Under the pieces are notes generated by a model. The model had not been told where the DNA came from and did not search any database. It saw only the letters and a list, made by a program, of their open reading frames with translations. Both the position numbers and the translations under genes were made by a program. This document shows positions 1 to 64,000 of a stretch of DNA of 64,000 nucleotides, one piece after another. Each line of letters opens with the position of its first letter. The stretch's first letter is position 1. This stretch comes from Tubulanus polymorphus (lineage: Eukaryota; Nemertea; Palaeonemertea; Tubulaniformes; Tubulanidae): NCBI RefSeq assembly GCF_964204645.1, contig NC_134028.1:3384501-3448500 (forward strand), given 5' to 3'.

Positions 1-4802
<4,802 letters not shown>

Positions 4803-4903
4803 CGGTTTTATGGACCGCTAGTACCTTTGACCCGGGGACTAACTAAATCGGAAAAATGAATTGAGTTAGCCCCGGGTTAAAGGTAATACCAGTCTGTAAA
4901 ACC
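4803..4903. repeat. Fold-back (inverted) repeat, MITE-like
   Basis: The left arm (about 4803-4845) and right arm (about 4862-4903) are imperfect reverse complements about 42 bp long, joined by a loop of about 16 bases. The best-matched part is the CCCGGG-containing core (TTTGACCCGGGG against CCCCGGGTTAAAG). A transcript of either strand would form a long hairpin. No target duplication was identified, so the outer limits are uncertain. Confidence 0.75.
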
Positions 4904-5065
4904 CATCTTCACCCGTCAAGGGATTCGAACCCACTACGCTAAAGCTGTTCGCCGAAAGTGGAAGCGAGTTCGGGAGTGATACCGGACCCCTGGCAAGCGA
5001 GGATGGTAAAACCGGCCCCTGTATTTTGTCAAAATTAACCCTCTCTATGTCTCTAATCACCGATA
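4904..5065 (-). mobile_element. Possible tRNA-derived SINE fragment
   Basis: On the minus strand the sequence includes GTGGGTTCGAATCCC, a good match to the tRNA T-arm/B-box of RNA polymerase III genes. It adjoins the 4803-4903 hairpin and may be part of the same composite element. No clear A box was found and it does not fold as a full tRNA, so I call it SINE-like rather than a tRNA gene. Confidence 0.4.
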
Positions 5066-5862
5066 TCTGAGGTTTGACATTCAGCGTTATCCCTTACATT
5101 TTTACAGTTTGAATTGTTTATTTGTTTTACGTCGTTCACTTCTTCGTTTCTCAAGACATACCGAGTCATATCGGTTTGTTCATTCAACCTCGCTACGGGA
5201 CCACGGCCTTTGAAGTATTGTCCGCATTCCCGAAATGCTTGAATTGTCTAAAAGAAAAACTCAACACTTTTATGATAATGCATAAGTATCATAGTCACCA
5301 TGAACGGACACTGAATTTAATAGTGAATCTAAAAGGGGGCACGGCGCATCTTGGGGGCTGATCCGTCGCGTTTGATGTTCACGAAGGTTTTCACTGAAAC
5401 GGCGTTCTGTGCAGCTGGAGCCGATGAGGCATGATCCGCCTTCGCGTTTCGTGTTACGGTTTCAGCTAATTAATTGACAAATTGGAATATCACGTTCTTC
5501 TTATACGCGCCGTTTGTTTTGAAAAATGTTCGATTCTATTGCCGAGGAATAACGGAGTTTTAACGTTGCACGAAGCTATGCATTTATCTGAAAGAAAGAA
5601 TACAAGATGATATAAGTACATATAGGGAGAATATAATTCATTTAATGGAATAGAAAGTGAATTGGAGTTTTGCATACATAGATTCTAAAAGCCTAGCAAG
5701 ACACAGTAAGACACAGCCTGATAACGACGCAGAAACGCGTCACTGGTTTATTTCGGGGTTCCAAACACGAACGAGTTTTTTGGTAAACAACAAAAGCGTC
5801 GCTGTCTCAGGTTCCCGGTGTATATCTTGCTGTGTACACAAGACTTAGGGCTTTTTATGACT
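5066..5862. other. Intergenic, no supported gene
   Basis: Only short open frames are present, none with a recognisable motif. No repeat or RNA gene was seen. Confidence 0.45.
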
Positions 5863-6181
5863 TGGTTACTGGTAACTGGTTACTGGTTACTGGTTACTGG
5901 TAACTGGTAACTGGTTACTGATTACTGGTTACTGGTTACTGGTTACTGGTTACTGGTTACTGGTTACTGTTTACTGGTTACTGGTTACTGGTTACTGGTT
6001 ACTGGTTACTGGTTACTGGTTACTGGTTACTGGTTACTGGTTACTGGTTACTGGTTACTGGTTACTGGTTACTGGTTACTGGTTACTGGTTACTGGTTAC
6101 TGGTTACTGGTTACTGGTTACTGGTTACGGGTTACTGGTTACTGGTTACTGGTTACTGGTTACTGGTTACTGGTTACTGGA
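5863..6181. repeat. Heptanucleotide satellite (TTACTGG)n
   Basis: About 45 copies of the 7-bp unit TTACTGG. Copies are nearly perfect in the body. The left edge carries variants (GGTAACTGG, ACTGATT) and there are isolated changes inside (TTTACTGG, TTACGGG). Seven is not a multiple of three, so all frames rotate. Degenerate copies at one edge and clean copies internally fit expansion by slippage or unequal exchange. Confidence 0.97.
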
Positions 6182-9100
6182 TACTACAAAGTTTCAATTC
6201 TCGTTAATAGGCGACATATGCATGTGTCATCTGGGAATGTGTCATCAATATTTTACAATCCGTTTATTTGATTTCTCATAACTGTATCACTGACTGGGTG
6301 TATATAGACTGGGTGCATGTATTGGCGCTTTCTCTATTACGTTAATGAATCCACGTGAAAGAAACTGCTATCGATGTCACTTGTATCAAAATCAGTAACG
6401 ATTAATAGGTAAAGAAGAAACTCCGTGTTGAGTTTTATTAGCCGTCGACGTTTCGTCGACGTCGTCGTCGCCCGGGTTTCTGTTTTATTATGTCTCGATT
6501 TATTCCCGATGGAAATCAGATTTGAGCGTATTCGGCTGGGTCAATAAGTCCAATCCCGCGGGGACGTATCGATCAAAATACCCCTCGTATTCCAATCACG
6601 GTTCGATGAGTTACCGATGCACAACGATAAGGATTACTTTTCATCGTCGACTATTTGATTCGTTTAGTCTAACGGCGAGATTTTTTCGCCGGTCGCCTGA
6701 AGACCCGAACACCAATCATCTTTTGCCGCCCACGCACGTAAAACGGCGTGTTTAATACGTTGGTAATGACTCCGCTCTATCGTTTGCCGAACCGAACCAA
6801 TTTTCCGGTCTTATATTCTGTCTAAGTGCGTTCGTTTTGCACGCTCCATTAATAAATTGTCATCCAAGGGCTGTTTGCGACGAGCGATTACCAGTTACTG
6901 GCAATTGCAGACTCCGATTTCATTTTGGAGCTCGTACACTCCTTTCGCTGCGTTTTGACCGCGGAAAAACGTTTGCGGTCGTCGTCACTGCTGGTTGATG
7001 AATATCGTTTGTGTACGCCGTGCGCGTGGGATGACCTGCGACCTCGATCTCTGTGAGGTGGCCAGGATTCGATCTCGAAACTAAATGAACAATCCAGCGG
7101 GATATAGTTTTAGAAAACTAAGATCCAAACAACGCAAGGCAAGATAACAGACTAACAAACCTCCGTTCTAAGAGGCAATGGTCCTACCCGGTTCGACCAT
7201 GCTTTGACCAGGCCGATTGGTTGTGTGCTTGACTGAAACTTATAAAACTCGCTCTCGTGCGTACCAACGGAAATTTCCTGCAAATACGTCATTCTTGTAA
7301 GCGGGGGAATCCGCGGATTTTCGCGAAAATTTAACCAGAACGTAATTAAGTAAATTTAATTTCTCTGTTACTTTGGTCTAATGAGAACGAGATACTGGTT
7401 TCGAAATGATTAAAGTCCGTTCTAAAAGACTGACTGTTGAACTATTGGCCTATAACACGGTGCCCTTTACAAACTACCACAAAAAAACTCACAATTTCTT
7501 TACGCATTAAATATCAAATTATGAGATGTTGAAAATTGATTCTTTCCAAGAATTTGCCTCGAACTCTCATACGCGTTATTACACGGTTACCACGAGGTGA
7601 TTTCATAATGCATACCGTAATCTAGTTCAATGTGTAGGTGTCTGTACCTATGGACGTATAAACTAGTTATTCTAGTTTATACGTCCATCGTGTACCATAC
7701 TATTCGCCCTTTGGCTTATATATGATTGTGTCCGGCGTCTTTTTGCATTCGACAAACCTTTCCGAACGTGGAAGCAGTGTGGCAGAAAATGAATGCATCC
7801 GCTGGAGGAAATTGGTGCGGCGATCTGATGTCGATACTAGGCATGTCCTGTATCGCGGTTTGCGTGGGCGGGTGGTCTCACCGGTGCACCGATACATAAA
7901 CCAATTTGTAATCACCGTGTATTAGATAATAGCGACATGAAAGTCCATCACCGCGAGACCGATAGTCGGGGGAGTCTGGCTGGATCATTGTCGACTATCA
8001 TGCAATTTAGCAATCATTATCATCGCAAATGTGATCGCGGCACAATTCCGTAACTTGTTAACCGGATTCACTCAGGCGTTTTGTATGTCGCTAAGGCTCG
8101 GAAAAAAACGCTGATTTCTTGAGCAATTTTCAATGCCTGAGGCTCCCTAGTAATATATAGGATATGAGTGTGCATATATACATACATGTTTTAAGCTAAT
8201 ATGATATTTGTAATTATCTATAATTCCTAACCCTCAAGCCGAATGCAAACAGCAAGACATAAACCAACTTTTATTATATTTTTATTCTTTCTCTCCATGT
8301 TGTTTATCTCTTAGTATTTTAGCTGCATTTACAATCTCATTTGATATGATATGATTTATTTTCTCCACAAAAAGTCTTTTTTATAATTAGCCATATATAT
8401 TGAATAGTTGATCATGCTTTGTACGTATCTTTTTGTTTGTTTCTGATTCCTTGTTTAATGTTCATTGACAATCTTTGTATGTACAGATTTTGAAATTGAT
8501 AAATAAATTGAATTGAATTATAGTTTTCTTGGCTGGTTTCGTGATAGTGTGCGTTGCCTCTGAAACGCACATTCGGTAAAGCTTCAACCTTATGGTACAA
8601 TGTATTGGTTTGCTCGGCCACATTTGCGTTCTTTGTTCGCGACCTCCCTTTGGTATCATTACATTCAATGATTAGCTTGAAGCGAGCATAAAACAAATTA
8701 TTTTTCCACCCATGTCACCCTTCTGAGGTCATTGTCCGTTCATCTTGGAGTCTATTTGACCAGAACTACACTGGGAGTAACTCTATCCATCTTGTTTTAT
8801 GAATGTTTTCCGCACAATCTCCCTGTGTGTTTGCCAAATCCTGGCTAATAAAGACCCTGCTGTCCCAAAAGAAGAGCCAATTTGTTTGACTATGACCCGA
8901 ACACGAGGAATCATTGATTAGTCCCGTTGCAATTACTGGTCAACCATTCACTGGAAAATGCAATATCGTATGATGACTTCAAGTTACGGGGAACGTTCTT
9001 AGTTGGCCACATTTTATGTTATTTCCGGCAAAACTATCTAGGGTAACCGTTAATTTCTTGTTTTCGAACAAGAAACGCTAAGGAAAACGGGTTGAAATTG

Positions 9101-10151
9101 TACACTGTCACCACTACTGCCACCGTGCGGTTGATAATCAAACTACTAATTGAGAAACGAAGCTGTTGCGTGAATCAAATAAGCCATTTATATCTTCCCT
9201 TGTCACTTTGAATCATCGTAAGCAACTAAAAAAACCCGTAATACTTGATTGAGTGTGAGGATCAACGAAGGATTAGACGGAGAACATTAATCTGCTTGGC
9301 TTCTGGTGTACTTTAACGACTCGCTAAATCATTACTAGGCAACCGAGGCTTGGTATTTAGCGGTTACTCGCAACTAATATAATTATCCACCAGTCAAAAG
9401 GATTTGTCATAATCCCCTAGGGTTCTATCAAATGTTGTATAACATAAAGTTTTTAAAGAGCATTAACGACTTTTGCGCCATTTATGTACCAATGATACCA
9501 TAGCATTATATGTGATTGTGCTGAAGTTTATATCGAGAGCTTTGAAAACATGGTATGTGATAATTAGAAAGATCCGGTGAAAAATCAATTGGTCAACTGT
9601 AACACCGAGCACTGATGCCCGATGAGAGGGTACCCCGCTGTTTTCCTCGTCCCATTTCGAACTCAGATCTTGGCATACCGGGTATAAATAGCCTGCAACG
9701 AACACTAAGCGGAGCTTGTCGTAAAAATAGATGCTGACCATGAGAAACACTGCGTAGACTGACGTTTCGCGATAATGTGGAGTTAGTTGATCGCGGCGCT
9801 GGGAAAGAAAGTGACAATTCTATATGGGACAATTTCCTCGTTGTAATCGGCGATATGAAATACTAGAAATAACCTGCCAGTTTTTGTCAGTTGTCATTGA
9901 ACAGCGCTGACACTCTCGCTTGATTTCCCTGGTCGGATACGTCATAGATCGCGCAAACGACTTGCCCGCTTTCTTGTCGTCTGGTGAATGTTTCCTCGAG
10001 ACGCGTTGTATTCATTCTGTATATTCACTAAAATCAATAATTTTGGTCGTGATTCTGTTATCATTTAATTTCTTAACTGACTTGCGTACAATAAAACTAA
10101 CCTTACGTATCCATAGAACGGTCGCTGATAATGCATTAATTTTTACATGAA
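6182..10151. other. Intergenic, no supported gene
   Basis: I see no recognisable coding exon. Two weak B-box-like strings occur, near 7067 (minus, GATCGAATCC) and near 7178 (plus, GGTTCGACC), but neither has a partner A box that I could identify. The palindrome at 7650-7688 is listed separately. Confidence 0.45.
7650..7688. repeat. Short perfect palindrome, copy 1 of dispersed family
   Basis: The arm ATGGACGTATAAACTAG (7650-7666) and its exact reverse complement (7672-7688) are separated by a 5-base loop TTATT. This makes a perfect 17-bp stem. The same palindrome recurs at 38514-38557 and 53988-54019. Confidence 0.93.
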
Positions 10152-10392
10152 GAAGAAAAAAACGCAAAACGTAACTTATAGGGCAAATACGTACAAACTT
10201 CGTTTTTGGGCCATAGTAAAAACGAAAACTTCATTTTTGCTATTGCCAAAAAACGAATAGTCATAGAGTGAAAACGAATCTTTTCGATTTTGCTTTATAA
10301 TATTTCGTTTTTGTGCGGTGAAGTTCTTTTTGCTAGGGTGCAAAAACGTAAAGTTCGTTTTTGCTCTATAGGTTTCGTTTTACGTTTTTCTA
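10152..10392. mobile_element. MITE-like fold-back element
   Basis: The left arm (about 10155-10210) and right arm (about 10338-10391) are imperfect inverted repeats of about 55 bp. Both are rich in AAAACG/CGTTTT. Internal sequence repeats the same AAAACG/CGTTTTT words. There is no coding capacity. Length of about 240 bp with long terminal arms is typical of non-autonomous miniature elements. No clear target duplication was found. Confidence 0.65.
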
Positions 10393-11699
10393 TAATCGAG
10401 GTCACAAAATAATGCATGTGGCCCTTATCAGCCATCGGAGTATAACAGGACGACAATTCATTGATTTTTGTCGTATGCGTTTCTTCCAGATTCGTGTATG
10501 AAAGATTTTCATGTTTTTTGTTATTTCCTAGATTTATTCGGTGTTTCTTTTGTCATCAATAAACGCGTAACCCAAGTGACAAATGGAAGAAGTTGCCAGA
10601 CATCATAAATCGCCTTATATAATTGGGGAAACGGTGCGTCGCCTTTACGTTGACTCGAATAGAAGTCGGATACAATTGAGATGATTATTTTATCCAGGGT
10701 AGGTAAGCCTATAACAATGAACTTGTACTTTTCACGAATGTAGCGACACTGCTCGGAGTTGCTTGTACAAGCACTAGGCCAACCGCCTGAAAACTGCACC
10801 AAAACTACGTCCCTTTGATATTTCATCTGTGTATTCTTATCGCTTTACTGCGAGAATTGAACAACCCAGCAACGACTGTATTTGTATCTCCAGGTCACGT
10901 TTTTCCGTGTTTGCCTTTAATCCGAGACGTTCCTTAGAATTAGCATGCTTTGGCCATCACTGCAATTGGCATCGCTCAACATCAGCTAATCATTGAAGCG
11001 TCGTGACATACAAGTTTCTATTTCGTTACTTTATTCGTCGTTGCAAAAAAGGGCCGAAGCCGCATCGATCGCATGATTCACAAAAAAAAGCGTTTCAATC
11101 TAAGAAATTAGGAAACGAACCGAAGAATTGCTTTTGCAAAACACTTTAAAAGATTGTTTAAGATTATACGTTATCGTCTTACTTCACCAGTTGTTCAGCA
11201 TCTCTCATCAATTTCCTTGTACTTCTCATCGTATATCAATTCTTAAATGAAATCGGTTCTTATTGAAAATCAATTTGTTAATGAAATCTGTGTGTATATT
11301 ACAATACGTACATGTACAAAATCTAATGAAGGATTTTATTACAATTATCAGCACTTATATATACTATTTGGGATTGGCATTGCCTGATACAGCGAATATC
11401 TTCATCAAAATCGCAAATTATTATGGTCATTGAGGTATACTCATCGCTGATAATTGACATATCGATATCACTTGTTTTTGGGCCCGGCACCTATCGATGA
11501 AACGCGTCTGAATTTTCTTCAAAACGTCATTTTTACCGAGAAAATATCCTCCTCCGTGACGGCGCTCTAACATGAAAATCTCGTTAAACGCTCGAAGACT
11601 TACGGCACTTTTAGCGATCGTTTCCGTTCCATGAAATCGACGCCAATTTAATTAAATCACTGAAATTAAATAAGCCGTCAGAAGTATTAAGCTTCAAAT
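10393..11699. other. Intergenic, no supported gene
   Basis: A 101-residue minus-strand frame (10521-10826) has no recognisable motif and I do not support it as a gene. The end nearest 11.7 kb is likely the 3' flank of the ninjurin-like gene. Confidence 0.4.
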
Positions 11700-11705
11700 T
11701 TTATT
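11700..11705 (-). promoter_or_regulatory. Candidate poly(A) signal for ninjurin-like gene
   Basis: The minus strand reads AATAAA about 98 bases downstream of the TGA stop at 11803-11805. This is the first such hexamer past the stop and would give a short 3' UTR. Confidence 0.5.
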
Positions 11706-11802
11706 GTGAGGCCTCGAGTTCACGCAGTGAATCATGTAAAAATCTTAATGTCGGTCGCGACAACGTTTTTTTCCAGTCTTTAAAACCGTTTTGTTTTCAG
11801 AC

Positions 11803-12444
11803 TCAATCTTTCACGGATTTATCGTGCCAATTTCCCGAATCACTAAAAGACGTGATTGATATATTGATGATTATAACGGCAAAACCTAGTAACGACAAAA
11901 TATTCGCTAATTTTGCGTTAAATAATTCCTTCCGCGTAGTTCCATCTTCGAGAAGTTTTTCATGAGCATTTTCTACAGCTTCTGCCCCGCCTTTGATCAT
12001 TATCTCTTCTTGTTCCGTCAATTTTCCTCCTTCCTCGACATGTCCTACCTCTTCTTCTTCTTCTTCTTCTTCATCATGTCCCTCCTCTTTTTCTTTCTCG
12101 TGTTCTTCCTCTTTCTTTTCCCCGTGTCCTCCTTCTCCTTCCTCGTGCCCACTGATCACCTGCGAGTTGGATTCGGAAGAACTGATGACCATCAATAAGA
12201 TCGCCATCGCCATTTCTAAAATGATCGATACGATCAACAGCAGCAACATCGTGTAGTAATACTCAACTCTCGGCTTTCCTTGGCTTAATATAGTTCTCAG
12301 ATGATTTATATTTGCTGTCAAAAGGGTTATATTTGACAGATTGTGCAAGTTTGTCTTCTTTGTTGCGTATCCCTTGCGCGATATTTTTGTTTTAATCTCA
12401 TGTTCTTCTTCTTGTTCACCGTGCCCTGCTTCCTCGCCTCCCAT
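11803..12444 (-). CDS. Ninjurin-like membrane protein with acidic cytosolic insert
   Basis: The 213-residue protein resembles ninjurins, small plasma-membrane proteins that oligomerise and in mammals (NINJ1) execute membrane rupture in lytic cell death. Residues 19-56 match the conserved amphipathic region (YATKK at 26-30, then NITLLTANINHLRTILSQG). TM1 is about 65-88. TM2 is about 181-200 and ends in IIINISITSF, close to the ninjurin ending VVNIFITAF. Between them residues 89-178 form a loop of roughly 90 residues, very rich in Glu, Gly and His, including eight consecutive Glu at 125-132. As I recall, vertebrate ninjurins have under 20 residues there. In the NINJ1 topology this loop is cytosolic. 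The first Met is at 12444, since an in-frame stop lies just upstream. The gene is intronless as read. The family call rests on pattern memory and needs a profile search. Confidence 0.75.
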   Translation of the reverse strand: MGGEEAGHGEQEEEHEIKTKISRKGYATKKTNLHNLSNITLLTANINHLRTILSQGKPRVEYYYTMLLLLIVSIILEMAMAILLMVISSSESNSQVISGHEEGEGGHGEKKEEEHEKEKEEGHDEEEEEEEEVGHVEEGGKLTEQEEIMIKGGAEAVENAHEKLLEDGTTRKELFNAKLANILSLLGFAVIIINISITSFSDSGNWHDKSVKD

Positions 12445-17406
<4,962 letters not shown>

Positions 17407-17742
17407 TTCGATTGCTCTCGTCCGTTCCAATGTCCGAATTGTTCGCATGTCCGTGTTCGATTGCTCGTATCCGTTCCCATGTCCGAATTGTTCGCATGTC
17501 CATGTTCGATTGCTCTCGTCCGTTCCCATGTCCGAATTGTTCGCATGTCCGTGTTCGATTGCTCGTGTCCGTTCCCATGTCCGAATTGTTCGCATGTCCG
17601 TGATCGATTGCTCTCGTCCGTTCCCATGTCCGAATTGTTCGCATGTCCGTGTTCGATTGCTCTCGTCCGTTCCCATGTCCGAATTGTTCGCATGTCCGTG
17701 TTCGATTGCTCTCGTCCGTTCCCATGTCCGAATTGTCCCCAT
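17407..17742. repeat. 49-bp minisatellite, about seven copies
   Basis: The word CCGTTCC recurs at 17422, 17471, 17520, 17569, 17618, 17667 and 17716, an exact 49-bp period. Copies are more than 90% identical. Variants include CCAATG for CCCATG in copy 1, CATGTTCG in copy 2 and TGATCGATT in copy 4. Because 49 is not a multiple of three, several frames on both strands stay open with Ser/Cys/Pro-rich or Arg/Glu/His-rich products. I regard these as repeat artefacts, including the 300-residue plus frame running through to 18208. Confidence 0.97.
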
Positions 17743-19223
17743 TAAATCCGTTTTTTTTCTATTTACAGACGATCTATTGCTTCGTCTGCTTTTAATGGTC
17801 GTCTTTCTCGAAATGTCATGGTTGTTCCGACAGACGTCGGCCCAGCTCCAGTCGAATGTGAAATTCGTATACGACCTTTTCATACGCTGGGTGTCTAGAT
17901 CGAGTTTTGCGAGGGCGGATCTGTACCGCTACGGGCAGGTTGTTGGTTGGTCTTTCTTCACTTCCATCAACGAGTCAAACAAACAAAACCGCGTTGATTT
18001 TTTCCAGGAAATCCAGGCGCTTAATGCAACTGATTCGCGAACTATACAAATAACATCCGACACATTGTACAAGAAAATAGGAACGTTTTGTGTTTTCGTC
18101 ACCATCCGGACTACATGCAATAAATGTACGGCTAGAAATTGGATTTCTGTCGCTGAAACTGAATCAGCATGGCGAGTTTTAAAATTTGATTTGCGCCTTC
18201 GTTTCTAGCGCCGATAATTCACTGCCTAGTATCGAGAAATCTTTAATAAATTCTCAAACCCCCAGGGATATAGTTTTCCACAAGATTTGGAAAAATGAAA
18301 TTCGAAATCGAAAATTAAGCCATCGTTGCCTCTTACATTTTCCTTCGTTCGATTATATACACGTGTAGCTTTCATATTTCTGTTTATTTCAAATCCTCGC
18401 AGTATTTTTCAATGACAAACTAAGCGATTTCTCATCGAGCGCAGGTGGTTTTCATTAATTCAGATGGATCAGAGAAGACGGCTTTCTTTCCAACGCGATT
18501 GGTGACGATACGAAAGAATTATGCGGATTTTAAGGAAAAAAAACAGATTAGAACGAGGAATATTTTTCAGCTCGTTATCAGGCAGAAGCTTCACTCGGCG
18601 TCGATCACAAAGGTAGAAATCAATGGCGGCGCATATAGGCGTGGGAGGCAAGCGCCTGAGTGACGTATCTCTAATTTACAGCTGTAAACCGAAGGTTGAT
18701 GATCATCTTTGCGTTCTTATCGTGTCTTTGCAGAAACCCAAGAAACTGCGTCTTATCTCAAAAACAAATTGACACAAAACAACGCTCTATAAGACGCGAT
18801 GCGCCGCATCAAGCTTAATTCTTTTCCCGTTACAGATTGAAAATTTAATTGCCATATACAAAAACCAGCAGTGTTTTTTATACATGCGCTTCTAGTTCAC
18901 GTATGAAGAACAATCGAAAGTTTTCTTTCCATTTTGGGTAAGATTGTAGTCGGCGAACAGCAATGGACATCATTAAAGAAAGGCATATATAATTGTTTGA
19001 AAGCAGGGTCGGATAGAAGGGGGACCTAAGCGCGGGCCTCCCTTTTTTGTCAAGATATAAATGTTCACAGAAGCATTAAGAAAGTTATACATACAGTGGT
19101 AAATTATTGCCTAATCATTGCTGAAGGACTATTCACAATTCCTGTATCCACCCCTGGAAAGGAAAAGTAAAGTGTGGGTCAAGATGGCGTAACAGAACGC
19201 TGCGCTTTATTTGCAGTGAAAAC
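17743..19223. other. Intergenic, no supported gene
   Basis: Downstream of the minisatellite the plus frame continues open to 18208 without a recognisable domain. A 72-residue frame at 18445-18663 is equally unremarkable. No RNA gene was seen. Confidence 0.4.
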
Positions 19224-19471
19224 TAGTTCATTTTCAACTAAATTTGAACTGGAATTTTAGGCTTCCAAAACCGAAGATCATCAAACAAGTCATCAAATAG
19301 GCATTAGATTCACTTCCCCACTGTATACGGTTTAGATATCATTGAATTAGTTCATTTTCAACTAAATTTTGAACTGGAATCTTAGGCTTCCAAAACAGAA
19401 GATCATCAAACAAGTCATCAAATAGGCATTAGATTCACTTCCCCACTGTATATGGTTTAGATATCATCGAA
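19224..19471. repeat. Tandem duplication, 124-bp unit, two copies
   Basis: The block starting AGTTCATTTTCAACTAAA at 19225 recurs at 19349. The copies differ by a one-base indel and a few substitutions (AAAACCGAAG/AAAACAGAAG, GTATACGG/GTATATGG). High identity suggests a recent local duplication. No coding content. Confidence 0.93.
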
Positions 19472-19953
19472 ATTCGATTTATGGAATGTAGAAGTTGATT
19501 CGAATTTAACCGATTATATTGACCAATACGCCGACCCCTGGTGGGTCGTCACGTAATCCTCGCTTGTCGCAGTAGCTGTGCCGACCCCGCATTCGAAATA
19601 GGCCTAAAAAGACGCCCTCGTCGGTTAATCGCAAAAGAAACCGTTTAACATGTATACGTGGCTATATAGAGCGATGAAGAAGTCATCTTGCGTCATCTTT
19701 CTACGTGGGACCGTTTCTTATTTATTCTACACGACCGCCAGTAAATCATTTGCCTGTGCCAATATGCACACAGTGACACGCCGAGAAGAACTTCGGCGGA
19801 AAATTCCATCATAAACTGCGACAAAACATCAATGATGTCGCGATGCGAGAGTAACAGTGAAGACACCTTCATTAAATGATATTTTACGCGGTTGCCAGGG
19901 AGATATGGGTCACTAGAAAAACTCACGCTTCAGCGGTGATAGTTGATAGCTGA

Positions 19954-20054
19954 TGACGTCATCAGGCAGCGGTGTTTGCTTTCCATTCATTCTATCAACG
20001 ATTCGACATCTTCTTTCGGTAGTGACGTCATCGTAGGCTCTCGACGGGTATAAG
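19954..20054 (+). promoter_or_regulatory. Candidate CRE-TATA promoter
   Basis: Two perfect cAMP-response elements TGACGTCA (19954-19961 and 20023-20030) precede a TATA-like GTATAAG (20048-20054), with 17 bases between the second CRE and the TATA word. An ATG at 20091 opens a 42-codon frame ending at 20219 (start MSPFISNTIRF). The arrangement fits an inducible polymerase II promoter, but nothing confirms a transcript. Confidence 0.35.
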
Positions 20055-20659
20055 TGTGGCTCTACTCGTTCACTGGAATTAAATCGCTATATGTCGCCTT
20101 TCATCAGCAATACGATCAGATTCCTCGATAAACTGCGCAGTTTTCGGTGTCTCCAAAACCTAGCGAGAAACACCAAGTTAGTCTGCGACAAAAACCATAA
20201 CAAGGTGAAGGACGCATGAGCGTGACCGTGTCGACTGACCATTTGACAAGGAATGCCCTACTTCCGTTCGCAGCTTCTACGTCATCGCAAATATTCTAGA
20301 AACGCTCGCTAACGTTGTCTTCATTGAGACTATTATTTTATGAGCCAAACGATAACGTTGTTGCTACGAAACAACGTATTTTATACTGAGCAATAATAAG
20401 ATACGTATATCTAATATCTGTGTAAATTTCTCTGGGCGAAGCCTGTGAACAGTGTCAGTTTGGTTTCCAGTGTACGGAAACAGAGAAGTCGAGAGAGGAA
20501 ACGAGAGACTGTATTTTACTGCGACGGTCTTTTTGCACGCCGACGTCGAGTCTTTTGTTCGAATCGATCCGACTGCGGGGAGATGGTTTTACCGGTTCAC
20601 GGTACATACTGCATATCGGTTTTTACGGCTCGGCGTTAGTGACATCATCAACGAGCTAG

Positions 20660-20697
20660 TGACGTCACCAAGCAGCCATCAGCGTCGGCGTTTATAA
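20660..20697 (+). promoter_or_regulatory. Second CRE-TATA module
   Basis: TGACGTCA at 20660-20667 is followed by TTTATAA at 20691-20697, and then by TTCATCGGCAAT. This resembles TTCATCAGCAAT found downstream of the 20.0-kb module. The two modules may be diverged duplicates. Function is inferred only from motifs. Confidence 0.25.
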
Positions 20698-23600
20698 CGT
20701 CGCGGCGTGCTTCATCGGCAATGATTCGACGACGTCGAATGTTAACACGCGCACGGTTTGAACGCTGTACGACGTTTTGACGACGAATTTGATAAGAAAC
20801 GTGTTCGTTAGAAGCCGCAGATTGACCAGAGTCTGGATTTACCAATAACATTCTACTTAATTAAGGTAATTTACAAACATTTATTTATATATACTTCGCG
20901 TTGAGTTTTATGCGTATTTTTTATTTTTCAATGAAATCTGATTTTTTAATCTACTTCATGAAATTCGACGTTGGAATTGATGCTTACAGATGAAAACATT
21001 TATACAATCGGCAATTGTCATTGAATGTAACAATTCTATCATTCGCTAAGTTCATTAATGATTACATTGGACTAAGGTTATATGAACATCTTCCTAAAAA
21101 AGCTTGTACGGCATTTCTATGGCAGTATTTTGAAATTTGATAGCGACTTCTTTTTTGAGATACATCGTGTGTTTTCACAAAACTGGTGTTCGTGTCACAC
21201 GAGTGATATTGTTTGAAGGTTTGTCCACGGACTCTAAAACGAAAGAGTCCGCGGTTTATTGATGGAATCAGTTCGAACATAAAGGTGTTCGCAGCTGTTA
21301 AGGATTATACGATACGCTTTGATATCTGAGGAGAGCGGAGTGCGGTCGTGTATATCTGATACACAGCAATATTCAACCGCGGCGTCTGTCGTGATGACCT
21401 TGACTGTTCGTTTTGACAGTCGTTCTCGGCTGTCGGTGATTTATCGTATGAATATTCTGTGGGATCCGGACAGATTTTGTAATCTAATCAAAATTGTTTG
21501 GTTTATGATTTATCTAAACGCGACTAGGTTCTCACCCGATGACTGCAGCTTATCATTGAGCCGTAAGTCTTTTGGGCGGTGTTGCTCGGTCCAAATAGCA
21601 TTCATTTTCGATATCATAGGTAAGAATCTTATTTCACCGTCAATCGGTATATCATTTATTCATCTCATTTTTACCTGCTCGATGCGGGCACTCCCTCGTG
21701 CGAAGGGTTTGGCTCGTGTTGACAATTTAATTAGAACATGGATTAAGAGTTTACGCGTCAATTATCACATTGTTCTTGCGTTAATTAATTGAGAGCTTCT
21801 TCTAAGAAGCATGTTGTGAGTGCTGTGAGGACGAGTGGTTTAAGGCTATTCGAACATGAATGAGAGTTTCCTGGTCGAAGGTTCCTTTCGGCCTCTCCCC
21901 TTCCATGGGTAAAAGAAAGATTGGCCAGGCTTGAGTTCCATCCATCCGTCAAGCCATTCGCTTTCGTGAATTGCTGGTGTGAATCAAATGAAAATATATA
22001 CATCTTTATTTCACAGTTCCTTGGCCTAGACTCTCACGCCTAATAAACATAAATAAACGCGAGTTTGTGTCATTCATTATCACCTATTCATCACTAGAAT
22101 CCCCCTGTTAGGACATCTCCGTCCAAACCGTTTACAGCTTTTTCAGGCCCTCGTGTTGTAAACGGTCCACTTAATTGGAGAAAATGTGTGAAAAGCCATG
22201 CATTAACGGGTGGCACCTTGCTAATGTACCCCTCCAGATGATGACCTCATTCATAGAGGAAAGGTTTTCATCCTGATCGGCCACACCTTTGTTCTATTTG
22301 TACCAAGGGAACCTCCCCGTCGTACGACTATATATACGATTCGCAGAGATTTTTAGGCTTAGTAAGTCTAATATTATTAACGAATTGTCGTTAATTCGCA
22401 TCGGGAATCTATAATTGGATTATGTCGTCATCACGAAGGCTAAATTCAATTTCGCGCGTACACGCCCGAATGAATTTGAAGCGAGATCGCCATTTCGACC
22501 GAAACAAAAAAGCGATACACTTTTGCCGATAATATCGCGCGCGTAATCCGTTTGATCCAAGAATGAGAACAGCCGAACAATAAAAGCGATCCTTCGGGAA
22601 TAAACGACGCCAAACAACCTAATCCACCGTGCCTTATGAAGCAAATTCATTTTTCATGTTTTCACAGATTCTACGCTTCAGAGAACCGAGCGTTCTGCGA
22701 TGAATCTGCAATGAATTTCGATACGAACGTCCTATCATTCTCTGGCCATTGAGATGAAATCTGACTATTTTCATTGAGATGCATGCGAACCTTTTACACT
22801 CGAGCGCGGTCTGATTTTAGATCGCGATATAGATTCGCCCTTGTAGTCACGGCACCCGGCCTTTTCGCATCAGAGAGAGGATTACCCGTATTTTCTAAGT
22901 GAGAATTAAAATTCGTAATTCAATTGCTTTGAAATTCGTAGCCGTCGGCCACAATAACGGACTATTCTAACTGTTTACGTCTAATTTACTCTGCCTCCAG
23001 GACGCGAAGTTAATTTCAATTATTTCTAAATTTGGCGGCGAAGATATTTTCTTGACGAGTCCCTGGTGCTCACGCTATAACCGTCCATATAGTGGAAAAA
23101 GGGATTCGAAATTTATGAATGATTGCGAGATTTACGATGGTAAAGTGTCGTATCATGCAATTACGTTCAATGTCTGATTATCAATTCTGAATTAGCGAAT
23201 ATTTTTCTGGAAGAACTACGTCGATCAGAGTAGCATTTCTTCGAACAATTACGCCGTTTTTTTCGGCCGATGAAACACTGAACCCACGCACCCTCGAATA
23301 GCATATCGGTTCTTTGTTCTTTTTGTACCTTTCGCTAATTCATCCACCTACCAGTGGCGCAGCGAAGCTAAACAGCATCTGTCGACGACAATGTCTGCGC
23401 GTATACCCGTGGGATCTCTTCACCGATAAAGCGAATGAATGAAGCTGTGTAAAGGATGATGGAGCTATCAGCGTAACTAGGAAACGACGCGTATACCTCC
23501 CGCTACAAATCGATAAACAGGAAAAATGTGCACGTTGAATACAAGGTGAGGCGAGATATATCGCGATGACAAAGTTTTACGTCGTCGAAGTAGTACTAGT

Positions 23601-26600
23601 GAATGGCTAAACAAATTGGAGTTTTCGGTAATGGCTGTACTCATTTGGCCAATCAGAATCGCCGTCGACAACATTCATCCAATCATTGCGTAGTAACAAT
23701 TTAGTAGGATCTAAAGGACGAAGACAGTAGCGCGATCCTTTCGTATTCTCTTTTCTAAGCATGCATTCCTGAATTCATTGAAATTCTATTTCGATTTCCA
23801 ACCACATATTTTCCATGGTATGTTCAAGAGATATATACTTATCGCAGACGCCAGATGTTATGTCAAGATATTCTGATTTTTTTAAGATAGCAAACGCGGG
23901 GTAGTTTGGAGATTTGATTTCGGTCGAAGAGCGCGGGGTCATTGGTCATTGAATATCAGGGAGGTGCTTCCCCCCTCTATATCGATACATTTCATCAACA
24001 AATATTTTTTTGGACTCGGGCCATGGAAGCATCATAACTTCACTATCCGAGTTAGAAGTCAAAACAATTGGTTACACCATTCACAGCGCCCTCTAGTATT
24101 CGGAAGAAAAACGAATTAATATATTTCTACAACTTGCACCGTCTTGGAACCCTCCTCTCGAGGCTCATTTCATGTGAATCGTTACTCGATACTCGACATT
24201 CGATATCCGATAACCGTTTTGATAATTGCTCTTCGGTTTAACGTCTAGAATTATGGAGCGTACGTTCCGGTATTAATGAAACGATAGCATAAACTATCGT
24301 TTGATGGATCGGCATAATTACCGAAAACCCATCATATTAATCACTCGACTGTCTGGAAAATGCTTAAGATTTTGAGAGCGGAAAAAAGTATTCGAATATA
24401 GACGGGTGATGTACTGACGAGGAGAACTGTGGCATCTCATCGAAAATGATTGATAACTATAATAACATTATCATTTCTTATCGAAACGCAGTAGTATATG
24501 ATTAGAGAAAGTTTGTTCCAGTAACCGCAGCACGATGTCTCCTAGACGTCACCATTATTAGTTCAGAAATCTTAATTTCTACTCCGTCAAAAATGTCGCT
24601 CTTAGTCTTTTTATCGTGCTTGCTGACCCCGCCCCTATACCCTTGGCGAGAGGGGATTTATCACCAGCTGTAAAGCGTGAAATAGATTGCATGATTGCAT
24701 AATTAAAAATCGCCCTTGATTCCGTCACTCTTATCCAAACAAACCTTTTTCTATTTTTTCCAGAGATGCACTCATTGCGTTAAGTAGATATTTTTACGAG
24801 AAAATATTCGGTCGTGGATTATATCAAATACTCTTCCGTTCGATTCGAGTGTGTCTTCATTATTCATTCATTCGCATAGCGAATAAACAGAGCCCCTGGG
24901 CCGGCTCTTGATAAGGTGGTGTGACAGCGTTACCTTATTACAAAAATTACGCATATCGAATCAATCTTGTTCAAAACGCTGAAAGCAGCAAAGCGCAGAG
25001 ACTGGCGCATTGATTACTGATATTTTTATCACTGCTGTCAACCACGGAAGCCATATGTGTCTTTTAGCCGTGTATTTATAGCGGATCGATCAGTTATTTA
25101 TAGCCCAAACGGGAGAAGGTATCACGGCAACCTTGTCAAGCGGTATAGCGTACGTAGACGGATGCCTGAGCGTTCTTTTAACACCATCTCGTTCAATGCC
25201 AGAAGCCGACGACGTGTTCTCTCTCTCTCTCTTTCTCCACGGGAACTCGTTCGACATGAAATCTAACTTAACGCGGATCGCGATGTAATTACGAATTCCG
25301 CAGATGATGGCGAGAGAATGAAAGCAAGCGAAAATGAAGAATGATCTGTGCGCGCGCGCGCACACCGACCTTCAACGAATGCGGTAGAACCTTATTAAAA
25401 AGTGTGACGTATACAAAATTGATGAATGCTACAGGCAGTTTTTTGGTAAATGGGAAAATGTCGCTTCATCATTTGACTTAATGTCGCTACCACCGATTAA
25501 CTTTAAACTTGAAAGCAATCGGTGCTCTTAAAAATGTGTCTGATGAAAATACATTATATACGTATATACCCATGACATTTCTTTATGAAATACCAACCGA
25601 GGGGGATGGATGGAGAGCATACACGTAATGCACACTTTGCCCCAGTCGTGATGTCGGAATGATCATTAGTCTAACCTGAACATTAGTAGAAATTCATTAG
25701 TAGAACCCTTCTCATTAGATGTCATTATACCTATGGACATGTCCTCTAGACCAAGTTAGTAATGCTAATGGCAAGCCCTTATACTGATAGAGGTATTCCA
25801 AGCGATGGCGTTTGACTTTTAACTAAAACGACTGCTGATGTTTCGTTTGTCTACACCTACGTATTTTTCGGAGTTCTCCGAAAAAAAAAATGTTACTCGC
25901 CTCGAGAAAACCGACTGTGAAAAGGTTACATGCATGATTATGGAAAGCTTTTTTGCCCATGGCGCATGTGAAAATGCGTTATTATTTCACTTTTGTGTCT
26001 AATGCACGAAGCCACACGCAATACATATTAAATGCCATATCAATCATCTTAATGTTAATGAATCGATAGAATATAAAAAGTTATTTCAGAGTTTTGATCT
26101 CTTTTTTTTCTGGTTGATTTGCTCGGCAATCATTTATATTCTATACGAACAAAGCGTTAGAATACGCGAATGAGGTCAAGTTCAAGGTAATGATGTTCAT
26201 TACCGAGTACATGATAATGCGATAGAAAATTAGGGAGGAGAGATCTGAGAATTCTGAGATTACTATCATCAAGGAAATACTATCGAGTTAATTCTGGGAA
26301 GATCTCTCTAGGAGAACAATGTCGATACATCGTTTCGAAAAATCACCGCTGTTCGGTATTTGATCCCCGGCAATAATAAGGTGGCGGACACACAACCGTG
26401 ATGATGTTGATGATATGAAGCCTTCACGGGATAATCACCACTCCATTTTCTCATCACCAGTCGCCTACGACTGTCGGCTTGTGAATAAATCCAACATGTA
26501 TCCCGGCTGAAATTAAAGCTTCCTGTCGGAATCGGTGCAAAATAACACTGCAAATAAAGCCCTATTTCCTGCACTTAGTGAGTATGTTCCGGCTGCATAC

Positions 26601-28312
26601 ACCGATCCATGTGCTCAATCCGCCATGCTTGTAGCACGACTAACCGTTTTACTCCGTGTTTGACAAGCAATTAGTACTCGAGATGAGCATATTCGTTGAT
26701 GGACGAACGAAGATGGGACGAAAAACCATCGCCGAAAACCTGCAGCATATCGGTTTCATCGCTGTCAAATGCCGAGACACGTATTAAAAGGCGAAGAATA
26801 CAATTTTGTTGCGCTTTTCTGAAATGTCTGAGGTAATTTGCGCTGTAGATTTGTTCATTCACACAGTAATAAAGTGGGTGTGTGTAATGTAGAGAGGAAG
26901 TTTAGAAGTTTTTATCAAATGACTTCTGGTTGCGTGTGCGTTGTAACTTGAGGCGAGTAAAAGTCTCTAATTTTTTCGAATCGTGGGCTGGCGTCTGCGA
27001 CACCTTTCCCGTAGCAGTTGCGGCAGAGACAGCTATCTATTATGGTCGTTTAAATTGATATTACCATTCCCTGCGGACTGAACCTAATACGTGCCATTTT
27101 AATGATGCTAAAATGATAACGTTTCGCTGCGCTTAAGATATCTTTTACCCGTTGAAATATATCATGCCTTGTGCGGTCGGTACCGCGGCACCCACCCCCA
27201 CATCTTTGAATGGATATTGTTACTCCGAGCTAGAAGAAAAAGAAGTGCACTCGAGCTACTTAAGAATAAGATAAAGAAATTTTTCCGAACTGTGTTTGTT
27301 GATAAATGTTAAGATTTTTAAGGAACGTCGCCGCAATATTTCAGATGAATGTTTTATGAATTCTTTATTCAATTCGTTTCCGTCTCAGTGGGATCGGACA
27401 TTAGCATCGTCATTTCGTATATTCGAAATTGTCGGTGATTTAAACAATAGTTCATCAAATATAGAACATAAATAGATATAGATTGTGTGTGATGTGGAAG
27501 TTAGTTATTTCCTGCCATGTACATTCCTAAAAGTGTCTGCAATATGAGGAGCTAAAAGTGGCTGATTTTTTCTGTATCATCCGGAATTATCCGGCTTATA
27601 CCGCCCACACGTGGACTGAATGGGAAACACTAAGAGGAAGTTGTGTCTCGTGTTAGGTATCAATGTGTGGTATTTTACCGCATTTTCGCCCGTAATAACC
27701 TCAGTCGAGTCTTTCACAGCCAATCCTTCGAACCATCGGCTTCGAATGAAACGCGATCGCGGTTGCAGCTTTCTGATTCGATCTACAAAACATCTGCACC
27801 CCAGGTCGAGTATCAAATCAGATAATCTCGGGAATAGGACCTAATCACAAGTCTGTTATTCCAGAAAATGATGATTATGTCTCGGTTCTGGACTCATGGC
27901 CTGTTAAAGATGCATTTTAAGCCATTGACCCGAATATCCAAATACATATAACACCGTCATTTTGCTCCCACCTAGTACTAACGTGTACTAAGAAGTGTGA
28001 TTCTAGAGATCTTCTTTTATTGTCAAAACAGTAACAGATATAAAGGACGTGTTGTCGTCAGCTTTACTTATTCGAAATGTGTGGAGGAGTCAGTAAACGT
28101 TAAGACGTATAGGTTTAATTCTAAAGTACATTCGTCTTTACGTTTGATTATTCGAAAGTGTAATTTGTTTGAAATAATCTCCTTGCTTCCCCGAAGATCA
28201 TTCAACTCGCAGATGACAATGATTGATACTGATAGTCATCACGGAGGTCCGCACTTCTTTGGTCATATTATTATCGCGCCCAGAAGTTTAAAAACCACTA
28301 TATACCGAATTC

Positions 28313-28392
28313 AAAAACGAATTTCATTTATCAAGAACTAATTCAAAATACACGACGTTTCGAACTCTCGCTAGAGATCATCGTCACACCTG
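28313..28392. repeat. Degenerate dispersed repeat, copy A
   Basis: It contains TTTCATTTATCAAGAACTAA, then ACACGACGTTTCGAACTC and a CTAGAGATCAT ending. The same ordered words occur in modified form at 57931-58010. It is probably an eroded transposable-element fragment of unknown class. Confidence 0.5.
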
Positions 28393-30705
28393 ATCGCCAT
28401 TATCTGTTCTCCAAATCAGAGTGAGGCTATTCTACCATCGCACCAGGAGTTCACATTTCACCCGAATCGAAAGAGTTCATTTAACGTTCACGCGATGCGG
28501 TAATTGATGGTTATTAATTAGCGGTTATCTAACAGAATTCAACGCGGCAAGTGAAATTCAGCACTTCAATTCTCACATCGTCTTCTGATCAGTGAATATC
28601 CTGAGTGTAAATCAGGCATGCGCGGGGTATGTATGAAATTGTCAATTCGGATGTTTTGTCGCTGAAATTGGAGCAAAGATTGTCAAACTGTCAGAGTTCG
28701 AACGAAAATGATTTTATCAGCCATGACTTGCGTCTGGCTTAAATCTGTTTATCCAGTCTAAGTGGGTTGAATCAGTCGAGTCGTGTTACGGATATTTTCC
28801 GGAAACCCAGTCAACCGTGCTTGTAATTAAATACTGCCTAATTCGGCTGCGTACAAGTCTGATAAGCCCCTGGGACACTAGTGTCTTATCGCGTTAGGAC
28901 AGCGTATATCACCGAAGCCGCAACGATTCATTTCCGTCTGAAATCTACGGCTGGCATTCGATCGCTGTAAATTGTTAATCTATTTGATAATTGCATCATC
29001 ATTGTACTGAGTGGACACGAGCTATCGTAAATATTATCGGGTACCATCTGGGAACCCGTACATGTGCCGGACATGTCGATAAGTCGCGAACAGATAGGAG
29101 CAATGCCACGTCTTAGGAAACCCCCTTCAGTATAATTACATTAGTTTCCAAAGAGTTTTTGAAAATTACTGAGTTATCATCAGTTAATCATCGTTAGTAG
29201 ATGTATTATTATAGATCTTTGAATGATAAAACGTTTTCATCGATTGGTATTAACTTAGTAATAATGCGGGGTAGACTAAAAGTTCAATTTAAATTCGGGT
29301 TCAAGTTGATACGAATCTATAAACCTAGGCCCAGGGTAAACCCGAGAACTCGGCCTAGGCGCCTTTTGGAAGCTCTCGCATTATAGATCGCTCGTGTGGT
29401 TCAATTAGTCATTTCAACCAAAACTTCGATATCGACATGAGGAAGATAGATGCCCCGCTGATAACCATCCTTTTGATCGGAAGTGACAAAGACTATCCAT
29501 ATTTCAGTGACGAATCTCGCGCGCGGTGTAAAACTAAAATGTTGAATTTGCATAATAATTATTCCAGTTGCGTTTATTGGGTTTTATCGGCGAATGAACG
29601 CCGTTTCAGCCGGCGGCGGTTCAGATCTCATTCCAGTAGACAAGGCGATCTCGCCGGCCAAACTGTTTCAGAATGGGATAATTTGATATTCCGATTTCAT
29701 TTGAAATAACCGCATTGCTTATTACCATAAGCTAACTTTTCTTCACTGAGTTGACCGGATACACGAACTGTGGCCACTGGATGTAGAATTCAAAAGACCG
29801 ACAAATGGTTGATGGATATGAAAGCTTTTGTGTCGATAAAATTCTCATTTGAATTGAACTGAATCGATAAATTTACAAAATGCATCAAATCATTTTGGAA
29901 ATTCTTTGTTTGAAATTATTTTGTTCCTTGATCTTTTTTCGACGCTTAGTTTTATTTCTGCTAGTGTTGTAGTGTTGTTGAAATAGGTTTATCGATCGCA
30001 CATCATCGAAACCTAATTGTTCTTGCCAAACAACGATAACCTTTCATCAGATAAAATGTCAACGTATCATACGTAAAAAGATCCAAAACACTTGTATTTC
30101 ATCACGGACCTGATTTTCTTCCCGTAACTATTCCTGTATTCAAACGTATTGTAACGTTTTTATTTGGCCGTGCTCATTCTTCGAATGAAGCGAAAAATAA
30201 ATGTCAAGCACCGGGGCAATGACTTTGATGCTAAATACCGGATGTTTGACGTAGAAAATCAGAGGAGAGAAGCGCTATTGACATTGCTGTTGGCGTAGTA
30301 TATGTTTTATTTTTCAATGAACTCGGATAAAAATACTCTGCGGAGAAATAACAGTCTCGCTGATGTAAAGGTCGCCGTTACGCGTGTAGTGACCGACACA
30401 TTGTGCTAGTTGCTGCTGCTGCTGCACCCAAAACCGGAAGTCCACTGACGTTCGATTCTTATTCCAGTCGGTGAAAGTTATATCGTCGTTTCGCGAATTA
30501 TCGTTCGGTTCGTGCCGTTATATATTGCCGGAAGTGACTAATAATAGCCGCAAAACGCGGTTACACGCAGTATCGACTACAGCGGCAACTGTGACGTCAC
30601 TAGAACGACGACTGTACAGTAAAGATTTATTATTTTATTTTGCCGAGAAGATTTAGTAATGCGGCATTACGTTAGAATTGGCTTTCTACCAGAGCCAATG
30701 CGTCT

Positions 30706-30836
30706 CCACTGATTTCCGGTGTAAAATACAACATGGTATCTTTGGTGACCAATATGGTTCAGCTCTAGGTCTACATTCCTTGTATTTATGGTATTGTGAT
30801 ATTTCTTGCAAATCTACACCGGAAATAGTTCCAGTG
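30706..30836. repeat. Small inverted repeat
   Basis: ATTTCCGGTGTA near 30712-30723 has a reverse-complement partner TACACCGGAAAT near 30815-30826. CACTG/CAGTG words lie just outside each arm. The intervening sequence of about 90 bp has no coding content. It could be a tiny miniature element or chance. Confidence 0.4.
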
Positions 30837-31608
30837 AAGGACATCTCCTTTTGAAAGAATATCGACCAAGAATCTTTGTCTATCGTCTAGCAACTTCTTA
30901 GAAACAGTTCGCGTGCACTTAACTCACTCCGGACGTGGATCAATGCACATTGACTATTATCAATTTAGCTTCGTTATACCTTATAACAATATCTGTTATT
31001 AACGAAACCCTTCTAACTTACTCGGTAGGCTCAGTAGTCACACGCGCGCGTCCATTGAACATGTCGCGGGAGCCGATTGATTAGTCAATAATCGATAGAG
31101 TTCGATTTACGCAAATATCCGACTCGATCTACGCGCGTTGCTATAAATAACCGCAATCGACAGTAATCAACTTGTCGGCTCCGATAATGCGCTGGTAATG
31201 TAAAGACAACTGTCAGTAATCGGGCATCTATTTTCTCGATGACATCGATTTTAGTATACTGCGCATAAGGTATCTCAAACCCATATGTCGTTTTACACGG
31301 CGCCAAAATCAATGGAAAAAATGCTCTACTTTTGATATTTGTGATAATAGTTCAATTTGTCATTCTTTTTTCTTTTTAAACGACCATTGATCTTTTCATG
31401 TTGATTTCTAAGTTTGCATCTTTACATTAATAGAAGTAGAGATTTTTTCAACTTTTGTCACGTAGAACTAAACGGATAAACTGCCCCTGGGCAACTTTTT
31501 CCTCTATTAAGCCTCGATAAGACTGGACAAGCATCGGTTTATTAACTGTCTCTTCGGCTAACAAAAATCAGTCGACGACATTCAGCTGTTATTTACGATT
31601 TATGCGTA

Positions 31609-31620
31609 CACTGTAAAAAA
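31609..31620 (+). repeat. Left terminal inverted repeat of transposon
   Basis: CACTGTAAAAAA, the exact reverse complement of 41072-41083, preceded by TA. The next 450 bp contain palindromic CCGTTTTTTTACGG (31752-31765) and further CCGTTTTT words, as expected for subterminal transposase-binding repeats. Confidence 0.85.
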
Positions 31621-32093
31621 AGATACGGTGCTTATCGTTTATTAACACCCCTTTTTCCATTAAAATCGCAATAAAACGTTAAAATTAGCCAAATTTCGCA
31701 ATTTTACGTTATTTTACCAGTAATTTCTGTTAAACACAGTAAAACAGGTAGCCGTTTTTTTACGGAAGACATGAAAACGACGATAAAACTCATTTTCACG
31801 GTTGACCAAGCGTAGCAGTGCGGTGCACAGCGATATTAGATGGGTGGTCGACGTTTCGATACGGCAACATTTTTTCTGGGACGGCAAAATCAATTTTTTT
31901 GCGACAGGTAGACGTTTGGCTGAGGCGTGCACCGTTAAAATACCGTCAGTGTGAAATATATAACGATGTGCGGACGTGTCATTACTGATCTTAACATCAC
32001 AAAACGGAGAATGCCGTTTTTCGTAGGCAGCCGGTCGTATTTTTTCGTTTTTTTCCGCATTTTACTGTCGTCAACAGGCGTGTTCGATGCAAG

Positions 32094-32126
32094 ATGGCGG
32101 AACTGCAAACCGGTTCGACTTTACAG
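32094..32126 (+). CDS. Transposon leader coding exon
   Basis: An ATG opens 11 codons (MAELQTGSTLQ) ending at TTACAG followed by GTAAGC, a strong donor, in phase 0. It can join in frame to the acceptor before 33382 (transposase-like gene) and also to the acceptor before 37190 (second gene), since both downstream exons start in phase 0. It supplies the ATG that the main 33382-36069 exon lacks at its beginning. Inferred from splice signals only. Confidence 0.6.
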
Positions 32127-33381
32127 GTAAGCAATTTTTTAATTTCTATAACCTCTCACTGCAAGCATCATCAATCAAAAGTAGCGATAACTTTTCTCCA
32201 GGTCTCGTGTGTCCGGAGGGAGGTTTCCGGTATCAAATTCCCGTTTGATTATATGAATATTTCCGGAAAAGGGCCTAAAATAAATGTCATGTCACCTCGG
32301 ACAACTGTAGTAGTGTAACTAGTGTAAACTGTGTCATGGACCTGCCAACCGTACTTTTTCACCGTATTTTCATATGGCTGTGGGCTTTTGTGTAGGCCTA
32401 TGGACTCTCTCTATTTAGTACGGTCTTGAATAGAATTCTGGGTGGTGATAAAATAATTGACTAGACAGTAGCAATAGGCAACTAGTGATCGATAGAGAAT
32501 CTGCATGCTGTATTGTAACACAAGGAGCTGCTCTAACGCGCGCTTATTTCAATTTAATTCAAAAGTAACAGAATCTTGAAACTACGATTGATAATATCTT
32601 TATGATTCATAAATTGTAATAAGGGCCTAGCCCTATGAATTAATAAGGCGATTAGATTTAGACTTAAAAAGACGCTATTTATTGAAGAGTTTATTCAGAA
32701 TCTTGAATTGATACATGTAGTTTTAATTGGTAACACGTGTTGGAGCACGTTTTTGATTTCGTTTTGATATATTACATCACCGGCCTTGCGATTCTGGAAA
32801 ATAACAGAAAAATAATCATGATATTGAAGAAATTGCTTGAATTATTAGATACTGATCAGATTTAATACTGATTAGATACTGTAAAAGAAATGTAATTTAT
32901 TTCTAATTTAGTAGGCCTATAATAATATATTAATATTAATAATTGTGATAGCATTAATTCTTACAATGTTTTAGGCCTATAGGCCTAGTCATTTATTTGG
33001 TTAGAAATTCTATTTTCGACCGGAACTGGAAGTTATTTTTCGTGTCGAGTTACTATTAAAAAATACTGACAAACTCAAAAACTGACGACATTTTTCTGGG
33101 GTTGGCAGGTCTGGATGATGTGTGTCAGTCAGTGTGTGGTCAATATAGGCTAGGCCTAATCAATGAGGATGAGTTCTTTATAATAAAGTGAACCAAGCCC
33201 GTGCCTAGAGCCTATTAAAGACCATGCCAGATTCATGTGTTCTAATGTAATATTATTAGGAAGATCCCACACCATTTTGATATAGTTTCGCATTCAAGTA
33301 AAAATATAGGATAGGACTAAGAGCATTGGTAAATTCTTGAGTCATGCTGTGATTAAATCTAAGGTCTGGGTTTATTTGTAG

Positions 33382-36069
33382 GAACTATATAAATGCCTTG
33401 TATGTCAGGCACAGTCAACATCAGTGAAATCGTATTGTCGTCATTACAGAGAGCATAAAAATCTACCAAATTTTCCAAACATACCTTGCCCACATTGTAA
33501 TGTCTTATCACCTTCCTATGATGCACTACGTAAGCATATAAATAGGAATCATGATGCTAAAAAAAAAGATGGAGGCCTCAGAAGACCATCATGTCTTGCT
33601 GAGTTCAAATGTTCAGTGTCTCTATGCAATAAAGTATTTATGTCTTTGAGTAGTCTAATCGCGCACCTAAAGGTACATATTGGAGTGGGTCATGAAATAT
33701 CGTGTCCGTTTAAGGATTGTAGCTATAAATATGATGTAAAGTCTTCATTTTCAAGCCATCTTTCACGGCAGCATAGGGAGGATTGGTTTCGCGATAATAT
33801 AAAGGCTGAAATTGCAGTACCGTTAGTTCTGGAGAAAAATGATTCTCAGACCGATTCAGTCAGTGATTCCATTGAAACTGCAGAAGCAGCAGGAGACATT
33901 TCAGATTTACACCTGGATGAAACTCTAACCAATAGTTCTACTGATGTCAGGCAACTTGAAATGAGCTTAGCTCTTTTGTATCTGAAATTACAGTCTAAGC
34001 TTTTAGTACCAACTTCTACTGTACAAATAATAGTTGAAGAATTTGCCAATGTTTTCCACCTTGAACAAAAGTATGTAAGTGGAGTATTGTGGCATAAGTT
34101 GAAAAGTCTTGAAATAACAGATGATGTCGCACAGAAAGTTATTGATGAACTGGCTCAACAAAATGAATTCTCTCAAATTCTAGACATGAAGAACGGTCCA
34201 TTTCGTTCGGAGCATTGTAGAAAAAAGTTTTATGGAAAGAATTTTAATGTAATTCCACCAGAGAAAATAGTTCTTGGTGGTAATGACCAATTTATGTATT
34301 ATGTACCCATTGCTAGAAGCATTGAAGGCTTTTTCAGTGACTCAGCAGTTGTCAACCAATTTAATTGTCCATGCCCATCTAATCTTGATAAAATGGTTGA
34401 TATCCATGACGGGTTGGCTTTTAGACAAAATCAATTTTTCAATGCTTCTCATGAAAAATGCTTGGAAATTATATTATATCAGGATGAAATGGAAATTGTT
34501 AATCCCCTAGGAAGTGCCAAAACCAGGCACAAAGTATTGGCCTGCTATTTCACTTTGGGTAATATCTTTCCATGGCACCGGTCTAAAATTGATAGTATAC
34601 AATTGTGCTTCTTGTGTAAAAGTAGTACTGTAAAGCAACTTGGCATTAAAAAAGTCTTTGAAAGATTGGTTCAAGACATAAAATCTATTGAAAGTAATGG
34701 TATTGAAATTCAATCTTTAGGAAAAACTATTAAAGGATCGGTACTTTGTGTTTTAGGGGACAATTTAGGATCCAACGGTATTGGGGGTTTCACAGAAAAT
34801 TTTTCAACCTCTGCATTTTGGTGCAGATACTGTCTTCATTCAAACATAGAACAAAAAAACAAGGACATATGGCCTAAAATCATCCGTGATGTAAAATGTT
34901 ATAAGGACTCCGTAGAAAAAGTAAATACTGAAAATTCTATACATAATGGGGTCAAGGAAAATTCTGTCTTGAATCAGATGAAGTATTTTCATGTTCAGCA
35001 GCCAGGTTTACCCCCCTGCCTAGCACATGACGTTTTTGAGGGTATACTGAAAATTGATCTTGGCCTTATATTAAATGATTTTATTAAGAAAAAGTGGTTC
35101 ACAGCATCTAATGTTGTTGATAGATTTAGAAAATTCAAATTAGCAGGGTCTGATGTCCTAGATAGGCCATGTTTGAGTGTTGACAAAAAAAAGAAGAAAT
35201 CAGTTAAAGTAAGTGGGAGTGCCGTTCAGAATTGGAACCTACTTCGTTTGATTCCGGTGGTTTTAGAAGATGAAATTCTGAATACATCAGATGAAGTATG
35301 GCGATTGTTTATTATGTTAAAGCAGGTAGTTGAGTATATATGTTCTCCATGTGTCACCATGGAAATGTTAGCGATGATGGAAACTTTGATTGAACAGTAT
35401 ATTCAATTGAGGATTGATGTATTCCCAAATTCTAATTTACGTCCTAAGCACCATTTTATCCTACACTATCCATTGATGACATTGTATTTTGGCCCTTTAA
35501 TTAGACTCTGGACTTTACGCATGGAAAGCAAACATACATACTTCAAGCAAATTGTCAGACGAACTCAAAACTTTAAAAACGTCTTATTTTCACTTTCTGA
35601 AAAACATCAGTATCTTCAGGCATACTATTCTATTGGTAGTCTCTTTTCTCCAAACTTGACTTATGTTGAAGGTTTCAAATTTGTTGACAGTATTTATAGT
35701 GCTGAGATTTCTAAGTCTGTACGAGATGTCATACCTTATTCCAAACAGTGTTTAGTGACTAAAGAAATTAATTTCAAAAGTGTTATATATAAATTGGACA
35801 GTGACATGCATGTAGCTATCTCAAGTAGTGAAAGTGAGACAGTGTTTGGAAGAATTATTCTACTGCTTGTTTCCGATGAGGAACCATTCTGCGTCGTGGA
35901 CCTGGAGAATGCTATATACTCTGAAGCATACGGTGTATTCGAGCTCCAATTGAAACAGGAAAAACTGTGTTTAAAACTGTCAGAATTATGTGATTTTTAT
36001 CCACTGCCATCTTACAAAATGTCCTCAAAAAATGTGGTTGTAATCAAACATGCATTGGTGATGCGTTAA
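33382..36069 (+). CDS. C2H2 zinc-finger transposase-like protein, main exon
   Basis: The exon starts after the acceptor TTTGTAG and runs open to TAA at 36067-36069. With the leader exon the protein is 906 residues. Four C2H2 fingers occupy the N-terminus: C16-C19-H32-H36, then fingers starting PCPHC, FKCSVSLC and SCPFKDC. The C-terminal two thirds resemble large zinc-finger/transposase proteins repeated in fish and invertebrate genomes, with blocks VLGDNLGSNG, LPPCLAHDVFEG, FTASNVVDRFRKFKLAGSD and RLWTLRMESKHTYFK. The last recalls the DUF4218-like part of EnSpm transposases. Candidate acidic catalytic residues are D471, D561 and E726; this is my inference. Poly(A) signals AATAAA at 36212 and 36236 follow. 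No frameshift or stop interrupts it, so the copy may be recent or active. Confidence 0.75.
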   Translation, partial: ELYKCLVCQAQSTSVKSYCRHYREHKNLPNFPNIPCPHCNVLSPSYDALRKHINRNHDAKKKDGGLRRPSCLAEFKCSVSLCNKVFMSLSSLIAHLKVHIGVGHEISCPFKDCSYKYDVKSSFSSHLSRQHREDWFRDNIKAEIAVPLVLEKNDSQTDSVSDSIETAEAAGDISDLHLDETLTNSSTDVRQLEMSLALLYLKLQSKLLVPTSTVQIIVEEFANVFHLEQKYVSGVLWHKLKSLEITDDVAQKVIDELAQQNEFSQILDMKNGPFRSEHCRKKFYGKNFNVIPPEKIVLGGNDQFMYYVPIARSIEGFFSDSAVVNQFNCPCPSNLDKMVDIHDGLAFRQNQFFNASHEKCLEIILYQDEMEIVNPLGSAKTRHKVLACYFTLGNIFPWHRSKIDSIQLCFLCKSSTVKQLGIKKVFERLVQDIKSIESNGIEIQSLGKTIKGSVLCVLGDNLGSNGIGGFTENFSTSAFWCRYCLHSNIEQKNKDIWPKIIRDVKCYKDSVEKVNTENSIHNGVKENSVLNQMKYFHVQQPGLPPCLAHDVFEGILKIDLGLILNDFIKKKWFTASNVVDRFRKFKLAGSDVLDRPCLSVDKKKKKSVKVSGSAVQNWNLLRLIPVVLEDEILNTSDEVWRLFIMLKQVVEYICSPCVTMEMLAMMETLIEQYIQLRIDVFPNSNLRPKHHFILHYPLMTLYFGPLIRLWTLRMESKHTYFKQIVRRTQNFKNVLFSLSEKHQYLQAYYSIGSLFSPNLTYVEGFKFVDSIYSAEISKSVRDVIPYSKQCLVTKEINFKSVIYKLDSDMHVAISSSESETVFGRIILLLVSDEEPFCVVDLENAIYSEAYGVFELQLKQEKLCLKLSELCDFYPLPSYKMSSKNVVVIKHALVMR

Positions 36070-37189
36070 TAAGGTACATTGATGAGGCATTTGATGTTCT
36101 AATTTTATACAGTTTTGTTCAAGATTGTTCTGTGTTATTTAAAGGTCATTGGCAAATTAAAAAAATTTATTTTAGAATTCAAGAATTACTTCTAATAGAT
36201 AGATTGAAGTAAATAAAATGCTTGCATTCTGCTTGAATAAAGCATTAAAAAAGATGGCATAACGGGTTTCGATCAGCATTGCTTCTCCTGCACAACTACA
36301 ATGTGGTCTGTTGTAAACAGCAGTGATTCATGACGTCATTTGATTCGCTCAGCAGCACGGTTACAATGTTGAAAGCATAGCACTCTACTTTTAATCAACT
36401 GTATCATCGCTTATGTAATATGTATTATTTATTGAATGGCATCATTGGATAGCTATATAAACTGAGAAGAACCTTCAGTGAATGTCATGGATTGTTATGC
36501 ACTGCGTTATCTGTATGAGCCAAATTAAAAACACTAGTACTGAAGTGAACTGAATAAAAGCTGCCTCAACGTGTGTATAGCAGACAGTCTCTGCAGCAGT
36601 GCGAATCAAATGAGTCAATGTGAACCACTCCACTCGGTACTTTAGTGAACTACACACAGTGAATACAATGTGCTCTTAATCTTCACATAGGCGCGTTAAC
36701 AAAATAATTTGGTAAAATTATGATTAGAAATGTTTAGCTAGGTTAACAGGATGGTATTAAACTGTGAAATAGAAATTTGAAAAATTAGTGTGCCAATGAC
36801 CGTTAATTAAGACTAGCTGGTTGGTACATTAGTACCGATTAGTGGGTCTGTTATTTGAATTAATCAGGATTTTCAAGAGTTTTTTATTTAAAGTGTTGCT
36901 TCACTATTAGTTCTTTATTATCATTATTATTATTATTCTTTATTCGCGAATTGAATTACATTAGAAAATTACAGCAGGTGATAACAAGATAATATAAAGT
37001 TGATGGACACCTGACAACAGTGTCATTTGAATATTTGAACCGAACCAGATGAATGGTACCGATTTAATCCTCTCAAGCAAAGTTGAAATACGTAGAAATT
37101 AGGTTCCATATAATAAAATATAATGGGTAAACAATATATAAATAGGACTTTGTGTATGAAATTGTTACCGCAATACTTTTTACTTTTAG

Positions 37190-37258
37190 GTGCCAGTCGT
37201 TCAAAGCGAGATGATCTTAAATGATACACTTGATATCTCAGACTACTCTAGTATCGAT
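37190..37258 (+). CDS. Transposon second gene, exon 2
   Basis: A 69-bp exon between an acceptor (TTACTTTTAG) and a perfect donor (GTAAGT), phase 0 at both ends, encoding 23 residues (VPVVQSEMILNDTLDISDYS and SID). It contains a Met codon at 37211 that could act as an alternative start. It most plausibly receives the leader exon 32094-32126 by skipping the transposase-like exon. Confidence 0.6.
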
Positions 37259-37436
37259 GTAAGTAATTAATTTAATCGAATAAATACTCAGTATTTGTGG
37301 CGGATCAAGTATAGGATCAAAATCATAAACGTGAAATGTTTAAATGAAATTGTACCTGTAGTTTTTATGTATACATTAATTATTCTAAAATCACTGACTC
37401 TAGGATTTGGCATAAAGAATTTGTGTGCAAGGACAG

Positions 37437-37989
37437 GTCGCTAATTTGTATCATGTGTCTCTGCATAACACAAAAAATGTTAAGTTGTGGCTGCGAGTTC
37501 AGAAACGTAAAAGTGCCGTAGAGTTTGAAAACATTTCTGTGAAAAAGGCTAAATCCGACAATCCCACCATGAAGAAGCTTCAAGAACTTTTTCAAAGTGG
37601 ACAAAAGCAGTCTGCTGAAATTGAACAGCTGCTCGAATCATTATATGATAGTATTAGAATTGAAGCTCACACTAAACATGACATTAAATGTCTCATTGAG
37701 AGGTGGCCTCATGTCTTTAAGGAAATAGTTTATTTTGTACGTCTTTGCGAATGCTCTATCAATTTCGACCTAAAGGACTTTTCAACCCATGTTTCCACAA
37801 GGTTGGAGTTGCTGCGTACTTTTCTAGACAAGAAAAAGACCTTTGGCGGAAGAAAAACTACTGACGTGCATTTGCAATGTTTTGAAATGCTAACAACATT
37901 CTTCAAAGAGGACCGCAGTATTATTGAAATGAACCGAGATGATTCGTTTGAGGATGATCTCCCCTCGTCACCAACTATAAACATTTTCT
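37437..37989 (+). CDS. Transposon second gene, exon 3 (SAMD3-like accessory protein)
   Basis: Opens after the acceptor AAGGACAG in phase 0 and encodes 184 residues plus one base, ending at a perfect GTAAGT donor (phase 1). The N-terminal part is basic (KRKSAVEFENISVKKAK). The remainder has helix-rich segments such as HDIKCLIERWPHVFKE and FGGRKTTDVHLQCFEMLTTF. The whole resembles the C-terminal part of SAMD3-like proteins of fish and invertebrates. No SAM domain is visible in the exons found. The role is unknown; second genes of CACTA elements often encode DNA-binding or regulatory partners of the transposase. Confidence 0.6.
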
Positions 37990-38012
37990 GTAAGTATGCC
38001 GTCATATTTCAG

Positions 38013-38204
38013 GGCCCAAAATTGGATTTCAGTTCCACAGTTCCGAGTTAAGATTTGACTCCGAGTTAAAACATTGAAAATGAAGTATCCAGGACCCAGT
38101 TCCACAGTTCCGAGTTAGGATTTGACTCCGAGTTAAAACATTGAAAATGAACTAATTTTAACTCGGAGTTAACTATAACTCACAACTGTGGAACCGAGTC
38201 CTGG
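38013..38204. mobile_element. Nested MITE-like inverted repeat with duplicated arm
   Basis: It lies in the intron between exons 3 and 4 of the transposon's second gene. The left arm (38089-38143) and right arm (38158-38204) are imperfect inverted repeats with ends CCAGGACCC/GAGTCCTGG. A second copy of the left arm precedes it directly (from about 38031, 67-bp period), giving an arm-arm-inverted-arm layout. Confidence 0.75.
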
Positions 38205-38513
38205 ATAAAAATGCGGGATACTAGCTATTCAAAATATGGCATGGAATTCACAACAAATTTATTTCCTTTTATGACGCGTTGTTGGCATGATATCTGTGCC
38301 ATAGATATACTGTCAAAATTAAACTTGATATCTAACTTCAGACATGTCAAAACACATCTAGTTATATAAGAAGAGCAAAATATCAATAATTGCTACGCTG
38401 TTGAAGATATCTAGATCTGATGTCTTTGTTGTGTGAATAATTTTGTCACATTTTCCATGAGCTTTAATCACAAATTATGAATAGTCTTTCACAGAACAAT
38501 GTTTCAACTGAAC

Positions 38514-38557
38514 ATGGACGTATAAACTAGATATAAATTTCTAGTTTATACGTAAAT
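38514..38557. repeat. Short palindrome, copy 2 of dispersed family
   Basis: The left arm ATGGACGTATAAACTAG (38514-38530) is identical to copy 1. A 10-base loop (ATATAAATTT) follows, then CTAGTTTATACGTAAAT with two mismatches in the outer stem. It sits inside the transposon intron. Confidence 0.9.
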
Positions 38558-38734
38558 GATCTGAATTACTTTTACTGTTTTAGCCGACTTGGGACTTAAG
38601 TCCCAGTGAGCTATTGTGTTCACATTTCATTTGTCAGTTTGTCTGTCTGTAAACGGAATCCAGTTGAAATCTTTTTGATTAACTGTTAAGCATTTAAAAT
38701 TCCTTCCCAAATGGGCATGGTGTCTCGGACCTCT

Positions 38735-38876
38735 AGTTACCGCGGTGAGTGCCATTCAGCAAGGAGCTAATGTGGATGATGTAACTTTCTCAAGGACATC
38801 ACAGCACAACCGCGGTTCGAACCCATGACCTTGCATTCCACAAAGCCGTACGCTCTAACTACTGGGCGATGCTGTT
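38735..38876 (-). mobile_element. tRNA-derived SINE
   Basis: On the minus strand an A-box-like TAGTTAGAGCG (within 38851-38870) is followed by the B box GGGTTCGAACC (around 38813-38824). A tail follows containing GATGTCCTTGAGAAAG, which resembles the conserved GTGTCCTTGGG-type tail shared by many invertebrate SINEs. It does not form an intact tRNA. It is inserted inside the transposon intron, so it is younger than the transposon family or was carried with it. Confidence 0.7.
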
Positions 38877-38989
38877 CATAAAACCATTTAATTGTATGCA
38901 GCTTAAAAATAATTCGATTTCAAATTGATTTTGACTGACTGGATACTGCTGTATTATCAAATACATTCACAATATTACTTTCTTTTCAG

Positions 38990-39246
38990 CTGCTGTGAAT
39001 GGTGAGGACCAATATATTATTACTGTGGACAAACTGATCATGTTTAAAGTCACTTCACAGATGGATGCACTGAAACTACTGTTTTGTTCTTATTTTGTCT
39101 TCAACATTAAATACCCAAGTGCAGTAGGCAATACCATGGAATTTTTCCAGCGCTACATAGTGTGTTACAACCCTCCAGGGAGAATTCGACCTAAAGTAGC
39201 GAAACTAGCTGATAGTTTGGCCAAGTATCACTTTAGTCAGCTATAA
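38990..39246 (+). CDS. Transposon second gene, terminal exon
   Basis: Starts after a good pyrimidine-rich acceptor (ACTTTCTTTTCAG). The phase fits the preceding donor (T plus CT gives Ser). It encodes ITVDKLIMFK, then FVFNIKYPSAVGNTMEFFQR and YIVCYNPP, blocks typical of SAMD3-like C-termini, and ends at TAA 39244-39246. With the leader exon the full product would be 303 residues. AATAAA at 39446-39451 is a likely poly(A) signal. Confidence 0.65.
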
Positions 39247-40383
39247 ATGCTAACATCCAAGTATTATTTGAACTGAAAGAGAATCTTGTGTATTGAGCAA
39301 TCAAGTGCATTTGTTTTTGTATAATGTTTCAGAAAATATTTTCTTTTTTTAATATATTTGAATTTGGTGAAAACTCTTTTCTAACATTAAATTTATTGGT
39401 ATTCATCGCCACTTTCAGCACAATCATAAAAAATGTCATTTCATTAATAAAACAAATTCTGGTAGTGATGGAGAATGCTATTTAATTAAAAAAAGAAAAA
39501 AAGCATTATTTACTTAAATGTGAATGATTTTGCAATCAGTGCAAAACTAGTTTAAGTTACAAAAAATCCCACAGGAGAACGAACAGTTTTGGAAATTTTA
39601 TCAAGTAATCTTAATCATTTCGGCTAACCTTTTAGCCCACTGGATCAGATCTGGCCCATGATTTTCAATTTGTGTGAAAAAAATTTAATAAAGGGCCACT
39701 GCCACAGAAGCAGGTTTCATGAAAAAAAGCAACTCATCACCAAATATCAAAGATTAGATATTATATTTTGTATTGCTTTAATACAGTAACTCTATAGACG
39801 AGTGTTCGGTAGCGTGTTATACGTGTAGTTGTTGTGAGAGAAATATTTCACTATAGACTGAAATGAGAAATCTTTTAGTCACTTAAACATACTCGAATGT
39901 GAAAACAGGATTTATTTGACATGATTATGTACATGAAGTACATGTTTATACAGAAATTTGTGGTACAGTGTATACCATAATGTTTTTCTTTTAATTAACT
40001 CGGCGCCTAAATCGCACATTCGGGGAATCATATTTTTGTCTGGGTTAGTGGTTTCAGAAAAGGAAATACTGGAGATAATTGTAATTATACATGTTATATG
40101 TATTAATTCTTCATCTTATTATTTTTAAATCTTTGCTTGTAATTTTGTCGCGCATTTTTAAATTCTGTGTAATTCTAAACAGGGTAAAGCCCACTCTCCA
40201 ATTTTAATTTGTATTGAAGTTATATTTTTAACTCGTTGAAATATAAACATAAAGCGTATTTTACTACTGTATTATGTATTATATGTATGCATGGATTCCC
40301 GAATTTCTAAACCCCTTCCCCGCACAAATTTAAGCATTAGGCTAACAAAAATTGATACCTCGTTTCTTATTGCTGATATTAAA

Positions 40384-40535
40384 AGGTGACCAGGCCGGCC
40401 GCCTTTTCGAAATCATGATATCAGGCTAACAATAACAGACCCAGCAGTTGTAGAAATGAACTGATTAAAAATTTGATTGCAGTTTACAAAATGACCCGGC
40501 CGATTAGGAGAAACAAGGTATCATTTTTAAGCCTT
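40384..40535 (+). repeat. Dispersed repeat, copy A (inside transposon 3' region)
   Basis: It shares AATAACAGACCC(A/G)GCAG, GTTGTAGAAATGAACTGATTA and CAGTTTACAAAAT, followed by TTAGGAGAAACA, with the minus strand of 49855-50020. The two copies are clearly homologous but diverged. No coding capacity is evident. Confidence 0.8.
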
Positions 40536-41071
40536 ATGATAGGAGAATTGGCATTGGAAATTTGCCCCTTAAAGGAGTCTCAATTCAGGCATCCTGTCGG
40601 GGGTTTCAATTTGTGTCCTTTTTTCTTCTGTTACTGTATCCTGGAGGTTTTTATGTTGGAGGTGCCTTTTACTGTCGATTCGAAGGGTCTGTGGGGTGTG
40701 ATCTCCAGAATGGGTCAAAAGGTCAGCTAAGGAGGACGGTGGCATGTCGGATCAGCCAGGCGATTCTGCCGTTTCTGGACGGTGCTCGATCGTTATTTCA
40801 CGTTGGATGGAGGTCATTTTAATGGTAATCTCGCCGTATTTTAACGGCCCAGTAACGTATTTAAACGCAGCGGCTGCCTCCGGTATACGGGCGCTCATCA
40901 GCTCCTGACGGTAATTCAGACAGGGAAATACGGCGTACAGCCATTTCGGAACGGCGGGTTTGTGTTTTTACATAACGTGAAAAAACGGCATCATTTTTAT
41001 TACCATCAAATGACGGAATCTCTATGTGTCCCAATTGCTGCCGACGGAATTACCGTTTTTAAACGGAATTA
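40536..41071. other. Transposon right subterminal region
   Basis: Non-coding as far as I can tell. It is rich in CGG/CCG words, and near the end carries the palindrome CCGTTTTTAAACGG (41053-41066), matching CCGTTTTTTTACGG near the left end. Short overlapping frames at 40473-40822 have no recognisable domain. Confidence 0.55.
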
Positions 41072-41083
41072 TTTTTTACAGTG
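41072..41083 (-). repeat. Right terminal inverted repeat of transposon
   Basis: TTTTTTACAGTG, the perfect reverse complement of the left end, followed by TA. Confidence 0.85.
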
Positions 41084-41580
41084 TATTTGATTTGTTCGGA
41101 CGGTCAGGTGACTCTCGTCGGAATTCTGATTAATTCTCGAGCACGTTCGTCTTCTACGGTCTGATTAGTATAATACCTTCCCGGGAGACACGGGTAAATC
41201 TTGCCGAAACGATTCTGGCGACGACAGCGAAGATTCGCGGTGATCTTTTCCTGATAGCTCGGTCATTCCCGGGACACGGCGGCAAATCATAATAAAATTC
41301 AGCGGCCGCCGCTCGGAATATCGTCCTTGAATGAATAATTTGTGTATATATAGTTATGTGTTTATTGATCGTTCTGGAGCTCTGCTTCATCATAAACTTT
41401 GTGGGTAAATGAGCTACGGAAGACTCCACTTGGCCTCGGATCTCGCGGGTCCAGTACATCTTCTCCCCACGGGTACGAGGACCGTCGGAGCCGGGGATGG
41501 GTCGTTAATATCACAAATGAATTGGGAGTAAGAACACATGTCATACATTTTTGTTGGCACGCGATAATCCGAAGCAATCC

Positions 41581-41709
41581 GCTCTGGAGTCATCCTCCCT
41601 CGGCAGGGATTCGAACCTGATGGCATCGCTACACTCAGCCACGGCACGAACTGTTGCGATCCCGATGCCATCAGGTTCGAATCCCTGCCGGGGAGGATGC
41701 TCTGGAGTC
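41581..41709 (-). mobile_element. tRNA-derived palindromic insertion with 11-bp direct repeats
   Basis: A 107-bp unit (41592-41698) begins ATCCTCCC and ends GGGGAGGAT, with inverted arms of about 37 bp. It is flanked by perfect direct repeats GCTCTGGAGTC (41581-41591 and 41699-41709), like a target-site duplication. Each arm carries CAGGTTCGAATCC, a polymerase III B box. The minus strand also has TGGCTGAGTG, a perfect-looking A box, so the left part reads as the head of a tRNA-derived SINE. The sequence leftward to about 41370 may be more of the same SINE. Confidence 0.7.
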
Positions 41710-44546
41710 TACGCCAGATATTTTCTGACTTTCAAGTTCAAATCAAGTTCCGTTTATGTCTTCTGACTTCGAATAATACTAAGGCAAACGTGTTCTGCTT
41801 GTATTCATGGCTACTTCGTAACTTAAAGCACATGACAATCAATTCTTACAAGGAAAGCAAAAATAGTTATATCTTATCACATTATGATTTTTCTCCTCCA
41901 TAAATAAGATGTAAGCTAATATTTTCCCGACATAGTAATATCGAAACTCGTTATTATAGTGGTCACTTTTTTATTCTCGCAATCTACGATAGTGCATTCA
42001 TATAGGACACACGAAGCACGCCGAATGAAATCTGCTACCATATTGCTCATAATATCACGAGCGTGCCCGCACATCTAGGAAATATTGGCGCTATTATTAA
42101 TTTCTTCTGCGAGAAAATGGAATTTCATCGCATTTTTAGATCGTAATATTAACACACTGTCCAGTACAGTTCACCGCGGGCGCCTGCTTCGTAAAGGGCA
42201 AAGTTCTCGTTTAATACGATTTCATGAAAATGATGATGGAATATATCAAAACCAGAATGGTTTTTCCTGCAATCCAGAGTATGAATACCGAAAGCCCTCA
42301 CAGCGAGGGAACATCGTCGTAACGATATATAACGAAACATCCGTCATTAAAGCTAGAATTTCGAAAATTTTGATATTAATCTTATACTGGGTAAAAACGA
42401 TAAAACGAATGATTATAGCGAACATATTTTCTGGTTTTAGATATAATATGAGATTAAACTGTATATATTTGCGATACTGTTTTAGGGAAGTGAAATATAT
42501 TTGGCAAGTTATAACAATGTTATATGGAAATTCATTTTGGACGTAAGGGACAAAATCGGCATCCCAATTATTGGGCTGATTACGTCGTTCGAAGGGCATC
42601 AAATATTTAAATTACAGGACGAAAATGTTTGTATTTAGCCAAGAGATATATACCATGTACCTTGTTATCAACAGTAATCTGTAGACTAATGATGTCAACT
42701 AATGTTTGGTTTTCCCGACGTATGCGAAATTATTAAACGCATAAATAATTGCCTAGCGCTGCCGCATTATTAGTGCGGTTTTGAGTTCCACGATCGACGG
42801 GCGTTGCTCTCCAGAAATTAAGCCCTCGTTGGTATACTCGCCGACCCGAACCAAAAGAATGTAACAAAAGCAATCCTCTATACATCGACCTTATAAACCT
42901 GTTAACCAGCTTGGTATTAATGATAAATAACCGCGAATTCATCGAAATCTGGGTACTCGAATTCTAGATCTTTCCCCAGCGCCTATTTTGCTTTTTTTTC
43001 TTTATCTAGGATCAGTTTAATAATGTTTGTATGTATGTTTTGTCGTTTCAGGCTTGGTTGTTCTAGGGATTCATTGAATGTCAACACGTTCGACCCCGAG
43101 GCCAAGATTGAATCATAAACCTCACCTCAACGCGACGTGCCTCCCACGGAATTAATCAAACGGCGCTGAAACGTCATTTCGTCATTATTCTATTGCGTTT
43201 GGGGGCTTTCGTTGCGCGTACGTTGACTTCAAAACTTGACTGGCGGATCTCTTCTGAATCCCGAGTCGTACATAACGCTATATTCCATTCATATTTCGTA
43301 AATATCACCAATTTCGTTCGCGGCCGCAATAATTGCTTCGATAAATTGAATATTACCTTTGTGTCGACTGTCAAAAAACAATTTTCCGACCGAAGCCTCG
43401 CCTGATGGTGATAGATGAGGCGCTGATTTGTTTAAATGCTAAGGGTTCACGTGCGCTTTTCTCTACCTGCTGATTCGTATACGCTCGTTAATAGATTAAC
43501 TGAATACCTGCGTCGTGTGACGGCGACTTGACGGTGAAATTGCACGGATTACTCCCGGTCGTTGTCGCTACTGCTGCTACTGTTGTGTGATCGACGAACC
43601 GCCCACGCAACTACTCTCACCGCCGTCTCGACTATAAAGAATCTACCGCGCTGGAACTGCCGTCATTCCTCGGCAGGTGAAAAATCAAACCGTACCGAAC
43701 CCACACTTCGTTTGATAGTTTCGTCAAATCGATACTGTATTCTAGTCGCCAAAAAGACTCGATTCGGATACGTCTTTTTCGCCGTGGACAAAAGGCAAAA
43801 TAGAAAGAGGATATCGAATTCGTGTCAACTGCCACCGAGGACTAAAGATTCGTTAAGCGTGGATTAGTTCAACGAAGGATATCATATCCAACGGATCAGC
43901 GTTTCCAAAACAACCTTTTTCCGGGCGATAACATATTTTGACAACTGTTTCTTGAACTACGTCATAGTAGATTTTTTCAAAGACAGAAATAGGCGTCAAT
44001 TGCTGTATGTGTGAATGAAAACTGATCTCGTACACGTTAACGCGTTAATACATAATTAACAGTTTACGAATTTTATACGTCATGACTGTCAACCTTTCTA
44101 GGGACAGATCGTCGCGCTGTTTATAGCTCTGACCATCGTCATCAATTGACGCGAGTGAAAGTCTGGTATTTGATCCGAAGTGTTTCACCGCCACTGGTTG
44201 CGTCGCTGTCCGATTAATACGACAACACTGTTGAAATCTGGTTGATTACTTGGCGCCCGCGTTGCGATCATCATTAGTCGCCATTTTGACGGTAACGGTC
44301 TATACAGATTATTGGACGATTAATAAACACCCGCGCGTTATTTACGTAACATCGATACATCACCAGGAAAACTCCACCCGATCGTAACTCAGTTTTGCAT
44401 CTTTACGGAACTAATTGCGGTTTATTTGCTGACATACTTTATTCGGCAATCAACTGTAATTTATCGAATGATGAAATGATGAAATTGCCGTGTCACAATC
44501 TGTATTACATTACATATTTTGTGTGCGGTTCAAATATTCGCTGAAC
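41710..44546. other. Intergenic, no supported gene
   Basis: The frame at 42085-42546 (plus, 153 residues) has no recognisable family and I do not call it. The distal part is upstream of the RASD-like gene and may hold its regulatory DNA. No RNA gene or clear repeat was seen. Confidence 0.4.
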
Positions 44547-44582
44547 TGACGTCGGTCTCATTCGGTTGTGGGTAAATATATA
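44547..44582 (+). promoter_or_regulatory. Candidate promoter of RASD-like gene
   Basis: A near-consensus CRE TGACGTCG (44547-44554) is followed by TATATA (44577-44582), 67 bases before the ATG at 44649. This implies a 5' UTR of only about 40 bases. In mammals RASD1 is a rapidly inducible gene, so a CRE/TATA promoter would be consistent. Motif-based only. Confidence 0.4.
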
Positions 44583-44648
44583 CACTATTTTCGGCGGTTC
44601 GATCGGTCGATTATTTTCGTTATTTTTTCGTTACAAAACTTCATATAA

Positions 44649-45551
44649 ATGCTTTCGATGTCAGTCGTAGTGCCCGAGAAGGTGACGACCCCGCGACGCC
44701 GGCGAGGATCGATCCAGGTGCCGCTACAGTCTGAGAAGTCATCATCAGCGCTCGACGAGAAAGTTTCGTTTCCTCCGCGGCGCGGGTCGATGGTGCGTCC
44801 TGCGACTGTCGACGACGAGCTAAGGTATCGAGTGGTATTTCTCGGAGCGGGTAAAGTCGGAAAGAGCTCGATTCTGATGCGTTTCCTCACCGGTACGTAC
44901 ACCGGTAAATACAAAGAAACAGTCGAGGATCTTTACTGTCGCGAATACGAATATAACGGAAATACTGTGAAAATCGACTACTTGGACACGGCGGGTAATT
45001 TCGCTTTTCCCGCTATGCGTCGGTTGTCGATTTCGACAGCGAACGCGTTCGTTCTCGTCTTCTCGCTTTCCGACGAGCGATCGTTCGCGGAAGTGCAACA
45101 ACTCCGCGAACAGATCAAGGAAGAACGCGAGGATTATCAAGAAGTACCGGTCGTCGTCGTCGGAAACAAAGGCGACATCGATCGAGAACGCGAGGTCGGC
45201 CCGGCTGACGTCACGGACTGGATCGACCAGGAGGGTTTGGAGGATTGCTACGTGGAGGTTTCGGCCAAATTCGATGACGGCGTCGTCGAAACGTTCCAGA
45301 ATTTGTGGGACCAATCAAAGTTCAGCCTGTTACCACCGTGGATACACACACCGCGAAAGCGCCGAACGAGCGCCTTCGCCGTCATCATGAGCCCGATGAA
45401 AGACGGCAAAGACGGCAAATTCATAGACTCGAAAGAGGACAATAAGTTGCTGGCCCGTAGCAAGAGTCTGATGCGTCGTGGAAGCAAATCGAAGGCAAAA
45501 GCGGCCACACAGGGTACCGATACTAATAAACTCGACTGCGTTATTTCTTAA
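44649..45551 (+). CDS. RASD/Dexras-like small GTPase, prenylated
   Basis: A 300-residue intronless Ras-superfamily GTPase. Visible motifs are the P-loop GAGKVGKS (66-73), switch I TVED (91-94), DTAGN (113-117), NKGD (173-176), SAK (205-207) and a C-terminal CAAX box CVIS (297-300). The block FPAMRRLSI (120-128) and the CVIS ending are hallmarks of RASD1/RASD2 (Dexras1/Rhes). The DTAGN has Asn where Ras has catalytic Gln61, also a RASD feature and consistent with slow hydrolysis. Dexras1 acts at membranes in G-protein and nitric-oxide signalling. The N-terminal extension (about 60 residues) is longer than in vertebrate RASD and basic. Four RRxS sites flank the G domain. A second Met at residue 4 is an alternative start. 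Possible poly(A) signals are at 47246 and 47432. Confidence 0.88.
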   Translation: MLSMSVVVPEKVTTPRRRRGSIQVPLQSEKSSSALDEKVSFPPRRGSMVRPATVDDELRYRVVFLGAGKVGKSSILMRFLTGTYTGKYKETVEDLYCREYEYNGNTVKIDYLDTAGNFAFPAMRRLSISTANAFVLVFSLSDERSFAEVQQLREQIKEEREDYQEVPVVVVGNKGDIDREREVGPADVTDWIDQEGLEDCYVEVSAKFDDGVVETFQNLWDQSKFSLLPPWIHTPRKRRTSAFAVIMSPMKDGKDGKFIDSKEDNKLLARSKSLMRRGSKSKAKAATQGTDTNKLDCVIS

Positions 45552-48500
45552 ACGATAATCAGAGCTCGTTCGACTCGATGCTATACTTATAGTTCACTAT
45601 ACATTCATCAGCCGAAATCCGACCGAAAATTGTAAGATAAACTGTTATATTCGGATCGCTGTTGTTGATGATTAGATGAACTGAGATGAAAATCGTTACA
45701 TCTGGCCAATTTCTATTTTTTCATACTGTCTCTACTGAAAACTGATAATCATGTTGATCATAATCGATATTCAAATGATACGCCCGTCTGATATCCTTAT
45801 TTTTCTTTTCACTTTAACGAGTTTTCCTTTATTTTTTTTTCGATTTTCATTTTTCTAAAGATTGATATTATTCTCATATTATACGTTGTGATAAGCTAAT
45901 CGTCAATTGTTTTTCGCCATATGTATAATATTATATACTCTGTATGTTATCTCTAGAGGATTTCGCTATTATCATGGCTGCCAAAAAATGTTTATGTATT
46001 TTGACCTGCTGCTGCTGAACCGGAGAAGACGATATGTGAAATTCAACGATATACTTAGGTGTTATTTCACATGTCGTCGATGCTTTGAGCGAGGAGCGTC
46101 CATCGATGGAAAGCCAATGATAATGGTATATTATCGTTTGAAATACAGCATGTTTATTTTTATCACGGATCAGACACGATGTAACTGAAAATCGATCTGA
46201 TTCTATTTATGTTCATATGCGTTTCAACACTTTCATTCCATTAGATTGTAATTGAAGGTCGATTGACCTCGATTGGAAAATAGCGGCGATTCTATATATG
46301 TCGCTTGACAATATTGGGCGTGGGCGCGTGTTCATTTCCGAAACTCCTATTTCTGATGCGCCCTGTATTCGGAACGTGTGATAATGCTTAATGGCAGAGA
46401 CACATATCGATACATTAGGAAATTGTCCGTCGATAAGTAAGAGAATGGCTTGTTTTATAAACAACTTCGGAGTTCGAAAAGCCGAATTTAGATTTACCGA
46501 TAGTTAGAAAGTTGGCAATCACAAATAGGAATTTGTAGATAAAAAATACGAGCCCTTCAAGTGACTCATATACATGATAATGCGAAAAAAACAACTTTTT
46601 GCTATAATGAATCCCTAAGGCACCTGTTTTACCCGTGACCTTTTACTAGATTAGAGGAAAATGTAGTAATTTCGCCTGTAAGACAAAATCGATGATATAA
46701 AGTCACGGGCAATGTAATAGCCTTAATTAAAAACATAATTCGTTATTAATTCGGTTTTTTCTATACGCTCGTCGTCGAATCAATAATCAGTCGGGTGTCG
46801 GTTTCTGCTCATGGTTGAAATTAATCCACAATTACAAGCGATTTTCATCGGGGTTGAATGATGATTAGATCGTAGATTCTGTACAAAAACTGTGTTCACT
46901 CAAATACATCGTATATATTTCAGTAACGTATTTGTAATTTCTTTATTGTTTTTCCAAGATTTCTTTCATTCACGCTGTGCATATATTATGCATCAGAATT
47001 CATTTCACAAATAAGTTTTCGAATAACGAGGTAATTTTTCCCTTTTTTCTTATATGATAGCGAAAAGTTGTCGTTCGTTAAGATATAAAGTTACAGGCTA
47101 TTGTTATATATTCTATGGGTCTATTTGTCATCGTACAAATGTTGATTATGTGACTTGATACATTAAACTGCATATACTCGACGCTTTCTACGGTCGTTTC
47201 ACGATATCCGAAGGGTAAGTACACATTTATAAGTAAAATATAGTAAATAAAAAACGCAGGATAGACATATATATATCGTTATTTTAACTAAATATGTTAT
47301 CAACTCGTCGACAGTGTAAATAAATCGAATGATCTTGTTGCCAAGTTTTCTATGCTAAAAGTACTACTTTGTGTGATCAGCGATAGAATAATATGTGATT
47401 CTTCTTATAAACAAAGTAAAAAATTGTGTTCAATAAACTTTTTACTATTAACTCATTGACATTGATTTCTTCGTTATTTATTGGATGGTTATAACTGCTG
47501 CGGAACCTGGAACGGAACCGCGTGACTCCTCCGAGAAATCATAAATAAATACGGATCAATGCTATCGTCTGTTTTTACACTTCCGTTTTTATGCGATTAA
47601 TATACGTCCATTTATTCGATTATTCTTATTGTTGCGAGAAGTCGGATTTCACGAAAATCAGAGGAGGAAAACGAGTAAAAAAGAAAGGACATTGAGAACC
47701 AATTTTTGCCGATTTGCATATCTGGCCGAGTAAATTGTCCAAGGCAATCAATACGCATTGTAGTTCGCCCGTGTTAATTTCCAAGTAGGCTACACTAAAT
47801 CCGATTAGATTTTGGGTGGGGATTATAGGGCGTCTCTTAGCTTACTATTCTTTATTTCATTTATCTTCTGGCAGTACATACATCATGGTTTAGTCATGTT
47901 TCTAAAAAAAATATCATGGCTTATGCAGAGAGTTTGGGTTGATTCTAATAATGTGCCATTTTGTCTTTGGTGAGGGTAGTAGTCCAGTTACTAAAAAGAA
48001 CATCATAAAAATGGTTCAATTGATGGTTTAATTGACACTGATCCCTTTAATGTGCCTTTTTTTTAAAGTGCTATTTTTTCTTTGGTGAGGCAGTCAAAAT
48101 TGGACCCTCGGTCGACCTATTTCCCTATATTTCCTTTTTTCAATATTTGATATGAATATTGCGTGCGTGATAAAACTAACCGCAGCCAAGAGTACGTCAT
48201 ATATAATCGGTGAAGTTGTAGGAAGTTGAGGTTAATTTCAGTCAGCTCTGTCAGTTACCACGGTTCACCGCACTTCATAGATGAAAAGAACGTGATTCAA
48301 CTGGAAAAGCCTCGCGAGAAAAGAACTGAATCAATATCGCGAAGTTATCCTCTGCGTACCCAGTGTCGAGTTGTCTTCGGTACATGTCGCGGCGACCGAG
48401 TGCGACTGGGTTACAAAGGACGATTTACTTGCACTTCGATGATTCATTTTCCCAATCTCTGATAACGATCAACTTCGCACGTGCGAAAAAAGCGCATCAA

Positions 48501-49854
48501 AGAGATGATGTTGTTTCGATGGATGGTTGATGAAGTGGAGAAATTCTAGACTTGAGACGTCAACCCTTTAGTAACTGAATCGCCCGAAACCTTGACAAAA
48601 CCGTCCTGAACTCCCCCGCATGTTTTGTCCAGCGGCACAAAATCTATTTAATTGGGACTCGAAGCCATATCATAAATATTAAGTAGACATCACCACTTAC
48701 CAAAGCGAACATGAATCCATTTGAAATTTTGGTAAAAAGTAATATTATAACTTTCTTTTTTCTATTGTTCATTGCAAATAGCCCTTTATTGGCAGAAGAT
48801 CGAATTCACCAGCTCGAAGTTAGAAGACACGGCGTTCAGATTCGATTGTTTCAACATATTTGCAATTTCAGTTATTGTAACGATACTTGCATTCTTCAGT
48901 TGCTAAATCCGAAAGGGTTAAAAATAATCAGACGATTCATCACGCTGGCGAGGGAGTAGAAAAGGGAAAGCGGTAAGGCGAAGTGGCTTTTGTTGTAAGA
49001 AAAGAAAGAAGTGGGAATGTGGACGTAAAGTTGAAACAAAGATGGGAATGGTAATAATGTGAATGTACCCGTTGATGATGATGTATTGGACTATGATGAA
49101 CGTAGCATATTAATCGAACTGCTTGTTCTTCAAATGTCAAACAATCATTACTATTTACCCGCGACTATAACACAGTGTTTGCATTAATTCTAAAGCACAT
49201 TAACCAGCCATTAATCACGTGCTTTACACGTTTCCCGTTCAAACAAAATCCATGCAAGTTTTTATTTACTTCAAACAGTGAGTGGATAAATCGAGAATAA
49301 GTTTCTCCGGAGGGCGTAGCACGGTGTGGCATCGTTTTCTAGGGTTTTCATTTTCGAGCGAAAACCGACGCCCTTGCGTATTTTAATCCATGTGCAAATT
49401 CTAATTAGAATACCATTATTTAAAAGTGGCGTGGGCGGCAATTAGAAAAGGCTGAGAGCTGTATGCTTTTGACATCATTTTTGATAACTTAATGTGGTTG
49501 CAGTGAGTGGGTGGAAAGCTGACACTATTGTTTTGCATTCGGTTTCCCGTTCTAGCCACTCGATTTTTTGTCAGCGTACAGTTTCGACCGTCACTGGAAT
49601 AATGGAAATATTGAAACCGAACAACAATTAGAGTACCCCTGCATTATACTTACAATTACGTACACTTAGAAACGTCGATACTAACAATTCTGCTAACTAA
49701 CGTTACATCGCGGCGTTTAAAATATTAAAAACAAAACATCAAGCTCTGAATATACGTTTTAGATGTAATTCACCTGACATTTCTCCTAGATAGAAACCTT
49801 TGAGGACACGTCCACAAAGCACCGGTACAAATGAACCGAAAGGACGGCCCTCGT
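45552..49854. other. 3' flank and intergenic, no further gene
   Basis: The first part is likely 3' UTR of the RASD-like gene, with AATAAA at 47246-47251 and 47432-47437. A word of about 24 bp resembling GTGCCATTTTGTCTTTGGTG occurs near 47951 and again near 48068 in diverged form. Other frames are short and unrecognised. Confidence 0.4.
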
Positions 49855-50020
49855 TTTTAAGCCTAAATATGATACTCCTAATGTTTCTCCTAATTTTGTA
49901 AACTGTAATACAATTTGTAATCAGTTCATTTCTACAACTGCCGGGTCTGTTATGTTTAGATTGTTCCGATTTAAAAAAAGTAACTTACAGGGTAGATAAG
50001 CGGCCGGTCGGGTCAACTTT
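49855..50020 (-). repeat. Dispersed repeat, copy B
   Basis: The minus strand matches 40384-40535 over about 150 bp: AACAGACCCGGCAGTTG, TAGAAATGAACTGATTA, CAGTTTACAAAAT, TAGGAGAAACATTAGG. This copy lies outside the transposon, so it is an independent repeat family. Confidence 0.8.
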
Positions 50021-53000
50021 TATTCCCAGCAGAAATGGGGAACAGGGTGAGATTCTTTTAGATTAAGATACTCATTTTGGCCATTGAACAGGACAACAAA
50101 AACTAAAGTATGATTATATTTGGCTGTACCTATTTGTTACAGCATAGAAAAATAATACATTTTATAATACCAGAAACAATAGAATACAGTAAATTGTAGC
50201 AAACAATGATAATTTTGAGTTTTTACTGACAATTGCTATGTCCAGCCATAGCGCAGTGCTGGCATATTCGTCAATTGAAGCACTGAACTGCATACGTTTA
50301 GAAATGCTTTGCAAATTTATGCAAAAGTTTCAATCTTCATGGTTTATTGAACCATAAGTGAATCGAAATTCGAAGGATTTAAAGAAAAAATAATGTAATG
50401 CACAATATGATGACAATACAAGAAGTTTCAAACTCTTTATAGATTCCTAAACGCTAATCTAAGGATTCTGTGCAGTTTATTGCGATGACAATGATTTCAT
50501 ATTTTTCACACGTCGGTTACTGACTGTCTTGTTCGTGCCGTCGTCGTGCACTTGTTACTGTTGACGTTCAAAACAATCGCCTTACATCGTTTTGATTGAT
50601 ACAATTCACATCACGGGAATGTTCTGTCGAATAGAGAGAGCGCGCGAGGAATTGATGAAAATTTATGAAAATCGACATCCAGCCATCATCGCTCCTGGTT
50701 GTATTACTTACATGCCAACTGTCACGTCGACACATTGTCAAAAAACTGCTGGGGAGAATTACGAAATTGTGTGTCTCGTTTTTATGGAAATTCGGTCGAT
50801 GGCAAATCGAGGAGCCTATTCGAGATTTCGTATCAGCTCGTTTCCGTAGCAAGCCTACGCGTTGAATACGTTAACGAATCTTCTTCTTTTCGATATGAAC
50901 AACTTAAAATACGAGATACAAAACACCATGAAGTATTCATTAGGTATCAAGTTCCTATTGTTAATTTTTCATATCATATGTTATACGTATATCTATGAAC
51001 ATATTCTTTTTTCATTTCCATTTCAAACGACCCAGGAATCGTACCGGTAGCGCGCTTCTGGCGAGGCTTTCATTTCAATCATGTGAAACCTTAAAAAAGA
51101 AACGCACGTGAAATCCTTTATTATTAATCACTTCAATGAAATTGACTCCTCAAAAGAGAGCCGATGATGACGGAAAGGTCACGGTCATTTTATTCGGCAG
51201 ATACGGTCACATATATGAGTGGATTCGAAACCCTTAATTATGGATCAGTCCCCCAGAAGATCGGGATTAATCATACTCCATTTAATTCTCGACAATTTTT
51301 GTCGAACGATGAGATTTTGCGAGTAAAAATTTTGACGGACGTTAACTTTAGCAGCGATCAGAAATAGAGTATCATCACATCATCACTGAAGCCGCGCAGA
51401 AAACTAATTCGACACTTAACGAACAACCCTGAAAAAGGTATTAAACTTCATCCCGACTGACAAGTTGTAGTTGGTTTCGCTGACTAGGTCGACTAATCCG
51501 TCGAAATGTCGATAACCTAATTAACTGTCGGTCCGGGAAAAAACCTTGTACACTCGGAGCGATGGTAATCTCGCTACTGTGGGTCAAAATATACAGCTCC
51601 TTTAATGAACATCTCACTTGAAGATTGACGAGTATTTTCTGCTCTATCTAATTGCTTTATGGCTTCGAGACTATAAGTCTTCGATAAATCGTGTTTCCCG
51701 ATCGTTATATATATCATAGATATGGTAACAGTGAAATGTCTCGTCGGTGATCACAGTATTCAATGGTTATTATTATCTACGCTTTGTGATATCGCCGCGA
51801 GAAACAGACTGGTTTTTTCAGACGGAAGAAATGGCGGCAACACCTGAGTAAGAAGGACCTCCGCAACAGTAACGAATATCATGGACTGTCACACGCCATT
51901 AAGGACTGGGCGAGTTGTTGAATACGTTGAGGGAATAATGCTTAGTTGAATAATTGCCCTTTACTACTCTTTTTTTACCTATGATTAACTTTGTCGTGTG
52001 TAGGCGGATCAGTAGCTGCGTTGATCAGGTATTCTCTACAGTTCTCCTCGGTTCTCATCTCGTTATCGTCTTTCGAGTGTGTGCGCGATGTACGTTGGAA
52101 TTTCCATTTGATTTCTTCAATGCACTCACTGGCTTGTCGTCGTTGTTACAAAAAACCTCGTCTTTGTCGCGACTAACTGAACTAAAGCGTAGGAGTCGCA
52201 GCGATTGAGCCGAGCATTGTCGATGTCAGTGCGGATAAAGCGTTGCCGTGACGGCACAATCATTTTTGAAATAAACCGGATAGAAATGACGGCTCCTGCG
52301 CAGCCCTGTTCCAGGTCGTTTAAAAAAAAAAATAATTAGGCCGACGAAACGGCGTGGTTGTTATTTAATCTAGACTTTCGCTACGAATAGTCTACGAAAA
52401 TAATGCTAATCCATGTATTGAAGGAATCAAATAAAACGGGTGGAAAGCAATATTATTCTAAATTTTAAGACTTTTCATTTTGTGTCTATATAAGATTTAC
52501 ATTAAATAGATTACCGCTATCGTTATCACTGCGTCTAAGGCCGAATAGGCTAAGATTTATGAACGACTTTTATTCGTTCGTTTAATTAATACGCGAGAGT
52601 TGATAAGCAAGTTTTGAAGATTAAGCCGTCAGAGAGATTTGCAGCAGTGTCGCAGTTTTTTTCTTCATCGCTCCAATCGTCGCGTTGAATATTTTGCGCA
52701 AGGAGTTTGATCGACCGAATTCCGAGTAAAAGTCACTTGGGACGAGAGAGATTCTGCGAAATTTGCAGTATTTTTCGTTCAGTTGATCACGCGTCGAGAC
52801 TAAATCGTGACGGCAACGTCTGTCACAAAGATTTGTCTAAATCCGGGTGAGATTTTTGTTGAGATGTAGCACCTCTATCTAGATATTGACCACCGATCCG
52901 AGGAGACTACGCCCGATTCAATCGCCATGTATGATTGAACGATATTTCATCCAACGGATAGGAATAAAAAATCTTGTCTGGCTAATAAAAAATCTTAGTT

Positions 53001-54792
53001 TAGTCTAGTACGACGAACAGTATTTTGAATGATTAATGAGAGGTAATGCAACTTGACATTTATCTGGACCCGTCCGCGTATAAAGCATCATAGAAAATTG
53101 CCTATCAACGTTAGCCAGCTTTAAATGTCAAAACGTCAACCAACATTTATTACTGTACTAATGCTAATGATATAAGAGTCGATTCAAACGATAATCTCAT
53201 CAGACAAATTCCATTCGAAAGAATGTCAAAGCACTAAGGAATTCGTAGACATTTTGACGATTATACATTAATGCCAAGATTATGATTTTCGTGAGTTTTT
53301 TCGAAAGGACTAGCATCTGAAACGTGGCTTTTTGTATCTCTAGATACTTCACTAATCCATTTATAGAGCTCATCGTTACAACAATAAGAATAGAGATATG
53401 ATGTTCCCAGAAGCCTGTCGTTGTTATTCGAGCACCAACGTTACGGCAGAATTCTAGACTCCTACTTCGAACCTATAGAGATTTAAAAATAAGGGAGACT
53501 GCGTCATATATGATGAAGAACGTCACACGAGCTTCTTACCAGAATGAACAAAGGAACTTTACCACTTTCTGGCTGATTAACTTGATCTTGAAAATCCCAC
53601 AGGCTTTCAGACTTAGTAACATGATGTCAGAAGAAGTAATATGCTGTGAGTGTTTTGAATAGGTAACTGGAATGTTCTATGAAATTAGAAATCACTTTTT
53701 ACGAGATTTACATAAACGTTTTCTCTATGGAAAGGGTATGTCTATCAGTCGTTTCTTTTGATAAGTCGGATCAACGGGCACGCACTTCTACATCGAAATA
53801 CGATGAATTTCTAAATCAATTGCCACGTATGCGATATTCTTCTCATGCCATCGTTTGGTATTGAAATCGCATGCTTCTGTGTTACGTTTACTTAAGTTAA
53901 TTTTCTTCCTCGAGTAAGTCAGGAAGTTAGTCTGGATGTATAAGTCTACTCGGGAAATCATTTTAAAACCTTGAGCTACCTGCGACCATGGACGTATTAA
54001 CTAGAGTTTATACGTCCATGTTACGACAGAATATACTTCGTGGTGTTGCTTTTCTCATGTACCGTAATTACAATAGCTAGAATGGTACTGTGGCGCTTGA
54101 TTGAGGAAATAGGTGTTTCGCGTACGGGGGTGCTTTGATTGAGGAAAAGGAAATTTCTAAATGTCAAGTAGATAGTCTTCGTCACTAAGGCTATGTTTGA
54201 AGAGCAACATGGAGCAGAAAGGATCGTATAGTTTGTTTTTGTCTGAGGCTTTTGTCAGCTGCAAAATCCATACACAAGTAAGGCACATCTGTCGAAACAA
54301 AATCTTTTTTCAAATCGCTTGATTACTGTAGATATCCAGTACCCAATGTTGTATTTCAATAGCTCACTTAAATCAACCAGCTTTTCATGAATGCTTCATC
54401 TCTCTATGAATATATAGCACTTCGATTGAGGACGCAATTTTTACGGAAATTTTGTTGTTAGAATTTGGGGTTTTTACACCAACATAATGTACTGCGCGAC
54501 ACTTCTCGCTCAGATGTGTCAGAAACGGAAACAATAATTCAAAAACTTGTTCTCGGTGAAAGAAGTTGCGGAGTTGCCCTTTTTTTATCTTAAAATAAGA
54601 ATTGTCCCCGCTATTTATATGATTTGCCGGTTTGGTCGTCTTTTTTTTAATTTGGTGTCCCTCGCAAAATCACCACACCTGCCGGGAGCGAAACAGGGTG
54701 TTTCATTTTGTGAAGTGACTTTAAGCCGTTCAGAATAATGAATATATGCGTAGAATTCAGGCGTCACCCGGGTGATAGGAGGTGACGTCAGA
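50021..54792. other. Intergenic, no supported gene
   Basis: Frames of 60-99 residues are present without family resemblance. The palindrome at 53988-54019 is listed separately. The last kilobase should contain the promoter or upstream exon of the GPCR gene, but I could not place either. Confidence 0.4.
53988..54019. repeat. Short palindrome, copy 3 of dispersed family
   Basis: ATGGACGTATTAACTAG runs directly into AGTTTATACGTCCAT. The stem has one mismatch and almost no loop, and both outer ends (ATGGACGTAT/ATACGTCCAT) match copies 1 and 2 exactly. Confidence 0.9.
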
Positions 54793-55872
54793 ATGAAAAT
54801 CATTAGATTGAAGCTCCTCGACTTCCCAGATTGCGGTGGGGTCTGCGCTCAGAGCGGTCGCACAAACTCTTCAAACAACTTTAAGATGAATTCTAGCGCG
54901 AATTTAAACTCATCGATGACGATGCAGCAAGAACCGAAGACTTTTTGGTTTTATATTGACCTGTATTTCGCGTACGGTGGTGCGGGAACCATTCTACCTC
55001 TGGGAACTCTGGGCAACATCGTCGGAATTATCTTACTGCGAGATAACGACCTCAGTCGGTACGTTGTGAATTTCATCTTCTTCCTACTGTGTGTCAATGA
55101 TTTGATTTCGTTGCTATTGAATTATCTGCCGTTAGTAATCGGGAGGATGTTAGGAGGCGATTTAGTCAACAGTAACATCTGGACGTGCCGAACAATCTAC
55201 TTCATGCGCATGACATTGACCTCGATATCGGCTTGGTTATTGTTATGCTTGTCGATCGAGCGCGTAGTGACTCTGAAAAAAACTTTTCCTAATTCAGCCA
55301 GCAGCCGTAGACGTAAACACATTTGGATCGTAACTATTATCATTCTATATATGTCTATGTTTCTTGTATATTCGCCCATGATTTATGCCGTAGACATGGT
55401 CGAAGGTATATGTCAACCGATGGACTATTTCATTCCACACTTGCAGAATTTTCTTTTGATGGACATGCTTATTTTTTCGATCATTCCTTCGATACTTTTT
55501 TGCGTCTTCAATTTGATCATTTTGCAGCACGTTTGGCATCGTCGTAACACCGTTGAACCTTTACCTACCACTAGTGCGACTATAAGCCGCGCTAGAGAAA
55601 GTGCCGCTACAATATGCGTTGTTACGATGACTTTGCTGTTCGTGGCTACTAGTTTACCTACGGTCGTGTATAATTTCCTAATTCCGGACTGGATGAAGAA
55701 AAAGGACCCAACCGAAAATCAGAAGAACTTATTCATTATGAGTTTGTTTTATCACATATTCTCGATGAATAACAGTTTGAATATTTATGTGATGTACATC
55801 ACCAGTTCGGTATACCGCAGAGAGTTAAAAAAGCTAGCGACAAAGGCATCAAAAGCAATATGCGGCAACTGA
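54793..55872 (+). CDS. Orphan class A (rhodopsin-type) peptide-like GPCR
   Basis: A 359-residue intact seven-helix receptor. Helices lie at about 57-83 (LGN, N75), 90-116 (VND, D103), 130-160 (C132; ERV at 156-158 in place of DRY), 177-200, 218-247 (P232), 270-297 (SLPTVV) and 313-339. Helix 7 has NIYVMY (330-335) instead of NPxxY. Helix 8 starts YRREL and a Cys (357) near the C-terminus could be palmitoylated. C207 in extracellular loop 2 can pair with C132. The N-terminus has Asn-Ser-Ser glycosylation sites (25-27, 33-35, 39-41). The first ATG is at 54793; Met32 (54886) is an equally plausible start, or the 5' end may be spliced. It resembles the large invertebrate sets of FMRFamide/TRH-receptor-like orphans. 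The ligand cannot be read from sequence. Confidence 0.8.
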   Translation: MKIIRLKLLDFPDCGGVCAQSGRTNSSNNFKMNSSANLNSSMTMQQEPKTFWFYIDLYFAYGGAGTILPLGTLGNIVGIILLRDNDLSRYVVNFIFFLLCVNDLISLLLNYLPLVIGRMLGGDLVNSNIWTCRTIYFMRMTLTSISAWLLLCLSIERVVTLKKTFPNSASSRRRKHIWIVTIIILYMSMFLVYSPMIYAVDMVEGICQPMDYFIPHLQNFLLMDMLIFSIIPSILFCVFNLIILQHVWHRRNTVEPLPTTSATISRARESAATICVVTMTLLFVATSLPTVVYNFLIPDWMKKKDPTENQKNLFIMSLFYHIFSMNNSLNIYVMYITSSVYRRELKKLATKASKAICGN

Positions 55873-58570
55873 AAAGTTCCCTTGAGTTTGTGCTAAACCT
55901 CTGTCCTTATCTGCTTCGGTCAATTAGTTGAAGAAACTTCGAGGAGAAAAACATCGCTTCCGATTTCGTGCCGACGGAAAAGGACAAAGAAAAACCAGAA
56001 TATGTGTGTAACTTGCAAATAACGGTTTATTCGTTTGAAAACTGACCTACAGTCATATCTATCATGTATTTACACTGCTATGGCTCTGATACAGTAAGAT
56101 TTAACAAATTTGCCGTATGATAATCATTCAATACATTTCAATCATCAATATTCCTCTATACATGTAGATCAGTTTTTCCTGAGGTTTAATCCTCAACGCT
56201 GACCAATGAAAATGTCATTAGAGCTTTTTGATTAGATTTTTAGGAGATATTGACAGCAGATTTCTCAGGTTATCGTGGCATTCTGTATCAACGAATAATT
56301 ACATATCGTTTAACTCTTAGTCCCCACTTGCGTGAAAACGTGTGGAATCTAGGTCAATATGACCCAATAACATTGGATGATATTTAACGGCCAAAATAAT
56401 GCATATTTTGTATAATTCATCATTATTTCCCCAAACCTCAAGGTGGAACTTATTTAAATCGTTCGGCACGACTTCGTGTACACAAGATATTTAATCGTAT
56501 GTTATTAGAAATGAAGCCACTGGTGCAGCTTTCATCATCCGATCATAGCAAATAAATGATATCAGGCGCCAGGTTCTTTAGACTACACGTAGTTTTAAAT
56601 TGAACCCCATGTGGTTTAATTGAATTCATAGTGAATCAAGTTAATCCCCGTGTTATAACGTTAAGGACATTTTTCTGAAGATCCTGTTCACGTCACATCG
56701 GTCGACATTTCGTTTTCACCAATAACCAACGTTTTGTATCAGTTCTCTATATAATATTCTATTTACAAATCTCAAAATTCGTTGTTATCATCTAACATAC
56801 GTGTGTGCAATGTTTAACATGTGTACAAATATTGAACATCTTTCAAAAGATACATAATAACCGTACATGATTATGTATATTGATATAGACCCATCATGCA
56901 TCATCAAAGCACAATATTGTTACGCTGGCGGCGAACACTTCAACTGAAACCAGTTCTACACGTAGAAAATTGAACTTAGTTTGAATCCAGATGAAATTTA
57001 CCCATAGCTGTGGATTTATAGGCGCATGTCCTTCGTCGTAAGAAAACAGCTATCTTCCTATCAATGTAGTTACCATGGTATGTATATAAGATTTTGTCGT
57101 GTAAAATGTGGATCTGTACGCAGTGCCCCCGGTTCTGATTGGGAGAACTGAGTTTTACTTGATTAAAACACGGGAAGACGGTTAAACACAAATACTACAA
57201 GGGGAAAGGAATTGTGGCAATGAATACTACCACAATAAATACACTATTTGGTATGTACATCCTAATTTCATTGTAAGTTATTACTCGTTTTTATGAGGTA
57301 AATAATTGGTTATGCTTCGAAGAAGAAATGATAAATTCGCCCATTTTTCTATTGCGAGTCGGTCGAGATGGAAATGGTTTAACATTGATAAATGGAAAGT
57401 AATAAATCCGACGTAGGATCTGTAGTACCCGTATCAAGTTAACTAGGATGAAGCGATGAAGACATTAATCAACGGGAGGTCAAGTTTTAAATAAGTCTGA
57501 ATTTAGAATTTTCATGTTGCGCATTTTCTCGTCCACACAATAAATAGGAATCAAGGATTTTGTGCTCGCAAGTTCCCCTCCTCGCGAGGGCGTCAACATG
57601 ATTTCCTCTGGTTACATATACAACAAGTACGGTAGTCCACGTGATATCACTGAAGGTATCAAGATATCACTCAACAAATTATACGATTTCATGGCGTATT
57701 CGGCTCTAATGATGTCGATGATAAATGATCGAACACACTTCACAACGTAACCTAAAACATTTTTCTCCCCCCATTCATGAAAAGCGTTCGTTTACGATTC
57801 CAATACATACCGCTTGCCTTCATAAAATACGTCATTCGTAAAATTCGCAGCACTATTTCAAAGCGGGTACAGGTACTCATCAGTTTATAGGATAATAAGA
57901 TTTCAATTCACGGTGGAAATTCAAAAGATTAGAAACGAAATTCATTTATCAAGGATTAAAATCAAAAGTTTCAAGACACGACGTTTTTGACCTTACCTCG
58001 AGAATCAATATCAATCAAAAAATAATTAAAATCGAAAGTTTAAAGGTACGATATTGATTAATAATTTCGTTTTTAATCTTTTAGATTTAATTCCGGGTCT
58101 TTTGATCTTATTGTATTCTCCACGTTTGGGTGTACGGGCTATTCTACAATTAACAAGATATTTCTAAACATTTGAACATTTCAAACTCTATTACAATCAT
58201 AATACTCGCACATAAAGACTTACGCCTCGATGTGTTACCGAATATTACTGTAAGATTTCGGCGAGGTTGTATCCAATTTCTTGCGTTACATCGCCAGTAA
58301 TCTGAATACTCTTGGTCTTAATATTCTTGGAAATCATCTCCCGGCATACGATACATTTTGAATACGGTGTTCCTACTTCGTGGAAGAACGGGGGTTTTAC
58401 CTAGTTTTTGTGTCATGTACAGACTTAGAAAAATGTTTGTCACCTATATATAAAATGTCATGATTCAACAACTATGCGCGAATACTTCGGATTATATGTT
58501 GTTCACGTTATGTAATGGATATATCTATTTGTAGTATATCTGCTACTATTGTAGAATTAAAAACCTAATC
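55873..58570. other. Intergenic between convergent genes
   Basis: It lies between the plus-strand GPCR and the minus-strand GluN2 gene, so it holds both 3' UTRs. AATAAA at 56551-56556 (plus) is a possible GPCR poly(A) signal. No clear signal was fixed for the GluN2 gene. The repeat at 57931-58010 is listed separately. Confidence 0.45.
57931..58010. repeat. Degenerate dispersed repeat, copy B
   Basis: It carries CGAAATTCATTTATCAAGG, then GACACGACGTTTTTGACC and CTCGAGAATCA, in the same order as 28313-28392. Confidence 0.5.
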
Positions 58571-59105
58571 TCATAAAACTGTTTCTTTTTCCATCGAAAC
58601 GCTATCTATGCCGTGATAAAGGTTTCCTTTGTGTTTGCGTTTTTTCAAGTTTTTGTCCCCTTTGGCACTTTCGGGACTGGGAACGCGTTCCTGTTGAATG
58701 CGGGGTGCTTCGCTATTCACATCCGCGCACGACACTGTGTTTATTAAAAGATCATCGTTGTCTTCGCCTCGCCATGTCGGCATCGCGCTTGAGCTCTTTT
58801 TCCTCATTTTCGGAGAATTGTTTAGTGACCTAGATTTTTTTCTGCTCGATAACGAATCGGGCGTTTGTCGGCCGTTGCCGGTACCCACACTGCGGGCAGG
58901 AGACGCCTCTACCGAATGCACATCGACGAATGTTGCCGAATCGTAACTCGGAGGAGGAGGTATCGAGTCTATGCTCTCTACTGAATGATGCTTGCTATAT
59001 TTATCTGGTTTAATGTATTTCCTATCGGTGCGACTATCCTCTGGATTGTGCTGGTTAGGTTCCTCTTTGTGCCAAGCTATAGCCGGTTGATCGATGCCAT
59101 GCTCC
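58571..59105 (-). CDS. GRIN2: GRIN2 terminal exon: cytoplasmic tail
   Basis: Acceptor ACTTTCAG; the first base completes a Gln codon. It encodes about 177 residues, hydrophilic and low in order: a PPPPSYDSA stretch (proline-rich, PPxY-like), basic Ser-rich clusters ([15 protein letters not shown]) and KKRKHKGN, ending MEKETVL then TGA. ETVL is a class I PDZ-binding motif. Serines next to basic residues are candidate kinase sites. Confidence 0.88.
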
Positions 59106-62100
59106 CTGAAAGTATATCGCAATAAACATTCAATCAAAAGTTATTTTATACTTCTCCTGAATCGAAGTGTACATCAAGGAGTAACACAAGTGCATTTATG
59201 AACCAATTTTCCATTTTGATAAACCGAAGCCAAAACTATAGAATGCAAACCTTAATGCGCAAGCAGTGGACTATGGCAATATATCATATACGTGTGTATG
59301 TTTTAAGTATAGAATAAAATCGATCATTAATAGGCTGCGCAGACAAATCATTCAAGCAAAATTTGTAATGCTTACTCAAAGCGGACGAGAGATTAAATAA
59401 CTTTTTCAACGTTGGTTTATATAATAATCTAGATTTGCGGTGACGGTTTGTGACTGGTAATCAGATCTGAGATACCATAGAATATAATAGCTATCGCAAC
59501 TCCACCCATGCTAAATCAAATACAAATGTGCGTCAAAATATCTACCGAAAGACAAGAGACATTACTTATATGGTTTCTTCAGGCTGCAATTTAAATAAAA
59601 TTATAATTTCCGTGTTAGTGCGGTGAATGGGCATTTTGTCGTTGTAAGTCAATTTCTCTGGTGCGTTTAACCAGTGAATTTTATCATATTGCCTTGAGCA
59701 GATTTAATATCTAATAAAGCTACCTTAGTGTATGTGACCTGCATTTGACTGCATATGACTAATATCTACCATTTTATCTTTGAACAGTTTTTTTTCAATC
59801 TCAAAGAAAAATCAATTGGAGTTTTCTTACTACCACTTATTTAAGACAAAAGAAAAAACGTTTAATGATTTCTCGTTCTCAGATATTTCACTTACTGCAT
59901 TTGTTTCTGAAGACGATCAACTTTGATCAACGCCAAATCTAACTCGTGTTTCGCTTTCCATAGTTGCGTCTCGCAGATCGGGTTCTTGCAGCGATGATGT
60001 CGCATCATTTCAGTGGTTTCGAATACTGATTCTTGGAAGGTTAATGATTTACCCATACTCTGAAGAAAGGTAGATGTATATCAACTGTTTAAGTTATTTC
60101 GATTGAATCTTCGTCTTTCGTGCCAGTTTTGTAGAAAATTTTTTCATTTAACAACGGGGACTAACTGAATTATTTATCAATTGCATTAATCAATTAATCA
60201 ATCAATCAAACGACTGATGGGCCCTGGGGGGTACCAAGATTTGAAAGATCAAGATGATTGATTAAAGCATCTTCAAAATGTGTAAAAAGTGCTGATTTCG
60301 GCGAACAACAATGGCTGTCAGTCCTAAGTGGGCTAAAAATGAAATTCTCTGAATCAAAATCGTAAAAAGATCTTTAGATGAAATAGATTTGACATAGAAG
60401 TTGATTGTCAAAAGAAACAGAAGAGGTTTGTAAATGGCCAACTTTGCTTGAAAATAACTTTTGATATGGAATCGCATCTTACCAAACTAATTAGTCCACA
60501 GTAACCACCTTTATCCCATTTACGTAATTTTGGTCGCACAAATTTGAAGTAAAAGTGTTCCAGTATCAGCAGTATTATGCCCAGTAGCATCCCTCCAGCT
60601 AGGAGGATGAAAGCGCTGGTAAAGTTTTTTATTTGAAGCGGGTGACTCGTGTCACCCTTTTCCGACGTCTTTTTACAAGCGCCACCCAACCAGAATTTCT
60701 GCAATCTTTCCAATGTTCCTAAAAGGCAATAGATTTATGTATTCGCCCGTATTCAAACAATTTACTATAATGGTCAGGTGAAAAAATAACCAATACTGAT
60801 TTAAGCTTCGTGAAGAAGCTTAGTAACGTTATCTGTATCGAACAAGGTCTTGTCTTTTTAAGTGACTTCACACAGAAAATAGCTACTTAGCTAGCACCAA
60901 ACCCAGTATATGAATTGAGAAAGCTTTATGTAATAATATTTCTTTGGCAAATACTACGTTGGTCGTTACCATCATTAGTCATTTTCACTAGTTCTTTGTT
61001 GACGCGCGGTATCCATTTCGATCCTTTCGGGAAGGCCACACCGTAGCCAGTCATCGCGTACCATTTACCGACAGTTCTCAGCTTACAAAGATCATCATGG
61101 GCCGCTCGGTACTGCAGTACCGTCGCATCGTAAATAAATGCGTCAATTTCCCTGTAAATACATATATATTATGATTTAAAGTGATCTGAAAGTTCATTCT
61201 TTCTTGATTAAAATGTTTTAAGATACTTTACATGTCTTTCACAGCCTTGACACCTTTGTCAACGTCGGACCTATTGAACTCTCTCATGTACTTGTACATT
61301 TTTGGATAATTCTTGATTAAATTCGTCTCGGTGCTACCGAATGGTACTGTTCCGAATCGAAACGGGGGCTTTAGACTCTTGGCATTCCTCAACTACAAAA
61401 ATACGGTTGTTCTAATAAGTGTTTTCGTCTTCAAGCATTGAATCTTTTCTAACTGAGCTGATTATATACTCATATGAATATTTGTAGCTGTTATGAGAAA
61501 TATGGCTATGATCTTACCCGCCAATCTGTAATTCCAGATAGATCATAAAAGTCTTCCTTGGCAATCATAAAAGCGGCTAAATTAGCTGTGTAACTTGCAA
61601 GGAATACGACGGCAAACAAAGCCCACACGCTGGCCATAAAGCGACTGGATACACCTCTTGGGTTGTCCGTGTTTACTGACGCTGCGAACAGCATGGCCCA
61701 TATCAACCAGAACGCCCTGAACAGCGAGAAACGATGCTCTACAAATAGAACGTTTCATATAAAATCTTAATATAACATATCAACGCATTACGAAACGTCT
61801 TAATTAAAGTTTGATTAATTCCCCCGATATGAATAGGTGTTTCGTTTGTCCGAGAATCAGCGTAAGGTGATGTGGGTGGTGTTACAAGAAGGAGCGGTAA
61901 GCATCGTTTATAGAGGAAGGGTTTACGAAGGCCGATGGAGCGATCACTTTTGTTTTACCTGTATTCCAGGTTTTATCTCGTTCGCTTACCTCTGATCGGC
62001 GTATTCCCTTGGTCCATACCATTGGGACTTAGCCAATCGAATATAAAGATGGCGGCTCCCGTGGCGTGTACACTGAATACAAGAATGAGACACCACGATG

Positions 62101-64000
62101 GATAGTCATATGGTTCTGAAATATAGAACGAAACAATCAACATTTAATAATAATAATAATTTATTTTCTTATAAAGCCCAAGTTTAAAACATAATCATTG
62201 CGCTTGACATTAAAAAGAAAACATACATAAAATAGAGACACATATAAAAAAAAAAAAATTTACATATTTTCATCAAAATTTTCATCATATTCTGTAATAT
62301 CTTTTCATATGAATCTATGGCAACGCTGAGCATCTGAACTCATGTTGCAGTTGCTTTTATCATGCTATACTCTAAATCTACACGTAATTTTACCCATCAA
62401 ATGCGATAGGTAATTATGATGACATTTATTAACACATTGCCGAGGAACACATAATTTTGTATTTATGTTACCACGCAAATAATGTCATTATCACGCTTTG
62501 TGTGGTTTGTTTATTCTGTTTATTTCTTGTTTTTTGTGAAATAAACTCATGTTGGTTGAAAAAAGACATTTACTAACAGTTTGAATTCCTTAATACCTTA
62601 AACAGGTGTAAATTATGCCTTATGTTAGTCAAATCCAGGCAATCCGTATTCAAAACAAAGCATATTTTAACTTATCTCTCTACTATCCATAAGATAGTTT
62701 TGTAGTACAGTCGTTTTGTTACTAATACACAGCGCAATCGTTCTCGCGAATTGCCGAACGAAAAGCTTACCGAGAAACGCTGTAGGAGATATAACACCGT
62801 CTCTGATCGCCACGATAATCGTTATTCCAGTTTCCAGGAAGGGAACGCTAAAATCCACCACCTCACTGCGCTCCGGGGTGATCTTCAATGACGTCATTAC
62901 CATGTCACCTTGTTTATCCAGCAAGGCACGAGGAAGTCCGTTCCATTCGTTATTCTAGAAAAAAAAACGATTGTACACCGAGTGCAAAAATTCTTACATT
63001 AATTCACCCAATTTATGATATTCAGCTCTCTTACCTTTTCTTTCGAACCCCATTTCTTGTCTTCGACTTGAGATAGTTCGAATTCGAAGCCAATTCTTTC
63101 AGCCAGTTTTATCATCAGATCGATACAGAATCCCGAGCAACATTGGTACAAAGTTGCGTTGCGAGTAGCGTTCGCCACACTGCAAATTATCAACATTATT
63201 GGAATACATTAAACAAAGGGCTTCAAATGACAATTATTAAGTGCATTTAGAATGTTTCTTTAAACTGCTCTCGTGATATTTGAAATTAGAAAAGAAAGGT
63301 CAATGTGTTAGAAACGACTGTACTACCTAACTGCTGTAAGTGTACAATGAATGACTGGTGACGTACCCGATGGTTTCATTTTTTGGTCTGACTCGACAGA
63401 GGATAGCACTCGGTGGACACACTCCTGTCACATTATCCGGATTGGCGTAATTCACGTACGGCGCCTCTTTCAACGTAATGACCTTGACATGGTAGCGTTT
63501 AGGTCGCCAGTTCGGTGGAGTCGTGCGGTCACCAGGCCACGTGATGTCCTGCATCTCTAAGCCTTTATCCGTCCATTTTCCGACCTACGAAAAATTACAT
63601 AATTGAAATAAATTGAATAAATCCAACTAGCAACTTGTTTTTCTTTGCCAACACTTATCGTCATTTTGCTTACCATTTCCCACCTCCTATTACGGTTCAG
63701 GTTCACCACTTGTAATTTGACCTCTTTAGGAGTGCCATCCTCGTTAAAATATGGAATATCTGTGGCTGGTTCCGTTGCGTTTTTCATAGCCCTAGCATGA
63801 TATTTAAAAAAAAACATAGCTCATTTCTTAGAAAGTACTCAAAGCTCCATACAGTGTATATCATCACACAATTCGATGTTGTTGATGTTTATGATTTTTG
63901 TTTGTTTCCCTTAAAAACTTACTCATATATATGCCTTCCATTTTTCCAGTGTATGTTCGCCGACGAACAATCTACATCCGGCAATAAAGCTTTCAAATTG
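58571..64000 (-). CDS. GRIN2: NMDA receptor GluN2-type subunit, 12 3'-terminal exons (5' part outside window)
   Basis: Twelve exons joined in continuous phase give 788 residues plus stop. The ligand-gated cation channel subunit binds glutamate and pairs with GluN1. In order: end of the amino-terminal domain; S1 with EAPYV, C-C pairs and [13 protein letters not shown]1 ([11 protein letters not shown]); pore loop M2 ([13 protein letters not shown]); M3 with the invariant [10 protein letters not shown]2 with [10 protein letters not shown] and DAFIYDA; M4 ([15 protein letters not shown]); a short tail. S-T and the Asp of YDA match glutamate-contact residues of vertebrate GluN2. The position equivalent to Thr513 is Lys. 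The pore loop has AA where vertebrate GluN2 has NN. The tail (about 230 residues) is far shorter than vertebrate GluN2A/B and ends ETVL, a class I PDZ ligand. GluN2 is favoured over GluN1 and GluN3 by [16 protein letters not shown] after M2, and the M3 context. Confidence 0.93.
59896..60059 (-). CDS. GRIN2: GRIN2 exon: membrane-proximal tail
   Basis: Acceptor CTTTCTTCAG, donor GTAAGTG, phase 0 in and phase 2 out. It encodes [13 protein letters not shown], then [20 protein letters not shown] and a heptad-like end ([13 protein letters not shown]) that may form a short coiled coil. The CKNPIC dicysteine block is, as I recall, also present in arthropod GluN2 tails. Confidence 0.88.
60483..60718 (-). 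CDS. GRIN2: GRIN2 exon: end of S2 and M4
   Basis: Phase 1 in, phase 0 out. It encodes [13 protein letters not shown], a short linker, and the M4 helix ([20 protein letters not shown]), then the basic start of the cytoplasmic tail ([11 protein letters not shown]). Confidence 0.93.
60970..61151 (-). CDS. GRIN2: GRIN2 exon: S2 ligand-binding lobe
   Basis: Acceptor TTTACAG, donor GTAACG (weak but in phase). It encodes [14 protein letters not shown], whose YDA aspartate aligns with the residue that binds the glutamate amino group, then [12 protein letters not shown], a hallmark of this lobe. Confidence 0.92.
61232..61392 (-). CDS. GRIN2: GRIN2 exon: M3-S2 linker
   Basis: Phase 0 in, phase 2 out. 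It encodes [20 protein letters not shown]; the Ser-Thr pair corresponds to glutamate carboxylate contacts in vertebrate GluN2. Donor is GTAAAG. Confidence 0.92.
61518..61738 (-). CDS. GRIN2: GRIN2 exon: pore loop M2 and M3
   Basis: Phase 1 in, phase 0 out. It holds the re-entrant loop ([14 protein letters not shown]) and M3 with SYTANLAAF, the gating signature. The loop carries two alanines at the asparagine positions that set Mg2+ block in vertebrate GluN2. Confidence 0.95.
61990..62115 (-). CDS. GRIN2: GRIN2 exon: M1
   Basis: Acceptor ATATTTCAG, donor GTAAGC, phase 1 in and out. It encodes the M1 helix ([20 protein letters not shown]) and [11 protein letters not shown], matching the FEYFSPVG-type block after M1 in GluN2. 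Confidence 0.92.
62116..62770 (-). other. GRIN2 intron, with (AAT)n run
   Basis: The longest intron between the ligand-binding and M1 exons. It contains an AATAATAATAATTTATTT tract (62143-62163) followed by TATAAAGC, a form common at the ends of invertebrate retroposons, and an A-rich run near 62248. No coding sequence. Confidence 0.6.
62771..62954 (-). CDS. GRIN2: GRIN2 exon: S1 ligand-binding core
   Basis: Acceptor TTTTTTTTTCTAG. It encodes [17 protein letters not shown] and [18 protein letters not shown]. The Arg of PERS aligns with the conserved glutamate-binding arginine. Lys (SLK) stands where vertebrate GluN2 has Thr. It ends at GVISPTAFL. Confidence 0.95.
63035..63179 (-). CDS. GRIN2: GRIN2 exon: S1
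   Basis: Phase 2 in, phase 0 out, acceptor ATTTGCAG, donor GTAAGAG. It encodes the [20 protein letters not shown] block, matching the CCKGFCIDIL motif of NMDA subunits, with two Asn-x-Thr glycosylation sites just before it (NAT, NAT). Confidence 0.93.
63367..63584 (-). CDS. GRIN2: GRIN2 exon: start of ligand-binding domain
   Basis: Phase 0 in, phase 2 out. It encodes [18 protein letters not shown], then [18 protein letters not shown], the usual entry into S1, and the paired cysteines of [10 protein letters not shown]. Confidence 0.92.
63674..63791 (-). CDS. GRIN2: GRIN2 exon: end of amino-terminal domain
   Basis: Acceptor CATGCTAG, donor GTAAGC. It encodes [20 protein letters not shown] and RNRRWEMV, corresponding to the FDENGD-type strand pair that closes the amino-terminal domain. 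Confidence 0.88.
63923..64000 (-). CDS. GRIN2: GRIN2 exon (cut by window edge)
   Basis: Encodes [18 protein letters not shown] and KNGRHIYE, part of the amino-terminal domain, ending at donor GTAAGT in phase 2. It continues beyond the right edge. Confidence 0.8.
   Translation of the reverse strand, partial: QFESFIAGCRLFVGEHTLEKWKAYI

Follow-up and report, generated by a model that had tools for sequence, protein, structure and literature searches.

A probable CACTA/EnSpm-type transposon family with two genes in Tubulanus polymorphus, with an internally deleted copy and a second product that carries a CIDE-N domain

In the maize transposon En/Spm the transposase gene lies within the first intron of the helper gene, motifs are clustered in the subterminal regions, and internally deleted derivatives can be mobilized. 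Subterminal repeats at both ends are typical of CACTA/EnSpm elements. The ends of En/Spm are CAC..GTG, and its transposase and helper, both of which are needed, come from one alternatively spliced unit (PMC1636069). Plant-type CACTA elements display a 3-bp target-site duplication (TSD) (PMC4158355), and in CMCT elements the TSD is 2–5 bp (excerpt of PMC12730594).

Among animal elements, SmTRC1 and other TRC elements display a relationship to Transposase_21, several products and a target-site duplication whose length of 2 bp was established from empty sites (PMC1636069). The ends of SmTRC1 begin with CCC, its terminal inverted repeats are 54 bp and its length is 4.5 kb; no relatives of its small products PrA and PrB were found among the other elements of animals or fungi (PMC1636069). 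ENS1_Cis of Ciona savignyi and the CMC-NA MITEs have CAC..GTG ends and a 2-bp TSD, with no helper protein described in the excerpt available (PMC6004678). CACTA elements that duplicate 2 bp of their target are already known from animals.

The CIDE-N domain is best known from cell-death proteins. DFF40/CAD, DFF45, DREP1–4 and CIDE-A/B carry it (the DFF40 domain is solved), and the literature excerpts describe them as host proteins that act in DNA fragmentation or in lipid homeostasis. CIDE domains have been proposed to form helical filaments in a head-to-tail manner (excerpt of PMC8647176).

The window is the whole stretch of 64,000 nucleotides of T. polymorphus DNA that was analyzed. With a probability of roughly three in four, the element within it is an internally deleted, recently mobilized member of the CMC (CACTA/EnSpm-type) group, and belongs to a two-gene family with a TnpA-like CIDE-N helper. 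Like maize En/Spm, it has CAC..GTG ends and, by predicted splicing, two products from one unit. Unlike En/Spm, its TSD is 2 bp rather than 3 bp, its gene 1 encodes four C2H2 fingers, and the second product of the family has a CIDE-N domain, which is not known in TnpA. Relative to the host CIDE-N proteins, the domain is here located on a transposon product and the C-terminal part is unrelated. The limits of the element are as follows.

31609–41083, plus strand: whole element, an internally deleted copy of 9475 bp (from termini, flanks and identity to the 10535-bp copy C8)
31607–31608, no strand: left TSD, TA (flanking letters)
41084–41085, no strand: right TSD, TA (flanking letters)
31609–31620, plus strand: left terminal inverted repeat, CACTGTAAAAAA (end comparison)
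41072–41083, plus strand: right terminal inverted repeat, TTTTTTACAGTG (end comparison)

The termini form a perfect 12-bp inverted repeat, which is part of a 23-nt arm pair that is 83% complementary. The ends read CACTG...CAGTG, i.e. they have the 5′-CAC...GTG-3′ termini of CACTA/EnSpm. Thus the 12-bp inverted termini with TA on both flanks, as given in a preliminary description of this DNA, are exact. The 30-bp right end has seven genome matches at three or fewer mismatches versus none for the reversed control. The 22-bp left end has six, versus seven for the control at three mismatches, which is not above chance there; four of its six matches are exact and all four are copies of this element (family A). 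Both ends are found together in three of the four. The preliminary description had named copies that end elsewhere, or ends that occur apart, as evidence against the element; such a search showed this only for the fourth copy, C36, where the right end, plus about 5 bp of flank, has been lost secondarily.

The TSD is 2 bp in all six two-ended elements (TA, TA and TG in family A; TT, TA and TA in family B), and is TA in four of them. This length falls in the CMCT range of 2–5 bp (excerpt of PMC12730594); the 3-bp direct repeat of plant-type CACTA is found in none of the six. The length is set at 2 bp by empty sites of the C12 insertion: the C12 flanks joined with a single TG match six places in the genome (one exactly, five with one or two mismatches), and the reversed control matches none. 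The same joined-flank search for an empty allele of the window site and of the C8 site gave 0 matches each.

The C8 copy has no mismatches to the window copy over all 9475 bp, but contains an additional 1060 bp. A segment of about this length is present in all three other copies (C8, C12 and C36) and absent from the window copy, where the junction is a 6-bp repeat.

37501–37506, plus strand: AGAAAC, junction of the 1060-bp internal deletion (comparison with C8, C12 and C36)

Of gene 2, the window copy lacks exons C and D together with ~400 nt at the start of exon E. The open frame at 37416–38051 is a product of the deletion, i.e. intron sequence fused to the remainder of exon E. The preliminary description had considered the element intact and possibly autonomous, with two open, in-phase genes; gene 1 is indeed open, but since gene 2 is deleted neither term is supported for the window copy. 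That the 1060 bp represent an insertion common to C8, C12 and C36 is extremely improbable, although the segment is present in three of four copies and the 6-bp repeat that bounds it could be read as a TSD. The segment carries, in phase, exons C and D and the beginning of exon E, which include the CIDE-N domain, one of its borders lies within an intron and the other within an exon, and family B has counterparts of the segment at the same introns. This homology with family B speaks against an insertion, which was rejected.

The identity with C8 supports the earlier view of a recent, young CACTA-type element with exact ends. The other two copies differ from the window copy, C12 at 24 of 9498 and C36 at 10 of 6535 aligned positions, so that the window–C8 pair stands out, as it might if the likeness came from gene conversion or were an artefact of assembly and not the outcome of recent transposition. 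This is very unlikely, as the window and C8 copies lie in unrelated surroundings, each between a TA duplication of its own. Recent transposition is the preferred reading.

Gene 1 is predicted to consist of two exons.

32094–32126, plus strand: exon 1 (MAELQTGSTLQ) with a phase-0 donor, which fits gene 1 and gene 2 (splicing predicted; family B has an equivalent exon)
33382–36069, plus strand: main exon of gene 1, with four C2H2 fingers and the DDE core (fingers by eye; two stretches by Pfam)

The 11-codon exon, joined in phase 0 to the main exon by predicted splicing, gives an open sequence of 906 aa. The main exon has no methionine before residue 87, and in family B gene 2 has none in exons B and C; both therefore need an upstream start. 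Gene 2 of family A has its own methionine in exon B and thus need not use exon 1. The DDE core displays D368, the D of GDNL, C481-x2-C484, H691-x3-H695 and E715 (numbering of protein P0001), with the C(2)C/H(3)H signature as given in the excerpt of PMC12730594. This putative catalytic signature is invariant, together with the E residue, in all seven aligned proteins; the two aspartates are seen by eye in six of the seven, the G protein being a fusion without that part. The four-finger transposase-like protein of the preliminary description is supported. A structure model of the core from the single sequence (pLDDT 33.6) is too low for use, and an NCBIfam scan of gene 1 and of the gene 2 piece from lineage F gave nothing useful. 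A search for relatives in viral contigs gave three pattern matches, none of which was confirmed.

The Pfam Transposase_21 score of the window gene 1 is 11.9 bits, below the 28.6 cutoff. Among six relatives scanned, the domain passes in L056, which is 30% identical (30.9 bits, E-value = 1.9e-7), is below cutoff in family B (18.5 bits) and F (11.8 bits), and has no match at E 1 in the other three. The TA-biased 2-bp TSD would also be compatible with another TA-targeting CMCT lineage, e.g. ESTA or Mirage, in place of EnSpm. Mirage elements have 2-bp TSDs. ESTA is EnSpm-like with TA TSDs, but the ESTA families described in the excerpt of PMC12730594 come from fungi and include a TET/JBP gene, and Pfam shows no TET/JBP match in gene 1 or gene 2. 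Transposase_21 does pass in L056, and the animal CACTA elements SmTRC1 (2-bp direct repeats, PMC1636069) and ENS1_Cis (2-bp TSD, excerpt of PMC6004678) duplicate the same length. An origin in another such lineage is accordingly unlikely, and assignment to EnSpm is preferred.

Three exons of gene 2 remain in the window copy in whole or in part.

37190–37258, plus strand: gene 2 exon B (predicted splicing)
37507–37989, plus strand: gene 2 exon E, remaining 3′ part (predicted splicing)
38990–39246, plus strand: gene 2 last exon F (predicted splicing)

In a full copy, e.g. C8, the predicted product is 492 aa, with an N-terminal CIDE-N domain (PF02017; 29.6 bits, E-value = 7.2e-7, Pfam cutoff 23.5) followed by a longer C-terminal part. 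The window copy has lost the domain together with the deleted exons. CIDE-N is also found downstream of gene 1 in lineage H, whose gene 1 is 23–26% identical to that of family A; two joined exons score 36.2 bits (E-value = 6.2e-9), while a single exon, at 21.5 bits, is under the 23.5 cutoff. Gene 2 of family B shows no Pfam match, although it is 43% identical to A over the CIDE-N domain, and the exon order and intron phases of the two are equal. A PDB search with the CIDE-N region matched the solved DFF40 CIDE-N along the domain with an E-value of 0.0011, a designed repeat protein scoring equally (0.001, in short pieces); with the whole gene 2 protein an unrelated lipoprotein (0.014) ranked ahead of DFF40 (0.015). 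The match of DREP3 was at an E-value of 0.71 only.

The preliminary description likened the second product to SAMD3-like proteins, of which a family is known from fish. The second gene does exist and adjoins gene 1 in other families, but the label is not supported for family A, as Pfam gives CIDE-N and reports no SAM domain in family-A gene 2 at E-values up to 5, with filters that drop most weak matches. None of the papers listed by a literature search mentions SAMD3. By eye, a head that resembles SAM can be made out in two distant relatives, F and G, and only there. This candidate gained no support: the F and G heads have no Pfam match to SAM, PDB searches with F gave no SAM chain, and an hhalign comparison of the F/G head to SAM (E-value 0.007, probability 5.6%; controls 0.12 and 0.39) is too weak. 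We suggest, tentatively and with the odds against it, that animal CACTA transposons may depend on a helper in which a common body bears an exchangeable head for self-assembly (CIDE-N in families A and H, a SAM-like one in F and G), that a protein polymer on regularly spaced dyads may pair the ends, and that CIDE-N or SAMD3-like genes may have passed between hosts and transposons of this kind.

At nine of 15 gene-2 loci, gene 1 lies no more than 10 kb upstream; the other six have no gene-1 match within that distance. Families A, B and F have gene 2 next to gene 1, and in H the neighbors of gene 1 are CIDE-N exons, so that the pairing extends down to 23–26% gene 1 identity. Conversely, a scan with the family-A protein shows no gene-2 match at 27 of 36 gene-1 loci. 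This absence is weak evidence, since F and H, which are among the 27, proved on direct reading to have gene 2, seen by tblastn in F and as CIDE-N exons in H. Gene 2 might be a regulator, silencing antagonist or passenger that is dispensable for the transposition reaction, in which case the window copy would still be autonomous. The window and C36 copies, with an open gene 1 and a damaged gene 2, are in keeping with this, as are, weakly, the 27 loci. Against it are the adjacency in A, B, F and H, and the A–B comparison of gene 2, where pN is 0.40 versus a saturated pS of 0.86 and thus indicates selection within the element; in addition, Spm cannot transpose without both tnpA and tnpD (PMC1636069). 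We consider dispensability unlikely, and favor a helper role for the gene 2 product.

Both ends of the element contain a dyad of the form CCGT-N6-ACGG.

31752–31765, no strand: dyad, left end (motif search)
40769–40782, no strand: dyad, right end (motif search)
40834–40847, no strand: dyad, right end (motif search)
41053–41066, no strand: dyad, right end, starting at base 18 from the terminus (motif search)

There are four dyads in the 1200 terminal bp of A and seven in B, compared to shuffle means of 0.016 and 0.025; none of 2000 shuffles reaches either count. The left end has only one perfect dyad in A and only one in B. The density of ACGG/CCGT in the window is 2.8 per 500 bp outside the element versus about 1.3 in the element body, both far below that of the ends. 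The dyads thus represent subterminal repeats at both ends, as in CACTA/EnSpm.

The element would work in a manner similar to En/Spm. The full element (10.5 kb, C8) is predicted to encode two proteins, both able to start from a single first exon close to the left end. Gene 1 would be a DDE transposase with four C2H2 fingers, and as gene 2 is downstream, gene 1 would be situated within the first intron of gene 2, as in maize En/Spm. The gene 2 product is most likely a TnpA-like helper. This product, or the fingers of gene 1, is the putative binder of the dyads at both ends, and CIDE-N may join helper copies head to tail and so bring the element ends together for cutting. The element would move by a cut-and-paste route that duplicates 2 bp of the target, most often TA. 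The window copy probably lost its 1060 bp between the 6-bp repeats by faulty repair after excision; it may still be a source of transposase, although not of full helper, and should be mobilized by a full copy.

A literature search, which included excerpts of PMC7642931, PMC5245865 and PMC2377037, found no report that links CIDE-N to a CACTA transposon. The helpers of animal CACTA elements have so far been obscure; in this genome a second product can be followed across divergent lineages, and it has a recognizable domain that is proposed to build filaments in host proteins. The presence of a full copy and a matching deleted copy, with exact ends and defined dyads, makes the roles of both proteins directly testable. 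In Hydra, 10 and 7 CIDE-N genes were reported in two species versus 1–3 in five other cnidarians, beside transposase domains (excerpt of PMC7642931). Our findings suggest that this excess of CIDE-N genes in Hydra may be read in terms of such transposons.

The genome searched was the 268-Mb assembly of 77 contigs (termed C1, C2 and so on), where the window is at C4:3384501-3448500. The 12-bp inverted termini and TA flanks of the preliminary description are present in the sequence at its coordinates, and the termini are found in other copies. Family A consists of four copies:

Copies of family A
Window copy: 31609..41083, 9475 bp
C8 copy: C8:7437078-7447612, 10535 bp
C12 copy: C12:9138566-9149128, 10563 bp
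C36 copy: left end at 14876 on C36, right end lost

At three or fewer mismatches, the 30-bp right end has 7 genome matches (control 0) and the 22-bp left end has 6, four of them exact (reversed control 7). The last 20 bp in the form of family B, another family in this genome, has 23 matches at two or fewer mismatches, compared with 1 for the control. Joining the C12 flanks with a single TG gives six genome matches (one exact, four with one mismatch and one with two; control 0), which fixes both ends and the 2-bp duplication. The target-site duplications of six two-ended elements are TA, TA and TG in family A and TT, TA and TA in family B. The empty TA site envisaged for the window insertion was not found in the genome, as the joined flanks of the window site have 0 matches; those of the C8 site likewise have none. 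On C6, C9 and C36 the flanks of the C12 and C36 copies turn up together, separated by about 8 kb, thus these two insertions appear to lie within copies of a single long repeat.

No mismatch separates the window copy from the C8 copy across its 9475 bp, and by the rule of three the two have diverged by less than about 3e-4. Indels aside, the C12 copy differs from the window copy at 24 of 9498 aligned positions and the C36 copy at 10 of 6535. Among the four copies, a 1060-bp segment is missing from the window copy alone. AGAAAC is at both borders of this segment and a single AGAAAC is left in the window copy, at 37501–37506. The exons of the gene 2 CIDE-N region are within the missing segment, thus the window copy is not intact as first described. 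The C36 copy ends within the element and its flank resumes about 5 bp beyond the insertion point, as gauged by three empty relatives of the site. Within the element, at window positions 38029–38207, a GTTCCACAGTTCCGAGTTA-like unit is repeated in a cluster in both direct and inverted orientation. The C36 break point falls within this cluster, which may therefore be a fragile hairpin.

Two open genes had been proposed; this holds for gene 1, while gene 2 of the window copy lacks the CIDE-N-region exons. Gene 1 consists of an 11-codon exon (32094–32126) and a main exon (33382–36069) joined in phase 0 by a predicted splice. The first Met of the main exon is at residue 87, inside the fingers, thus this exon needs an upstream start. 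The window, C8 and C36 copies each encode a 906-aa product; in C12 the gene is frameshifted, with a stop after 99 residues. Four C2H2 fingers are seen by eye, and Pfam reports C2H2 fingers at its cutoff with weak Transposase_21 (0.12) and DUF4218 (0.18) matches. A relative at 30% identity exceeds the Transposase_21 cutoff (1.9e-7). The C-x2-C, H-x3-H and final E are invariant in all seven aligned gene 1 proteins, and the two aspartates align in six of them. A genome scan with gene 1 gives at least 55 matches in at least 36 loci, a lower bound since 51 of 106 candidates were scored.

The C8 gene 2 exons splice in silico without a stop to give 492 aa. Pfam places CIDE-N at residues 51–106 (E-value = 7.2e-7, 29.6 bits, cutoff 23.5) and reports no SAM domain; the SAMD3-like label is unsupported in family A. 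Searched by itself, the CIDE-N region gives 3.3e-8. In PDB searches with this region the DFF40 CIDE-N aligns along the domain (E-value = 0.0011), tied with a designed repeat protein whose alignment is broken into short stretches (0.001); CAD chains are at 0.13–0.15 and DREP3 at 0.71. Exon B of family-A gene 2 has its own Met, thus translation there could also begin without exon 1.

The family-A gene 2 query gives 33 matching stretches in 15 genome loci. At nine of these, a gene 1 match in the same orientation lies no more than 10 kb upstream:

Paired loci
Family A: four loci
Family B: two loci
C4:10564151-10568289
C10:8569660-8572376
C10:4488967-4493252

Copies within a family are not independent, thus the nine represent five families or fewer. 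The 36 gene 1 loci at 10 kb each cover about 0.1% of the genome, thus the pairing is not due to chance. No gene 1 match accompanies the other six gene 2 loci (C8:6902495, C9:9722874, C3:14291532, C5:11459979, C4:16466454 and C1:19674065), and 27 of 36 gene 1 loci show no match to family-A gene 2. The comparison of families A and B gives a pN of 0.29 in gene 1 and 0.40 in gene 2, with pS saturated (0.80 and 0.86).

Family B gene 2 encodes 531 aa, is 40% identical to that of A with the same exon order and phases, and has no Pfam match. A 797-aa frame at L024:3609-5999 (L numbers denote extracted loci) has a hAT dimerisation match of 20.8 bits (cutoff 21.4) and is probably a hAT element nested within a family-B copy. 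In family F, where gene 1 is 38%–39% identical to A, gene 2 is immediately downstream of gene 1 (tblastn 1.6e-7 and 2.4e-5). Its head differs from that of A and is SAM-looking by eye, and as SAM it passed none of the tests tried (Pfam, PDB searches, profile comparison). In a 798-aa open frame at L057:80-2473 (C1:12658700-12661200, minus strand), a SAM-looking gene 2 continues directly as the C-terminal half of gene 1; matches in other copies likewise start at residue 468–469.

Lineage H gene 1 is 23%–26% identical to that of family A. Seven copies with near-equal scores and open frames of 844–846 aa are on C1, C2, C3, C9, C11 and C12, a sign of recent spread. One lineage H copy has CIDE-N exons downstream: a single exon is under the cutoff (2.5e-4, 21.5 bits) and two joined exons are over it (6.2e-9), with no PDB match at E-value 0.1. 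The intron within CIDE-N is in phase 1 in both lineage H and family A. Later H exons were assigned to gene 2 by eye only, the best tblastn E-value being not under 0.41.

Within the outermost 1200 bp, the dyad CCGT-N6-ACGG has four occurrences in family A and seven in family B. Shuffles (n = 2000) have means of 0.016 and 0.025 respectively and never reached the observed counts, and no such dyad is found in the window beyond the element. At the B right end dyads start at 18, 102, 167, 230, 293 and 358 bp, in most cases with a spacing of about 64 bp; those of A are at 18 (common to B), 237 and 302. At least one perfect dyad is within 600 bp at 14 of the 23 right-end loci. Five of the nine without one (L042, L043, L046–L048) also lack CACTGTAAAAA and look like chance matches; L040 has imperfect dyads only, and L030, L033 and L044 have none even at one mismatch.

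Ras-family, rhodopsin-type receptor and ninjurin-like genes surround the element at window positions 44649–45551, 54754–55872 and 11803–12459, in keeping with an animal genome. Tandem arrays are at 17405–17736, 5863–6185, 15429–15689, 2650–2975 and 19224–19471 (a 49-bp unit; 7-bp TGGTTAC; TA, AT and GAGA; a 125-bp tandem duplication).

Animal CACTA elements with 2-bp target-site duplications are already known, namely SmTRC1 (PMC1636069) and ENS1_Cis (PMC6004678). A CIDE-N helper was not reported in the literature searched, which lay outside most subscription journals and Repbase/Dfam, where one may exist unremarked. En/Spm requires both tnpA and tnpD, TNPD stabilises TNPA on DNA (PMC1636069), and head-to-tail helical filaments have been proposed for CIDE domains (PMC8647176). 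The gene 1 product would cut and join DNA, and the gene 2 product would self-assemble to form a synaptic complex on the dyads. The dyads together with a CIDE-N product suggest that the complex is built through gene 2 assembly, and we infer from this a role of CIDE-N in end pairing. The fused frame of the window copy may give a shortened gene 2 product, and this copy should be mobile in trans.
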